From assembly GCF_001921215.1 (NCBI RefSeq), contig NZ_MSIF01000018.1, forward strand, positions 62,001-126,000: a stretch of DNA of 64,000 bases, in the 5' to 3' direction. The translations under genes and the position numbers were made by a program. Position 1 is the stretch's first letter. Each line of letters starts with the position of its first letter. This document shows, in pieces, positions 1 through 64,000 of the stretch. The notes under the pieces are model-generated. The model was not told the DNA's origin. It was given only the letters and a program-made list of their open reading frames with translations, and did not search any database. Source of the DNA: Actinophytocola xinjiangensis. Its GTDB lineage: Bacteria > Actinomycetota > Actinomycetes > Mycobacteriales > Pseudonocardiaceae.

Positions 1-1
1 G

Positions 2-3000
2 GCGGGCGCGGGGTACACGATGCTCGACCCGCGGTTCCCGGCCGTCCGGGTGCGCGCCATCCTCGACGCCACCGACGCCGTGCTGGTGGTCACCGACACC
101 GAGGGGACCACCTGGCTGGACCCGGGGGTGCCCGCGGTGGACGTCGACACCCTGCCGGCGGGGCTGCCCACCACCGCACCGGCGGTGAGCGTGACCCCCG
201 AGGACACCGCGTGCGTGATGTTCACGTCCGGGTCCACCGGCCGGCCCAAGGGCGTGTTCGCGCCGCACCGGGCGATCACCGGCACGCTGCTCGGCCAGTC
301 CTACGCGGACTTCGGCGCCGGCCAGGTGTGGTTGCAGTGCGCCCCGATGGCGTGGGACGCGTTCGCGCTGGAGCTGTTCGGGCCGCTGCTGCACGGCGCG
401 GTCTGCGTGCTGCAACCGGGCTCGGTGCCCGAGCCGGGCCGGATCGCCGCGCTCACCGTCGAGCACGGCGTCACCACGCTGTTCCTGTCGACCAGCCTGT
501 TCAACTTCCTGCTCGACGAGCACCCGGCGATGTTCGCGGGGGTGCGGCAGGTGATGACCGGCGGCGAGGCCGTGTCGCCAACGCACCTGGCGCGGCTGCG
601 GCACGCGTACCCGGCGATGCGGGTGGTGCACGCCTACGGCCCGGTCGAGCACATGATCTTCACCAGCTGCCACGACGTGCGGGGGGAGGACACCGGCGGC
701 ACCACGGTGCCGATCGGCCGGTCCCTGGCCGGTAAGCGTTCCTACGTGCTGGACGCCCGGCTCACGCCGGTGCCGGCCGGTGTTCCCGGCGAGCTCTACG
801 TCGCCGGGACCGGGTCCGCGCACGGCTACCTGGGCGAGCCCGCGCTGACCTCGGAACGGTTCGTGGCCAGCCCGTTCGAGCCCGGTGTCCGCCTGTACCG
901 CACCGGCGACCTGGTGCGGTGGCTGGCCGACGGGACCCTGGAGTTCCTCGGCCGCGCCGACGACCAGGTGAAGATCCGGGGCTTCCGCATCGAGCCCGGC
1001 GAGGTCCGCGCCGCGCTCGCCGCGCACCCCTCGGTGCGGCGCTGCGCCGTGACGGTCCGCGAGGACACGCCCGGCGACAGGCGGCTGGTCGCCTACGTGG
1101 TGCCCGAACCGGGCCTCACGCCGGCGGCGCTGCGCGCCCACGCGAGCGAGCGGCTGCCCGACCACCTGCGCCCGTCGGCCTACGTCCTGCTCGACGCGCT
1201 GCCGCTCAACCCGAACGGCAAGCTCGACCACGCCGCCCTGCCGGCCCCGGAGCGGGAGACGGTCACCGCGACCGCGCCGCGCACGGCGCGCGAGGAGATC
1301 CTGTGCGGGATCTTCGCCGAGGTGCTCGACGTCGACGAGGTCGGTGTGGACAGCGGGTTCTTCGACCTGGGTGGGCACTCGCTGCTGGCGGCGCGGCTGG
1401 TCGGCCGGGTGCGCACGGCGCTCGGGGTGGCCGCCGGGGTCGCCGACCTGTTCGCGGCGCCGACCGTGCGGGAGCTGGCGGCGCGGCTCGGCGGCGCGCA
1501 CACCCGGCCCCCGCTCGTCCCGGTGGAGCGGACCGGTGAGGTGCCGCTGTCCCCGGCGCAGAGCCGGTTGTGGTTCCTCGACCAGCTGCGCGGGCCGGAC
1601 TCCGCCTATGTGGTGGCGCACGCCCTGCGGCTGCGCGGCGGTCTGGACGTCGGCGCGCTGACCGACGCGCTGACCGACGTGGTCGGCCGGCACGAGGCGC
1701 TGCGCACCACGTTCCCGGCGGTGGACGGCGTGCCGCACCAGGTGATCCGGCCCGCCGGCCAGGTGCGCCTGACGGTACCGGTGATCCCGGTGTCGGATGT
1801 GGACACCGCGGTGGCCGGGGCGGCGCGCTACGCGTTCGACCTGACCGCCGAGCTGCCCGTCCGGGCGACGCTGCTGCGGGTGGCCGAGGCCGACCACGTG
1901 CTCGTCCTGGTGGTGCACCACATCGCGGCGGACGGGTGGTCGATGGGGCCGCTGCTGTCCGACCTGGCCACCGCCTACACCGCCCGCCTGGCCGGCGACA
2001 GTCCGGAGTGGACACCGCTGCCGGTGCAGTACGCGGACTACGCGCTGTGGCAACGGGATCTGCTCGCGTCGGTCGCGCCGGCGCAGCTCGCGCACTGGCG
2101 GGACGCGCTGGCCGGACTTCCCGAGGCCGTGCCGCTCGCGGTGGACCACCCGAGGGGCGGCACTGGCCGGGGCGAGGTGGTGCCGGTGGCCGTGCCCGCC
2201 GAGGTGCGCGACGCGCTGGTTGGCCTGGCCCGCCGAACCGGGACGACGCTGTTCATGGTGGTCCAGGCCGCGTTCGCGACCCTGCTGACCCGGCACGGCG
2301 CGGGCACCGACGTCCCGCTCGGCGCCCCGGTCGCCGGTCGCGCCGACGCCGCCCTCGACGACCTGGTCGGGTTCTTCGTCAACACCCTGGTCCTGCGCAC
2401 CGACACCTCCGGCGACCCCACGTTCACCGATCTGCTGGCCAGGGTCCGGGCGGCCGACCTCGCCGCGTTCGACCACCAGGACGTGCCGTTCGAGCACCTC
2501 GTGGAGGCGCTGAACCCGGCGCGGGCCGGCGACCGCAGCCCGCTGTTCCAGCACATGGTGGTGCTGCAGAACAACGCGGAGTCGGCGTTCACGCTGCCGG
2601 GGCTGGACGTGGCGGTGACCCCGGTGGAGACCGGCGCGGCCAAGTTCGACCTGGTCCTCGGGGTGAGCGAGTCCGGCGAGGGCATCACCGGCGGGCTGGA
2701 GTACGCGGCGGAGCGGTTCGACCGGGCGACGGCCGAGGCGCTGGTCACCCGGTTCGGCCGGATCCTCGCCGCCGTCGCGGCGGACCCGGACGTGCGGATC
2801 GGCGCGCTGGACCTGCTCGACGAGGACGAGCACCGCCTGCTGACCGCCGCCACCCCGGCGGCGCCGGAGACCGTGGCGTGCGTGCACGAGGTGGTCGCGG
2901 CCACCGCCGCCGCGACCCCGGACGCGGTCGCGCTCGTCGCGGACGGCGTGCCGGTCACCTACGGCGAGTTGGACGCGCGGGCCAACCGGTTGGCCCACCA

Positions 3001-4587
3001 CCTGGTGGCGGGCGGCGTGCGGCCGGGGTCGCTGGTGGCGATCCGGCTGGAGCGCGACGCGGACCTGGTGGTCGCGCTGCTCGCGGTCCTCAAGACGGGC
3101 GCCGGGTACACGATGCTCGACCCGCGTTTCCCGAAGGCACGGGTCCGCGCCATCCTCGTGGCCACCCGCGCCCGGCTGCTCACCGACGTCGCGGTACCGC
3201 CCGGTCTTCCGGACACCGCGCCGGCGGTGGCGGTGACGCCCGGGGACATCGCGTGCGTGATGTTCACCTCCGGCTCGACCGGCGTCCCGAAGGGGGTCGC
3301 CACCCCGCACGGCGCCCTGACCGCCACCCTGCTCGGACAGTCCTATGTGGACTTCTCGCCGGATGACGTGTGGTTGCAGTGCTCACCCGTGCCGTGGGAC
3401 GCCTTCGCGCTCGAACTGTTCGGGCCGCTGCTGACCGGGGCGACCTGCGTCCTGCAACCGGGCCACGTCACCGACCCGGCCGTCATCGCCGACCTGGTGC
3501 GCCAGCAGCGGGTCACCACCCTGCACGTGTCGGCGAGCCTGCTCAACCACCTCGTCGACGAGTACCCCGACACGTTCACCGGGGTACGGCAGGTCATGAC
3601 CGGCGGCGAACCCGCCTCGGTCCCCCACGTGCGGACCCTGCTGGCGCGTCACCCCGACCTGCGGCTGGTCAACGGCTACTCGCCCGTCGAGAACACGATC
3701 TTCACGCTGTGCCACCGGATCACCGCCGCCGACACCGACCTGCCGGCCATCCCGGTCGGCACGTCGATCCCCGGCACCCGCACCTACCTGCTCGACGCCG
3801 GGCTGCGCCCGGTCCCGCCAGGGGTGCCGGCCGAGGTCTACATGGCGGGCACCCTCGCCCACGGCTACCTGGGACAACCCGCCCAGACAGCGCAACGGTT
3901 CGTCGCCGACCCGTTCCAGCCGGGCAGCCGGATGTACCGCACCGGTGACCTGGCCCGCCGGCGCCCCGACGGGGTCATCGACTACCTCGGACGCGCCGAC
4001 GACCAGCTCAAGATCCGCGGCTTCCGGGTCGAACCGGCCGAGGTGGCGACCGCGCTCGCGACCTGTCCGGACGTGACGCGCTGCGCCGCGGTCGCCCGGG
4101 AGGACACCCCCGGCGACAAACGGCTCGTCGGCTACGTCGTCGGCGCACCCGGCCTGACCGCCGCCGCGCTGCACGAACACGCGCGGCAGGTACTGCCCGA
4201 ACACCTGCGCCCGTCGGCCTACGTCCTGCTCGACGCGCTGCCGATCAACGCCAACGGCAAGCTCGACCACGCCGCCCTGCCGGCACCGGCCCACGACCGG
4301 CCCGCCGGCCGGCCCCCGGCCACCCCGAGGGAACAGGTCCTCTGTGGCCTGTTCGCCGAACTGCTCGGCGTGCCCGAGGTCGGGGTGGACGACGACTTCT
4401 TCGTCCTGGGCGGCCACTCGCTGCTGGTGTCGCGGCTGGTGAGCCGCGTCCGCGCCGCGTTCGGTGTCGAACTGTCCCTGAAATCCGTGTTCGAGACCCG
4501 CACGGTGGCCGGCCTGGTCGCACGACTGGGCACGGCCGAGCGGGCACGCCCGGCCCTGCGCCGCCGGGCCCGGCCCGAGGAGGCCCT

Positions 4588-4591
<4 letters not shown>
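2..4591 (+). CDS. Nonribosomal peptide synthetase, 5'-truncated (A-PCP-C-A-PCP)
   Basis: Cytoplasmic NRPS assembly-line protein. The reading frame is open from base 2 and enters inside an adenylation domain, so the true start lies before the window. Domain order: A (FTSGSTG core near base 220, YRTGD near 895, NGKLD near 1215), PCP (GGHSLL near 1370), C (LSPAQ near 1550, HHIAADG near 1915), A (FTSGSTG near 3265, NGKLD near 4255), PCP (GGHSLL near 4410). Both A domains carry the unusual YTMLDP in place of YLPLDP, and YGPVE/YSPVE in place of YGPTE. Aligning to the GrsA pocket by eye gives D-A-L-F-M-G-A-I-F and D-A-L-H-M-G-G-I-F, which I cannot assign to a substrate. There is no E, MT or TE domain. 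The stop overlaps the next NRPS start (GTGA), so the two proteins are translationally coupled and act in series. Confidence 0.97.
1162..1244 (+). repeat. Near-identical A-domain end segment, copy 1 (copy 2 at about 4202-4284)
   Basis: The 83 bases coding for the end of the first adenylation domain (through NGKLD) recur at the end of the second A domain in the same gene with only about three differences. Surrounding sequence is clearly more diverged, which suggests recent duplication or gene conversion between modules. Confidence 0.75.
2366..2431 (+). repeat. Conserved C-domain segment repeated in all four condensation domains
   Basis: A run of about 66 bases coding GFFVNT...LRTDTSGDPTF is nearly identical at 2366, 5446, 8470 and 11542, one copy in each C domain. 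The DNA is more uniform than protein conservation requires, since the same synonymous codons are used across most of it. That makes it a likely site of recombination between modules. Confidence 0.7.
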
Positions 4592-14516
<9,925 letters not shown>

Positions 14517-14520
<4 letters not shown>

Positions 14521-14885
14521 CCACCACCGAAACCACCGCCGCCGCCCTGGCACACGAGTTCTACGCCCGCGTCGACGCGGGCGACATCGACGGCCTCGTC
14601 GCGATGTTCACCGACGACGCCGAGTACCACCGGCCCGGCTACCCGCCGGTGCTCGGCCAGTCCGGCATGGACCACTTCTACCGGTTCGAACGCGTCATCG
14701 CCGGCGGCGCGCACACCCTCGACGGGGTCGCCGTCACCGGCGACGAGGTCGCCGTGCGGGGCTCGTTCGCGGGCACCAAACGCGACGGATCGCCGGCCCG
14801 GCACCGCTTCGCCGAGTTCTTCACCCTCGGCACCGACGGGCGCTTCGCCCGCCGCGAGACCTTCTTCTCCGCCCCGCTCGTCTGA
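14517..14885 (+). CDS. SnoaL/NTF2-like small protein
   Basis: A 122-residue protein of the NTF2-like fold: ALAHEFYARVDAGDIDGLVAMFTDD is the typical first helix and strand, followed by a curved sheet and a conserved Arg/Phe-rich end. This family includes polyketide cyclases, ketosteroid isomerase relatives and many small ligand-binding proteins, so the reaction cannot be named from sequence. Its ATG overlaps the NRPS stop (ATGA), so it is coupled to the synthetase and probably acts on the peptide or a precursor. A second NTF2-like gene lies at 21297. Length is normal for the family. Confidence 0.85.
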
Positions 14886-14914
14886 CCTTCCCCCACTCGC
14901 ACAAGGAGATTCCG

Positions 14915-15970
14915 ATGACCGCGCTGCTCAACAAGCCCGAGACCACCTCCCCCGGCCACGGCGACGCCTTCACCCGCAACCTCTACAGCCTGCGCTACAG
15001 CCCCGACCTCGGCTGGCACGGCGGCACGCTCGCGCCGATGACCGACCTGCGGATGCACCCGGCCACCATCGGCCTGCACTACGGCCAGGTGATCTTCGAG
15101 GGGATGAAGGCGTTCCGCCAGGCCGACGGGTCGATGGCGGTGTTCCGCCCCTACGAGAACGCCCGCCGCTTCCAGCGTTCCGCCGCGCGCCTGGCGATGC
15201 CGGAGCTGCCGGAGGAGCTGTACGTGTCCGGTGTGGACCAGCTGGTGGCCGCCGACCAGGTCGAGCTGTCGGACGACCCGGACCACAGCCTCTACCTGCG
15301 GCCGCTCATGTTCGGCACCGACGCCAACCTGATGCTGCGCCCGTCGCAGGAGTACCTGTTCCTCGTGATGGCGTTCGTGGCCGGCGGGTTCTTCGGCGAC
15401 AAGGTCGAGCCGGTGTCGGTGCTGATCTCCCGCGACCAGGCCCGCGCCATGCCCGGCGGCACCGGCAACGTCAAGTGCGCCGCCAACTACGGCCCGTCCT
15501 TCGTCGCCCAGCGCAGGGCCCAGGAGGCCGGCTGTCAGCAGGTGGTGTGGCTCGACGCCGCCGAGCGCACCTGGGTCGAGGAGATGGGCGGCATGAACCT
15601 GTTCTTCGTGCGCGGCAACGGCGCCGGCGCGGAGGTGTTCACCACGCCGCTGACCGGCACGCTGCTGCCCGGAGTCACCCGGGACTCGCTGCTCACGCTC
15701 GCCGCTCAGCACGGCTACCGGGTCGGCGAGTCGCCGGTGTCGGTGGACCAGTGGCGCGCCGAGTGCGCGGCCGGCACCATCACCGAGGTCTTCGCGTGTG
15801 GCACCGCCGCCGTGGTGACCCCGGTCGGCCGGGTCCGCGACCGCGACGGCGACTTCGTGATCGGCGACGGCGAGATGGGTCCGGTCACCGGCACGCTGCG
15901 CTCGGCGCTGATGGCGGTGCAGCGCGGCACCGTCCCTGACCCGCACGGCTGGCTGCACCACGTCCGGTGA
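14915..15970 (+). CDS. ilvE: Branched-chain amino acid aminotransferase (class IV, PLP)
   Basis: PLP-dependent fold-type IV aminotransferase of 351 residues that interconverts Leu, Ile or Val with their 2-oxo acids using glutamate. Family marks: an N-terminal WHGGTLAPM-like segment, FEGMKAFR, PLP lysine in GGTGNVKCAANYG near residue 188, EEMGGMN, and a late GT-AAVV phosphate-binding turn. The start has a clear ribosome site (AAGGAG at 14902). It is 29 bases after the SnoaL-like gene in the NRPS operon. Within the cluster it is most simply read as supplying a branched-chain residue, consistent with the Leu-like A domain, or a nonproteinogenic analogue. It could equally be a housekeeping IlvE by sequence; location is the only argument for a cluster role. 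Confidence 0.93.
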   Translation: MTALLNKPETTSPGHGDAFTRNLYSLRYSPDLGWHGGTLAPMTDLRMHPATIGLHYGQVIFEGMKAFRQADGSMAVFRPYENARRFQRSAARLAMPELPEELYVSGVDQLVAADQVELSDDPDHSLYLRPLMFGTDANLMLRPSQEYLFLVMAFVAGGFFGDKVEPVSVLISRDQARAMPGGTGNVKCAANYGPSFVAQRRAQEAGCQQVVWLDAAERTWVEEMGGMNLFFVRGNGAGAEVFTTPLTGTLLPGVTRDSLLTLAAQHGYRVGESPVSVDQWRAECAAGTITEVFACGTAAVVTPVGRVRDRDGDFVIGDGEMGPVTGTLRSALMAVQRGTVPDPHGWLHHVR

Positions 15971-15978
15971 ACCGGGTC

Positions 15979-16389
15979 CTACCAGGCCGGGTCGACGCCG
16001 GCGGCGGCGGCGAGGGCGGCGAGCGCGTGCGGTGTCGCCAGCGTGTGCTCGACCAGCCCCGCCCCCGGCCCGGCGCCCGGCCGGTGGCCGCCCGCGACCG
16101 CGTCGTCGACCGCCATCGCGGCGGCGAGGCACTCGGCCAGCGCGGGCGGTCCGGTGTCGGTCAGCAGCACCAGGGTGCCGCCGAGGTGGCCCTGCCCCAG
16201 CACGGTCAGCGCCCACAGCGCGGCACCGGTCACGTGGTCAACACCCTGGGCAGCGCCATCGACACCGCCATCGACACCGCCCTCGACACCGCCCTCGACC
16301 CGGAAGGCGGGCGCGTCGGAGGGCACGAACAGGCACAGCGGGTCCGCGGCGCCCAGGCGTCCCACGCCGATCCGCGATGGTCCGGACAT
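15979..16389 (-). CDS. Small protein of unknown function with VDGG repeat
   Basis: A 136-residue protein I do not recognise. The N-terminal third contains a VEGG-VEGG-VDGG-VDG stretch encoded by a 12-base tandem repeat (16255-16302). The rest is Ala/Leu/Gly rich without signal peptide or clear membrane helix; LVLLTDTG and a C-terminal Ala-rich helix are the only landmarks. ATG at 16389 has a GAGGGG ribosome site and lies 12 bases after the stop of the XRE-type regulator on the same strand, so the two are probably cotranscribed. It could be a detached C-terminal part of that regulator. It ends 8 bases from the convergent ilvE stop. Confidence 0.65.
   Translation of the reverse strand: MSGPSRIGVGRLGAADPLCLFVPSDAPAFRVEGGVEGGVDGGVDGAAQGVDHVTGAALWALTVLGQGHLGGTLVLLTDTGPPALAECLAAAMAVDDAVAGGHRPGAGPGAGLVEHTLATPHALAALAAAAGVDPAW
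16255..16302. repeat. 12-bp tandem repeat, four units
   Basis: Four in-frame units of GCC(A/C)TCGACACC-type sequence sit inside the 136-residue gene; the last unit is degenerate. On the coding (minus) strand they give the Val-(Asp/Glu)-Gly-Gly repeats. Unit number could vary by slippage between strains. Confidence 0.85.
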
Positions 16390-16401
16390 ACGGCGATCCC
16401 C

Positions 16402-17652
16402 TCACAGCAGGGCCCCGACGAGCACGGGCACGGCGAACCGGGACTGCCCGGCCGAATGACTGACCAGCAGCAGGCCGCGCCGCACCAGATCGCGGACCAG
16501 CCCACCCGCGTCCGCGACGGTGCGGCCGGTGCCGGCGGCGACCTCGGCGAGGGTGCGGGCGGCACCGGCCAGCCCGACCAGCGCCGCGCGGTCGGCGGGG
16601 GCGAGCGCGGCGACCCGGGCGGCCAGCCGGGACATGAGGTCGGCGCCGACCAGCGCGGCGGGGTCGGCGCGCAGCACCTCGCGCAGCGTCGGCAGGTCGT
16701 AGACCGCCAGCCAGGACGCGGCGGCGGCCAGCGCGGGCGGCAACCCGTCGGTCAGCGCGCAGACCTCGGCGATGTCGGGGGCGTCGGCGGCGGACAGGTG
16801 CCGGGCGGCGGCGACGTGGTGGACGAACAGGCGCACCGCGGGTTCGTCGGCGAGCACGCGGGGCTCGGTGGCCACCGGCACCGGCAGCGGCGCGAGCAGG
16901 AACGGCCGCTCGCCGGGCAGGCCGCACGGGCCGTCGGCGGTGACCAGCACCCGCAGGCGCGGGCAGTCGCCGAGCAGGCCCAGCAGCGCGTCGGCGCGGG
17001 GGCGGGCGCCGGTGACACCGTCGACCACCAGCAGGGTGTCGCGGTCCCCGACCAGCTCGGCCAGCGCGGCGCCACCCCCGCTCGGGTCGAACAACGCGGC
17101 GGCGACCGAGCCGACGACACCGGCGAGCCGCAGGTCACGCACGGGCTGGGTGAGCGGACCGTCGGCGTGCGGCGCGCTGACCCACAGCACCGGGGTGCCC
17201 GCCCGGTGCAGCCGCGCGGCCACCTCGGCGGCCAGCCGGGTCCTGCCGACACCGGGAAGGCCGTGCAGGGTCAGCAGCCGGCCCTCGCCGCTGTCCAGTT
17301 CCCGCACCACCGCACCGAGTTCGGCGTCGCGGCCGAACATCGGGGTGAGCACGGTCGGCGGCGCCGCGACGTGCGGGCCGTACTCCTCGCGCAACGCCCG
17401 GCCCGCCCGCACACCCGCCGCCAACTCCAGGTCCTCACTCGCGCACCGGCCCAGCCGCAGGGCGCCGGTGAGCAGCCGGACGGTGTCCTGCCGGGGCCGG
17501 GCCTTGCCGCGTTCGAGGTCGCGGATGGCGCGGACGCTCACGGTGGACAGGTCGGCGAGCATGCGCTGGGTCAGGCCGACCGACGTGCGGTGCCTGCGTA
17601 ACAAGGGGCCGAACTGGGTCACGCTGTCGTCCGCCAGTGCGGTGTTGGCCAT
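16402..17652 (-). CDS. XRE-family regulator with NB-ARC-type ATPase domain
   Basis: A 416-residue DNA-binding regulator. Residues about 10-70 form an XRE helix-turn-helix (FGPLLRRHR, GLTQRMLADLSTVSVRAIRDLERG). A P-loop ATPase of the STAND/NB-ARC type follows, with Walker A HGLPGVGRT near residue 150 and LLVVDG-type Walker B. Full-length relatives usually continue into TPR repeats; this one stops after the ATPase and a winged-helix-like tail, so it is short. ATG at 17652 was chosen over upstream options because GGGAGG precedes it and the HTH begins right after. It is divergent from the secreted peptide gene across a repeat-rich promoter region, and followed by the 136-residue gene. Probable pathway regulator; ligand unknown. 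Confidence 0.85.
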   Translation of the reverse strand: MANTALADDSVTQFGPLLRRHRTSVGLTQRMLADLSTVSVRAIRDLERGKARPRQDTVRLLTGALRLGRCASEDLELAAGVRAGRALREEYGPHVAAPPTVLTPMFGRDAELGAVVRELDSGEGRLLTLHGLPGVGRTRLAAEVAARLHRAGTPVLWVSAPHADGPLTQPVRDLRLAGVVGSVAAALFDPSGGGAALAELVGDRDTLLVVDGVTGARPRADALLGLLGDCPRLRVLVTADGPCGLPGERPFLLAPLPVPVATEPRVLADEPAVRLFVHHVAAARHLSAADAPDIAEVCALTDGLPPALAAAASWLAVYDLPTLREVLRADPAALVGADLMSRLAARVAALAPADRAALVGLAGAARTLAEVAAGTGRTVADAGGLVRDLVRRGLLLVSHSAGQSRFAVPVLVGALL

Positions 17653-17703
17653 CACTCGTCCTCCCGGTCGCACGGTGTGCATGGCCCACTGTCGCGCCGG
17701 TCG

Positions 17704-17735
17704 GTTATCACCCCGGCATCCCCGGCTTAACCCCG
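17704..17735 (-). promoter_or_regulatory. Candidate operator/promoter of the XRE-type regulator
   Basis: On the minus strand three CGGGG-type repeats begin at 17735, 17724 and 17715 (spacings 11 and 9), followed directly by GATAAC as a possible -10. That would give a leader of roughly 45 bases. The spacing is less regular than in the plus-strand repeats of the same region. Confidence 0.35.
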
Positions 17736-17784
17736 TCACCAGCCACAACGCCGGACCGGGCCGAGCTGCCGGGGTGCAAACGCC

Positions 17785-17818
17785 GGGATAACCCCGGGAT
17801 AAAGCCGGCCCATAGCGT
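17785..17818 (+). promoter_or_regulatory. SARP-type direct repeats upstream of the small secreted peptide
   Basis: GGGATA occurs at 17785 and again at 17796, an 11-base step, followed about 10 bases later by a CATAGC/TAGCGT -10-like hexamer. SARP regulators bind direct repeats in this 11-bp register overlapping the -35 region. The 12 bases CGCCGGGATAAC at 17781 are repeated exactly at 21211 upstream of the second SnoaL-like gene. Confidence 0.5.
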
Positions 17819-17867
17819 CGAAGACGTCAAGCGAGACACCAGCCAGAATCCAGGGAGGAACCCCATC

Positions 17868-18038
17868 ATGTTCCGCACCGTCGCCGCCGCCGCCCGCCTC
17901 GCCGTCGCCACCGCCGTCACCGTCGCCGCCCTCACCGCCGGCGCCGCCGCGATCGCCACCGCCGACGTCACCGACACCGTGCCCCCCACCACCAGCACCG
18001 ACACGCCCGCCCCGCCGCCCAGCGACCCCTGGGACTGA
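17868..18038 (+). CDS. Small secreted peptide (56 residues)
   Basis: Starts at ATG 17868 with a strong AGGGAGGA ribosome site. Residues 1-32 are a signal peptide (basic MFRTVAAAAR, Ala/Val-rich core, ATA-D as likely cleavage site), leaving an acidic, Thr/Pro-rich mature peptide of about 24 residues ending PPPSDPWD. There is no cysteine and no leader motif of a known RiPP family. It lies between two ATPase-type regulators, has SARP-like repeats in its promoter, and ends 4 bases from the convergent SARP stop. Possible extracellular signal or wall-associated peptide, but function is unknown. Good ribosome site plus a well-formed signal peptide make it a real gene. Confidence 0.7.
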   Translation: MFRTVAAAARLAVATAVTVAALTAGAAAIATADVTDTVPPTTSTDTPAPPPSDPWD

Positions 18039-18042
18039 CCCG

Positions 18043-21000
18043 CTACTCCTCCGGCCGTCGCGTGCCGCTGATCCGCGCGAACATCCGGTCGGCGGCGACC
18101 CGCTCCCGCTCCATGCCCCGTTCGGCGAACACCGCCACCGCCTGCTCCAGCAACCCGGCCGCCTCCGCGGGCTCGCCCGTCCGCTCCAGGACGCCGGCGA
18201 GCGCGGTCCGGACCACCGCACCACCGCGGTGGTCCATGATCGTTTCGCGGACCTCCAGCGCCTCGGTGAACCAGCGTCGTGCCATCTCGTACCGGCCGGC
18301 CGCGGCCGTCACCTCGCCGAGGTTGAACAGCAGGTGCCCCTCCCCGATCACGTCCCGGCTGCGGCGCACCATCGCCAGCACCTCCACGAGCGTGCGCTCC
18401 GCCTCGTCGTGCGACCCGCTGCGGGCCTGCACCTGGCCGAGCCGGCGCAGCGCCCGCGCCACACCGCCCGCGTAGCCGACGCTCCGGTTGATCTCCATCG
18501 CGTCCGCGAGGTCGGCCCGCGCCGCGGCGAACTCCCCGCGCCGGCTCAGGATGTGCGCCCGCTGGGTCAGCACGGTCGCCCGGCCGACGATGTCCTCCAC
18601 CCGCCCGAAGTCGGCGATCGCCTGCCCGTACAGCGACAGCGCCAGGTCGTCCTCTCCCGCCCGGCGGGCCAGCAGCGCGAGGTCGCGCCGGCACAGCCCG
18701 GCGCCGCGCGGTTCGTCCAGCGCCACGAAGTCGGTCAGCGCCGCGTTGAGCGTCTCGTGGGCGCGCGCGTTCTGGCCCCGGGTCAGGTACAGCGTCCCCA
18801 ACGACCCGAGCAGCGCGGCCGTGCCCAGGATGTTGCCGGCCGCCCGGGTCGCGGTCAGCGCCGTCTGGTGGGTCTGCTGCCACTCGTCGAGGTGGCCGCG
18901 CAGCTCGCACAGCGTCGCGACGGTGACCGCCAGGTCCCAGCTCGCCTCGTGCAGCCCCGCGCCGACCGCCTGCCCGACGGCCGCGCACATGTTCTCCAGC
19001 TCGCCGGCCATCCAGTCGAGCGGGTCGGTCATCGCCTGGGCGACGTACTCCGGGTCCGGTTGCCAGCGGACGCCCGCGCCGTGCAGGACGGTGAAGTCGC
19101 CGCCGTACACCCGGCGGTGGGCCTGTTCGGCCAGCGCGAGCCAACCGCCGACGACCCGCTCCACCGCGCCGGCCCGGCGTGCCGGCGGGATCTCCGCGCC
19201 GGCCTTCTCCCTGGCGAACAGCCGCAGCATGTCCAGGAAGCGGTAGCGGAACTCGCCGGTCCTGGCCACCGACGAGACCTCCAGCATCTGGACGTCGACG
19301 AGCGGTTCGAGCAGGTCGGACGGGAAGGGTCGGTCGTCGTCGAGCACGGCACCGGCCAGCCAGCCGGGCAGTGACGGCCCGTCGAACTGGCTGAGCAGCG
19401 CGAACAGCTCGCGGGACCGGCTGTCCAGGCCGTCGTGGGTGAGCGAGAGGCTGGCCCGGATGGTCATCTCGCCGTGGGCGAGCTCGTCGAGGCGGTGCCG
19501 TTCGCTGGCGAGGCGGTGCACCATCGACGCGAGCGTCCAGTGCGGTCGCGCCGCCAGCCGGGCGGCGATGATCCGGACGGCGAGCGGCAGACCGCCGACG
19601 GTCGCGACGAGCGCCTCGGCCGCCGCGTGTTCGGCCGCCACCCGCTCGGTGCCCAGCACCGCGCCGAACAGCGCGAGCGACCGCGCGGCGTCCAGCACGG
19701 GCAGGTCGATGCGGTGCGCGCCGGGCACGCCGGTGAGCCGGGCGCGGCTGGTGACGATGACCGCGCAGGTGCTGCTGCCGGGCAGCAGCGGGAGGACCTG
19801 GCGTTCGCTGGTGGCGTCGTCGAGCACGACGAGGACCCGCCGCCCGGCGAGCAACGTGCGGTACATGTCGGACCGGCCGTCGAGGTCGTGCGGGATCATC
19901 GGGCCGGGGATGCCCAGGGCGCCGAGGAACCGGCCGAGCACGTCGAACGCGGCGCTCGGCTCGGCGCGGGTGCCCCGCAGGTCGCAGTACAGCTGGCCGT
20001 CGGGGAACTGCTCGGCGGCGACGCGGTGGCCCAGGTGCGCGGCGACCGTGCTCTTGCCGACCCCGGGCCGCCCGGTGATCACGACGACGCCGACCGCGCG
20101 GTGGCCGCCGGCCAGCACCGCCTGGGCGCCTGTCAGCACCGCCTGGGCGGCGTCCAGGACGGTGTCGTGGCCGACGAAGTCGGCGGTGTCGGCGGGCAGC
20201 TGGCGCGGGCAGGCGGTCCGTGACGCCGGTGGCCGCGGCTCGGGTTCCTCGGGTTCGCCGGCGGCGTCGGGGACGAGCAGGCGTTCGTCGCCGGCGAGGA
20301 TCGCGTTCTCCAGCAGCCGCAGCTCCGGCCCGGGTTCGAGCCCGAGTTCCTCGATGAGCATGTCGCGGCTCTCGCGGTAGGTGTCGAGCGCCTCGGCCTG
20401 CCGCCCGGAGCGGTACAGGGCGATCATGAGCAGGGCTCGGAGCCGTTCCCGCAGCGGGTTCTCGTGGGTCAGGTGGGTGATCTCGCCGACGAGCGTGCGG
20501 TGGCGTCCGAGGTGGAGTTCGAGTTCGAGGTAGTCCTCGATGGCGCTGAGGCGTTCCTCGTCCAGCCGCAGCGCGCGGGTGCGCAGGGCGCGGCTCTCCA
20601 TGCCGTCGAGGCAGCCGCCGCGCCACAACGCGACCGCGGCGCGCAGCATGCCGGCCGCCTCGGCGGTCCGCCCTTTCCTGGCGATGGCCCTGGCGCTGGT
20701 GACCGTGGTCGTGAAGGTGTGGGCGTCGAGGTCCTCGCCGGGGATCCGCAGCAGGTAGCCGGGCCGTTTGGTCTCGATGACGACGTTCACGCCGCCGATG
20801 GCGAGGTTCTTGCGCAGCCGGGACACGCAGATCTGGACCTGGGTGCGGGCGGTGTCCGGCGGGTCCTCGTCCCACAGCGCGTCGACGAGGTTGTCGATGC
20901 TGACGACCTGGTTCGCGTCCAGCAGCAGGAAGGCGAGGATCACCTGCTGGCGGCCGGGCGGGATGCGGACGGGGCCGTCGGGCCCTTCCACGTCCACCGG

Positions 21001-21054
21001 GCCGAGTATGCGGAAGGTGGGGTTCGGGTCCTGCGCAACCAATTCATTTGCCAT
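18043..21054 (-). CDS. AfsR-like SARP transcriptional activator (OmpR-HTH, BTAD, NB-ARC, TPR)
   Basis: A 1003-residue cytoplasmic regulator. Residues about 13-105 are an OmpR-type winged helix (FRILGPVDV, VSRLRKNL, GYLLRI), about 110-255 the bacterial transcriptional activation domain (ALYRSGRQAEALDTYR), and about 300-600 an NB-ARC ATPase with Walker A GRPGVGKST, followed by TPR-like helical repeats to the end. Length and order match full AfsR-type SARPs, which activate antibiotic clusters by binding 11-bp-spaced direct repeats next to -10 elements. Such repeats lie in its own divergent promoter region and upstream of the small secreted peptide. Start ATG 21054 has only a weak GAG ribosome site. 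Likely the main activator of the NRPS cluster; ligand sensed by the TPR part is unknown. Confidence 0.95.
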   Translation of the reverse strand: MANELVAQDPNPTFRILGPVDVEGPDGPVRIPPGRQQVILAFLLLDANQVVSIDNLVDALWDEDPPDTARTQVQICVSRLRKNLAIGGVNVVIETKRPGYLLRIPGEDLDAHTFTTTVTSARAIARKGRTAEAAGMLRAAVALWRGGCLDGMESRALRTRALRLDEERLSAIEDYLELELHLGRHRTLVGEITHLTHENPLRERLRALLMIALYRSGRQAEALDTYRESRDMLIEELGLEPGPELRLLENAILAGDERLLVPDAAGEPEEPEPRPPASRTACPRQLPADTADFVGHDTVLDAAQAVLTGAQAVLAGGHRAVGVVVITGRPGVGKSTVAAHLGHRVAAEQFPDGQLYCDLRGTRAEPSAAFDVLGRFLGALGIPGPMIPHDLDGRSDMYRTLLAGRRVLVVLDDATSERQVLPLLPGSSTCAVIVTSRARLTGVPGAHRIDLPVLDAARSLALFGAVLGTERVAAEHAAAEALVATVGGLPLAVRIIAARLAARPHWTLASMVHRLASERHRLDELAHGEMTIRASLSLTHDGLDSRSRELFALLSQFDGPSLPGWLAGAVLDDDRPFPSDLLEPLVDVQMLEVSSVARTGEFRYRFLDMLRLFAREKAGAEIPPARRAGAVERVVGGWLALAEQAHRRVYGGDFTVLHGAGVRWQPDPEYVAQAMTDPLDWMAGELENMCAAVGQAVGAGLHEASWDLAVTVATLCELRGHLDEWQQTHQTALTATRAAGNILGTAALLGSLGTLYLTRGQNARAHETLNAALTDFVALDEPRGAGLCRRDLALLARRAGEDDLALSLYGQAIADFGRVEDIVGRATVLTQRAHILSRRGEFAAARADLADAMEINRSVGYAGGVARALRRLGQVQARSGSHDEAERTLVEVLAMVRRSRDVIGEGHLLFNLGEVTAAAGRYEMARRWFTEALEVRETIMDHRGGAVVRTALAGVLERTGEPAEAAGLLEQAVAVFAERGMERERVAADRMFARISGTRRPEE

Positions 21055-21210
21055 TTCTCGACGAGCACACGGTTCGACGTCGCCCCGGCCAGAGGTGGAC
21101 GATCCTTCAATCTACGTGGTAATGGCCGCGTCTGACTATCACTCCGGTGCCCCAACATGTGCGCCATCCGACACGAGGTGGATTCCCCCATTCGGGCCAT
21201 CAAGGCCGGG

Positions 21211-21260
21211 CGCCGGGATAACACGAGGATATCGGCGGGATGCCGGGGGTCGGAAGTATC
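21211..21260 (+). promoter_or_regulatory. SARP operator: three direct repeats at 11-bp spacing
   Basis: GGGATA (21215), AGGATA (21226) and GGGATG (21237) are exactly 11 bases apart, on one face of the helix. An AAGTAT -10-like hexamer follows at 21254, then GAGGAG and the ATG at 21297. This is the textbook layout of a SARP-activated promoter, in the 242-base intergenic region between the SARP gene and the SnoaL-like gene. Confidence 0.7.
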
Positions 21261-21296
21261 AACGACACGCCCCCGGTACCAGAGGAGAAATACCCC

Positions 21297-21674
21297 ATGG
21301 CCGGCAGAACTCCCAGCCTCCCGCCGAGCGAGGCCCTGATGGCGGCCGGTGTGGACCACGTCCGCCTGCTGTACGCCTACCTGGACGCGGGGGAACTGGA
21401 TGCCTACGCGTCGCTGGTGCACGAGCACACCGAACTGCGCGGTGTCGGCCCGCGTGACGCCGACGGCCGCGAGGACGCGGTCCGCGTGCTGCGCGCGCTT
21501 CCGCCGGGCGCGCACGATCTCCGCACGATCGAACCCGGCGACCGGACGGTCACCGTGACGGGGCAGTACACCACCCCGAACGGAACGGTCGGTTTCGCCG
21601 ACGTCTTCACCCTCTCCGACTGCGGACTGATCCACAGTCACCACCGGCGTCCGCCGACGCCCGCAGGTTCCTGA
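21297..21674 (+). CDS. SnoaL/NTF2-like protein
   Basis: A 125-residue NTF2-like fold protein (LLYAYLDAGELDAYASLVHEH, ending FADVFTLSDCGLI). ATG 21297 is preceded by AGAGGAGAAA and a SARP-type promoter, so it is probably a direct SARP target. The family ranges from cyclases to simple binding proteins; no catalytic residue assignment is possible by eye. Its last 68 bases overlap the 3' end of the convergent flavin monooxygenase gene, and its C-terminus (HHRRPPTPAGS) is atypically polar compared with the hydrophobic final strand usual in the family. It is diverged from the other SnoaL-like protein at 14517. Confidence 0.8.
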   Translation: MAGRTPSLPPSEALMAAGVDHVRLLYAYLDAGELDAYASLVHEHTELRGVGPRDADGREDAVRVLRALPPGAHDLRTIEPGDRTVTVTGQYTTPNGTVGFADVFTLSDCGLIHSHHRRPPTPAGS

Positions 21675-22830
21675 TGAGCGCGGTGGACTTGCCCGCGACG
21701 ACCGCCGCGACGTAGCGGTTGACCACCGGCAGCCGCGCGGCCAGCAACGCCGCCCGCCGCACCCGCAGCTGTGTCGGCGAGGTCGGCAGGAACCACCGGG
21801 CGCCACCCCGGGCGGTTTTCTGCTTCTCCTCGGCGATCGGCCGCCACAGCCGTTCGTACTCGGCGAGCGCGTCACCGAGCGAGGGTGCCTGATCCACCTG
21901 GTGTGCCAACAGATAGGCACCGGCGATCCCCAACGACGCGCCCTGCCCGGCGAGCGGCGAGACCGCGTAACAGGCGTCCCCCACCAGCACGACCCGCCCC
22001 CGGCTCCAGTTCGGCATCACGATCTGGGCGACCTGGTCGTAGTACACGTCCTCGGAGGGTGGGCACCGGTCGAGCGCCTCCGGCACGACCCACCCCAGAC
22101 CGCGACAGAACTCCCGAACGCCCGCCCGAAAGTCGCCTGGCAACGTCGGATCAGGTGTGCGGTGGACGGCGAAGGCGGCGACCCGCCCGTCGCGCAGGGC
22201 GTAGAAGCCCATCTGCCGCCCGACCGTGTCGGTCAGACAGAACTGTCCTCGGATCGCGTCGTGGATCCGCGGCGCGTCGAACTGATAAGCGGCGGTGTGG
22301 AATCCGAGATACCGCAGGAACCGTTTCTCGTCCCCGAACACCAACCGCCGCACCGACGAGTGCACACCGTCGGCGCCGACCAGCAGATCGGCCGCCAGCT
22401 CCGACCCGTCAGCCAGGCCCACCCGAACGGAGTCACCACGATCAACGACGTCGACGACGGCGGAACCGAACCGCAGTTCCACCGCCGGGGGCAGGTGCTC
22501 ACGCAGCATCCGCTCAAGGTCGGGCCGCAGCACGCTGAGCAGTCGCCCCCCGACTGCCCCGGCGAACCGACCGAAGTCGATCCCCGCACGCCGGCGCCCC
22601 TGCCCGTCGAGCAAACTCGCCTCCTCCACCCGGTACGCGACGTCCTCCAGCGCGGGCAGCAGCCCCATCGCCTCGATGGCGTCGTAGCCGGCCCCAAAGA
22701 AGTCGATCATGTACCCCTGGGGCCGGGGTCCTGGCGACCGCTCCACCACCACGACGTCGTTGCCCAGCGACGACAACCGGTTCGCGATGGCCAACCCGGT
22801 GATCCCCGCACCACACACCACGACCTTCAT
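21607..22830 (-). CDS. FAD-dependent monooxygenase (PHBH/TetX-like class A)
   Basis: A 407-residue flavoprotein: dinucleotide fold VVVCGAGITGLAIANRL at residues 3-19, a central DG motif, and GDACYAVSPLAGQGASLG near 290 for FAD pyrophosphate/ribityl binding. Single-component class A monooxygenases of this type hydroxylate aromatic or polyketide/peptide substrates or inactivate antibiotics using NADPH and O2. ATG 22830 was chosen because GGGAGGAGGG precedes it and the Rossmann strand follows at once; the longer reading frame upstream belongs to the TetR gene. Stop and start overlap (TGATG) with the TetR gene, so they form an operon. Either a tailoring or a self-resistance/detoxification role fits. 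Confidence 0.92.
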   Translation of the reverse strand: MKVVVCGAGITGLAIANRLSSLGNDVVVVERSPGPRPQGYMIDFFGAGYDAIEAMGLLPALEDVAYRVEEASLLDGQGRRRAGIDFGRFAGAVGGRLLSVLRPDLERMLREHLPPAVELRFGSAVVDVVDRGDSVRVGLADGSELAADLLVGADGVHSSVRRLVFGDEKRFLRYLGFHTAAYQFDAPRIHDAIRGQFCLTDTVGRQMGFYALRDGRVAAFAVHRTPDPTLPGDFRAGVREFCRGLGWVVPEALDRCPPSEDVYYDQVAQIVMPNWSRGRVVLVGDACYAVSPLAGQGASLGIAGAYLLAHQVDQAPSLGDALAEYERLWRPIAEEKQKTARGGARWFLPTSPTQLRVRRAALLAARLPVVNRYVAAVVAGKSTALIRNLRASADAGGDCGSVRSRRG

Positions 22831-23396
22831 CAGCCCTCCTCCCGCCCCACGAGCCGACGCACGACAGCGACCACTGCGGCGGGATCCGCGCCGACGCCCA
22901 GTCCCCGGTGCAGAAGCACCCCGTCCACACAGGCCGCCACGACCGAAGCCGTCTCCTCCGCCAACGGAACCCCCCGCTCCCCGAACCAACTCCCCAACCG
23001 CCGCCGAAACCCGTCAACGACCCCGACGATCTCCGCCCGGAGCCCCTCGTCGCGGGTGGCGGCCAGATAGGCCTCGACGAACAACAGTGAGGTCGGATCG
23101 TTCCCCGAGTACTGGTCGGTCGACCCCAGCAACACCTCAACGGCATCGGCCGGCGTGCGGGCGAGCCCGAGGATCCCGTCGACCCCGTCCAGCACCTGCC
23201 GCATGGCCCCCACCGCCGCCTCGTTCAACAACGCCCCCAGCGACGGGAAGTGGTAGTGCACCACGCTCGGCGTGACCCCGGCCCGTTCGGCCAGGACCCG
23301 CGTGCTCACCGCCGTCCACCCCCGCTCGGGAATGAGCTCCGCCGCGGCGGCCAGCAACCGCTGCCGCACCTCCTGTCCGCGCACCGCCGCCGTCAC
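22830..23396 (-). CDS. TetR-family regulator
   Basis: A 188-residue repressor with an N-terminal TetR helix-turn-helix (LLAAAAELIPERGWTAVSTR, AERAGVTPSVVHYHFPS) and a helical ligand-binding domain. GTG 23396 is preferred over longer starts because GGAGGT sits six bases before it. It is cotranscribed with the flavin monooxygenase downstream (1-base overlap). A perfect 16-bp palindrome just before the ribosome site is its likely operator, implying autorepression released by a small molecule that the monooxygenase handles. Confidence 0.92.
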   Translation of the reverse strand: MTAAVRGQEVRQRLLAAAAELIPERGWTAVSTRVLAERAGVTPSVVHYHFPSLGALLNEAAVGAMRQVLDGVDGILGLARTPADAVEVLLGSTDQYSGNDPTSLLFVEAYLAATRDEGLRAEIVGVVDGFRRRLGSWFGERGVPLAEETASVVAACVDGVLLHRGLGVGADPAAVVAVVRRLVGREEG

Positions 23397-23408
23397 CGTA
23401 CCTCCTAC

Positions 23409-23424
23409 CAGGGCGATCGCCCTG
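23409..23424. promoter_or_regulatory. Perfect 16-bp palindrome, probable TetR operator
   Basis: CAGGGCGATCGCCCTG is its own reverse complement and lies between the probable promoter and the ribosome site of the TetR gene. A further CAGGGC half-site (as GCCCTG) occurs at about 23445. Position and symmetry are typical for an autoregulatory TetR operator. Confidence 0.7.
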
Positions 23425-23704
23425 AACACTCGTCCTGTACGACTGCCCTGATCGTAGCCCACCCGTCAACGACGGAAGCGCTGGCAACCACACTTCGGGG
23501 TGCTTCCGCTCGGTCAGGCTCTCCCCACACCTGACGGACCATCTCTGCCGGGAGAAGGCGCGACCCGGTACAGGGAGCGGATCCAGGTGACGCGGCGATG
23601 ACCGACGTCGCCGGTGACCGGAGTCGACGACGAGGGCCCGCGGTTGGCCGTGGCGCTACTGCTGACGTTCACGCCCCGCGAACGCGCAGAAGCGCCGCTG
23701 GCGG
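23425..23704. other. Non-coding stretch between TetR and endonuclease genes
   Basis: Together with the operator, about 308 bases without a supported gene. It contains the TetR promoter and a 7-bp inverted repeat with long loop (CGGAAGC at 23473, GCTTCCG at 23502). Reading frames crossing it are shadows without ribosome sites. I see no RNA gene or clear terminator. Confidence 0.5.
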
Positions 23705-25009
23705 CTACTCGATGACCGTGTAGGTGATGCCGTTCCATTCGGTGGGCCCGCTGGATCCCGCCGCCGAGAAGTGGATCTCGAAGTTCATCGTGGCGCCCTC
23801 GGGGGACAGGTCGCCCACGCCCTGGGTTTCGCAGTGGTCCTTGCCGCCGTCGATGCGTTCCTCGAACGTCTGGCCGTTGTTCGTGGCCTTGAGGTACGGG
23901 GCGAGGCTGTCGGCCGCGACGTCGCAGATGGTCAGGTCGTCGAGGTCGCGGCCGTGGTCGTCGTCGGCGTGGTCGTTCCACTCGACGGTGGCGACGATCT
24001 CGCCGTGGTGGTAGATGGGACGGACGTACCCGTCGGGTGTCTGGACCGTGAAGTCCTTGGCGAAGCCGCCGAGAACGGCGTGATGGTCCGAGCACGGCCC
24101 GCCGCACCCGTTCGGAATGGGCAGCACGTCGATCTCGTCGTAGCCACCGCCCAGGCGGTTCTCGCTGACGAACACGTAGTCGATCTTCTTGCCCCTGGCG
24201 CCGCATCCCGGTGGCGCCGGGTGGATGTCACGGTCGTAGTACTTGGTGAACTGGCCGTACCCGAGGCACGGGTAGCTGCCGTCACCGCCGGTCCTGTCGT
24301 CCAGCTCCCGGAACTCGCCGACGTTGTCCCCGTTGACCTCGGTGTCGACACTCGCGGAGTACAGCTGGTTGAGCCGTCCCTCGTGGGGTTGGGTGTTGAG
24401 ATCCCCGGCCAGGACGACCACGTCCCCGGCACTGACGTACGAGTTCACCGTGGCGGCGACCTGGCCGACCTGCGTGTCGCGAACACCGTCGGCACCCGGG
24501 CTGATGTGGGTGGCACACATCTTGACGCTCGTGTTCGCCCGCAACATGACACAGCGCAAGGAAAACACCCGGTTCGCGAAGTCCGGATCGTTCACCAGCC
24601 TGGTCACCTCGGCGGGGCTGCTGGCGGCCAGCTCGTACCGGCTGTAGATCCCGGTGCCGACCGTCCCGGTCCCGTCGCAGCCACCCCGCCGATCCATGAC
24701 GTCGAACCGCGAGTAGTTCGCGCCCTGCGGCCAACCGTTGCGTTGCAGCCAACCCTGCACGTTCTTGTACTGACCCTGACACAACTCGTTGAGCACCACG
24801 AAGTCCGGATCACGCTCGGCGATCACCGCCTGCACGGCCCTTGCCTGTTCGGTGACCGAACCGGCCGACAGACCGCCCCAGACGTTCCACTGCAGGACGG
24901 TGAACTTCCCGTCCGCGATCGAGGCACTGCCCGGCTGGGCCGGTGTCGCGACCAACCCCGCCACCACCAAGACCCCCGCCAGGACCCCACTGACGACCCG
25001 ACGCCCCAT
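23705..25009 (-). CDS. Secreted endonuclease/exonuclease/phosphatase-family protein
   Basis: A 434-residue exported protein: signal peptide at residues 1-29 (MGRRVVSGVLAGVLVVAGLV, cleavage near SAS-I), then the EEP metal-dependent fold with QWNVWGG, a catalytic Glu in LNELC, GDLNTQP, IDYVFVS and SDHHAVLG, the complete catalytic set. Relatives are extracellular DNases, sphingomyelinase-type phosphodiesterases or phosphatases; the substrate cannot be fixed. About 100 further residues (from TPDGYVRPIY) form a beta-rich C-terminal domain I do not recognise, perhaps for substrate or wall binding. Several Cys pairs suggest disulfides outside the cell. It is divergent from the RCC1-like secreted protein gene across 147 bases. 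Confidence 0.9.
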   Translation of the reverse strand: MGRRVVSGVLAGVLVVAGLVATPAQPGSASIADGKFTVLQWNVWGGLSAGSVTEQARAVQAVIAERDPDFVVLNELCQGQYKNVQGWLQRNGWPQGANYSRFDVMDRRGGCDGTGTVGTGIYSRYELAASSPAEVTRLVNDPDFANRVFSLRCVMLRANTSVKMCATHISPGADGVRDTQVGQVAATVNSYVSAGDVVVLAGDLNTQPHEGRLNQLYSASVDTEVNGDNVGEFRELDDRTGGDGSYPCLGYGQFTKYYDRDIHPAPPGCGARGKKIDYVFVSENRLGGGYDEIDVLPIPNGCGGPCSDHHAVLGGFAKDFTVQTPDGYVRPIYHHGEIVATVEWNDHADDDHGRDLDDLTICDVAADSLAPYLKATNNGQTFEERIDGGKDHCETQGVGDLSPEGATMNFEIHFSAAGSSGPTEWNGITYTVIE

Positions 25010-25156
25010 GGTTCCCCCTCACGACACGACCCGCGAACCGGAAGCCACCCTAACCCGTGACCGATTGCCGGGGCAGCGTTTCCGTGCGAAGATCGACCGC
25101 CGACTCGGCGGGGGGCGCGGCACGGGGTTGAGTCGGATCCACCACTGGAGTGACCC

Positions 25157-27346
25157 ATGTCGAGAAGCCGCGCGCTCGCCGCGTTCGTCAGCGGAGTCCT
25201 GTTCACGGCGTTGGTCGCCGTGGCTCCCTCAGTCGCCGAGGTCGCACCGGCCGAACGGGCGGCCGCCGGCGAAACCGGCGACAGCTTCGTCGCCCTGGAA
25301 CCGAGGCGGGTGCTCGACACCCGCACCGGGCTCGGCGGGCGGACCGGTGCGGTGGGGCCGGGGCAGGCGATCGTCGTCGACCTGTCGTCCTCGGCGATCC
25401 CCGCGAGCACCACGGCCGTCGTGCTCAACGTGACCGTCGTGTCCCCCACCAGGGAGACCTACGTGACCGTGTACCCGGACGGGCAGGCGCGGCCGACCGT
25501 GTCCAACCTGAACGTCGCCGCCGGAGACATCCGGTCGAACCAGGTCACCGTCGCCGTCAGCGGCGAGGGCCGGATCGCCCTGTACAACAACACGGGCAAC
25601 GCGCACCTGGTCGCCGACCTGAGCGGCCGCTACGAGCGCACCCTCGCCGGCAGGTTCACCGCGCTCACCCCCAGGCGCGTGATGGACGGCTACTCGGTCG
25701 GCCCCCGTGGCACCACCGTCCTCGACCTGACCGGCCGGGTGCCGGCGTCGGCGAGCGCGGTGACGTTCAACCTCACGGCCATCCGGCCGACCTCGGACAC
25801 CTTCGTCACCGCCTGGCCGGCCGGCGCGACCCAGCCCACCTCGTCGAGCCTCAACATCGGCGCCGGGGACATCCGGCCGAACCTGGTGACCGTCCCGGTC
25901 GGCGGCAACCGCAAGGTGAACCTGTACAACCACAACGGCACCGTCGACGTGACCGTGGACCTCGCCGGCTTCTACAGCGCCGCGTCCGGCTCCTACTTCC
26001 TGCCGGTGACACCGACCCGCGTGCTGGACACCCGCACGTCCGGCGGCACGCTCGGCGCGGGCACCACCCGGGCCATCCCGGCGACCACACCGGACAACGC
26101 CACGGCGATGGTGCTGAACGTGACCGGTGTGCAGCCGACCACCGCCACCTGGCTCGGGGCCTGGACACCGCTGTCCGGCGACCAGCCCGTCCCCGTGGTC
26201 TCCTCGCTGAACCTCTCCGCCGGGGAGATCGCCGCCAACCTCGCCGTCGTCGAACTGCGTCCCGGCGCGAACCCGTTGGTGTACAACAACTCCGGCCTGA
26301 CCAATGTGGTGGCCGACCTGTCCGGGGTGTTCGTCGCGCCGACGCCGTCCTGCGCCACCGGCTGCGCGTACACCTGGGGCGCCAACGAGCGGTGGCAGCT
26401 GGGCTCGGGCCTGCGGTACTACCCCGGACCGAGGCGGGTCGTCGACCTGTCCGGCGTGGTCGCCCAGGCCAGCGCGATCGACGACCTGTCCCGCTACGCC
26501 CTGCTGGCCAACGGCACCGTGGTCGCGTGGGGCGACAACCGCGCCGGCCAACTCGGCGGCGGCTGGACCGGCGGGATGTCCCCGACCCCGGTCGTGGTGA
26601 CCGGCCTGACCGACGTCACCGCGATCGCGACCACCCACGGCACGGCCGTCGCGCTGCGCTCCGACGGCACGGTGTGGGCGTGGGGGTCGTCGGCCGCCGC
26701 CGGGCAGCCGTCCTCGGTGCCCGTGCGGGTCGGTGCGCTCAGCGGCGTCACCGCCATCGCCGCCGGCTGGTCGACGGTGTACCTGCTGCACAGCGACGGC
26801 ACGGTGTGGGAGTGGGGCCATCGCAACAACAACAACGCCTGGACCCCGGTCCAGGTAGCTGGCCTGACCGACGTGGTCTCCGTGGCGGCGCCGCACGGCA
26901 GGGGAATCGCCGCCCGCGCCGACGGCACGGTGTGGACCTGGCCGCACGACGGCACCCCCACCCAGATCCCCACCCTCACCGACATCACCGAGGTGGCCGC
27001 CGGCGACCTCACCGGCTACGCCCTGCGCACCGACGGCACGGTCTGGGCCTGGGGTGACGGGCACTGGGGCCAACTGGGCAACGGCGTCGACTGCTCCGCG
27101 GGCAACCCACCCGGCTGCTACGTCGACACCCCGGTGCAGGTGGTGGGTCTGACCGACGTGGTCGCCCTGCCGACCGGCTACCTCCGACTCAACGGCTACG
27201 CCCTCCGAGCCGACGGCACAGCCTGGTCGTGGGGCGAGTGGGAGCACCTGGGCACCCCGGCCAGCCGGGACATGAGCACACCGGTACGCGTGGACCTGCC
27301 CTCCGGCGTCACCTCACTCAGCGCGGCGGGGGCCGTCGTCGGCTAG
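25157..27346 (+). CDS. Secreted protein with three VLDTR beta domains and RCC1-like repeats
   Basis: A 729-residue exported protein. Signal peptide 1-28. Residues about 40-400 are three repeats of roughly 120 residues, each opening with P(R/T)RV(L/M)D near 47, 173 and 288 and ending in a (V/A)DL(S/A)G strand; the middle copy has lost the DTR signature. From about 405 to the end are RCC1-type propeller repeats (YTWGANERWQLG, VVAWGDNRAGQLG, VWAWG, VWEWGH). RCC1-like secreted proteins with this N-terminal domain are common in actinomycetes and are assumed to bind surface or extracellular partners; enzymatic activity is not expected. GGAGTGACCC precedes ATG 25157. Confidence 0.88.
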   Translation: MSRSRALAAFVSGVLFTALVAVAPSVAEVAPAERAAAGETGDSFVALEPRRVLDTRTGLGGRTGAVGPGQAIVVDLSSSAIPASTTAVVLNVTVVSPTRETYVTVYPDGQARPTVSNLNVAAGDIRSNQVTVAVSGEGRIALYNNTGNAHLVADLSGRYERTLAGRFTALTPRRVMDGYSVGPRGTTVLDLTGRVPASASAVTFNLTAIRPTSDTFVTAWPAGATQPTSSSLNIGAGDIRPNLVTVPVGGNRKVNLYNHNGTVDVTVDLAGFYSAASGSYFLPVTPTRVLDTRTSGGTLGAGTTRAIPATTPDNATAMVLNVTGVQPTTATWLGAWTPLSGDQPVPVVSSLNLSAGEIAANLAVVELRPGANPLVYNNSGLTNVVADLSGVFVAPTPSCATGCAYTWGANERWQLGSGLRYYPGPRRVVDLSGVVAQASAIDDLSRYALLANGTVVAWGDNRAGQLGGGWTGGMSPTPVVVTGLTDVTAIATTHGTAVALRSDGTVWAWGSSAAAGQPSSVPVRVGALSGVTAIAAGWSTVYLLHSDGTVWEWGHRNNNNAWTPVQVAGLTDVVSVAAPHGRGIAARADGTVWTWPHDGTPTQIPTLTDITEVAAGDLTGYALRTDGTVWAWGDGHWGQLGNGVDCSAGNPPGCYVDTPVQVVGLTDVVALPTGYLRLNGYALRADGTAWSWGEWEHLGTPASRDMSTPVRVDLPSGVTSLSAAGAVVG

Positions 27347-27474
27347 TGCCCTCAGCGGCGGTCACCGATACCGGAACAGGTCCCGAACGGCCCGACCCGC
27401 CGCCTGCCGGTGATTGTCGGGGTGCGCCGCTAGCCTTCAGCCGTCACGTCGCAGGGATGGTCAATGGAGGAAGC

Positions 27475-28332
27475 GTGGGCTGGCTGGACGCCGCATCCGG
27501 TTATCAGGTTCGGATCGGGGACGGTGGGCGGGTGCAGTGTCGCAACGCCAAGGGCAGGGTGCTCTCGTCGGTGCCGCCGGCGCTGAAGGAGGACCCGCAG
27601 GTGGTGCGGTTGCGCCAGCTGACGGAGTGGCTCGACCGCCACGAGGCGGCGTGCCGGGCGCGCGTCGACGAGTGGATGGTGCGGTCGTTACCGGTGCCCA
27701 CCGCCCTGGTGGTCCAGGTGTGGGCCGACCCGGCGTGGGCCGCCGCCCTGCGTGACCTCGTGGTCGCGGCCGGGCCGGGCGAGGTCGGGTTCCTGCGGGA
27801 CGCGGACGCCAGCCGCGGGTTGGGCGTGGTCACGCTCGACGGGGACACCGTGCGCCTGCGGCCGGAGAGCGTCCGCGTTCCGCATCCGGTGCTGCTCGAC
27901 GACCTCGACGAACTACGCGAGTTCGGCGCCGAACTGGGGGTGGAGCAGCAGGTGCGGCAACTGTTCCGGCAGACCTTCGGCAAACCGGCGGAACTCCCGG
28001 CCGGACAGACGTCGGTCGCCGACTTCCGTGGGGGGCGGTTCGAGCAGCTCAACCACGCGTTCAGCCGGTGCCGCACGCTCGGCTACCCGGTGCGTGGCGG
28101 CGACGCCGTCCACACCGCCCACGAGAACGGTGTCGCGGTCGAAGCTCGGTTCTGGTTGGGCGGCGACCATCCGGAGGGCGAGACGTGGACGGGGGACCTG
28201 CGCTGGGCGCTGGCCGACGGCACGGCACTGCACCTCGCCGACGTTGGGCCGGTCGCGTGGTCGGAGGGAATGCGGATGGCGTCGTCGATCCACGCCGGCC
28301 GTGTGGTCGCCGAGGACGAGGCGGTGGCCTGA
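27475..28332 (+). CDS. DUF4132 domain protein, short stand-alone form
   Basis: A 285-residue protein opening GWLDAASGYQVRIGDGGRVQC and, from about residue 145, a DUF4132-like region (FGAELGVEQQVRQLFRQTFGK, VADFRGGRFEQLNHAF, RTLGYPVRGGD). In E. coli YehI/MolR-type proteins DUF4132 is the C-terminal part of a much longer chain; here it is a separate small protein. Biochemical activity is unknown. GTG 27475 was chosen because GGAGG lies four bases upstream; an in-frame ATG at 27457 would add six residues. It is first in the five-gene MoxR/VWA/SWIM operon, one base before the next start. Confidence 0.75.
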   Translation: MGWLDAASGYQVRIGDGGRVQCRNAKGRVLSSVPPALKEDPQVVRLRQLTEWLDRHEAACRARVDEWMVRSLPVPTALVVQVWADPAWAAALRDLVVAAGPGEVGFLRDADASRGLGVVTLDGDTVRLRPESVRVPHPVLLDDLDELREFGAELGVEQQVRQLFRQTFGKPAELPAGQTSVADFRGGRFEQLNHAFSRCRTLGYPVRGGDAVHTAHENGVAVEARFWLGGDHPEGETWTGDLRWALADGTALHLADVGPVAWSEGMRMASSIHAGRVVAEDEAVA

Positions 28333-28333
28333 G

Positions 28334-31300
28334 ATGAGCGGGAACGCAACGGCTCTGATCGCGGCGGGTGCCGTCCTGCCGGGCGACGTCGGGCCCGGCG
28401 ACGACCGGGACACCATCACCGCCCGGCACTACACGCATCCCGCGCTCGACGGGCGTGTCGTGGTTCGGCTCGTGCCCGCCGTGCTCGGGGTGGCCGAGGA
28501 CCTCACCTGCGAGTATCTCGGGTTCGACGCGCCGAGCGTCACCGCCGAGGTCGGGACGGGCAAGCGCAGCGCGCTCGGGTTCCCGGCGTGGGCGCTGGTG
28601 CACGACCCGGCCAACGGCCACCACGCGCTGAACCTCGTCAAGGACGTCGAGCGGCTGGCCCGCACCGCCAGGTCCAAGGCCGGTGCGGCCAAGGACGGGT
28701 TCACCGCGCTCGGCGACATGCTGGGCCGGTCCGCACCACACCTGCTGCCCACGTTCTACGAGCAGGCGGGCCGGATCTTCCTCGACCACGGCAACACCAC
28801 CTACGCCGCGACCATGTTCGGCAAGGCACGCGAGGCCGAGGAGGTGCACGACCTCACCGTCGACCCGGACCGCCTGCGTGAGGTGTTCCTCGAGTTCGCG
28901 TTCGCCGGCGCGCTCACCGCGAAAGCCCTGTCGGCGCACGCGAAAGGGCTGGCCCGCCGGCACGACCCCGGCGAGGCCTACGAGCTGTTCCTGACGTTGT
29001 GCGTCGAACGGACCCGCGGCGGGCTTCCCCCGTACACCGGCCTGCCGGAGGACCTGCGGCGGCTGGCCCGCGCGGCGAAACGCAACCTCGCCGACGAGGA
29101 CGAGCGGCTGCTGCGCGCGGTGCTGGACACCTCGGCGATCGACGGCGCGACCGCCGCGTTCTGGAAGTCCTACCGGGACGCGCTGGTCCGTCTCGCCGAC
29201 CGGGACGACGCCGTGCGCGACCGGGTGCTGCGGTTCGTGCCGTCGTCGGTGGCGGCGTTGGACACGTGGCTGGACATCCTCACCGCGTGCGGCGCGACCC
29301 GGGCGCTCACCGAGCCGTCGACCGGCGAGCCGGGGGCGGTGTCGCCCGCCGGGTGGCTCTCGGCGGTGTGCCGGGTGCGCACCACGGGCTGGCGCCGCAC
29401 GTCACGGTCGCGTCGGCTACTGGAGCTGGTCGAGGCCATGGCGACGCGCCTGGCCGCCGACGGCCAACCGGTGAACGCGCTGATGGGCTGGCGGAACAAC
29501 GAGCTGGACCTGATCGACCTGTTGCTGGCGCACGGCGTCGAGGTCACCGGAGACAACGGCCGTCTGCGGTTCGAGGTCGACGGGTGGCTCGGCGACGAGG
29601 AGCCGGGCGGCCGTGACCTCGCCGCGCTGGGCGCCACCGGCCGGTACGCGGACGCGCTCGGCGACGGCCTCGTCGACCATCTGCGGTCCGGTGCCAGGGA
29701 CGGGATCGCCGACCGGGACGCGCTCGTCGGCGCCCTGGCGGTGCCCGGGTTGCGGGCCGCGTTGGGCCGCTGGCTCACCGCCCGCGCCGGGCGGGCGCGA
29801 CCGCCCGGTCTGCCGGGGCTGGCCGACCGGTTGGGGGAGCTGGCGGTGGCCGGGCACGGCGAGGCGTTCGCCGACGTCCCGGAGGCGGCCGAGGCGATCG
29901 CCGCCACGGACGTGGCGGCCGTGCTGCACACCACGCTGCGCGCCGGTCTGCTCGACGAGCTGGGCTGGCCGGCCCTCGACGACGCGGTGACGCGCCTGCG
30001 GGTGGGTGGCCGCAAGGACGAGCCGGTGGTGGTGTGCGGGGAGGGCTGGCCGGCACTCGTGTTGCGTCGCGGCGAGCACGTCGTGGTCGTCGGGCCGGAC
30101 GGGGTGCTCGCCGAGCACGTCCTGCGCATCCCGCCGGACGTCCACCGCCACAGCTGGTCGTTCGCGCCGACCGTGTCGTGGTTCGACGGGCGGCTGCTGG
30201 TGCGCTGGCAGGATCGCGACGGCGTCTCGGCGTACTGGAGCGACGCGCCGAGCACGGTGTTCACCCCGGCCGGTGAGTCGCGTGGGTACCACCAGCGTGA
30301 GAACCACCGGCCGTCGATCGCGCTCGCGGACGGCGCCCGTTTCGGTGGCCATCGCGCCGTCCGGCCGGGTGATCGTGAGGTCACGACGGGCAGCGCGGCG
30401 TACGGCGACGGGACGACGGTGTGGACGCTGGCCCACCGCCGCGACCTGTGGCGGTGGGTGGAGGTCGATCCGGCGACCGGCGACCAGGGGCGTGCCAGCC
30501 TGCCGGCGTTCGTCGAGGACTTCGCCGCCGACGGCGCCGCGCTGGACCTGGTGACGTGCTCCCTGTGGCCGGCCGTTCCGGCCACGCTGGACAGTCCACT
30601 GGGGATGGCGAACGGCCTGCACGGGTGGCGGGTGCGCAAGGAGGCCGACGGCGGCCACCGGGGCGAGCGGGTGGACGGCCGCGTCGTGCGGTTCCCCGAG
30701 GGCCGGCCGACACCCGCCGGGCTGCTGACGTTGCCGGGCGGCGTGGAGTTGGCGTTCGGCGAGAACTACCACCAGGTGGTCCTGCTCGACGAGGGAGGCG
30801 AGCCGCTGGCCGAGGTGACCGCCAGGACCGCCCATCCCCTCTACGCGGCCGGCACCCCGCTGGTGGCGCCGCGCGGCTGGTGGCATCTGCTCCGGCCGCG
30901 CGACGAGGCGGGTTCGGCGGCGCTGCGGCAGGTGTCCCGCGCGGCGGTGGACGCCCTGATCGCCGCCGCCACCGAGGAACTCGACAACGAACGACCCGAC
31001 TCCGCCGAGCGGTACGCCGCGCTCGTGGGCGGTGAACGCGACGCGCTCGCCACCGCGGTCACCGACGCCCTGCCCGGCCTGTCCCACCCGGCGCTGATCG
31101 CGGGGGTGATCGACGTGGTGGAGCTGGCGGCGTTGGTGCTGCGCGGCCACCGCGCGTTCGGTGCCGTCGCCCAGGCGGCGCGGGAGGCCGACCTCGACGC
31201 GCTCGCGCCGGCCGGGCCGGTCGTCACCGAGGACGAGCTGAACACCGCGCTGGGCTGGTACGAGGGTGCCCGCCGCTACTACGGGAACGCCAGCCCGTCG

Positions 31301-33175
31301 TCGACGTCCGCGTTGCCCGACCTGCTCGCCGCGCTCACCGAAACCACCACCCGGCTGCCCGCGCGGGAGCGGTCACTGCCGGTGAGCAACGACCGGTGGT
31401 ACGGCGTGCTGCCGCACCTGGCGGCGCTGGCCCACCGCGCCGCCTCCCCGCTCACGCCCGACGACCACCGCGACGCGCTGGTCTTCGCGCTGCGGACCGT
31501 CGCCGACAGCGGTTTCGCCGACGACGACGGGCACTGGCGGGTGGTCACCGTGACCGCCCCGACCGACGGCGACGCGCGCACCGACGGCGTGGTGCCCACG
31601 CCCGACGGCTTCCTCGCCCTGTTCCACGCGAACCGGTACCGGGCCGAGGGGGCGTGGTGCACCGGGCTGCAGTACACCGCCGCCGCGGGCCGGTTCGCGC
31701 TGCCGCCTGGCTGGCGGCTGTCCGACTCGACCGGGGTGGCGCAGCCGTTCGGGCGCGAGCGGATCGCCCGCTTCCTGGACGTGCTCGCCGAGCGCGGGCC
31801 GGCGCCGTGGCGGCCCGAGGCGGTACCGGCGCTGGTCGAACGGACCGGGCTCGGCGCGGCGGAGGCGACCGTGCTGCTGGCCGGCATGCCCGAGGTGCGC
31901 GACTGGGCCGCCACCTATCTGGACGCGCCCCGGCGGAAGCTGCTGGGTCTGTCGGCGGCCGAGGCCAAGGCCGCCCGGCAGCGCCTGCGGGTGCTCAGCG
32001 ACGAGTACCGGCACGCGCTGCTGGCCGCCGCCGTGCCGGAGGACCCGGCGCTGCTGTGGACCACCGGCCCGGACGTGGCCGCCGTCGCCGACGTGTGGAC
32101 CGCGACACACGGGGTGCGGCAGGCCGTCCCGGACGACGTGCTGGTGGACGCCGCCAAGCAGCTGCCGTTGAACAACGCGACGGACCTGGTCACCAGCCTC
32201 GTCAACCCGGACACGACGGCGTGGCTCACCGAGGAACCGGACCAGCGGTTCGTCGAGGCCACGCTGACCAACCACAACGACCAGGCCCTCGCCGCCGCCA
32301 CCCTGCGGGTGCTGCCGGGTGCCCTGCTGTGGCTGGCGCAGCGGCTGCCGGTCGGCTCGCCGTCGCGGGCCCGGTTGCCGGAGGCGCTCGACCTGGCCCG
32401 CCAGCGGGTGGCGTCCCCCGGTTTCGCGGTCGACCTCGGCCGGTGGAACACGGCCGAGCCGGTCTGTCGTCTGCTGGGCGCCGAACGGCCGCCCGAGGGC
32501 ACGGTCGTCGACCATCTCCCGTGGCTGCACCTGGTCGGCAACCAGCACGGGTACTGCGGTGTGGTGGTGCGGCCAGGGCTCGCCGGCCCCGAGGACCGGC
32601 CGCTGCTCGCCGCGCTCGCGGAGATCACCGGCGACTCGTGGCTGCCCGAGGTGCTCGACGCCCTCGCCGACGACCGGACGACCGCGGCCTGCGCCGCGAC
32701 CGCGCCGGCGGACACCGACCCGGCGCTCGCCCCGCAGGACCCGACGGTGACCGCCCCGGACCTGGTGCGGGAGGTCGCGGCCAGGTTCGGCCTCGACGAG
32801 GACGCCGCCGTGCTGTACCTGCAACTGCTGGCCCTGCCCGACCCGACCGACGCCAACACCGCGCGCTGGACGGGCTGGAAACCGGCGCGGCTCAAGGCGG
32901 CCAGGGCCGCGCTCGCCGCCACCGACCTGGTGCTGACCGCCAAACGGGCCAGGGCGGGCCGGTCGCTGTTCCTGCCAGGCGGCTGGCTCGCGCTGAACCG
33001 GCCGCACCTGCCGCTGGAGTCGTGGAAGGCGCCGATGTTCGGGTTCACCGACACGCCGGTGGGGGTGGTGGTGCCGAGGGAGCCGCTGGGTGACCTGTTC
33101 GCCCGCGCCTGGCAGCGGATCCTCGACGGCGACACGCCCGCCTACGAGCAGCTGCGGACCGGAGGCCGCCGATGA
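28334..33175 (+). CDS. Giant protein of unknown function in MoxR/VWA operon
   Basis: A 1613-residue soluble protein with no signal peptide or membrane helix and no domain I can name. The first 450 residues look alpha-helical (many KAREAEEV- and RLAR-type helices). Residues about 550-900 are beta-rich with Trp/Gly-rich strands suggestive of a propeller or jelly-roll. The last 600 are helical again, with a terminal WTGWKPARLKAARAALAAT segment that could be a winged helix or protein-binding module. Large uncharacterised proteins recur beside MoxR, DUF5682, VWA and SWIM genes in actinomycetes. ATG follows the DUF4132 stop by one base and its stop overlaps the MoxR start, so it is an obligate operon member, probably a scaffold or effector. 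Confidence 0.85.
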   Translation: MSGNATALIAAGAVLPGDVGPGDDRDTITARHYTHPALDGRVVVRLVPAVLGVAEDLTCEYLGFDAPSVTAEVGTGKRSALGFPAWALVHDPANGHHALNLVKDVERLARTARSKAGAAKDGFTALGDMLGRSAPHLLPTFYEQAGRIFLDHGNTTYAATMFGKAREAEEVHDLTVDPDRLREVFLEFAFAGALTAKALSAHAKGLARRHDPGEAYELFLTLCVERTRGGLPPYTGLPEDLRRLARAAKRNLADEDERLLRAVLDTSAIDGATAAFWKSYRDALVRLADRDDAVRDRVLRFVPSSVAALDTWLDILTACGATRALTEPSTGEPGAVSPAGWLSAVCRVRTTGWRRTSRSRRLLELVEAMATRLAADGQPVNALMGWRNNELDLIDLLLAHGVEVTGDNGRLRFEVDGWLGDEEPGGRDLAALGATGRYADALGDGLVDHLRSGARDGIADRDALVGALAVPGLRAALGRWLTARAGRARPPGLPGLADRLGELAVAGHGEAFADVPEAAEAIAATDVAAVLHTTLRAGLLDELGWPALDDAVTRLRVGGRKDEPVVVCGEGWPALVLRRGEHVVVVGPDGVLAEHVLRIPPDVHRHSWSFAPTVSWFDGRLLVRWQDRDGVSAYWSDAPSTVFTPAGESRGYHQRENHRPSIALADGARFGGHRAVRPGDREVTTGSAAYGDGTTVWTLAHRRDLWRWVEVDPATGDQGRASLPAFVEDFAADGAALDLVTCSLWPAVPATLDSPLGMANGLHGWRVRKEADGGHRGERVDGRVVRFPEGRPTPAGLLTLPGGVELAFGENYHQVVLLDEGGEPLAEVTARTAHPLYAAGTPLVAPRGWWHLLRPRDEAGSAALRQVSRAAVDALIAAATEELDNERPDSAERYAALVGGERDALATAVTDALPGLSHPALIAGVIDVVELAALVLRGHRAFGAVAQAAREADLDALAPAGPVVTEDELNTALGWYEGARRYYGNASPSSTSALPDLLAALTETTTRLPARERSLPVSNDRWYGVLPHLAALAHRAASPLTPDDHRDALVFALRTVADSGFADDDGHWRVVTVTAPTDGDARTDGVVPTPDGFLALFHANRYRAEGAWCTGLQYTAAAGRFALPPGWRLSDSTGVAQPFGRERIARFLDVLAERGPAPWRPEAVPALVERTGLGAAEATVLLAGMPEVRDWAATYLDAPRRKLLGLSAAEAKAARQRLRVLSDEYRHALLAAAVPEDPALLWTTGPDVAAVADVWTATHGVRQAVPDDVLVDAAKQLPLNNATDLVTSLVNPDTTAWLTEEPDQRFVEATLTNHNDQALAAATLRVLPGALLWLAQRLPVGSPSRARLPEALDLARQRVASPGFAVDLGRWNTAEPVCRLLGAERPPEGTVVDHLPWLHLVGNQHGYCGVVVRPGLAGPEDRPLLAALAEITGDSWLPEVLDALADDRTTAACAATAPADTDPALAPQDPTVTAPDLVREVAARFGLDEDAAVLYLQLLALPDPTDANTARWTGWKPARLKAARAALAATDLVLTAKRARAGRSLFLPGGWLALNRPHLPLESWKAPMFGFTDTPVGVVVPREPLGDLFARAWQRILDGDTPAYEQLRTGGRR

Positions 33176-34323
33176 GTTCCGCCGCACGGCAGGTCGAGCC
33201 CGCCGAGGACGCGTTCGCCGAGGAGTTGGCGTTCCTCGCCGCCCACGACGACGGTCCCCGGCCGCCGGGTTGGCGGCTCACGCCGCGCGCGGCCGTCACG
33301 TTCGTCACCGGCAGCGGCGGCGACACCCTCGCCCTGCCCTCGGGGGTGACGGTGCCCGGGGTGCCGGCCCGGTTGGCGATCGGCCCGAAGTTCGTCGGCG
33401 AGCGCGCGCTGGTGGAGCGGGCGGTGGTCACGCTGGCGGGCGAGCGCGGGCTGCTGCTGGTCGGTGAACCCGGCACGGCCAAGTCGATGCTCTCCGAGCT
33501 GCTGGCCGCGGCCGTGTCCGGCGACAGCCAGCTCGTCGTGCAGGGCACCGCCGGCACCACCGAGGACCAGCTGCGCTACGGCTGGAACTACGCGCTGCTG
33601 CTCGCCGAGGGCCCGAGCCCCCGGGCGCTGGTGCCCTCGCCGGTGATGACGGCGATGCGCACCGGCGGTGTGGTGCGGGTGGAGGAGGTCACCCGCTGTC
33701 TGCCCGAGGTGCAGGACGCGCTCGTGTCGATCCTGTCCGACCGGCGGCTCGCGGTGCCGGAGCTGTCCGGCACCGACGGGGCCACGGTGCACGCCGCGCC
33801 CGGGTTCACCGTGATCGCCACGGCGAACCTGCGGGACCGGGGCGTGTCGGAGATGTCGGCGGCGCTCAAGCGCCGGTTCAACTTCGAGGCGGTGGGCCCG
33901 ATCGGTGACCTGGCGCGGGAGATCGCGTTGGTGCGCCGGCAGGCGGTCACCGCGCTGGAGCGGGTGAACGCGCCGTTCGCGCTCGACGACGTGGTGCTTG
34001 AGGCGCTGGTGACGGCGTTCCGTGACCTGCGGGCCGGGGTGTCGGTGGAGGGCTGGTCGGTGGAGCGGCCCTCGACGGTGATGAGCACGGCGGAGGCGGT
34101 GTCGGTGGCGACCTCGCTCGGCCTGGCCGACGCGTACTTCCCCGGCGACCGCGACCCGCTGTCGCTGCTGCCGGGGCACCTGCTCGGCGTGGTCCGCAAG
34201 GACGACCCGAGCGACGCGGCCCGGCTGCTGGGTTACTGGGACGGCGCGGTGCGGCGGCGGGCCGAGACCGGTGCGCGGACCTGGCGACGGCTGTGGGAAC
34301 TGCGTGACGTCCTCGACGGCTGA
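33172..34323 (+). CDS. MoxR-type AAA+ ATPase (YehL-like)
   Basis: A 383-residue AAA+ ATPase: Walker A GEPGTAKS near residue 98, Walker B region VVRVEEVTR near 167 (Glu-Glu where Asp-Glu is usual), sensor-1-like IATANLRDRG near 217 and an arginine-rich KRRFNF segment. MoxR ATPases act as chaperones that remodel or load metal ions into complexes and work with VWA-domain partners; here the VWA partner is encoded by the next gene. ATG overlaps the upstream stop (ATGA), and its own end overlaps the next gene by about 20 bases. Confidence 0.92.
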   Translation: MSSAARQVEPAEDAFAEELAFLAAHDDGPRPPGWRLTPRAAVTFVTGSGGDTLALPSGVTVPGVPARLAIGPKFVGERALVERAVVTLAGERGLLLVGEPGTAKSMLSELLAAAVSGDSQLVVQGTAGTTEDQLRYGWNYALLLAEGPSPRALVPSPVMTAMRTGGVVRVEEVTRCLPEVQDALVSILSDRRLAVPELSGTDGATVHAAPGFTVIATANLRDRGVSEMSAALKRRFNFEAVGPIGDLAREIALVRRQAVTALERVNAPFALDDVVLEALVTAFRDLRAGVSVEGWSVERPSTVMSTAEAVSVATSLGLADAYFPGDRDPLSLLPGHLLGVVRKDDPSDAARLLGYWDGAVRRRAETGARTWRRLWELRDVLDG

Positions 34324-37300
34324 CCCGGAGGTGGTCGGGCGGCTCGCGGCGCACCGCACGCCGTACCTGGTCGGCGTGCGGCACCACTCCCCCGCGCTCG
34401 CGGGCGTGCTGCCCGCGCTGCTGGACGCGGCCGAGCCCGACGTGGTGCTGGTCGAGCTGCCTGAGGAACTCGGGGAGTGGTTGCCGCACCTGGGTGATCC
34501 GGCGTTGACGGCGCCGGTCGCCCTGTCCGGCGCGCACCGCGACGGGTCGGGGTTGGCGTTCTACCCGTTCGCCGACTTCTCCCCCGAGTTGGCCGCGATC
34601 CGGTGGGCGCGCCGCGCGGGGGTGCCGGTGCGGCCGTGTGATCTGCCGCTCGCGTATCGCGACGGGTACCGGGCGGCCGGCGGCGGGGCGTCGCCGCTGG
34701 CCGACGCGTTGCGCCGCACCGTCACCGGCCGCGACGACGAGGACCTGTGGGACCGGCTGGTCGAGGCACCCGCGCCGGGGCAGGACCCGGAGTCGTTGCG
34801 GCGCACGGCGTTGATGGTCGGCTGGGCCCTGCGCGCGGACGCCGCCGGGTCCGCGACCGGGGTCGACCCGCATGACCTGCGCCGCGAGGCGTGGATGCGG
34901 CGCGTGGTCGCGGCGCAGGGTGACCGGCGGTGCGCCGCGGTCGTCGGCTCGTTCCACGCGGCCGCGCTGCTCGGCGGGCCGGCGGGCGAGTTCGCGCGGG
35001 TCCACGGGGAGGTCGTGACCTCGCTGGTGCCCTACGGGTTCGACCTGCTGGACGAGCGGTCCGGGTATCCGGCGGGGATTCGCGACCCAGAGTGGCAGCA
35101 GGCCGTGCTGGGCGCGGGTGGTGATCCGGCGGCCGTCGAGGCCGCCGCGGCGGCGGTGATCGTGCGGATCTGCGCCAGGATCCGCGAGTTGGGGCACCCG
35201 GCCGGTCCCGGTGAGGCGCGGGAGGCGCTGCGGCTGGCCGTGGACCTCGCCCGGCTGCGGGGGTTGCCCGCGCCGGGTCGCGGTGAGGTCGTGGAGGCGG
35301 TGCAGACCGTGCTGACCCACGCGGAACCGTGGGGGCGCGGCCGGGTCGTGGCGCGCGCGGCGGGTGACGTGCTGGTCGGTCACCGCACCGGTGTACTCGC
35401 TCCTGGCACGCCGCGCTCCGGTCTCGCGCCCGCTGTCGAGGCGTTGGTGGAGGAGCTGGGGTTGCCGGGGCCCGGCGCACGGGAGGCGGTGGCGCTGCGG
35501 CTGGATCCGCTGCGTTCCCCACTCGACGCCCGCCGCGAGCTGACCCTGCGGCGGTTGACCGTGCTGGGCGTGCCCTACGGCGAACCGACCGCGACCACCG
35601 GTGTCGGCGGCGCGGACGCGCTGACCACGCGGTGGACGGTGACGTGGACCCCGGCGACCGCCGCGACGCTGCCGGTGGCCGGGAGGTGGGGCCCGACGGT
35701 GGAGCTGGCGGCGCTCGGGACGCTGCGGGCCCGCCGGTCCGGTCGCGAACAGGGCGAGGGCCACACGCCCGCCGCCGTCCTCGCCGACCTGGCCGACGCG
35801 GCGGTGTGCGGGCTGCCTGACCTGGTCGGCGACCTGCTGGGTGATGTGGCGACCGTGCTGCCGGGCGCTGGCACCCTCGACGAGTCGCTGACCGCGCTGG
35901 ACCTGGTCGACCGGCTGCGCGCCGGTCACCTGCCCGGTGTCCCGGCCGGGGTGCTGGACGCGCATCCGACGCTGTCCCGGGAGTTGGAGACCGCGGCGGT
36001 GGCCCAGGTGGCGGGGTTGGCGGGCGCGACCGATCCGGCCGACGCCCGGGCGCTGGTGGAGTTGGGGCTGCGCCACGACGCGCACGGCTCGGGGTTGCGG
36101 CTCGCGGCGGCCCTGCGGGCGCTGGCCGACGACGGCACGCCGCTGATCGCGGGCGCCGCGGGGGCGGTGCGGGTGCTGCTGGGTCTCGCCTCGGCGGGGG
36201 AACTGGGCGAGCGGATGGCGTCGTGGCTGGACAACGCGACCGGCCCGGACCGGCGGACCGTGCTGCGGGACGGTCTGACCGGGGTGCTCGCCGCGGCGAG
36301 TCCGCTGCTGGAGGCACCCGAGACGCTCGACCCGCTGCTGGACCGGGTGGAAGCCCTGTCCGACAAGGACTTCCTGGACCGGCTGCCCGCGCTGCGGGGC
36401 GCGTTCACGTCGATCGGTCCCGGCGCGCGGGCCCGGGTGCTGGCGGTGGTCGAGCAGCGCACCGGGGACCGTGTCGACGTGCCGCGCGCCGTCGATCCCG
36501 AGCAGCTGGCCGGGTGGCTGGCGGCCGAACGCACCGCGCTGGCAGCCCTGGACGCCCACGGCCTCACACCGTCCACTCAGGACTTCAAAACGGACCGGCC
36601 GGCACTTCGGACGTCCACTGTGGACGAAGCGGTCGAGCTGCCGGCCGGACTGCGGTGGCGGCTGGTGCTTGGCCGGCGTGGCGACCGGCCCCAGGGTGGG
36701 GCCCGGTACGCGGCGGCGCTCGACGAGCTGTACGGGCGGGAACGCGGCGAGGGCGCGGCCGGCGGCGACCTCGGCGCGGACCTGTCCGACCCGTTCCCCG
36801 ACGTGCGCGAGTGGTCCGACGAGCTGGTGGCGCTGTTCGGCGAACGCGTGCGGGAGGAGGTACTCGCGGCGGCGGTCGAGGGCGGCCGGTTCGAGGCGGC
36901 GCTGGAACTCGATCCCGGCGCCGTGCGGCCGTCGGTCGACCTGCTGCGCAACGTCCTGTCGCTGGCCGGCGGGCTGTCCGAGTCGGCGCTGGCGACACTG
37001 CGGCCACTGGTGGCGCGGCTCGTGCGGGAGCTGGCCGACCAGCTGGCGACGCGGGTCCGGCCAGCGCTGCGCGGCCTGCTGCTGCCGACCCCGACCCGGC
37101 GGCCCACCGGTCGCCTCGACCTGCCACGCACGCTGCGCGCCAACCTCGCCACCGCCCGCCGGGGCCAGGACGGGCGGGTCGCGGTGGTGCCGGCGCGGCC
37201 GGTGTTCCGCTCGCGCGGCCGGCGCGCCAACGACTGGCGGCTGGTGCTGGTGGTGGACGTGTCCGGGTCGATGGAGGCCTCGACCGTGTGGGCGGCGCTG

Positions 37301-37729
37301 ACCGCGTCGGTGTTCGCGGGGGTGCCGTCGCTCTCGACGCACTTCCTCGCGTTCTCCACCGAGGTCGTCGACCTCACCGACCGGGTGAGCGATCCCCTGT
37401 CGCTGCTGCTGGAGGTGCGGGTCGGCGGCGGCACGCACATCGCCGGCGCGCTGCGCCACGCCCGGTCCCTGGTGACCGTGCCGGAACGCACGATGGTCGT
37501 GCTGGTCAGCGACTTCGAGGAGGGCGGCCCGGTCGCGGCGCTGCTGGCGCAGGTGCGGGAGCTGGTGGCGTCGGGCGTGACGGCCCTGGGCTGCGCGAGC
37601 CTCGACGACACCGGCACGGCGCGGTACTCGACGTCGATCGCGGGTGCGCTGGTGGACGCCGGGATGCCGGTGGCCGCGCTCAGCCCGTCGGAGCTGGCCC
37701 GCTGGGTCGGGGAGAAGGTGCGCGGGTGA
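34304..37729 (+). CDS. DUF5682-VWA fusion protein (YehM+YehP-like)
   Basis: About 1141 residues combining two proteins usually encoded separately. The N-terminal part is DUF5682 (PYLVGVRHHSPAL, DVVLVELPEEL, FYPFADFSPELAAIRWA); residues about 980-1141 are a von Willebrand A domain with MIDAS DVSGS near 985, a GGGTHI Thr and a SDFEEGG Asp. The middle is helical. MoxR plus VWA pairs form chaperone-like metal-dependent complexes; the DUF5682 role is unknown. The start is uncertain: GTG 34304 overlaps the MoxR gene by 20 bases without a strong ribosome site; GTG 34331 is possible. The stop overlaps the SWIM gene start (GTGA). Confidence 0.9.
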   Translation: MTSSTADPEVVGRLAAHRTPYLVGVRHHSPALAGVLPALLDAAEPDVVLVELPEELGEWLPHLGDPALTAPVALSGAHRDGSGLAFYPFADFSPELAAIRWARRAGVPVRPCDLPLAYRDGYRAAGGGASPLADALRRTVTGRDDEDLWDRLVEAPAPGQDPESLRRTALMVGWALRADAAGSATGVDPHDLRREAWMRRVVAAQGDRRCAAVVGSFHAAALLGGPAGEFARVHGEVVTSLVPYGFDLLDERSGYPAGIRDPEWQQAVLGAGGDPAAVEAAAAAVIVRICARIRELGHPAGPGEAREALRLAVDLARLRGLPAPGRGEVVEAVQTVLTHAEPWGRGRVVARAAGDVLVGHRTGVLAPGTPRSGLAPAVEALVEELGLPGPGAREAVALRLDPLRSPLDARRELTLRRLTVLGVPYGEPTATTGVGGADALTTRWTVTWTPATAATLPVAGRWGPTVELAALGTLRARRSGREQGEGHTPAAVLADLADAAVCGLPDLVGDLLGDVATVLPGAGTLDESLTALDLVDRLRAGHLPGVPAGVLDAHPTLSRELETAAVAQVAGLAGATDPADARALVELGLRHDAHGSGLRLAAALRALADDGTPLIAGAAGAVRVLLGLASAGELGERMASWLDNATGPDRRTVLRDGLTGVLAAASPLLEAPETLDPLLDRVEALSDKDFLDRLPALRGAFTSIGPGARARVLAVVEQRTGDRVDVPRAVDPEQLAGWLAAERTALAALDAHGLTPSTQDFKTDRPALRTSTVDEAVELPAGLRWRLVLGRRGDRPQGGARYAAALDELYGRERGEGAAGGDLGADLSDPFPDVREWSDELVALFGERVREEVLAAAVEGGRFEAALELDPGAVRPSVDLLRNVLSLAGGLSESALATLRPLVARLVRELADQLATRVRPALRGLLLPTPTRRPTGRLDLPRTLRANLATARRGQDGRVAVVPARPVFRSRGRRANDWRLVLVVDVSGSMEASTVWAALTASVFAGVPSLSTHFLAFSTEVVDLTDRVSDPLSLLLEVRVGGGTHIAGALRHARSLVTVPERTMVVLVSDFEEGGPVAALLAQVRELVASGVTALGCASLDDTGTARYSTSIAGALVDAGMPVAALSPSELARWVGEKVRG

Positions 37730-39465
37730 CCGGTCTGCCCCCGGTGGCGCCCTCGGTGTTGGCCGACGTCCTCGACGACCTGCCGCCACGGCTGCGCACA
37801 CGGGTCGACGCCGCGCTCGCCCGGGCGGCGGACTGGGTCGTGACCGTCGACGGCGACCAGGCCAGCGCTCCGCTCGACGACGAGACGACGGTGACGTGGC
37901 GGTTGAGCGGTGGCGTGCTGACCGCCTCGGACGCGCTGACCTGCTCGTGTCTGCTCGCACCCCGGTGCCTGCACCGCGGCGTCGCGGTCGCCGCCGCCCC
38001 GACCGCCGACCCGGTGTCCGTCGAAGCGCCACGGGAGGCCCCGGCCGAGATCCTGGCCGAGGACGTCACCGAGGACGTCACCGACGCCGAGCGCACGGCG
38101 GCGACCGCGCTGTGGTCGGCCGGGGCGACGGTGCTGCGGGCCGGCGCGTCGGGCAGCGGCACGGTGGTCCGGGCCGAGTTGCTGCGCGCGGTCCACCGGG
38201 CCCGGGTGGTGGGCCTGCACCGCGCGGCCGCGAGCGGGCTGCGGGTGGCCGCCGCCCTCACCGCCGCCCGCACGAGCGACCCGTCCTTCGACCGCGCGGA
38301 GCTGACCGAGGACCTGCTCGACCTGCTGCTGCTCTGCCACGACCTGCGCACCGGCACCGCCGCCCCGGCCCTGCTGCGCGGCACCGCCCGCCGCGAGTAC
38401 CGCCCGGTCGGGTCGCTGCGGCTGTACGGGTTGTGCACCGAGGCCGTCGTCGCCGGCACGGGTCACGCCGGCGTGGTGACCCACCTGGTCGACGAGAGCG
38501 GGGTGCTGTGGAGCGTCCCGGCGATCCTGCCGGGAGGCGCGGAACGCGTTGCCACGGCGGCGAACGGCCCGGTGGCGATCGGCGAGTCCGGTCTCACCCA
38601 CCGCGCGCTGGGCCGGTCGGGCCTGCTGCTGTCGGGCGGCACCGCGTCCCCCGACCACCGTCTTGGCGCTGGCCGCAAGGTCCGTGCGGTCGCCGCCCGG
38701 GGCGTCGGGTGGCACGAGGCGCCGGCGGTGAGCCTGTGGCAGGAGCCGCTGCCCGACCAGGTTTCGCGGGCGTTCGCCGCGCACACGCTGCCGGATTCCC
38801 ACCGCCCGGCGGGCGCCGACCTGCTGTTCCTCGACGCGGAGGTCCTCGGCGCGGCGGGCCCGGCGCTGCGCGTGGCCACGGACGACACCCCTCTTGACCT
38901 GACCGGCGAGGACGACCGCACCCGCGAGAACCTGCGTGTCCTGGCCACCGCCACCGGTGCGCGGCTGCGCGTGATCGCCCGCCTGCTCCCCCACCACCCC
39001 GGCACCGCGGTGGCGCTCGCCGTCCAGGGCGATGCCCTCACCCTCCCGTCAGCGATGAACGGCACCGTCGATCTGGCACTGGACCGCCTCCAGCGCTCCC
39101 ACGTCCCGACGGGCGAGGCCCGCGAACTCCTCCCACGCCGGCCGCCGGAGCAGCGGGTGCCGCCGCCGCTGCACCCGCTGCGCAACCTCGTGCACCGCAT
39201 CGCCCTCGCGGGCCGCCCGGTGGCCACGGCCACGTCCGCCGACCGCGACACCGGTGCGCTGACCGCGAACGGCCTGGCCACCACGGCGTCCGTCCTGGCC
39301 ACCCTGACCGCCACGACCCACGCCCGCCACCGGGACGCCTTCGGCCGCACCACCGACGACCACACCGACGACTTCCCCCGCGCGTGGCTGACCGCGGCCC
39401 TGCACCTGCGCGCGTTCACCACCGCCACCGCGCGGCAGGCCTGGCGGTCCCACACCGAGGCCTAG
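37726..39465 (+). CDS. SWIM zinc-finger protein (YehQ-like)
   Basis: A 579-residue protein with an N-terminal SWIM zinc finger, pattern CxC-x5-CxH in TCSCLLAPRCLHRG near residue 71-82, the binding module for DNA or protein. The remainder is Ala/Arg-rich and helical with no recognised catalytic motif. GTG 37726 overlaps the VWA stop by four bases. SWIM proteins are regular members of MoxR/VWA/DUF5682 operons, where they may deliver the complex to its target. Last gene of the operon; 22 bases separate it from the convergent SRPBCC gene. Confidence 0.88.
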   Translation: MTGLPPVAPSVLADVLDDLPPRLRTRVDAALARAADWVVTVDGDQASAPLDDETTVTWRLSGGVLTASDALTCSCLLAPRCLHRGVAVAAAPTADPVSVEAPREAPAEILAEDVTEDVTDAERTAATALWSAGATVLRAGASGSGTVVRAELLRAVHRARVVGLHRAAASGLRVAAALTAARTSDPSFDRAELTEDLLDLLLLCHDLRTGTAAPALLRGTARREYRPVGSLRLYGLCTEAVVAGTGHAGVVTHLVDESGVLWSVPAILPGGAERVATAANGPVAIGESGLTHRALGRSGLLLSGGTASPDHRLGAGRKVRAVAARGVGWHEAPAVSLWQEPLPDQVSRAFAAHTLPDSHRPAGADLLFLDAEVLGAAGPALRVATDDTPLDLTGEDDRTRENLRVLATATGARLRVIARLLPHHPGTAVALAVQGDALTLPSAMNGTVDLALDRLQRSHVPTGEARELLPRRPPEQRVPPPLHPLRNLVHRIALAGRPVATATSADRDTGALTANGLATTASVLATLTATTHARHRDAFGRTTDDHTDDFPRAWLTAALHLRAFTTATARQAWRSHTEA

Positions 39466-39487
39466 GTCGGTTCCCCTTCGGCCCCGC

Positions 39488-40123
39488 TCAGGCCGGGTCG
39501 GGGGCGTAGAACGCGGTGGTGGCCTCGACCGCGGCGGCGACGTGCGTCGGGTCGCCGCCGGCGGCCTGGTGGGCCTGTCCCCAGGCCGCGGCGCTGCGCC
39601 GGACGAACTCTGATGACTCGTGGTCGGTGTTCTCGTCGGTGTTGTCGTGACCGGCCAGCAGCCGGGCCAGGGACAGCAGACGCAGGTCCCAGCCGACGCC
39701 GCCGGCGCCGGGGCCGTAGGTCGGGAAGAGGGGCTCCTCGACGACCGCCGCGTGGATCAGCTCGAACTCGGTGTCGCCGGCCGGGCCGGGGGCCAGGCGC
39801 ACCTCCACCTCGCTCGTGCCGGGCCAGGTGTCGGCCTCCGGCCCGTAGAGCCAGGACACCTTCAGCACACGCGGCGGCTCGCAGCGCAGGATCTCGCCGT
39901 GCTCGCCGCCGTCCAGCGCGAACGTCCCACCGGGCCGCAGGTCCCCGGTGACCGGTTTCAGCCAGCGGCGCAACCGTTCGGGGTTGGTCATCGCGTCCCA
40001 GAGGTCGTCGATCCCCGTGTCGTAGCGACGGCGCAGCTCGACGGTGTACGCGTCGCCGGCGGGCAGGTTGCCCGTGCCCATCGTGCGCCGCGTGGCGGCC
40101 AGTTCGTCCAGTACGTCCTTCAT
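39488..40123 (-). CDS. SRPBCC-domain protein (AHSA1/START-like)
   Basis: A 211-residue helix-grip protein: TVELRRRYDTGIDDLWDAMT, PERLRRWL and a GEILRCEPPRVLKVSW strand are typical of AHSA1-like SRPBCC proteins, which bind small hydrophobic ligands or Hsp90-type partners. ATG 40123 was chosen over an earlier frame start because the helix-grip begins soon after and AAGGG precedes it. It lies downstream of the glycosyltransferase on the same strand but behind its own AT-rich palindrome, so it may be separately controlled. Ligand unknown. Confidence 0.88.
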   Translation of the reverse strand: MKDVLDELAATRRTMGTGNLPAGDAYTVELRRRYDTGIDDLWDAMTNPERLRRWLKPVTGDLRPGGTFALDGGEHGEILRCEPPRVLKVSWLYGPEADTWPGTSEVEVRLAPGPAGDTEFELIHAAVVEEPLFPTYGPGAGGVGWDLRLLSLARLLAGHDNTDENTDHESSEFVRRSAAAWGQAHQAAGGDPTHVAAAVEATTAFYAPDPA

Positions 40124-40167
40124 GTCATGTCCCTTCGCTGACGCGGGACAGAGCATAGCAGTCGTCA

Positions 40168-40177
40168 CTTATATAAG
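40168..40177. promoter_or_regulatory. AT-rich palindrome upstream of the SRPBCC gene
   Basis: CTTATATAAG is a perfect 10-bp palindrome in very GC-rich surroundings, 45 bases upstream of the SRPBCC start and just after the glycosyltransferase stop. It may be a promoter -10 region or an operator; I cannot decide which. Confidence 0.4.
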
Positions 40178-40186
40178 CCCTCACTG

Positions 40187-41332
40187 TCAGACAAGCGCGG
40201 CGATGTCCTCGGCGAGCTGGTCGAAGCCGGGGCAGGCGCGGGACTGCCGGGACATCGCCGCCGCCCGGTGACGGTAGGAGCCCGCGAGCACCAGCGCGCA
40301 GCTCTCGGCGAGGGACGCCGGGGTGGCGGACTCGACGTCGAGCTGGAGACCGAGACCGAGACCCGCGATGCGGGCCGCGTTGTGCGACTGGTCGGAGAAC
40401 ATCGGCAGCAGCACCATCGGTGTGCCGGTGCGGATCGCCTCGGCGACGCTGCCGAAACCACCGTGGGTCAGGACGAGGTCCGCGGACTCCAGCAGCAACT
40501 GCTGCGGGACGAAGGACATCAGTCGCACGTTGCCCGGCCGCGACCCGGCCCACTCGTCGGGGTCGCTGCCCAACGCGACCACCGCGGTGCACGGCACATC
40601 GCCCAGCGCGGTGATCATCGTCTCCAGCACCTTCGGCGTCTCCGGCACGAACGTCCGCGCGACGCTGCCCAGACCAGCGAGGACCAGCGGCCGGTCGTCG
40701 GGAAGATCGAGCAGGGACGCGTCGAGCGGGCCCGCGAGCGGCGCCGGCCGGTAGTGGCGGGCCGTGGACACCCGCAGCTCGTCCGGATACCAGGCGGCCG
40801 GCACCACCCCGGCCAACAGGAAGCCCTCGGGGTGCCCCGGCTCGTCGACGGTGTCCAGCCCGAACTCGGCCCGCTGACCGTTCAGCGCGTCCCGCACCAT
40901 CGGCAGGTTCAGGGCCGAGTAGGGAGAGGTGTCCAGCACTGCCTGCGGCAGCCCCAGCTTCTCGGCGGCCAGGTAACCGCCGAACTCCTTGCACTCGCGT
41001 ACCAGCACGTCAGGCCGCCAGGACCGCGCCACCTCCAGGACGTCGCGCGCGAAGACTCCGGCCAGCGTCCCGGCGAAGGCGATCGTGAGCGAACCGGACG
41101 CCTCGCGCACGTCCCCCTTCGGCGCCGCCGCGCGACGGGCCACCAACTCGGTCAGGGTCAGGACGTTCGGCAGCGGCAGGTGCTCGATCCCGGCGGCGGC
41201 GAGATGGGGCGCCATGGCCGGCGCCGTGGCGACAGCGACCTCGTGCCCGGCGCGGCGCAGCGCCTTCGCCGCCGGTACCAGCACCGGAACGAGATGTGAG
41301 TAGAACGGCTGGCACGTCATGAGCACGCGCAT
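40187..41332 (-). CDS. GT1-family glycosyltransferase (macrolide/UGT-like)
   Basis: A 381-residue GT-B enzyme that moves a sugar from an NDP-sugar to a small acceptor. N-terminal MRVLMTCQPFYSHLVP is the family start, and LTHGGFGSVAEAIRTGTPMV near residue 285-305 is the donor-binding signature, followed by FSDQSHNAARI. ATG 41332 has GGAG eight bases before it. It is divergent from a terpene synthase across a palindrome-rich region; acting on a terpenoid alcohol is an attractive guess, but the acceptor cannot be read from sequence. No sugar-biosynthesis genes lie nearby. Confidence 0.93.
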   Translation of the reverse strand: MRVLMTCQPFYSHLVPVLVPAAKALRRAGHEVAVATAPAMAPHLAAAGIEHLPLPNVLTLTELVARRAAAPKGDVREASGSLTIAFAGTLAGVFARDVLEVARSWRPDVLVRECKEFGGYLAAEKLGLPQAVLDTSPYSALNLPMVRDALNGQRAEFGLDTVDEPGHPEGFLLAGVVPAAWYPDELRVSTARHYRPAPLAGPLDASLLDLPDDRPLVLAGLGSVARTFVPETPKVLETMITALGDVPCTAVVALGSDPDEWAGSRPGNVRLMSFVPQQLLLESADLVLTHGGFGSVAEAIRTGTPMVLLPMFSDQSHNAARIAGLGLGLQLDVESATPASLAESCALVLAGSYRHRAAAMSRQSRACPGFDQLAEDIAALV

Positions 41333-41582
41333 GCGGAGTCTCCAGGGCTCTGTGTGCGAAGGACTGTCGCTGTTCGGACATCCAGGTAGGCCACCGTTGC
41401 ACATCCCGCGCGGACGAGTTCTTCGGCCCCATACCTCATAAGTCCTTTGTGGACAGATCAACTGATGGTTGATCCACCCTGCGGCTGCCGCTAAGGTCGA
41501 AGTGATCAAGTTCGCCGCCCGACCGAACGTACACCCTGCCCCGTAAGCCATCTGGCCACTTCGATCGAACATCGGGCATCCC
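41333..41582. promoter_or_regulatory. Divergent promoter region of glycosyltransferase and terpene synthase with palindromes
   Basis: Contains a perfect inverted repeat GATCAAC-TGATG-GTTGATC (41456-41474) and a perfect 10-bp palindrome TTCGATCGAA (41560-41569) 13 bases before the terpene synthase start. These are plausible operators for the nearby TetR regulator at 42632, but they do not match each other or the palindrome near the TetR gene. Confidence 0.5.
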
Positions 41583-42620
41583 GTGAGGAGCCCGACGACG
41601 GACGGGAATCTCACTGTGACGGCAACTCGCTGGACTCCTGCGGTGCACTGGCCCGGGGAGCCGACGCCGGATTCGGACCTCGTGATCAGATGCCCTTTCC
41701 CCGCCCACCGCAGCCCCCATTTCGACCAGCTCACCCTCGACACCGAGCAGTGGTTCGCCGAACACAACGTCTTCTCCGGTCAGCAGGACGCCGACCGTCT
41801 CACCAGACAGTTCCTCAACCACCAGGGAGCCGAGGAACACGCGCGGATGTGGCCCGACGCCGACTATCCCGGTCTCTGGCTGGCCGGCCGATTACTCACC
41901 CACATGTCCTGCCTGGATGACTTCCTCGACGAGATCTGGGGCCCCGACCAGGACGAACACGCCATCCATGTCGTCGGACTGATCACCGACATCCTCACCG
42001 GCAAGGCCGCCGAGGACGCCGTGGCGGCCGAACCGCTGGCGGCGCTGCTGGACTCACTGTGGACCGAGACCCAGTCCGTCGCCCCGGACCACTGGCTGGA
42101 CCGCACGGCGCGGATCCACGTGGCCTACCTGGAAACCAGCCTCGACGAGCGCATGCACCGGGCGGCGAGCTCGGTGCCCACGACCGCGCAGTACGTGACC
42201 TCCCGCCACTACAACGGCGGAATGTTCTACGCCGCGGCGCTCATCGAGCTGGCCAACGAGGCCTGGCTGCCCGAGGACGTGTCCGGCCGCCCGGAGGTCA
42301 CCGATCTGGCGCTGCGCCTGAGCAACGCGAGCACGTGGGCCAACGACCTGTTCTCCTACCAGCGAGAAGCCGCCCACGGCACCGGTGCCAACCTGGCCGT
42401 CGTGCTGACCACGCACGAGGGCCTGACCGGCGACGAAGCGGTCACCAAGATCGTCGAGCTGGTCAACGCCGAACTGCTCACCCTGGACTTCCTGTGCGAC
42501 GCCGCGGCCGCCCTGCCGGAACCGGCGGCCCGCTACGCCCAGGGCGTGCGCGCGCTGGCGTCCGGGCTGATGCACTGGATGGCCACGACCGCCCGCTACG
42601 CCTCCTCGGCGAGCTCCTGA
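41583..42620 (+). CDS. Class I terpene synthase
   Basis: A 345-residue class I terpene cyclase that ionises a prenyl diphosphate with Mg2+. Metal motifs are both intact: DDFLD near residue 112 and the NSE triad NDLFSYQRE near 254. An Arg sensor and terminal R-Y pair (TTARYAS) are present. Length fits bacterial sesquiterpene or diterpene cyclases; product unpredictable by eye. The start is uncertain: GTG 41583 or GTG 41616 (both without strong ribosome site), the latter giving 334 residues. No prenyltransferase or P450 is adjacent. It faces the TetR gene tail to tail with an 11-base gap. Confidence 0.92.
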   Translation: MRSPTTDGNLTVTATRWTPAVHWPGEPTPDSDLVIRCPFPAHRSPHFDQLTLDTEQWFAEHNVFSGQQDADRLTRQFLNHQGAEEHARMWPDADYPGLWLAGRLLTHMSCLDDFLDEIWGPDQDEHAIHVVGLITDILTGKAAEDAVAAEPLAALLDSLWTETQSVAPDHWLDRTARIHVAYLETSLDERMHRAASSVPTTAQYVTSRHYNGGMFYAAALIELANEAWLPEDVSGRPEVTDLALRLSNASTWANDLFSYQREAAHGTGANLAVVLTTHEGLTGDEAVTKIVELVNAELLTLDFLCDAAAALPEPAARYAQGVRALASGLMHWMATTARYASSASS

Positions 42621-42631
42621 GAAGGCGCGCG

Positions 42632-43297
42632 CTACAACGGTTCGTCGACGGGTACCGGGATCGAGGACATCCACCGCGCGCGCTGCTGGTCGACCGCGGT
42701 GTCGAGGGCGGCCAGGATGCTCCCGATGACGAGGTCGTAGATCTGGTCGGCGGTCAGACCTCGTTCGGCCACGGCCTTGGCCAGGGCCGGGTACCTCTCG
42801 GCGGCACCGTCGCCGGGACCGTCGCCAGGACCGTCGCCACGGGCCTCGTGCAGGGCGCTGCTGACGGCGAACGCCGCGAGAGCGTCGAGCAGGGGCATCA
42901 CCACGGCACTGGGCACACCTTCGCGCATGAGCCGGGCGGCAGAGGCGTCCAACAGGTGTTCGCCGAAGCCGTGGGACCGCGACGCGACGAGGACCGGCAA
43001 CAGCGCGGGATGGGCGAGCAGGGCACGGCGCAGGGCGCGGGCGTTGCCCGGCAGCCAGTCCCGCCAGGACACACCGGGCTCGCCGACCTCGCGCACCTCC
43101 GCCAGCACCAGGTCCGCCATACCGGCGAGGATGTCCTCCTTGTTCCGGAAATGGTGGTACAGCGACGCGCTGTTGACCCCCAGGGCGCCCGCGAGGCGCC
43201 GGATGCTCAGCGCTTCGAGCCCGTCGTCGTCGACGATCGCGAGCGCGACCTCCAGCGCCCTTCGCCTGGAGATCAACGGAACCTTGGGTCTCACCAC
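42632..43297 (-). CDS. TetR-family regulator
   Basis: A 221-residue repressor: RPKVPLISRRRALEVALAIV, then HTH LSIRRLAGALGVNSASLYHHF, then a helical ligand domain resembling the TetR_C_1 class. A GDGPGDGPGDG linker (coded by a 12-bp tandem repeat at 42806-42841) interrupts the C-terminal domain. Start chosen at GTG 43297 because GAGGAG precedes the tandem GTG codons; GTG 43294 is equally possible. It is divergent from the PEP-utilising-type gene and convergent with the terpene synthase, either of which it may control. Confidence 0.88.
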   Translation of the reverse strand: MVRPKVPLISRRRALEVALAIVDDDGLEALSIRRLAGALGVNSASLYHHFRNKEDILAGMADLVLAEVREVGEPGVSWRDWLPGNARALRRALLAHPALLPVLVASRSHGFGEHLLDASAARLMREGVPSAVVMPLLDALAAFAVSSALHEARGDGPGDGPGDGAAERYPALAKAVAERGLTADQIYDLVIGSILAALDTAVDQQRARWMSSIPVPVDEPL

Positions 43298-43614
43298 GTG
43301 GTCTCCTCGCGGGTGTTCGCGCCGTCGGATCCGAGCTGTCGTCCTCGTCGACACCCGCCCGCCACGCTCCCAGCCGCCTTCCCTGTCAACTCGCCGTCAG
43401 CTTAACAAGTGCACCCCCGCTGACCAGGATTGATGGCACTGAGTCGCGTGTTTCGTAACCGTACGTTGCCGGATTATTACCCGACCTGTCGTCGAACAGC
43501 GATCCTTGCCCAGGTTGTCGCCGGGCGACCGGCTCTCTCGCCTCTATGCGGGCGTCGCGAGCGGGTCTAAGATCCGGCGGTCCCCCATAAACCAAACGAT
43601 GATTGGTGTTGCTC
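43298..43614. promoter_or_regulatory. 317-base divergent intergenic region with imperfect palindrome
   Basis: No gene seen. It holds a TTGACA hexamer on the minus strand at 43384-43389 (possible -35 for the TetR gene), an imperfect palindrome GTAACCGTACGTTGC at 43455-43469, a TAAGAT hexamer near 43567, and ACCAA-N7-TTGGT at 43591-43607, which sits directly in front of the 43615 start codon where a ribosome site would be expected. Confidence 0.45.
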
Positions 43615-45252
43615 ATGCTTCCTCCCACACCAGGATCCGACCCGCTCGACAACGCGGCGTGCGATCCCGGCGTGACCTGGACCACCGGCAACGTCGCCGA
43701 AGCCTTCCCCGGCGTCTCCACCGCGCTCGGCTTCACCTTCATCCACCTCCCGATGGAGTTGGCGTTCCGCAAGATGTTCCGCGGCATGGGCGTTTTCGGT
43801 AAGGCCTCGCTGGCCGTCCCCGAGCGGATCGAGGACCAGTTCTGGACCGCCTTCGCCGGGCGCGCGGCGGCCAACATCAACCAGTTCCGCGCCGTGGCGG
43901 CCTTCATCCCGGGCACCTCGGCGACCGCCATCGAGCAACAGCTGTTCGGTTATGTCCGGGAAGGCACCGTCGACGAGAACTCGCTGCGCCGGTACCCGAT
44001 CATCGGGGTGAAGGCACCGCGTGCCGTCATCACCCTGCCCAAGCGACACGACCGGATGTTCGCCGAGCTGCGCGAGTGGCGCCTGCGGACCCTGCCCACG
44101 ATCCCCGGCGGGTCCGTCGCCGACAGCCTGGCGATCCTGCGTGACTCCCGGGAGCGCTTCGAGCAGATCATGATCCTCCACCTGCTGGTGGCGTTCGTCA
44201 GCTCCAGCCTGGCCGACCGGCTCACCGCCATGGTCGCCGACGCGAACGTGCCCAACCTGGAGTCCCGGCTGCTGTCCGGTGTCGGGTCGGACGAGAACGA
44301 GGTCGCCCAGGACCTGTGGCTGCTCGCCCACGAGCGCCTCGACCTGCCGACCTTCCTGGACCGCCACGGCTACCACGGCCCGCACGAGGGCCAACTGCAC
44401 AGCACCTCGTGGCGCGAGGACCCGGCGCCGATCCTGGCCCGGCTCGACGACTACCGCACGGTGTCCGAGGACGACCCGAAGGCGCCACGCAACCGCGCCG
44501 CCGAGCAGACCCGTCTGCGGCACGCGGCCGCCGAGGAGCTCAAGAAGGCGGTCTCACCGCTCAAGCGCCGGTCGATCACGATGCTGACCAACCTCGCCGC
44601 CCGCTTCCTCGCGCTGCGCGAGCAGGGCAAGGCCGGCTACCTGCTCACCTTCGACGTCGCCCGCGCGGCTGCCCGCCGGGTCGGGGCCGACCTGGCCGGG
44701 CGGGGACTGCTCGACGACGCCGCCGACGTCTTCCACCTCACCTTCGACGAGCTGGTCTCCGGTGACGCGACCGACCGCCGCGCGCTGGTGACGCAACGCC
44801 GCGCCCAGTACGAGGACCGGTTGCGCTTCCGGCTTCCGCAGGCGTGGGCCGGGATGCCCGAGCTGATCGAGATCGGCGGCGACGCCGCGACCGACGCCCC
44901 GGTGGGCACCACGGTCACCGGTGTGGCGGCCAGCGGCGGCGTCGTCGAAGGGCGCGCCAGGGTGGTCCGCGACCCGGCGAACACCGAGCTGGACGACGGC
45001 GACATCCTCGTCTGCGAGACCACCGATCCCAGCTGGGTCTCCCTGTTCCTGGTCGCCGGGGCCGTCGTGACCGACTTCGGCGGTCTGCTCAGCCACGGCC
45101 CGATCGTCGCCAGGGAACTGGGTCTGCCGTGCGTGTGCGGGACCGAGGAGGGCAGCCGGCGCATCCGGGACGGCCAGCGGATCCGCGTCGACGGCGACCG
45201 GGGCGTGGTCGAGGTCCTGTCCCCCGTGCACGCCACCGAGCGCGCCACCTGA
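43615..45252 (+). CDS. PEP-utilising-type swivel-domain protein lacking ATP-grasp
   Basis: A 545-residue protein whose last about 80 residues are the phosphohistidine swivel domain of PEP synthase/PPDK/rifampin phosphotransferase enzymes, with catalytic-type His in GGLLSHGPIVAREL (His494). The N-terminal ATP-grasp domain of those enzymes is missing; instead there are about 450 mostly helical residues, some resembling the middle, substrate-binding part of rifampin phosphotransferase-type proteins. It cannot phosphorylate its His from ATP unaided, so it may use a partner or have another role. ATG 43615 was chosen; no good ribosome site is visible. It ends at a bidirectional terminator. Confidence 0.85.
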   Translation: MLPPTPGSDPLDNAACDPGVTWTTGNVAEAFPGVSTALGFTFIHLPMELAFRKMFRGMGVFGKASLAVPERIEDQFWTAFAGRAAANINQFRAVAAFIPGTSATAIEQQLFGYVREGTVDENSLRRYPIIGVKAPRAVITLPKRHDRMFAELREWRLRTLPTIPGGSVADSLAILRDSRERFEQIMILHLLVAFVSSSLADRLTAMVADANVPNLESRLLSGVGSDENEVAQDLWLLAHERLDLPTFLDRHGYHGPHEGQLHSTSWREDPAPILARLDDYRTVSEDDPKAPRNRAAEQTRLRHAAAEELKKAVSPLKRRSITMLTNLAARFLALREQGKAGYLLTFDVARAAARRVGADLAGRGLLDDAADVFHLTFDELVSGDATDRRALVTQRRAQYEDRLRFRLPQAWAGMPELIEIGGDAATDAPVGTTVTGVAASGGVVEGRARVVRDPANTELDDGDILVCETTDPSWVSLFLVAGAVVTDFGGLLSHGPIVARELGLPCVCGTEEGSRRIRDGQRIRVDGDRGVVEVLSPVHATERAT

Positions 45253-45255
45253 CGA

Positions 45256-45293
45256 CAACGACGCCGGCACCCTTCGGGGTGCCGGCGTCGTTG
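45256..45293. terminator. Strong bidirectional terminator, 17-bp stem with UUCG loop
   Basis: Perfect 17-bp inverted repeat (arms 45256-45272 and 45277-45293) closed by the stable C(UUCG)G tetraloop. It lies between the stop codons of the PEP-utilising-type gene (45252) and the convergent cvnD (45305) and can serve both. Confidence 0.9.
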
Positions 45294-45304
45294 GCCGTCT
45301 CAGG

Positions 45305-45919
45305 TCACCAGGTCCCGGCTGCGGCCCCGGCCGTCGCGACGGTCATCAGGTACTCCAGCAGGCGCACGAGGACGCGCTTGCTCGACTCGCGGTCCCGCAC
45401 GTCGCACAGCTGCACCGGCACGTGGTCGTCGATGGCCAGTGCCTGGCGCACCTCGACCTCGTCGTAGATCTCGGCGCCGTCGAAGCAGTTCACCGCCACG
45501 ATGAACGGGGTGCCGCGTGACTCGAAGAAGTCGATCGCCCCGAAGGAGTCCTCCAGGCGCCGGGTGTCGGCCAGCACGACGGCACCGAGCGCGCCGACCG
45601 ACAGTTCCTTCCACATGAACCAGAAGCGGTCCTGTCCCGGTGTCCCGAACAGGTAGAGCACCACTTCCGAGTTGATCGTGATCCGGCCGAAGTCGAGCGC
45701 CACCGTGGTCGTGGTCTTGCGTTCGACACCGGTCAGGTCGTCGACCCCCGCCCCGATCGCGGACAACCGCTCCTCGGTGCGCAGGGGCTTGATCTCGCTC
45801 ACCGCGGTGACCAGGGTCGTCTTGCCGACCCCGAACCCACCGGCGACGAGGAGCTTGACCGCCCGCACCCCGGTCATTTCCGGGGAGCCGGCGCTCCGGT
45901 CAGAGGTTTCGAACGCCAT
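45305..45919 (-). CDS. cvnD: Conservon GTPase CvnD
   Basis: A 204-residue small Ras/Rab-like GTPase: P-loop GGFGVGKTT near residue 27, TTTTVALDFGRI switch, FGTPGQDRFWFMWKE as the G3 region, then VAVNCFDGA in place of a canonical NKxD. Conservons couple a sensor kinase, a roadblock protein, a DUF742 protein and this GTPase into a membrane-associated complex compared to eukaryotic G-protein systems. It overlaps cvnC by about 20 bases and is the last of four genes. No P450 follows, unlike some conservons. Confidence 0.95.
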   Translation of the reverse strand: MAFETSDRSAGSPEMTGVRAVKLLVAGGFGVGKTTLVTAVSEIKPLRTEERLSAIGAGVDDLTGVERKTTTTVALDFGRITINSEVVLYLFGTPGQDRFWFMWKELSVGALGAVVLADTRRLEDSFGAIDFFESRGTPFIVAVNCFDGAEIYDEVEVRQALAIDDHVPVQLCDVRDRESSKRVLVRLLEYLMTVATAGAAAGTW

Positions 45920-46280
45920 CGAGTACCGCCTGCAACAGTTTGATGTCGGGCCTGCCCGAGGTGGGCGGAGGCGGCGACCGGAAAATGAGATGACCAGAAC
46001 TGATGAGATCGCTGACGAGCACCTTCACCGCGGCCAGCAACAGGCCCATCTTGGCCGAGATCTCGGCGATGGAGAGCGGCCGTTGGTGACACATGCGCAG
46101 GATGTCCCCGTACTCCCGATCCAGCGCGGCGACGTCCGCCTCGGGGCGGACGGCGACCACCAACGTAATGATGTCGAGTTCGTGCAGGTCCTTGCCCGCC
46201 CGCCCGCGGGTGACCGCGAACGGGCGGATGAGCGGCCCGGGTTCGAACTCGAAAGGCTCGGGCTCCCCCGCGTATTTCAT
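45900..46280 (-). CDS. cvnC: Conservon DUF742 protein CvnC
   Basis: A 126-residue DUF742 protein with the conserved GPLIRPFAVTRGR opening and a C-terminal winged-helix-like segment (PLSIAEISAKMGLLLAAVKVLVSDLISSG). It acts in the conservon complex between the kinase and the GTPase; DNA binding has not been shown for the family to my knowledge. Overlaps cvnB by four bases and cvnD by about 20. Confidence 0.95.
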   Translation of the reverse strand: MKYAGEPEPFEFEPGPLIRPFAVTRGRAGKDLHELDIITLVVAVRPEADVAALDREYGDILRMCHQRPLSIAEISAKMGLLLAAVKVLVSDLISSGHLIFRSPPPPTSGRPDIKLLQAVLDGVRNL

Positions 46281-46735
46281 GGTGCGTGCGGAACCGGCAT
46301 CTCCGTGGCCATCCCTCTCGGGGTCACCACCATGGTGTCACCGACCTGCTGCACGATCACGTTCATCTCGTAGGCGATCATGCCGAGGTCGGCGTTGGCC
46401 GAGGCCAGCAGCGCGAGGCAGGCACCCTCGCCCGCCTCGGTGACCACGAGGAAGCCGTACTCCAGCTCGACGACGGTCTGCTGGACAGCTCCCTTGTCGA
46501 ACTGGGTACCCACCCCGCGGGCGAGACTGCGGAACGCCGAGGCCATCGCCGCGAGGTGCTCGCCGCTCTCGCGGTCCAGACTTCTGGACCGGCCAAGCAG
46601 CAGGCCGTCGGCGGACAGTGCGACAGCTCTCTCGGCTCCAGCCAGGCGTTTCACCAGATCGTCGAGCAACCAGTCCAGGCCGCTCGCGTTTCCCCTGACC
46701 ACATTTTCGTTCATTGCCTGACCATTCGTGTTCAT
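46277..46735 (-). CDS. cvnB: Conservon roadblock/LC7 protein CvnB
   Basis: A 152-residue roadblock/LC7-fold protein (LDWLLDDLVKRLAGAERAVALSADGLLLGRS start of the sheet, EYGFLVVTEAGEGACLALL core). In conservons it is thought to regulate nucleotide state of the GTPase CvnD. ATG 46735 overlaps the cvnA stop (ATGA); a second in-frame ATG lies seven codons downstream. Confidence 0.95.
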   Translation of the reverse strand: MNTNGQAMNENVVRGNASGLDWLLDDLVKRLAGAERAVALSADGLLLGRSRSLDRESGEHLAAMASAFRSLARGVGTQFDKGAVQQTVVELEYGFLVVTEAGEGACLALLASANADLGMIAYEMNVIVQQVGDTMVVTPRGMATEMPVPHAP

Positions 46736-49347
46736 CGGTTGTGCTCAGACGGCCGGTCGCGCCCCTGGCGCGTTCCTCGCTGGAAGGACGACATCGAGTT
46801 GCGGGCCTCTTCGGGGGCGCGAACCCGCTTCGGCTTGCTGATCTTCCGCGTCTCCTGGGTGGTGTCCACCTGGAGCTGCGGCACGAGGTTCGCCTGGCGC
46901 TGACGCTGCGGTAACGGTGGCCGCTCGCGCCTGGGGGTACCCGGTGCCCGTTGTGCGGAACCCGGTGCCTGCTCGCGCCGGGGCTGGACCGGCGGCTGCT
47001 CGGGGGCACCGAACGGCGTCGCCGGTTCGAACGCCTCGAAGCTCGACAGGGCCGGCGGCAGGGCGGGCGGTGCCGCCGGTGCCGTGGGTGCCGCCGGTGG
47101 CGTGGGCGGTACCGCCGCCGGCGGCATGGTCATCTCCGACTCGGTCTCCGGCCACTGCCGGTGGGCCCCGTCGCCCTTGCGGGTCAGCCGAGGGACCGGA
47201 TCCTGCGTCGGCTGCGGCACGTAGCTCGGCGGCTGGACCGCCTGGTGCCGGCCGGTGCGCGTTGCCCCGGACGTCGCCCCGGACGTCGCCCCTGACGTGG
47301 CCTGCTGCTGTTGCGGCTTGCGGTCCTCGGTCTCGGTGGCCGACAACGGGATGAGCACGATCGCCTTGATCCCGCCGTAGGCGGACTCCTGAAGACTGAC
47401 CGAGATCTCGTGCCGCTTGGCCAGCTGACCGGTCACGAACAGACCGAGGTGCCGCTGCCCCGCCAGGGCCATCGCCTGGAAGTCCGGCGGGTTGCGCAGT
47501 GTCTCGTTGAGACGGTCACGTTCCTCGAACCCGATGCCGAGTCCCTGGTCCTCGACCTCGACCACCACGCCCTTGCCGACGATGTTGCCGCGCACGGTCA
47601 CCGGCGCGTCCGGCGGCGAGAACGACGTCGCGTTGTCGACCAGCTCGGCCAGCAGGTGGATGAGGTCGGCGACCACGGCGCCCAGGACCTTCACGTCGGG
47701 CAGCCGGACCGCGCTGACCCGCACGAAGTCCTCGGTCTCGGAGATGGCGCTGCGCACGATCTCCTCCAGCTTCACCGGGGTGCGCCACTTGCGGCCCGGC
47801 TGGCCACCGCCCAGGATCACCAGGCTCTCGGCGTTGCGCCGCGCGTGCGTGGCGAGGTGGTCGAGCTGGAAGAGGAGTTCGAGGTGTTCCGGGTCGCCCT
47901 GCTTGGACTCCGCCACGTCGAGCACCTCCAGCTGTCTGTGCACGACGATCTGGCTGCGGTGCGCGATGTCCAGGAAGACCTTGTTGAAGCCGCCCCGGGT
48001 CTTCGCCTCGGCCGCGGCGGCGGCGACCGCGGTGCGCTGCGCGGTCTCGAAGGCCTCGGCGACCTGCCCGATCTCGTCGTTGCCGTGGTCGACCCTGGCC
48101 AGCTCGGCGTCGACGTCGACGTCCTGTCCCTCGGCGATGCGCGCCACCATCGCGGGGAGCTTCTCGTCGGCCAGTTCGAGGGTGTTGTTGCGCAGCCGGC
48201 GCAGCCGGCGCACGAGCGCGTTGGCCATCCGGACGGCGATGAGGAACGCCGTGCCGGACAACACGAGCACCAGCGAGCCGGCGATGATCGACTGCGTCAG
48301 CGAGGTGTTCGCCGCGTCCTTGGCCAGGCCCTCGGCGTAGCGGAAGTGATCACCCCACAGGCCGAGCAGTTCGGCGGAGACCTCCTCCTCGGCGGTGAGC
48401 CAGGCGGACAGTGAGACGTTGAGTTCGCCGCGCCGGGCAAGGCCGTCCTCGGCGGCCGTGGCGATCTGCCACGCCTCGGAGGCGATCAGGCGCTCGTAGC
48501 GCGCCTTCTCCTCGTCGGTCAGGCGGGTGGTCAGTGCCAGGAGCTGGTTGCGGTAGCCGCCGGTCAGCTGGGCGATGACCAGCCGGTCCGCTCCGTTCAG
48601 CTCGCCGCGCGCCACGCCACCGGCGGCGAGACCGACCGCCCGGGAGTGCAGGTCGGTGACCCAGAACAGGTCGACGGCGGTCGTCTCCTCGGCGGCGGTC
48701 GCCGCGTCCGGGGTGGTGCGCGCCGAGCCTTCCAGCCCGGTGATGACCACGCCGGCGAGCCCGGTGTAGAAGGCGTCGACGTCGGCGGCGGGGACCTGGC
48801 CCGAGTCCACGCCCTGGCGCGTGAGCGTCAGCTGGGCGGACAGCTCGGTGAACGCGGCGTTGGACTGGGAGACCGCGTCCGGGTTCAGGTTCTGCACCAC
48901 CTCGGCGAGGCTGGCGATCTCGGCGAGCACCGCGTTGGTGGTGTCCCGCTGCGCCGCGATCCCGGCCTGTGCGTCCTCGTCACCGCCGAGGGCACGCAGG
49001 GAGATCGTGCGTTCCGCCTGGACCACGGACTCGAACTCGACCAGCGGGTCGATCGCCTGCCCGAGGTAGTCGGAGAAGTCCCGCGCCTCCAGGCCCTCCG
49101 AGATCAGGTAGCCGGCGACCGAGGCACCGGTGACCAGCAGAGCGGCACTGGGAATGAGCACGATCGCGAGAACGCGGTTGCGGATGCTCGTCGTTGATCG
49201 CCGGCGCGAGAACACCCGTCGCCAGCGTGGGCTCGCGTGGGATTCCTCTGCGTTTGACACGTGCAACTTGTTCGCCCTGTCCGCTGATTTCCTGGCATTG
49301 GCATCGGCAACGGCATCATGCCGGTGCGATGGCAAATCAAACCACAC
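46732..49347 (-). CDS. cvnA: Conservon sensor histidine kinase CvnA
   Basis: About 871 residues. TM1 near 58-82 (VLAIVLIPSAALLVTGASVAGYL region), an extracytoplasmic helical sensor of the nitrate-sensor type to about 345, TM2 near 350-370, HAMP, then an HATPase domain with LVDNATSFSPPDAPV and EVEDQGLGIGFEERDR; no conventional phospho-His dimerisation motif, as usual for CvnA. The C-terminal 200 residues are a Pro-rich disordered tail ending in basic clusters. The start is uncertain: GTG 49347 or GTG 49260, the latter giving 842 residues; neither has a strong ribosome site. First gene of the cvnA-D operon. Confidence 0.93.
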   Translation of the reverse strand: MWFDLPSHRHDAVADANARKSADRANKLHVSNAEESHASPRWRRVFSRRRSTTSIRNRVLAIVLIPSAALLVTGASVAGYLISEGLEARDFSDYLGQAIDPLVEFESVVQAERTISLRALGGDEDAQAGIAAQRDTTNAVLAEIASLAEVVQNLNPDAVSQSNAAFTELSAQLTLTRQGVDSGQVPAADVDAFYTGLAGVVITGLEGSARTTPDAATAAEETTAVDLFWVTDLHSRAVGLAAGGVARGELNGADRLVIAQLTGGYRNQLLALTTRLTDEEKARYERLIASEAWQIATAAEDGLARRGELNVSLSAWLTAEEEVSAELLGLWGDHFRYAEGLAKDAANTSLTQSIIAGSLVLVLSGTAFLIAVRMANALVRRLRRLRNNTLELADEKLPAMVARIAEGQDVDVDAELARVDHGNDEIGQVAEAFETAQRTAVAAAAAEAKTRGGFNKVFLDIAHRSQIVVHRQLEVLDVAESKQGDPEHLELLFQLDHLATHARRNAESLVILGGGQPGRKWRTPVKLEEIVRSAISETEDFVRVSAVRLPDVKVLGAVVADLIHLLAELVDNATSFSPPDAPVTVRGNIVGKGVVVEVEDQGLGIGFEERDRLNETLRNPPDFQAMALAGQRHLGLFVTGQLAKRHEISVSLQESAYGGIKAIVLIPLSATETEDRKPQQQQATSGATSGATSGATRTGRHQAVQPPSYVPQPTQDPVPRLTRKGDGAHRQWPETESEMTMPPAAVPPTPPAAPTAPAAPPALPPALSSFEAFEPATPFGAPEQPPVQPRREQAPGSAQRAPGTPRRERPPLPQRQRQANLVPQLQVDTTQETRKISKPKRVRAPEEARNSMSSFQRGTRQGRDRPSEHNR

Positions 49348-49434
49348 ACTGTTCGGTTACGGAACACAGGTACTGGCTCGGAAGTTGTTGCGCCGCACCG
49401 CGAGGGCATCGTCACAGGTGGAGCAGCTTCGCCG

Positions 49435-51045
49435 TCAACGTCGCGCATGGATCGCCGCCAGCATCACCGGCAACGGATGGTCGGTACCGACTACGCGAAC
49501 GCCGTCGCGCACGGCGTTCGCGACCGCCGCGTCGGACGAGACGTCCACATCGTGGACGATCTCGGTCCCCGCCGGCACCTCGTCCGGGCGCCAGGCCACC
49601 AGCGGCGAGATCGCCCGCGCCCACGATGTGAGAAGCCGCAGGTCGTCGTCGTCCACTTCGGACACCGCGCGGAGCGGAAGCTCGCCCTGGCGCACCTCAC
49701 CGGTGTCGCCGCACACGGTCACCGTCGCGCCGGCCATGGCGGTCACGGTGCCCTCGCCGCAACCGACCACACAGGGCACCCCGAGTTCGCGGCTGACCAC
49801 GGCCGCGTGCGAGGTCGCGCCACCGATCTCGGTCACGATGGCGTCGGCGGCGAGCATTCCGTGCAGGTCGTGCGGGCTGGTCGTGCGACGTACGAGCACC
49901 ACCGACGCACCGTCGGCGGCCAGGGCCTCCGCCTCGTCCGGATCGGTCACGACGACCCCGGTCCCCACGCCGGGGCACGCCGGCGTGCCCTGCGCGACCA
50001 GGGCCGCCGAGGCGCGGGCGCGGGGATCAAGGCCGGGCACCAGCACGGCGCGCACCTGGTCGGCGCTCACCCGCGCGACGGCGTCGGCCGGCGAGATGAG
50101 CCCTTCCCGGCCCAGCGCGGCGGCGAAGGCGACCGCGCCACGCGGGGAACGTTTCGCCGAGCGCGTCTGCAGCAGCCACAGCCGGCCGCTCTCCACTGTG
50201 AACTCGATGTCCTGCACGTCGCGATGTCGCTGTTCGAGACCTCGCGCATGGTCGATGAGCTGGGTGTGGACGTCGGGCAGGAGCCGGGCGAGCGCGTCCA
50301 GCGGCTGGGGCTCGCGGGTGCCGGACACCACGTCCTCGCCCTGGGCGCGGGTCAGCCACTCACCGAACGGTTCCGGCTCACCGGTGGACGGGTTGCGGCT
50401 GAACAGGACACCGGTCCCGGAACGCTCGTCGAGGTTGCCGAACACCATGGCCTGCACTGTCACAGCGGTGCCGGCGTCGTCGTCGAGCCCGTACCGGCGC
50501 CGGTAGGCCACCGCCCGGGACGAACGCCAGGACCCGAACACGGCCGCGACCGCCAGCCGCAGCTGGTCCCACGGATCGACCGGGGGGTCGCCCCCGCCCA
50601 CGACCTCGGAGAACAGCGCCTCGAAGCGGCTGCTGGTGTCGCGCGCGTACTCCGCGCCGTGGGTGCGCGCCAGCCCGTCGACGATCTCCTGGTTGAGCCC
50701 CAGGTTGAGAACGGTGTCCATCATGCCGGGCATGCTGGTGGCCGCGCCGCTGCGCACGGAGACGAGCAACGGCGCGTCGACCGAGCCGAACCCCTTGCCG
50801 GTCCGCCGCTCCAGGTGGTTCATCCCGGCACGGACCTCGGCCCACACCTCGTCCAGGACGCTGTCGCCGGCCACGAGGAACTCGCGACACAGCGAGGTGG
50901 ACAACGCGAACGCGGGCGGCACCGGGAACCCGGCGGAGACCATGCGCGCGATACCGGCCGCCTTGCCCCCGACCACCACCGGGTCCGGTTCGACGGAGCC
51001 GTCGAGGATCAGTACCCTCGTCGGTCCGATCGCTGTCACGCTCAT
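49435..51045 (-). CDS. PPDK-like protein: ATP-grasp plus swivel domain, no PEP-binding barrel
   Basis: A 536-residue protein matching the N-terminal two thirds of pyruvate phosphate dikinase: ATP-grasp (VVGGKAAGIARM, RSGAATSMPGMMDTVLNLG, FSRNPSTGE, DIEFTVESGRLWLLQTR) and the swivel domain with phosphohistidine in TEIGGATSHAAVVSREL (His413). The C-terminal pyruvate/PEP-binding TIM barrel is absent, so ordinary PPDK catalysis is impossible alone. Such short forms occur in actinomycetes and may phosphorylate another acceptor. ATG 51045 has GGGAG seven bases before it. Divergent from a winged-helix gene 90 bases away. Confidence 0.9.
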   Translation of the reverse strand: MSVTAIGPTRVLILDGSVEPDPVVVGGKAAGIARMVSAGFPVPPAFALSTSLCREFLVAGDSVLDEVWAEVRAGMNHLERRTGKGFGSVDAPLLVSVRSGAATSMPGMMDTVLNLGLNQEIVDGLARTHGAEYARDTSSRFEALFSEVVGGGDPPVDPWDQLRLAVAAVFGSWRSSRAVAYRRRYGLDDDAGTAVTVQAMVFGNLDERSGTGVLFSRNPSTGEPEPFGEWLTRAQGEDVVSGTREPQPLDALARLLPDVHTQLIDHARGLEQRHRDVQDIEFTVESGRLWLLQTRSAKRSPRGAVAFAAALGREGLISPADAVARVSADQVRAVLVPGLDPRARASAALVAQGTPACPGVGTGVVVTDPDEAEALAADGASVVLVRRTTSPHDLHGMLAADAIVTEIGGATSHAAVVSRELGVPCVVGCGEGTVTAMAGATVTVCGDTGEVRQGELPLRAVSEVDDDDLRLLTSWARAISPLVAWRPDEVPAGTEIVHDVDVSSDAAVANAVRDGVRVVGTDHPLPVMLAAIHARR

Positions 51046-51135
51046 CGTCCGCTCCCGTGCTCGTCTGGCCGCAATCCTGCTCGCGACAAAGGAAGTGCGG
51101 GAGCGTACTCGCTCAGGGACCGAGGAGGAACACCG

Positions 51136-51726
51136 ATGCCCGCCGATATCGCGGACCCGCTGCTGCACGTTCTCCGCATCAGGGGACGCGCCACCCCCGA
51201 GTCACTCGCCGCGGCACTCGACTCCACACCGGAGCGGGTTGGGGCAGCACTGCTGATTCTCGAGTCCACCGGCCTGGCCGAGAACACCGGAAAACCACGC
51301 CTCGGCTGGAAGATCACCCCCGACGGCACGGCGTCCGCCGAGAAGCGCATGACGCAGATCAGCCCCAGCGCCCAGGCCACCGTCGCCGACCGCTACGAAA
51401 CCTTCCGAACCCTCAACGACGAACTGAAGCAGCTGTGCGCGAACTGGCAGTCCCGCGCCGAAACGCAGGGACCCGCGGACTTCGTCGCCCCACTTTCCGT
51501 GGTGGACAAGGAAGTTCAGCAACTGCTGGCGGAAATCACCCCGGGAGCACCACATTTCGCCGAGTACAGCGCCCGGTTCACCCGCGCCCTGGACCAGTTC
51601 GCGTCCGGATCGGACAGTCACCTGACCGGAGTCCTCGTCGACTCCTACCACAACATCTGGTTCGAGTGCCACGAGTGCTTCTACATCACCCTGGGCCGCT
51701 CCCGGCACGCGGAAGAAGCGCCCTGA
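51136..51726 (+). CDS. Winged-helix protein divergent from the PPDK-like gene
   Basis: A 196-residue protein with an N-terminal MarR/winged-helix-like segment (LLHVLRIRGRATPESLAAALDSTPERVGAALLILESTGLAE, then a RLGWKITPDG wing) and a helical C-terminal part containing HNIWFECHECFYITLGRSR. GAGGAGGAA precedes ATG 51136. Its position suggests either a local regulator of the PPDK-like gene or a functional partner. No specific family recognised. Confidence 0.8.
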   Translation: MPADIADPLLHVLRIRGRATPESLAAALDSTPERVGAALLILESTGLAENTGKPRLGWKITPDGTASAEKRMTQISPSAQATVADRYETFRTLNDELKQLCANWQSRAETQGPADFVAPLSVVDKEVQQLLAEITPGAPHFAEYSARFTRALDQFASGSDSHLTGVLVDSYHNIWFECHECFYITLGRSRHAEEAP

Positions 51727-51903
51727 CACCACCGGCCGCTGTCGGCCGCTCATGGATCCCGGTCCTGGGGATCGGTTTCCCCGGGGTGGCTGATCAGCTC
51801 GTTGTCCACGGTCCGCGACGCCGTCCCCGGCGAAGATCAGATTGAACCGGCCGACAACCGAACCGTCCTCGGCGACCAGCACGTGGAATGGGACACTGTC
51901 GCG

Positions 51904-52758
51904 ATGCGCGACGATCTCGATCTCATTCGGGCGGCGTTCGCCGGTTCGGCGTTGGCTGGGCTGCCGATCGGGCACGGGCCGGCGGGGACCGTCCTCGTCG
52001 GCGGTGTCGGGCCCGATCGGCTGCACGAGGCCTGGCGGGTGGCCGACGCCGTGGTGCCGGACACCGGGCGGTTGCCGGTCGTGGTCACCGACGACTTCGG
52101 TGACGCGCTGACGTTGCGGTCCGAGCCAGAGCCTGGCCCGTCGGAGTCGGAGTTACGGGCGTTCGTCGAGGCCGCCGTGGTGGCCGAGCCCTGGCTGGCG
52201 TTCCGCCACTACCGGGAGGACGACGAGGTCGACGAGGGTGAGGTCGAGGACTACGCGAGTGGGATGGCCGGCGTCGACCTGACGGCCCTGGCGTCGACCG
52301 TGCCGCTGCCGACTCCGCTCCCGACGCTGGAGCGGGCACTGTACGACCGGCTGCTCACCGACGCCGACCTGCACGCCGAGGTCCTGGACACCGTGCGGTT
52401 CGCGTCCCGGACCGACTACTGGTTCACGCCTGACCGCGTGCTGCTCATGTTGCTGCCCACCAGCGACGTCCGCGCCTGCGCGTACTGGGTCGACTTCTAC
52501 GGTGCGCTCACCCGGGAGGACCAGCACCGGCTCGGCGAGGTGCTGGCGCAGTGGCGCGAGCGGTGGGATGCCCGCCTGGTCGCGTCGTGGGGCACCATGC
52601 TGCAGTTCCAGGTGGGTCGTCGCCCGCTGCCGGGTGACCAGGCGTGGGCCGCGGCCGGTCAGCTCCTGGCGCTCGCGCCGAACCTTCCCCTGACCCAGTG
52701 GGAGCTCGCGGTGGCCCTGCCCGCCGGCGACGCGTGGTTCGTGCACAACCGGCCGTGA
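51904..52758 (+). CDS. DUF4253-like protein of unknown function
   Basis: A 284-residue cytoplasmic protein. The C-terminal 120 residues (TDYWFTPDRV, WRERWDARLVASWGTMLQFQVGRRP, AWAAAGQLLALAPN) resemble DUF4253, by eye only. ATG 51904 was chosen over an earlier in-frame GTG because of GGGAC upstream and the loss of an unlikely N-terminal extension. No motif indicates activity; it opens a row of co-directional genes. Confidence 0.7.
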   Translation: MRDDLDLIRAAFAGSALAGLPIGHGPAGTVLVGGVGPDRLHEAWRVADAVVPDTGRLPVVVTDDFGDALTLRSEPEPGPSESELRAFVEAAVVAEPWLAFRHYREDDEVDEGEVEDYASGMAGVDLTALASTVPLPTPLPTLERALYDRLLTDADLHAEVLDTVRFASRTDYWFTPDRVLLMLLPTSDVRACAYWVDFYGALTREDQHRLGEVLAQWRERWDARLVASWGTMLQFQVGRRPLPGDQAWAAAGQLLALAPNLPLTQWELAVALPAGDAWFVHNRP

Positions 52759-52942
52759 CCGACGCCCGTGCGCGGGACAAACCCCTGGCAGCGCGGGTGT
52801 CCGACCTTGTCCGCACTTGCCGGACCCGGTCCCGCGGTGCTGTGTGGAGGGTAGCGTCACCCGCGCGTCACGGTGGTCCGTGACGGTCGACCGGGGCCGA
52901 ACCGGCACACCAGGTCAGGGGTGAAAGGGGTTTTTCTCCACC

Positions 52943-53203
52943 ATGAAGATGTTGTTGGCCACACTGGGCTGGGCGCTCACCGTCGCCGGGCTCGGCCTGT
53001 TCATCGCGGCCGTCGTGGACGGCGTCGACAAGACCGAGAACGGGCCCGTCGTCGGTCCGGCCGCCACGTTCGTCCTCGCGGGCGCGGTGTTCGTGCTGGC
53101 GAGTCTGTTCGCCGGTCACCGGCCACCGGTCCCGACGACCGCTCCGATGCCGCCGCGACACCCGGGCCCGCCCGGGCCACCGTTTCCCGGCCAGTCCCGC
53201 TGA
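52943..53203 (+). CDS. Small membrane protein with proline-rich tail
   Basis: 86 residues: two hydrophobic helices (about 4-25 and 40-58) joined by a polar loop, then a cytoplasmic or extracellular Pro-rich tail (PPRHPGPPGPPFPG). AAAGGGG upstream at loose spacing. No family recognised. The 184 bases before it hold no other gene. Confidence 0.7.
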   Translation: MKMLLATLGWALTVAGLGLFIAAVVDGVDKTENGPVVGPAATFVLAGAVFVLASLFAGHRPPVPTTAPMPPRHPGPPGPPFPGQSR

Positions 53204-53307
53204 CGCTCCGGGCGTCCTCAGCGTTGTCTCAGGGTCGATGGTCGACGCTGTGGGTGTGGGCGGCCGGTGACCGGGGCGGGCGCCGCTGAGCGGGGAGGGA
53301 CGCGCGG

Positions 53308-54291
53308 GTGAGCACTGTCGGGGAGGCACCGCGGCGCGGGCCGGGGCGGCTGCGGGTCGCGGTGTGCTGGATCACGATCGGGTCCTGTGTGCCCTACCTG
53401 GTGCTCAAGGTGCTGTGGTTGTTCGGTTCCACCGCCGGTGCCGCTGATGCCGAGGGCGCGGCCGAGTTGTTGGACGTGCGACACATCGTGGGCGACGTGG
53501 TGACCGCGGCGATGGAACTGTTCGCGGTGGCGCTGGTGCTGGCGTTGACCTACCCGTGGGGTCGCCGGCTGCCCGCGGCGGTGGTCGCCGCGCCGATCTG
53601 GTTGGCCACCGGGTTGCTGGCGCCGATCGCGGTCGGGCTGCCGCTCGGTCTGGTGGCCCAGGCGTTCGCCGGCGGCACGCCGGCCCCGGCCGGCAACGGG
53701 CTCGACGGCTGGGTCTTCGCCCTCGTGTACGGGGGGTTCGTCGTGCAGGCGGTCGGGTTGCCGTTCGCGTTCGTCGCGCACGCGCGGGAGCGCTGGCCCC
53801 AGGTGTTCCGGTTACGTCTGAACCAGCCGCACCGCCCGGTGGCCGGTCCTCGCCGGCTCACGGTGGTCACGGTCGCGGTCACCGCCGGCTACGCGGCGAT
53901 CCTGGTGGTGTGGTCGGTGACCGGGTCCCGCTGGGGTGGCCCGGCGGGATTCGACACCGTCGCCCAGCGGACCGCGTTGCTCTCGACCGGCCTGCTCGTC
54001 CTGTTCGGCGCCGTCGCGGTCCCGGTCCTGCTGTGGTGGCGAGGACCCTGGCCTGTCGTGGGACCGCTGGTCCTCGCGTGGATCGGCACCAGCGTGACGG
54101 TCACCGCGGGCCCCACCCATCTCGCGCTCAGCAACCACGGCACCGTGAGCGTGCCGCTGGTGTCGGTCTCGCTGGTCGCGACCGTGGCGGGGCTGGTGCT
54201 CACCCGCAGCGCGATCCGCGCGCTACCGCCCGCGGAGTTCGCGGGCGGGTCAGGGCGTTCCCTGATTCGGCGATCGGAGCCGGTCGGGTAG
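53308..54291 (+). CDS. Polytopic membrane protein of unknown function
   Basis: A 327-residue integral membrane protein with about eight hydrophobic helices (for example CWITIGSCVPYLVLKVLWLF, AVALVLALTYPW, ALVYGGFVVQAVGLPFAFVA). No transporter or enzyme motif identified. GTG 53308 has GGGGAGGGA before it. Its stop lies ten bases before the acylase gene start, so the two are probably cotranscribed. Confidence 0.82.
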   Translation: MSTVGEAPRRGPGRLRVAVCWITIGSCVPYLVLKVLWLFGSTAGAADAEGAAELLDVRHIVGDVVTAAMELFAVALVLALTYPWGRRLPAAVVAAPIWLATGLLAPIAVGLPLGLVAQAFAGGTPAPAGNGLDGWVFALVYGGFVVQAVGLPFAFVAHARERWPQVFRLRLNQPHRPVAGPRRLTVVTVAVTAGYAAILVVWSVTGSRWGGPAGFDTVAQRTALLSTGLLVLFGAVAVPVLLWWRGPWPVVGPLVLAWIGTSVTVTAGPTHLALSNHGTVSVPLVSVSLVATVAGLVLTRSAIRALPPAEFAGGSGRSLIRRSEPVG

Positions 54292-54301
54292 GAAAGTGGT
54301 C

Positions 54302-56692
54302 ATGCGAAGGAAAATCCGGACCGTCGCGGTGATCTCTGCCGCCGCGACGGTGTTGACCATGGTTTCGGGGGTTGCCGCCGGTGCGCCGGCGCGCACCGAG
54401 TTACGGGAGGGGCACCGGCTCGCGGCCGACATCCGGTACACCGAGTACGGGATCCCGCACATCAAGGCGCACGACTTCGCCGGCGTCGGCTACGGCTACG
54501 GGTACGCCGCCGCGAAGGACAACGTCTGTGTCCTGGCCGACACGTACCTGACCGTCGACGCCCAGCGGGCCAGGTATCTCGGCGCGGACGCCCCGGGGAA
54601 CTCGGCGTTCGGCTCGGCGCGCACCAGTCTCGCCAGCGACCTGCACTTCCAGCAGGTCAACGACTCCCGGGTGGTGGAGCGCGCCGTGGCCGCGCCGGCA
54701 CCGGGCGGCCCGCGCGCGGAGGTCCGGGAGATCGTCCGCGGCTACGTCGCCGGCTACAACCGTTGGCTGCGCGACACCGGCCGCTCACGGATCTCCGACC
54801 CCGCCTGCCGGGGCGCCGAGTGGGTACGTCCGATCAGCGAACTCCAGGTGTACCGCCACTTCCACGCGCTGACCACAATCGCCGGCCAGGGTCAGGCGAT
54901 CGACGGGATCGCCGCCGCGACACCGCCGTCGGCGCCCAGCGACCCCGCGCCGGTTCCCCCGGACGCGGCGCAGCGGGTCCGCTCCGCGCTCGGCGATCGC
55001 GCCGACATGGGCAGCAACGGCATCGCGGTCGGCCGGGACGGCACCGCGAACGGGCGAGGGCTGCTGCTGGGCAACCCGCACTACCCGTGGCACGGCGGCC
55101 GCCGGTTCTGGCAGGCGCAGCTGACCGTGCCCGGCAAGCTCGACGTCAGCGGCGCCAGCCTGCTCGGCCTGCCTCTGATCCAGATCGGCTTCAACAAGGA
55201 CGTGGCGTGGACCCACACCGTCGCCACCCCGACCACCTTCGGCCTCTACGAGGTCAGCCTGGTGCCCGGCGACCCGACGAGCTATCTCGTCGACGGCCGG
55301 GCGGAGCGGATGACCAGCCGCCTCGTGCGGGTGGAGGTCCGCGACGAGGACGGGTCGATCGGCACCGTGGAGCGCACGCTCTACTCCACGCGTTACGGCC
55401 CGGTCCTGTCTCCGGTCTTCGGCCTGCCGCTGAACTGGACGACCGCGACCGCGTTCACGATCCGCGACGCCAACCAGGGCAACCTGCGCGGCCTGAACAC
55501 CTGGTTCGACCTGGGCCGGACCCGCAGCACGAACGACGTCGTCGACGTGCTGTCGCGCACGCAGGGCGTGCCGTGGGTCAACACGATCGCCACCGACCAG
55601 TCCGGTCGCGCGCTGTTCGCCGACGTCCAGGTGGTCCCGCACGTGACCGACGAGTTGGCCGCCCGGTGCAACACGCCGCTCGGCCGGGCGATCTTCCCCG
55701 GCTCCGGGATCTCCGTGCTCGACGGCGCGCGGGGCGACTGTGCGTGGGGCCGCGACCGGGACGCGCTCGTGCCGGGGATCTTCGGTCCCGCCAGGATGCC
55801 GGTGCTCACCAGGTCCGACTACGTCGAGAACTCCAACGACAGCGCGTGGTTGTCCAACCCGCGCCAGCCGATCACCGGCTACCCGAGGATCATCGGTGAC
55901 CTCGGCACCGAGCGCTCTCCCCGCACCCGCATGGGCATCACGGCGGTCGAGGAGGAGCTGGGGTCGTTCACCCGCCGGTCGATGCAGGATCTGTTGTTCG
56001 GTGACCGCAGCTTCGTCGGCGAACGCGAGGCCGGGCGGGTCGCCGAGCTGTGTGCGTCGCTGCCAGGCGGGCTGGCGCCGACGACCGGCGGCGGCACCGT
56101 CGCGGTCGGCGACGCGTGTACCGCACTGTCCCGTTGGGACGCGACGATGAGGGCCGGCAGCCGGGGCGCGCTGCTGTTCGAACGGTTCTGGTTGCGGGTG
56201 GAGGCGCATGACCTGTGGCTGGTCCCGTTCGACCCGGCCGATCCGGTGGGCACCCCCCACACGCTCGACACGGCGGACCCGTCGGTGGCGGTGGCTCTCG
56301 GTGACGCGATCGCCGAGCTGCGGGCGGCGGGCATCGAGCCGGACGCGCCGCTCGGGGAGAACTTCGTGGTCGTCCGTGACGGCGAGCGGATTCCCGTCCA
56401 CGGCGGGCACAACTCGCACGGCGTCCTCAACATGATCATCTCCACGTGGGATCCGACGGCGGGCGGCGTCGAGGTGGTGCACGGGTCGAGCCACATCCAG
56501 GCCGTGTCCTACACCGGTGGCCGTTGCCCGGACGCGGCGACACTGCTGACCTTCTCGCAGTCGAGCGATCCCGGTTCGCCGCACTTCGCCGACCAGACGA
56601 GGTTGTTCTCGGACGGGAAGTGGGTCCGGTCCCGCTTCTGTGAGCGGGACATCCTGTCCTCGCCGGCGCTGAGGGTGGTTCGGTTGCGCTGA
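54302..56692 (+). CDS. Secreted penicillin/lipopeptide acylase-family Ntn hydrolase
   Basis: A 796-residue exported pro-enzyme of the penicillin G/V acylase, aculeacin A acylase and AHL-acylase family. Signal peptide 1-29. Autocleavage is expected before Ser238 in DMGSNGIAVG, freeing the catalytic N-terminal Ser of the beta chain; GNPHYPWHGGRRFWQ and the later VENSNDSAWLSNPRQP (oxyanion Asn) are conserved. The enzyme would remove an acyl chain from an amide such as a lipopeptide, beta-lactam or N-acyl homoserine lactone. ATG 54302 follows GGAAAG by five bases. Followed by a strong hairpin. Confidence 0.95.
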   Translation: MRRKIRTVAVISAAATVLTMVSGVAAGAPARTELREGHRLAADIRYTEYGIPHIKAHDFAGVGYGYGYAAAKDNVCVLADTYLTVDAQRARYLGADAPGNSAFGSARTSLASDLHFQQVNDSRVVERAVAAPAPGGPRAEVREIVRGYVAGYNRWLRDTGRSRISDPACRGAEWVRPISELQVYRHFHALTTIAGQGQAIDGIAAATPPSAPSDPAPVPPDAAQRVRSALGDRADMGSNGIAVGRDGTANGRGLLLGNPHYPWHGGRRFWQAQLTVPGKLDVSGASLLGLPLIQIGFNKDVAWTHTVATPTTFGLYEVSLVPGDPTSYLVDGRAERMTSRLVRVEVRDEDGSIGTVERTLYSTRYGPVLSPVFGLPLNWTTATAFTIRDANQGNLRGLNTWFDLGRTRSTNDVVDVLSRTQGVPWVNTIATDQSGRALFADVQVVPHVTDELAARCNTPLGRAIFPGSGISVLDGARGDCAWGRDRDALVPGIFGPARMPVLTRSDYVENSNDSAWLSNPRQPITGYPRIIGDLGTERSPRTRMGITAVEEELGSFTRRSMQDLLFGDRSFVGEREAGRVAELCASLPGGLAPTTGGGTVAVGDACTALSRWDATMRAGSRGALLFERFWLRVEAHDLWLVPFDPADPVGTPHTLDTADPSVAVALGDAIAELRAAGIEPDAPLGENFVVVRDGERIPVHGGHNSHGVLNMIISTWDPTAGGVEVVHGSSHIQAVSYTGGRCPDAATLLTFSQSSDPGSPHFADQTRLFSDGKWVRSRFCERDILSSPALRVVRLR

Positions 56693-56698
56693 CCGCGA

Positions 56699-56732
56699 CC
56701 GTGCGCGGCCGTCGTCGGGCGGCCGCGCACGG
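56699..56732. terminator. Hairpin terminator after the acylase gene
   Basis: Perfect 13-bp inverted repeat (CCGTGCGCGGCCG at 56699, its complement at 56720) with an 8-base loop, seven bases after the acylase stop. It has no T-tract, as is common for actinomycete terminators. Confidence 0.8.
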
Positions 56733-56782
56733 GCCGGAGGGTTCCGGTTCCGGGGAGTCTCCTGGCTTGCCATCATGGGCGG

Positions 56783-57787
56783 ATGCGGGATGCCTGGTGG
56801 GGAGATCGTGGGTGGCGGCGGTGGCTGGTGGGCGCCGTGGCGGCGCTGGTGTTGGCGGGGTGCGCCGACGGTGGCGACGACGGCGGGGACGGCGCGCCGC
56901 CGCCGGCGACGGTGGCCGAGCTCGACCCGTGTGAGCTGCTCACCGCAGGAGATCAGGCCGACCTGCGACTGCGGGTGTCCGACCGGGCCGAGGAAGGCCA
57001 CCGGCGGTCGTGCTCGTTCGTGACGACGAACGTGCTCGACGATCCGTCGCGGTCGGGGATCAGCGGTCTGGAGCTCGTTCTCCGGGACAGTGCCGCGCCG
57101 AACCGGGTCGCCGACGCGCCACGGCTGGCCGAGACCTACCAGCGGGAACGCGACGCCGAGGTCACCACCACGACCGTCGAGGGCCGTACGGTTCTCCAGG
57201 TCGGGCCATCGACGCTGCCCGTCGGCTGCCGGCTGCTGTTCCAGGTGAACGCGACCTCGTCGCTGGAGGCCGCGCCGCGTGGCGGCGGGCAGGACTGCGG
57301 GTTCCCCGACCTCACCCGCCTGCTGGCGGCCACGCTGCCCGCCCCCGATTCCGAGGCTCCGCGCGCCGACCACGACCGGCCGGTCGACGTCCTCGGGCTC
57401 GACCCCTGCCAGCTGGTCCCCCAGGACCGGCAGGTCGCGCTGCGCCTGGGGAAGGGCACCGTCTCCGCCGAGGTCACCCGCTCCTGCCGCTACCACACCG
57501 GCGCCACCGCTCCCGGCGAACTCTCCCTCGTCAGCATCACCCTCTGGACCTCCGGCGCGGCGACCGGGGCGGACGACGGTGGGCAACCCACCCACGTGGT
57601 GAACGAGCGGACCGCCTACGAGACCCGGGACGACACCCGGTGCGCCTACCGGCTCGAGGTGACCGCGGCGACGTCCGTGGAGATCAGCAGCGTGGTGCTC
57701 GAACCGGGCGACGGCGAGACCGCGTGCCGCACCACCGCCGGTCTCGCCGCCGACATCGAGCCGGGACTGCCGCTGATCGCCACCTGA
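56783..57787 (+). CDS. DUF3558-type lipoprotein, two-domain
   Basis: A 334-residue lipoprotein: signal peptide with lipobox LAGC (Cys near residue 27), then two DUF3558-like domains each opening LDPC(E/Q)L(L/V) near 46 and 203. The paired Cys in each domain suggests disulfides on the outer face. DUF3558 lipoproteins are abundant in Pseudonocardiales and are presumed envelope-associated; their role is unknown. It follows the acylase terminator, so it is probably a separate unit. Confidence 0.88.
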   Translation: MRDAWWGDRGWRRWLVGAVAALVLAGCADGGDDGGDGAPPPATVAELDPCELLTAGDQADLRLRVSDRAEEGHRRSCSFVTTNVLDDPSRSGISGLELVLRDSAAPNRVADAPRLAETYQRERDAEVTTTTVEGRTVLQVGPSTLPVGCRLLFQVNATSSLEAAPRGGGQDCGFPDLTRLLAATLPAPDSEAPRADHDRPVDVLGLDPCQLVPQDRQVALRLGKGTVSAEVTRSCRYHTGATAPGELSLVSITLWTSGAATGADDGGQPTHVVNERTAYETRDDTRCAYRLEVTAATSVEISSVVLEPGDGETACRTTAGLAADIEPGLPLIAT

Positions 57788-57871
57788 CGGGCGGTACTGG
57801 GTGGGTGAGCTCGACCCGGGAGGCCGTGCGGGATGTTGACCGGCGGGCCTGTTGGCGCGAGGGTACGTGCC

Positions 57872-58693
57872 ATGACGACGCTGTCCCAGGTTCCGGTGCG
57901 CGGTGGCGCCCTCACGGTGGCGCGGTGGGGCGAACCGGCGGACGGACCGCCGGTGCTCGCGATCCACGGCATCACCGCCAACCACCTGGCGTGGGGCCTG
58001 GTCGCGCCGCTGGTCACCGGGCCGGTGGTGGCGCCGGACCTGCGCGGACGAGGGGGCAGTGGATCGCTGCCCGGCCCGTACGGGATGGCCGCGCACGCCG
58101 CCGACTGCGTCGCGGTGCTGGACGCGGCGGGCATCGACCGGGCGGTGGTGGTCGGGCACTCGATGGGCGGGTTCGTGGCGTCGGTGCTCGCGCACCGGTA
58201 CCCGTCGCGGGTGGCGCGGCTCGTGCTGGTCGACGGGGGCACTCCGCTGGCGCTGCCCGACGGTGTCGGCCTGGAGGCGGCGCTCGGTCCCGCGGTGGCG
58301 CGCCTGTCGATGACGTTCGCCTCCGCCGCCGACTACCACGACTTCTGGCGGCGGCACCCGTCGTTCGCCGTGTGGAACCCCGCCATTGAGTCCTATGTGG
58401 ACTATGACCTCACCGGAGCGGCGCCGCGGCTGCGCAGCGGGGTGAACGGCGACGCGGTCCGCGCCGACTTCGTCGACCTGCACGAGGGCGCCGAACCCCT
58501 GGCCGCCTACACGGCCCTGCCGCCGGACACCGTGTTCCTGCGGGCGGAGCGCGGCATGTTCGACCAGCCGGAGGGCCTCTACCCGGACCCGGCCGCGATC
58601 GGTCTCGCCGTGCGGACCGTGCCCGGCACCAACCACTACACGATCCTGCTCGGCGAGCCCGGCGCGCGCGCCGTCGCCGACGCGCTGGCCTGA
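57872..58693 (+). CDS. Alpha/beta hydrolase
   Basis: A 273-residue alpha/beta hydrolase: HGITANHLAW oxyanion region, nucleophile elbow GHSMGG near residue 102, and a late His in TNHYTILL. Resembles esterases, haloperoxidase-like or lactonase-type enzymes of the family; substrate unknown. ATG 57872 with GAGGG eight bases before it was chosen over ATG 57833. No partner gene in the same operon is obvious. Confidence 0.9.
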   Translation: MTTLSQVPVRGGALTVARWGEPADGPPVLAIHGITANHLAWGLVAPLVTGPVVAPDLRGRGGSGSLPGPYGMAAHAADCVAVLDAAGIDRAVVVGHSMGGFVASVLAHRYPSRVARLVLVDGGTPLALPDGVGLEAALGPAVARLSMTFASAADYHDFWRRHPSFAVWNPAIESYVDYDLTGAAPRLRSGVNGDAVRADFVDLHEGAEPLAAYTALPPDTVFLRAERGMFDQPEGLYPDPAAIGLAVRTVPGTNHYTILLGEPGARAVADALA

Positions 58694-58797
58694 GGAAGAC
58701 GTTCGCGAAGCGGGTACTGGTCCCCACCCTGGCGGTGTTCGCCCTGCTTCTCACCCCGCCGAACGGTCCTCCCCGTCCGACGGCGTGAGACCGGCGT

Positions 58798-59616
58798 TCA
58801 CATCTGATGTTCGCCAAGGGGGGTGAAGCAGAACTTGCCACCCAGCAGTGTCTGCTCGGGCGCCTCGGGATCTCCGTCGAAGTTCGCCAGAACCTCCTCG
58901 GCGTACACCTCCGAGTCGTCCCGCGGGTGGTAGCCGATCTCGTGTCCTGCCTCCAGTGACCACCAGCGTCGGGTGTTGGCGGAGATGCCCCACACCACTC
59001 GGAAACCGGGGGTCGGTGTCGACAGGCACGCTTCGAACAGTCGCGCGCCGTCCTCGGGTGACAGCCAGGTCCACAGGGACCGCGGATCCCACGGTTTCTC
59101 GAAGCACGAGCCGATGCGCAGGCAGGTCACGTCCATCCCGAAACGGGAGTGGAACAGACTTCCCAGAGCCTCGACGGCCACTTTGCTGACGCCGTAATAG
59201 GTGTCCGGCCGGGGAAAGGACTCTGCCGCCAACCCGTTCTCGGGTGCCGCGCCGCGCTCGTGGAACCCGACCGCGTGGTTGCTCGACGCGAGCACGACCC
59301 GTCTGACGGCCGCGTCGCGCGCGGCTTCGAGGAGGACGCGGGTGCCGTCGACGTTGTTCGACAGGATGTCGGGCCACGGCGCCTCGACGCTGATCCCGCC
59401 CAGGTGAACGACCGCGTCGGCGCCGGCACAGGCGGCCAGCATCGCCCGCTCGTCGGTCACCGAGGCAGCGATCACCTCCACGGCCTCGCCCGGCGCGGGA
59501 GGATCCGGGTCGACCACGTCGACCAGGCGCAGCACCCGGCCCTGCCGGGCGAGCCGGGTACGCATCATGCGTCCGACCCCGCCGCTGGCGCCGGTGACGA
59601 CAATGGTCTCAGTCAT
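58798..59616 (-). CDS. udh: NAD-dependent uronate dehydrogenase-like SDR
   Basis: A 272-residue extended SDR: GASGGVG cofactor motif near residue 9, SSNHAVGF, catalytic YYGVSK near 140, and the length and C-terminus usual for uronate dehydrogenases, which oxidise D-glucuronate or D-galacturonate to the aldarolactone with NAD+. It ends the TRAP operon, 15 bases after dctP, which supports a role in uronic-acid use: the transporter imports the sugar acid and this enzyme takes the first step. Other sugar dehydrogenase activities remain possible. Confidence 0.85.
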   Translation of the reverse strand: MTETIVVTGASGGVGRMMRTRLARQGRVLRLVDVVDPDPPAPGEAVEVIAASVTDERAMLAACAGADAVVHLGGISVEAPWPDILSNNVDGTRVLLEAARDAAVRRVVLASSNHAVGFHERGAAPENGLAAESFPRPDTYYGVSKVAVEALGSLFHSRFGMDVTCLRIGSCFEKPWDPRSLWTWLSPEDGARLFEACLSTPTPGFRVVWGISANTRRWWSLEAGHEIGYHPRDDSEVYAEEVLANFDGDPEAPEQTLLGGKFCFTPLGEHQM

Positions 59617-59631
59617 GCCGTTGGTTCCTTC

Positions 59632-60666
59632 TCACTCGCGCAGTTCGTCGATCTTGGCGAGGTAGTCGGCGAACTCGTCGCCGTACTTGTCGATGACCGG
59701 TCGGGCGGCGGCGCGCCACGGCTCGAGGTCGTCGATCTCGGTGATGGTGACGCCCTCCTTCTTCAACGCCGCCATGTCCTTGTCGACCTGCGCGTCCCAC
59801 GTCGTGCGCTGGAACTCCGCGGCCTCGGTCGCGGCGTCCTCGATGATCGCCTGGTCATCGGCCGAGAGGCTGTCCCAGATGTCCCTGTTCATCACCAGGA
59901 GCTCGGCGACGCGCATGTGCTCGTCGAGCGTGAAGTTCTTGGCGACCTCGAAGTGGGACGCGGAGTAGTAACTCGGCGCGTTGTTCTCCGCGCCGTCAAT
60001 CAGTCCGCTCTGCAGTGAGCTGTACACCTCGCCGTAGTCCATCGGGGTCGGCGAGGCACCGAGTGCCTCGATGAAGTCGATGATCACCTGGGACTCCTGG
60101 ACGCGGATCTTCAGGCCCTTGAGATCGTCGGGGGACCTGACGGCCTTGTCGGTGGTGTAGAAGCTGCGCGCGCCGGGGTCCATGTAGGTCACCCCGTGGA
60201 ACCCGGCGTCCGACAGCCCGTCGAGGAGTTTCTCGCCGCCGTCCTCGTCCTTGAGGAATCGCCACATGTGGTCGGCGTCGTCCCAGATGTAGGGGAGGCC
60301 GAACAGGCCCATCCCGGAGGCGAACTCGGTCATGGGTGCCGAACTCACCCGGGTCAGCTCGATCGAACCGAGCTGTACCTGCTCGATCGCGTCCGACTCC
60401 TCGCCGAGCTGCGCACCCGGGTACACGTCGATGGTGATCCGGCCGTCGCTCTTCTCCGCCACCAGTTCGGCGAACTTCTGGTCGCCCACGGTGGTCGGAT
60501 AGTTCTCGGGATGCACTTCGGCAAGGCGCCAGGAGTACTCCGCCCCACCGCTTCCGCCACCGTCGTCGCCGCAGGCGGTGAGAACCAGGGACAGTGCGGC
60601 CGCCAGACCGACGAATCCTGTCCTCCGTCGCGTCTTCGGCGGCGTCATCGGGAACGGTGTTCTCAT
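59632..60666 (-). CDS. dctP: TRAP transporter substrate-binding lipoprotein DctP
   Basis: A 344-residue solute-binding lipoprotein: lipobox LTAC near residue 30, then a TRAP-type periplasmic-binding fold (HPENYPT, a conserved KIRVQES Arg for the substrate carboxylate, and PMDYGEVYSSLQSGLIDGAENN). It captures an organic or sugar acid and delivers it to DctQM. ATG 60666 has AAGGTGAG upstream and is preferred over GTG 60675. Uronate-type ligand is inferred from the udh neighbour. Confidence 0.95.
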   Translation of the reverse strand: MRTPFPMTPPKTRRRTGFVGLAAALSLVLTACGDDGGGSGGAEYSWRLAEVHPENYPTTVGDQKFAELVAEKSDGRITIDVYPGAQLGEESDAIEQVQLGSIELTRVSSAPMTEFASGMGLFGLPYIWDDADHMWRFLKDEDGGEKLLDGLSDAGFHGVTYMDPGARSFYTTDKAVRSPDDLKGLKIRVQESQVIIDFIEALGASPTPMDYGEVYSSLQSGLIDGAENNAPSYYSASHFEVAKNFTLDEHMRVAELLVMNRDIWDSLSADDQAIIEDAATEAAEFQRTTWDAQVDKDMAALKKEGVTITEIDDLEPWRAAARPVIDKYGDEFADYLAKIDELRE

Positions 60667-60687
60667 GGATCTCACCTTTCGTGATCT

Positions 60688-61980
60688 CTATTGGCCGAAG
60701 ATGCTCGGTAGTGCCAGCGACAGGCTGGGAACGAAGGTGATGAGCAGCAGCACCACGATCATCGGGAGCAGGAAGATGGGCAGCGTCCTGGTGACGTTCT
60801 CGATCGAGGTCCGGCCGATCGCGCAGCCGACGAACAGGACGTTGCCGACCGGTGGGGTGATCAGGCCGATGGCCAGGTTGAGCACCAGCATGATCCCGAA
60901 CTGCACCGGGTCCATGCCGAGGCTGGTCGCCACCGGCAGCAGGATCGGAGTCATGATCAGGATCAGTGGCGCCATGTCCATGACGGCCCCGAGGGCCAAC
61001 AGCAGCAGGTTGATCAGCAGGAGGATGACGATCTTGTTGTCCGACAGCCCGAGCAGCGCTTCGGTGACCATCGCCGGGATCTTGAGGAACGCGAGGAAGT
61101 AGGCGAACGCACTGGCCGCACCGATGATGAACAGGACGACACCGAGGGTGCGGACGGTCTTGCGAAGGATCGGGATCATCGCCTTGACCGGAATGTCCCG
61201 GTAGACCACGAACGTCAGGATGAAGGCGTAGACACAGGCGATCACGGCCGACTCGGTTGCCGTGAAGACGCCGCTGAGGATGCCGCCGAGGATGATCACC
61301 GGCATCAGCAGGCTGAGCAGTCCGTCCCTGATGATCTTGGGGATCTCCGCGATGGGGACACTCTCCTCCTTCGGGTAGTTCCGCTTCACGGCGACCACGT
61401 ACGCCGCGATCATCAAGGAGGCGCCGAGCAGGATCCCTGGCAGGATCCCCGCGGTGAACAGCGCGCCGATGGAGACGCCGCCGGCCGCCATCGAGTAGAT
61501 GATCAGGTTGTGACTCGGCGGGATCATCACCGCCTGCGCGGCACCGGAGATGGTCACCGCGACCGAGTAGTCGGTGCCGTAGCCCTTCTTCTTCATCATC
61601 GGGATCGTCACCGAACCGACTGCCGAGACGTCGGCGACCGACGAACCGGACAGCGCCCCGAAGAAGGTACTGGCGCCGATGTTGACCAGTGCGAGACCGC
61701 CACGTAACCGGCCGACGAACAGCATCGCCAGGTTGATCAGTCGACGGGAGATGCCGCCGGCGCCCATGATCTCGCCGCCGAGGATGAACAGCGGGATCGC
61801 GAGCAACGCGAACGCGTCCAACCCGGCGACCATCCGTTGGCCGACGATGATCAGCGGGATCCCCAGGTAGAAGGCCTCGAAGACGGCGGACAGGGTGAGC
61901 GCGAGCGCGATCGGAACGCGCAGCGCGATCAGGAGGGCGAAACTGCCGATCAGGATGACGATGGCGAGGGGATCGGTCAT
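60688..61980 (-). CDS. dctM: TRAP transporter large permease DctM
   Basis: A 430-residue integral membrane protein with about 12 helices; FGALSGSSVADVSAVGSV and GAAQAVMIPPSHNLIIYS are family signatures. It provides the Na+- or H+-coupled translocation path with DctQ. Overlaps the dctQ stop by four bases (ATGA). The stretch between it and dctP is 21 bases. Confidence 0.97.
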   Translation of the reverse strand: MTDPLAIVILIGSFALLIALRVPIALALTLSAVFEAFYLGIPLIIVGQRMVAGLDAFALLAIPLFILGGEIMGAGGISRRLINLAMLFVGRLRGGLALVNIGASTFFGALSGSSVADVSAVGSVTIPMMKKKGYGTDYSVAVTISGAAQAVMIPPSHNLIIYSMAAGGVSIGALFTAGILPGILLGASLMIAAYVVAVKRNYPKEESVPIAEIPKIIRDGLLSLLMPVIILGGILSGVFTATESAVIACVYAFILTFVVYRDIPVKAMIPILRKTVRTLGVVLFIIGAASAFAYFLAFLKIPAMVTEALLGLSDNKIVILLLINLLLLALGAVMDMAPLILIMTPILLPVATSLGMDPVQFGIMLVLNLAIGLITPPVGNVLFVGCAIGRTSIENVTRTLPIFLLPMIVVLLLITFVPSLSLALPSIFGQ

Positions 61981-62498
61981 GAGGCACCGTCCGCGCGGGC
62001 CTTGTCGATCGCCTCGTCGGTCTCTTCGTTCAACCGTGCGGTGTCGACACCGAGGATCCGCAGGGTCGTGTAGAGCACGATCATGAGCCCGGCCAGTGGC
62101 ATCGCGACGTAGAGCATGCTGCGGGGAAGTCCGGTGCCCGGCAGGGTCGCGTGCCGGGTGTCGATGGCGAACTCGCTGCCCTGGACGATGAGGTACAGGC
62201 CGAACAACAGGACCAGCCCGGTGATCAACCACTCGATGGCGCGGCGGAGCAGTGTGGGAAAGCGGTTGACGAGGAAGGTGATCGCGATGTGCGCACCTTC
62301 GCGGAAGCCGATGGCCGCGGCCAGGAATCCGAGCCAGACCAACAACATCCTGGCCGTCTCCTCACTCCACGCCGGGGAGTTGCCGAGAACCTCGCGCCCG
62401 AAGACCTGCCACAGCAGGACGAAGGTCACCGCCACCAGACACGACACCGTGAAGCCTTCGAACACGGCGTCGATGGCACGCCAGACACGGCGAATCAC
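61977..62498 (-). CDS. dctQ: TRAP transporter small permease DctQ
   Basis: A 173-residue protein with four membrane helices and the family segment WSEETARMLLVWLGFLAAAIGFREGAH-type. GTG 62498 overlaps the upstream stop (GTGA); longer frames upstream are shadows. Charged C-terminal tail is cytoplasmic. Confidence 0.93.
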   Translation of the reverse strand: MIRRVWRAIDAVFEGFTVSCLVAVTFVLLWQVFGREVLGNSPAWSEETARMLLVWLGFLAAAIGFREGAHIAITFLVNRFPTLLRRAIEWLITGLVLLFGLYLIVQGSEFAIDTRHATLPGTGLPRSMLYVAMPLAGLMIVLYTTLRILGVDTARLNEETDEAIDKARADGAS

Positions 62499-63640
62499 GC
62501 GACACCCGCCGTCGCTCGGCTGGCCTCGGCGAGCAACGGCAGCCGGTCGGCGCCGGCGAGCCCGAGATGGTAGAGGTGAAACTGCTCGACGCCGACATCG
62601 CGGAGCGCGCTCAGGTGGCGCGGAAACTCCTCGGCCCTGGTCGGCGGCAGGACGGTCACGAAGGCCCCCGGCGTCGCCCGGCCCGCGACCGTCTCGGTCA
62701 GGCGCGCCGCGTTCTGGACGGACGCCGCGTCGGTGGCCCAACACTGTGCGACCACCGTGTCGACGTCGCCGGGGGCGGTGGCGGTGAGCCCGGGCAGGGC
62801 TCCGGTCTCCCACGGGTCGGGCTGGGCGTGCAGGATGATCCGCGGTGACCGGCCGGCCGCCGCGCGGGCCGCCCGGATGACCTCGGCGCGCAGGGCGTCG
62901 GTGGCGGCATGTCTGACGTCGAGCAGTGTTCGCAGCAGGTCCGGTGACGGCTGACTCGTCGCGCCGTGGCTCGTGGCGGCACGCAGGTCGGCGATCACCC
63001 TGTCGGCATCGAGCCCCCGACCGGTCCAGGCCTGCCGACAGGCCGGGCAGCAACAGATCGACAGGAGTCGGCGAGTTCGGTCGTCGTACGCTCCGGCCGT
63101 CTTCTCGTGGTGCCCGCCGTGCTGGATTCCGAGTTGTCCGCAGGCCTCGAGCACGATCGCCGAACTGGCGGTGTCCCGTAGTGCTTCGGCGGCCAGGGTC
63201 GCGGCGTACTCGCGAACCTCGCCGGACTGTGGGCACAGCGCGTACGGATAGGGCTCACCGAAGCAGTTGACGACCACGATGTCGGGGTTGGCCTCGCCGA
63301 CTCGCGTGGAGTGGGTCAGGACGGTCCACGCCGCCACCTCGAGGCCGGCGTCGCTGAGGAGGGCGGTGGCGTTGCCGAACGGATCCGGGTCGTCGACCCA
63401 GTCGGCCTCGGCCGGGATCAGGCGGCCCGACCAGGCCCCGGTGCGCACCGGGCGGTAGAAGGCCGCGCCGCGCGCGTCGACCAGTCGCCGGGAGGGGTGA
63501 AAAGGCGTGGCGGCCCGGGTCGTGTGATACGCCGCCGCGACGGCGACGGTGGTGACTCCCAGCCCTCGCACTCGCTCGACGAACCCGGGATCGCCAAGCA
63601 CGTCCCAGGGGTAGGCGTAGCCGATGACGTTCGCTGTCAC
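62495..63640 (-). CDS. Unknown 381-residue protein in the uronate TRAP operon
   Basis: No confident family. An N-terminal GYAYPWDVLGDPGFVERVRGLG and repeated alternating strands and helices suggest a TIM barrel of the glycoside-hydrolase or sugar-phosphate enzyme kind; EAC followed by a Cys cluster SICCCPACRQAW near residue 195 looks like a metal site also seen in some uncharacterised sugar hydrolases. GTG 63640 has GGGAG six bases before it. First gene of the operon, overlapping dctQ; probably acts on the imported sugar acid or an oligomer. Confidence 0.75.
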   Translation of the reverse strand: MTANVIGYAYPWDVLGDPGFVERVRGLGVTTVAVAAAYHTTRAATPFHPSRRLVDARGAAFYRPVRTGAWSGRLIPAEADWVDDPDPFGNATALLSDAGLEVAAWTVLTHSTRVGEANPDIVVVNCFGEPYPYALCPQSGEVREYAATLAAEALRDTASSAIVLEACGQLGIQHGGHHEKTAGAYDDRTRRLLSICCCPACRQAWTGRGLDADRVIADLRAATSHGATSQPSPDLLRTLLDVRHAATDALRAEVIRAARAAAGRSPRIILHAQPDPWETGALPGLTATAPGDVDTVVAQCWATDAASVQNAARLTETVAGRATPGAFVTVLPPTRAEEFPRHLSALRDVGVEQFHLYHLGLAGADRLPLLAEASRATAGVA

Positions 63641-63715
63641 GATCGCTCCCGTGGAAATGGGACAGGGTCAGCGTTGTGATGCTGGCAGGTGCGGCGATGC
63701 TTGCGCAAACCTCAT

Positions 63716-63730
63716 ATCGAATCGCACGAT
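63716..63730. promoter_or_regulatory. LysR-type operator (ATC-N9-GAT)
   Basis: ATCGAATCGCACGAT is an interrupted palindrome, ATC-N9-GAT, containing the T-N11-A core typical of LysR sites. It sits in the 128-base divergent region between the TRAP operon and the LysR gene, 39 bases before the LysR start. Confidence 0.6.
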
Positions 63731-63768
63731 GCTCTGAAGGTATTGATGTCTTGCTACGGTGATGAGCC

Positions 63769-64000
63769 ATGGCCCCCGTGACACTCGATCAGGTCCGCTG
63801 CTTCATCGCCGTGGCTGAGGAACTTCACTTCGGTCGCGCCGCCGAACGCCTGTCGATGACTCAGCCGCCGCTGAGTCGGCAGATCCAGAAGCTGGAAACA
63901 GCGGTCGGAGCGACCCTGCTGGAACGAAGCAACCGCACGGTCGCGCTCACGTCGGCCGGATCGGAGTTCCTGGAGGACTCCTATCGGATCTTCAACGCCC
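63769..64000 (+). CDS. LysR-family regulator, 3'-truncated by window end
   Basis: The first 77 residues of a LysR-type regulator: winged helix with TLDQVRCFIAVAEELHFGRA, the recognition helix MTQPPLSRQIQKLE, and LLERSNRTVALTSAG. The ligand-binding domain lies outside the window. Start ATG 63769 was chosen because the HTH begins at residue 4, as usual. Divergent from the TRAP/udh operon, which it probably controls in response to a uronate or related acid. Confidence 0.93.
   Translation, partial: MAPVTLDQVRCFIAVAEELHFGRAAERLSMTQPPLSRQIQKLETAVGATLLERSNRTVALTSAGSEFLEDSYRIFNA

Follow-up and report, generated by a model that had tools for sequence, protein, structure and literature searches.

Function and composition of the five-gene operon

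We asked what biological role is served by five closely packed genes, A to E, that occupy positions 27475-39465 on the + strand of the window (the whole 64,000-nucleotide stretch of Actinophytocola xinjiangensis DNA that was analysed). An earlier note on this DNA described them as tightly joined genes for a DUF4132 protein, an unknown, a MoxR ATPase, a DUF5682-VWA fusion and a SWIM protein, and reading frames and family scans agreed with that description. A and B are separated by a 1-base gap, B/C, C/D and D/E overlap by 4, 20 and 4 bases, and A starts with GTG at 27475, with a Shine-Dalgarno-like GGAGG just 5' of it. The features are as follows:

27414-27436, + strand: RecA-NDp / PafBC-type motif, TTGTCRG-N10-TANNNT, upstream of A
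27475-28332, + strand: gene A, 285-aa DUF4132 protein (Pfam PF13569, E 1.1e-27)
28334-33175, + strand: gene B, 1613-aa orphan, part of the type II layout
33172-34323, + strand: gene C, MoxR AAA+ ATPase of YehL type (AAA_5, E 1.5e-37)
34304-37729, + strand: gene D, DUF5682 (YehM-like, E 1.4e-189) fused to a CoxE-type VWA (YehP-like)
34361-35053, + strand: N-terminal domain of D, putative metallo-hydrolase, Tiki-superfamily-like
37043-37708, + strand: VWA_CoxE domain of D (PF05762, E 4.7e-60), MIDAS motif DVSGSM
37726-39465, + strand: gene E, 579-aa SWIM-type protein, YehQ relative
about 37942-37974, + strand: CxC-x5-CxH of E, SWIM-type motif

Using patterns of our own, Walker A was found in all 102 of 102 C sequences, together with a Walker-B-like motif (94/102) and a sensor (90/102), and the D.SGS (MIDAS) pattern in 84 of 90 VWA-protein sequences; in the family scan of the five proteins, the bpMoxR match was below its cut-off. 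The SWIM label previously given to E stands on the motif CxC-x5-CxH, which all but one of the 40 type II E stretches longer than 300 aa contain, and on the profile match between the E and YehQ families (hhalign 99.5%), but not on the Pfam SWIM family, which gave no match to E at E<=1. Gene B matched no family in Pfam or NCBIfam at E<=1 and none in PADLOC at E<=0.1, and its relatives (residues 1-1194 of 26) returned a single weak PepSY match. The model of B, which takes in all but the last 419 residues (pLDDT 84), predicts helical repeats, a propeller-like part (about 30029-30823) and further helical parts, and propellers (NHL, acylaminoacyl peptidase, TolB) dominated the best Foldseek rows, all of which had E above 0.001, suggesting that B probably contains a beta-propeller. 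That B is a diverged YehI was ruled out (hhalign only 0.4%).

Conservation and layouts

The genes are conserved jointly beyond the window genome, the co-occurrence that the earlier note had proposed to check: of the 102 regions mapped, all of them located via C, 52 have B adjoining C (45 of 80 genome-contig loci, six loci of other genomes and the window). When 296 genomes of the phylum were searched with B alone, 7 contained it, its best match adjoining a DUF5682 match in 7/7. Nearly all intact B loci keep the layout of the window (type II), DUF4132-B-MoxR-DUF5682::VWA-SWIM, bearing out the claim of a conserved unit, and the VWA is fused to DUF5682 in 45 of the 52, the remaining 7 contigs stopping before that point. 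In quick trees that carried long-branch warnings, type II formed one clade of YehL-type MoxR, making up one side of a branch in a tree that includes YehL; L106 and L089 were hand-labelled type II in one tree, and the clade stays single without labels. The MoxR-DUF5682-VWA core is common to three other layouts, including E. coli yehI-yehLMPQ and Deinococcus ddrTUVWX. The window genome also carries a type III and a type IV copy, and while the window order differs from that of ddrTUVWX, another locus of this genome (L045/L190) has the ddrTUVWX order, SWIM-DUF5691-MoxR-DUF5682-VWA.

Kinship with the E. coli yeh genes, likewise proposed earlier, was recovered at the sequence level for C and YehL (46% identity), D and YehM (28%) and D and YehP (38%), and by profile only for A with YehI and E with YehQ; the counterpart of A is the C-terminal part of YehI (hhalign between the two families, 98.8%). 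In D. taeanensis, ddrTUVWX encodes SWIM-DUF5691-ATPase-DUF5682-VWA, and its ATPase is 74% identical to a type IV MoxR. Four of the five ddrTUVWX genes are radiation-induced in D. deserti, above 5- or 10-fold, in an IrrE-dependent manner and with an RDRM site, according to PMC5552922. A table in that paper shows that ddrTUVWX is missing from D. radiodurans and D. geothermalis, and it is therefore not required for radiation resistance in the genus.

A DNA-damage-type promoter motif upstream of the operon

The full RecA-NDp motif reportedly reads TTGTCRGTG-N8-TANNNT, a form ascribed to Gamulin 2004; the window site fits TTGTCRG-N10-TANNNT but is without the GTG. Of the 49 type II loci compared, window included (L090, L103 and L104, B loci in which A is incomplete, were left out), 43 carry a relaxed form, TGTC-N12-TANNNT, upstream of A at a distance of 300 bases or less, compared with 2 of 285 flanking genes and a mean of 0.07 per 49 in Markov shuffles. 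The full form occurs in 18/49 operons, and the six loci without the relaxed motif are four non-actinobacterial loci, L095 and L107. Across the window genome (9.5 Mb), TTGTCRG-N10-TANNNT has 18 sites versus 1 for the reversed pattern. Pfam matches of 10 chosen proteins at 9 of these 18 sites included UvrA, DNA_alkylation, GCS2 (EgtA-like), a proteasomal ATPase and a GyrB-type topoisomerase; several of the 18 sites are intragenic or have no called gene in the matching orientation, and several of the genes that follow a site have no repair function. A pair of neighbouring WYL genes (pafB/pafC-like) is located less than 14 kb from the site that precedes the proteasomal ATPase.

In the type IV copy of the window genome, a TTGTCRG-form site is present at the SWIM gene, and the type III copy has a relaxed site; outside type II the search covered the full length of the upstream DNA, in which the relaxed form turns up by chance about every 42 kb (15 in 632 kb), and it is absent from 3 of 7 type IV loci. 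Four patterns of LexA-type box gave 0/49 upstream of A, and a looser fifth gave 2/49 versus 0.66 expected; the non-actinobacterial type I loci, some of them truncated at contig ends, showed no LexA-type box in the vicinity of their first detected gene. PafBC may control the operon in vivo. This probable DNA-damage regulation is a new result, missing from the earlier note, as were the ddrTUVWX link and the hydrolase-like domain.

Hydrolase-like residues in the DUF5682 N-terminal domain

Members of the Tiki superfamily (TraB/ChaN/EreA) have as their hallmark two GxxH motifs and one Glu. In the N-domain of D, H27, E51, E95, D113, E154, R194, G215 and H218 are identical in 96/96 sequences, so that H27, E51, G215 and H218, the candidate residues for the Tiki motifs, are kept throughout, whereas the first Gly is not conserved and is often Pro. 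These motifs are colinear with those of TraB and ChaN in a forced alignment. Weak ChaN matches were obtained for 3 of 33 members (best 0.0059) and TraB matches for 2 of 33 (best 0.013), with single-member matches to CBM46 (0.0041) and WH_PARP12 (0.0076) scoring equally well. Comparison of the domain with Tiki families by hhalign gave 4-23%, the TraB value dropping from 22.5% to 4.1% on adding or removing rows, and no signal for EreA; the Tiki profiles had lost members that lacked an open frame or profile match (TraB 16 then 15 of 20, ChaN 2/4, EreA 6/13). A PDB sequence search returned no match, and the Tiki-like fold was not isolated in Foldseek with the model of D (pLDDT 85, pTM 0.67). The assignment as a Tiki-type putative metallo-hydrolase is weak, suggestive and not proven.

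A proposed damage-induced remodelling machine

Given the gene unit, conservation, motifs and promoter site observed here for the type II operon, we favour, with a probability of about 0.62, an AAA+/VWA machine that is induced by DNA damage, remodels proteins and includes a putative metallo-hydrolase; it would be one variant of a widespread machine. We prefer this reading because the promoter site is of DNA-damage type and because the genes are kin to yehLMPQ and to ddrTUVWX, whose radiation induction was shown by others. Among the parts of this machine, Walker A, MIDAS and the invariant acid and His residues of the DUF5682 N-domain are kept. In the proposed sequence of events, DNA damage would activate PafBC, which would switch on the promoter at 27414-27436; the MoxR AAA+ ring (C) would pair with the VWA part of D, as in other MoxR-VWA pairs, the VWA gripping a substrate peptide and ATP hydrolysis remodelling the substrate. 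The N-domain of D, if a Tiki-type metallo-hydrolase, could act on the substrate presented by the fused VWA, while E (SWIM) together with A and B (DUF4132; propeller, helical repeats) may serve to recognise the target or act as its scaffold; this target would most likely be a nucleoprotein located where DNA is damaged. PafBC control in vivo, the hydrolase activity, the complex and its target are what we infer.

A bolder form, which we regard as unlikely, is an ATP-driven, damage-induced protein-clearing machine, in which SWIM and DUF4132/B dock on damaged nucleoprotein, MoxR-VWA extracts or unfolds the protein and DUF5682, as a new Tiki-family metalloprotease, cleaves it. If true, bacteria would have a functional equivalent of SPRTN/Wss1 with p97, represented by yehLMPQ in E. 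coli and by ddrTUVWX in Deinococcus.

Three gene sets to which no function had been assigned, E. coli yehI/yehLMPQ, Deinococcus ddrTUVWX and the actinobacterial operons, turn out to form one family. The DNA-damage regulators whose sites its members bear are unrelated to one another: PafBC-type for the actinobacteria, DdrO for Deinococcus and, with less certainty, LexA-like for E. coli. The near-core E. coli cluster is therefore directly testable as a DNA-damage function in a laboratory strain. The LexA-like box lies just upstream of yehF, which opens the E. coli gene run, 8 kb from yehL with a single transcript only presumed, and as a possible sign of damage control it is the weakest link. For the possible new hydrolase, residues to mutate are now named.

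Alternative explanations

The best-surviving alternative, itself improbable, is a chaperone that inserts a metal or cofactor in the manner of NorQD or CoxDE; its clients might be molybdenum enzymes, given the MolR history of DUF4132/WGR proteins. The VWA of D is CoxE-type, CoxDE being likewise a metal-insertion MoxR-VWA pair, and one of the motif sites in the window genome is followed by a MoCF_biosynth gene. Metal insertion by NorQD pairs is described in PMC9976466 and PMC13036017, and a link of DUF4132/WGR proteins to molybdate in PMC8533742. However, moeA/moeB are unchanged upon DdrO depletion (PMC8533742), no flanking gene cluster is common to more than 6 of 52 type II loci (the clusters bear no family names, so a client is possible), and damage control in Deinococcus, and probably in actinobacteria too, would be unexpected for an insertion chaperone.

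There is also a small chance that the genes serve in phage defence or conflict as a MoxR-vWA ternary system triggered by DNA damage; such ternary systems are described as conflict systems in PMC7159879. The probable propeller of B would suit this, as would YehL-type ATPases in 40 plasmid-collection records (some chromosome-sized), but only 1 phage record was found, and E. coli yehLMPQ is near-core (5162/5426 genomes at at least 80% coverage). In a flank scan with PADLOC and Pfam (96 of 145 listed proteins, from 18 of 21 gene-called type II loci), 34 PADLOC families matched the 96 flanking proteins at E<=1e-10, with one or two proteins each among the 25 families listed, mad2 and mad3 in two. 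No defence family recurred in the flanks, and when the 730 flanking genes of the 102 regions were clustered, no cluster was shared by more than six type II loci, which led us to reject a conflict island. The sole PADLOC match of the five proteins was weak (REase_II for C, E 0.0078), the bpMoxR score fell short, and no VMAP, iSTAND or FtsH component was among their Pfam matches, propeller-like rows being found for B only. Intact B loci (located via C) had one layout, with no swapped effectors seen in a fixed context. The conflict-system reading raised in the earlier note thus found little support. Least credible is a damage-induced, Ro60-like RNA-repair or RNA-quality machine: a TROVE protein was the top Foldseek row of D (E 3.3e-5), RlaP matched 2/96 flanking proteins and an RtcB gene is listed in the same D. 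deserti table as ddrTUVWX (PMC5552922), but the TROVE alignment (TM 0.25 by target, rmsd 19.7) agrees at most in domain order and the RlaP matches may be chance.

Comparison with known systems

The remodelling machine proposed here resembles NorQD and RavA-ViaA in joining an AAA+ MoxR to a VWA partner that acts on a target protein. To our knowledge, neither has DUF5682, SWIM or DUF4132 partners or is known as a set of DNA-damage genes. The MoxR-vWA ternary conflict systems (VMAP, iSTAND, FtsH, beta-propeller) also share a MoxR and vWA core with a large third component, but their third components are others, and the propeller of the window, should it be genuine, belongs to B, separate from the vWA. 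The E. coli run yehF-yehH-yehI-yehK-yehL-yehM-yehP-yehQ has DUF4132, MoxR, DUF5682, VWA and SWIM in the same order as the window; however, its DUF5682 and VWA are separate genes where D is a fusion, large YehI-type proteins stand in place of A and B, with no B relative seen there, and in K-12 yehH carries a pseudogene annotation. Finally, ddrTUVWX of the RDR regulon combines SWIM, MoxR, DUF5682 and VWA in one operon as the window does, but with SWIM first, DUF5691 instead of A/B, a separate VWA and another regulator.

A five-gene operon conserved across genomes

The operon and the site ahead of it comprise the following features of the window, and the five genes are as the earlier note described them, including the 1613-residue orphan.

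Features of the window operon
27414-27436: promoter-type motif site, one of 18 in the genome
27475-39465, + strand: five-gene operon A-E (reading frames, family scans)
Gene A, + strand: DUF4132 protein, 285 aa
Gene B, + strand: 1613 aa, no family matched
Gene C, + strand: MoxR ATPase
Gene D, + strand: DUF5682 fused to a CoxE-type VWA
Gene E, + strand: SWIM-type protein with a CxC-CxH motif

Gene E did not match the Pfam SWIM model; its CxC-CxH motif is kept in 39 of 40 type II E stretches longer than 300 aa. Directly upstream of the operon, a gene at 25157-27346 encodes RCC1 repeats behind a signal-like N-terminus; it ends ahead of the promoter motif and seems to lie outside the five-gene unit. 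Elsewhere in the window are two very large open frames of coding-type composition (1-14520; 1523 and 3310 aa), and an EryCIII-like glycosyltransferase and a TetR regulator adjoining a terpene synthase (40187-43354).

We compared 102 regions, namely those of the 80 top-ranked among at least 583 C relatives, 20 whole-genome regions (two from the window's genome), E. coli and the window. DUF5682 lay downstream of C in 78 of these 80 best relatives; the other two are a contig end (L104) and a locus with an A fragment alone, lacking B and DUF5682 (L089). The genes do stay together beyond the window genome, the point on which the earlier note had made its proposal depend: B was found in 52 of the 102 regions, and A, B, C, DUF5682, VWA and E occurred once each and in order in 39 of these 52. 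DUF5682 and VWA form a single gene in 45 B loci, the remaining seven contigs stopping short of VWA. Among the exceptions to the full order, L090 and L095 have broken parts and others are cut, while in Arachnia propionica (L103) extra B-like hits span almost 10 kb on the upstream side of C, as though B were present twice, with no A in reach. The fusion also occurs in three loci outside the B set (L106, L116 and L133). Across the phylum, a DUF5682 match was present in 21 of 296 genomes (105 of 394 in the class) and B in 7 of 296, adjoined every time by a DUF5682 match. A second, partial B relative lies away from the MoxR locus in one genome of the phylum (G182:C14:162452-164167, L060; 37% over residues 1057-1595). 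Among 96 flanking proteins of type II loci, 2 matched RlaP, a family associated with RNA repair, and DUF5682 is present, annotated as three pieces, on Hymenobacter radiodurans plasmid NZ_CP037921.1.

Layouts sharing the MoxR-DUF5682-VWA core
Type I: yehI-like genes, C, DUF5682, VWA, YehQ
Type II: that of the window
Type III: VWA, C, DUF5682
Type IV: C, DUF5682, VWA, plus SWIM and DUF5691

Types II and III each make up one side of a branch in a quick tree built from C (SH-aLRT 100), and the four labels need 4 changes where the minimum possible is 3. The window genome carries types II, III and IV; its two further systems (L040 and L045) each have a DNA-damage-type motif upstream.

Kinship with the E. 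coli yeh genes

Judged by pairwise identity and profile comparison, E. coli K-12 yehI-yehK-yehL-yehM-yehP-yehQ is homologous to the window operon, which bears out the kinship with yehI and yehL-M-P-Q that the earlier note proposed. C shares 46% identity with YehL, and D 28% with YehM and 38% with YehP. In pairwise BLAST, neither A nor B truly matched YehI, and E and YehQ shared the SWIM motif alone; by profile, A is the counterpart of the YehI C-terminal part (98.8%) and the E and YehQ families match at 99.5%. B was ruled out as a YehI relative (0.4%). Of 5426 E. coli genomes, 5162 carry yehLMPQ at a coverage of 80% or more, and 5320 of 5322 places were chromosomal. A YehL-type MoxR (44.5% identity) is also encoded in an unannotated phage record from human faeces, MT835988.1.

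A DNA-damage-type promoter motif upstream of the operon

Alignment of six upstream regions revealed a TTGTC...TAnnnT element, which we take to be the RecA-NDp motif of PafBC. The relaxed form, TGTC-N12-TANNNT, occurred in the 300 bases before A at 43 of the 49 type II loci versus 2 of 285 flanking genes (0.07 of 49 expected in shuffled sequence), and the full form, TTGTCRGTG-N8-TANNNT, in 18 of 49 versus 1 of 285, although these counts are not independent because many loci are close relatives. None of the four non-actinobacterial type II loci had the motif upstream of A. PMC6789036 and PMC8223512 name the RecA-NDp motif and the regulator that belongs to it, and state that the motif extends to further actinobacteria.

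Type II loci with the motif upstream of A, by family
Streptomycetaceae: 26/26
Micromonosporaceae: 4/4
Pseudonocardiaceae: 3/3, plus the window
Streptosporangiaceae: 2/3
Nocardiopsidaceae: 0/1
Unplaced actinobacterium: 1/1
Remaining loci: 6/6

For the other layouts, the entire upstream stretch was searched (at L050, L130 and L140 without a fixed distance to the first start codon). The relaxed motif and the TTGTCRG form (TTGTCRG-N10-TANNNT) were found in 4/5 and 3/5 type III loci, 4/7 and 1/7 type IV loci, and 4/5 and 2/5 actinobacterial type I loci, respectively, the relaxed miss in type I being a cut locus (L051). Two of the type IV sites, of the relaxed pattern only, lie upstream of a divergent SWIM gene. 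The background in the remaining loci was about one relaxed motif per 42 kb (15 in 632 kb), and one TTGTCRG form.

Genome-wide, the TTGTCRG form had 18 sites and the reversed pattern one. A family scan of 10 proteins at 9 of these sites returned fitting proteins (UvrA, DNA_alkylation, GCS2, a proteasomal ATPase, a GyrB-type topoisomerase and a SWIM protein) and less telling ones (DUF218, HD, PCuAC and MoCF_biosynth, the last at L195 behind a RecA-NDp-type site). The SWIM gene belongs to the type IV copy, its called start overlapping the site by 4 bases. A neighbouring pair of WYL genes is found no more than 14 kb from the site of the proteasomal ATPase, as expected for pafBC. The other nine sites include that of the window, some that lack a called gene on the right strand, one within a phage-like gene and, by eye, those of a transketolase and an ABC transporter.

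A putative hydrolase domain in D

The first pointer to a domain of the Tiki (TraB/ChaN/EreA) superfamily came from three motifs of D: RHHSP, VELP and GSFH. Twelve residues are identical in all 96 DUF5682 sequences (H27, E51, P71, P88, E95, D113, W149, E154, R194, M198, G215 and H218); in the first GxxH, the Gly varies. In scans of 33 N-terminal domains, the families next after DUF5682 by number of matching members were ChaN (3; best E 0.0059), TraB (2; 0.013) and DUF5694 (2; 0.03), but single domains matched CBM46 (0.0041) and WH_PARP12 (0.0076) at least as well. With hhalign, the N-domain gave 22.5% then 4.1% for TraB, 16.9% then 15.9% for ChaN and 0.5% then 0.2% for EreA, against at most 3.4% for unrelated controls; known Tiki families reach just 0.1-1.0% among themselves, so that profiles this small decide little. 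A forced full-length alignment brings D into register with TraB and ChaN at the first His, at the Glu and at the second GxxH. VWA and helical repeats dominate a whole-protein fold search of D (best 50 of 854 matches).

Possible mechanism and comparison with known systems

In MoxR-VWA pairs, a substrate peptide is captured and then remodelled, according to the accessible part of PMC7159879. Walker A is present in 102/102 C sequences and the MIDAS pattern in 84/90 VWA sequences. The type II fusion would tie substrate capture by VWA to the putative hydrolase in D, and E with A/B may recognise damaged nucleoprotein.

Searches of the open-licence literature returned neither DUF5682 nor SWIM zinc finger, DNA damage and MoxR together. 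SWIM, YehL and DUF4132 are absent from PMC7159879, as are yeh, MoxR and DUF from the main text of some open-licence papers on ddrTUVWX, a radiation-induced Deinococcus operon. No statement linking yehLMPQ, ddrTUVWX and the actinobacterial operon was found in that partly accessible literature; subscription journals may hold one.

Of the three DNA-damage links, the E. coli one is weakest. A LexA-like CTG-N10-CAG box ends 10 bases ahead of yehF (PF05406), with which the yeh run begins; a 2.8-kb stretch contains 4 such boxes (0.81 expected), and this one has the top ad hoc score there (32), with three sites at 31 in the neighbouring 22 kb. PMC8533742 notes that MolR has been described as in the LexA regulon and gives DRA0166 (DUF4132) and DR2173 (WGR) of D. 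radiodurans as DdrO targets whose levels increase with mitomycin C, with no MoxR partner in evidence for either.

For D. deserti, the available sections of PMC5552922 give Deide_18730-18690 as ddrTUVWX, of unknown function and a member of the RDR regulon, with an RDRM upstream and IrrE-dependent induction: on irradiation, 18730 (SWIM) rises >10-fold, and 18690 (VWA CoxE-like), 18710 and 18720 >5-fold. The operon is absent from its table for D. radiodurans and D. geothermalis. In D. taeanensis, the operon named ddrTUVWX, with an additional 78-aa gene (PMC9510100, as accessible), has the order SWIM-DUF5691-AAA ATPase-78-aa gene-DUF5682-VWA; immediately upstream is the best RDRM match of the 17-kb locus (13/15), and the ATPase shares 74% identity with a type IV MoxR.
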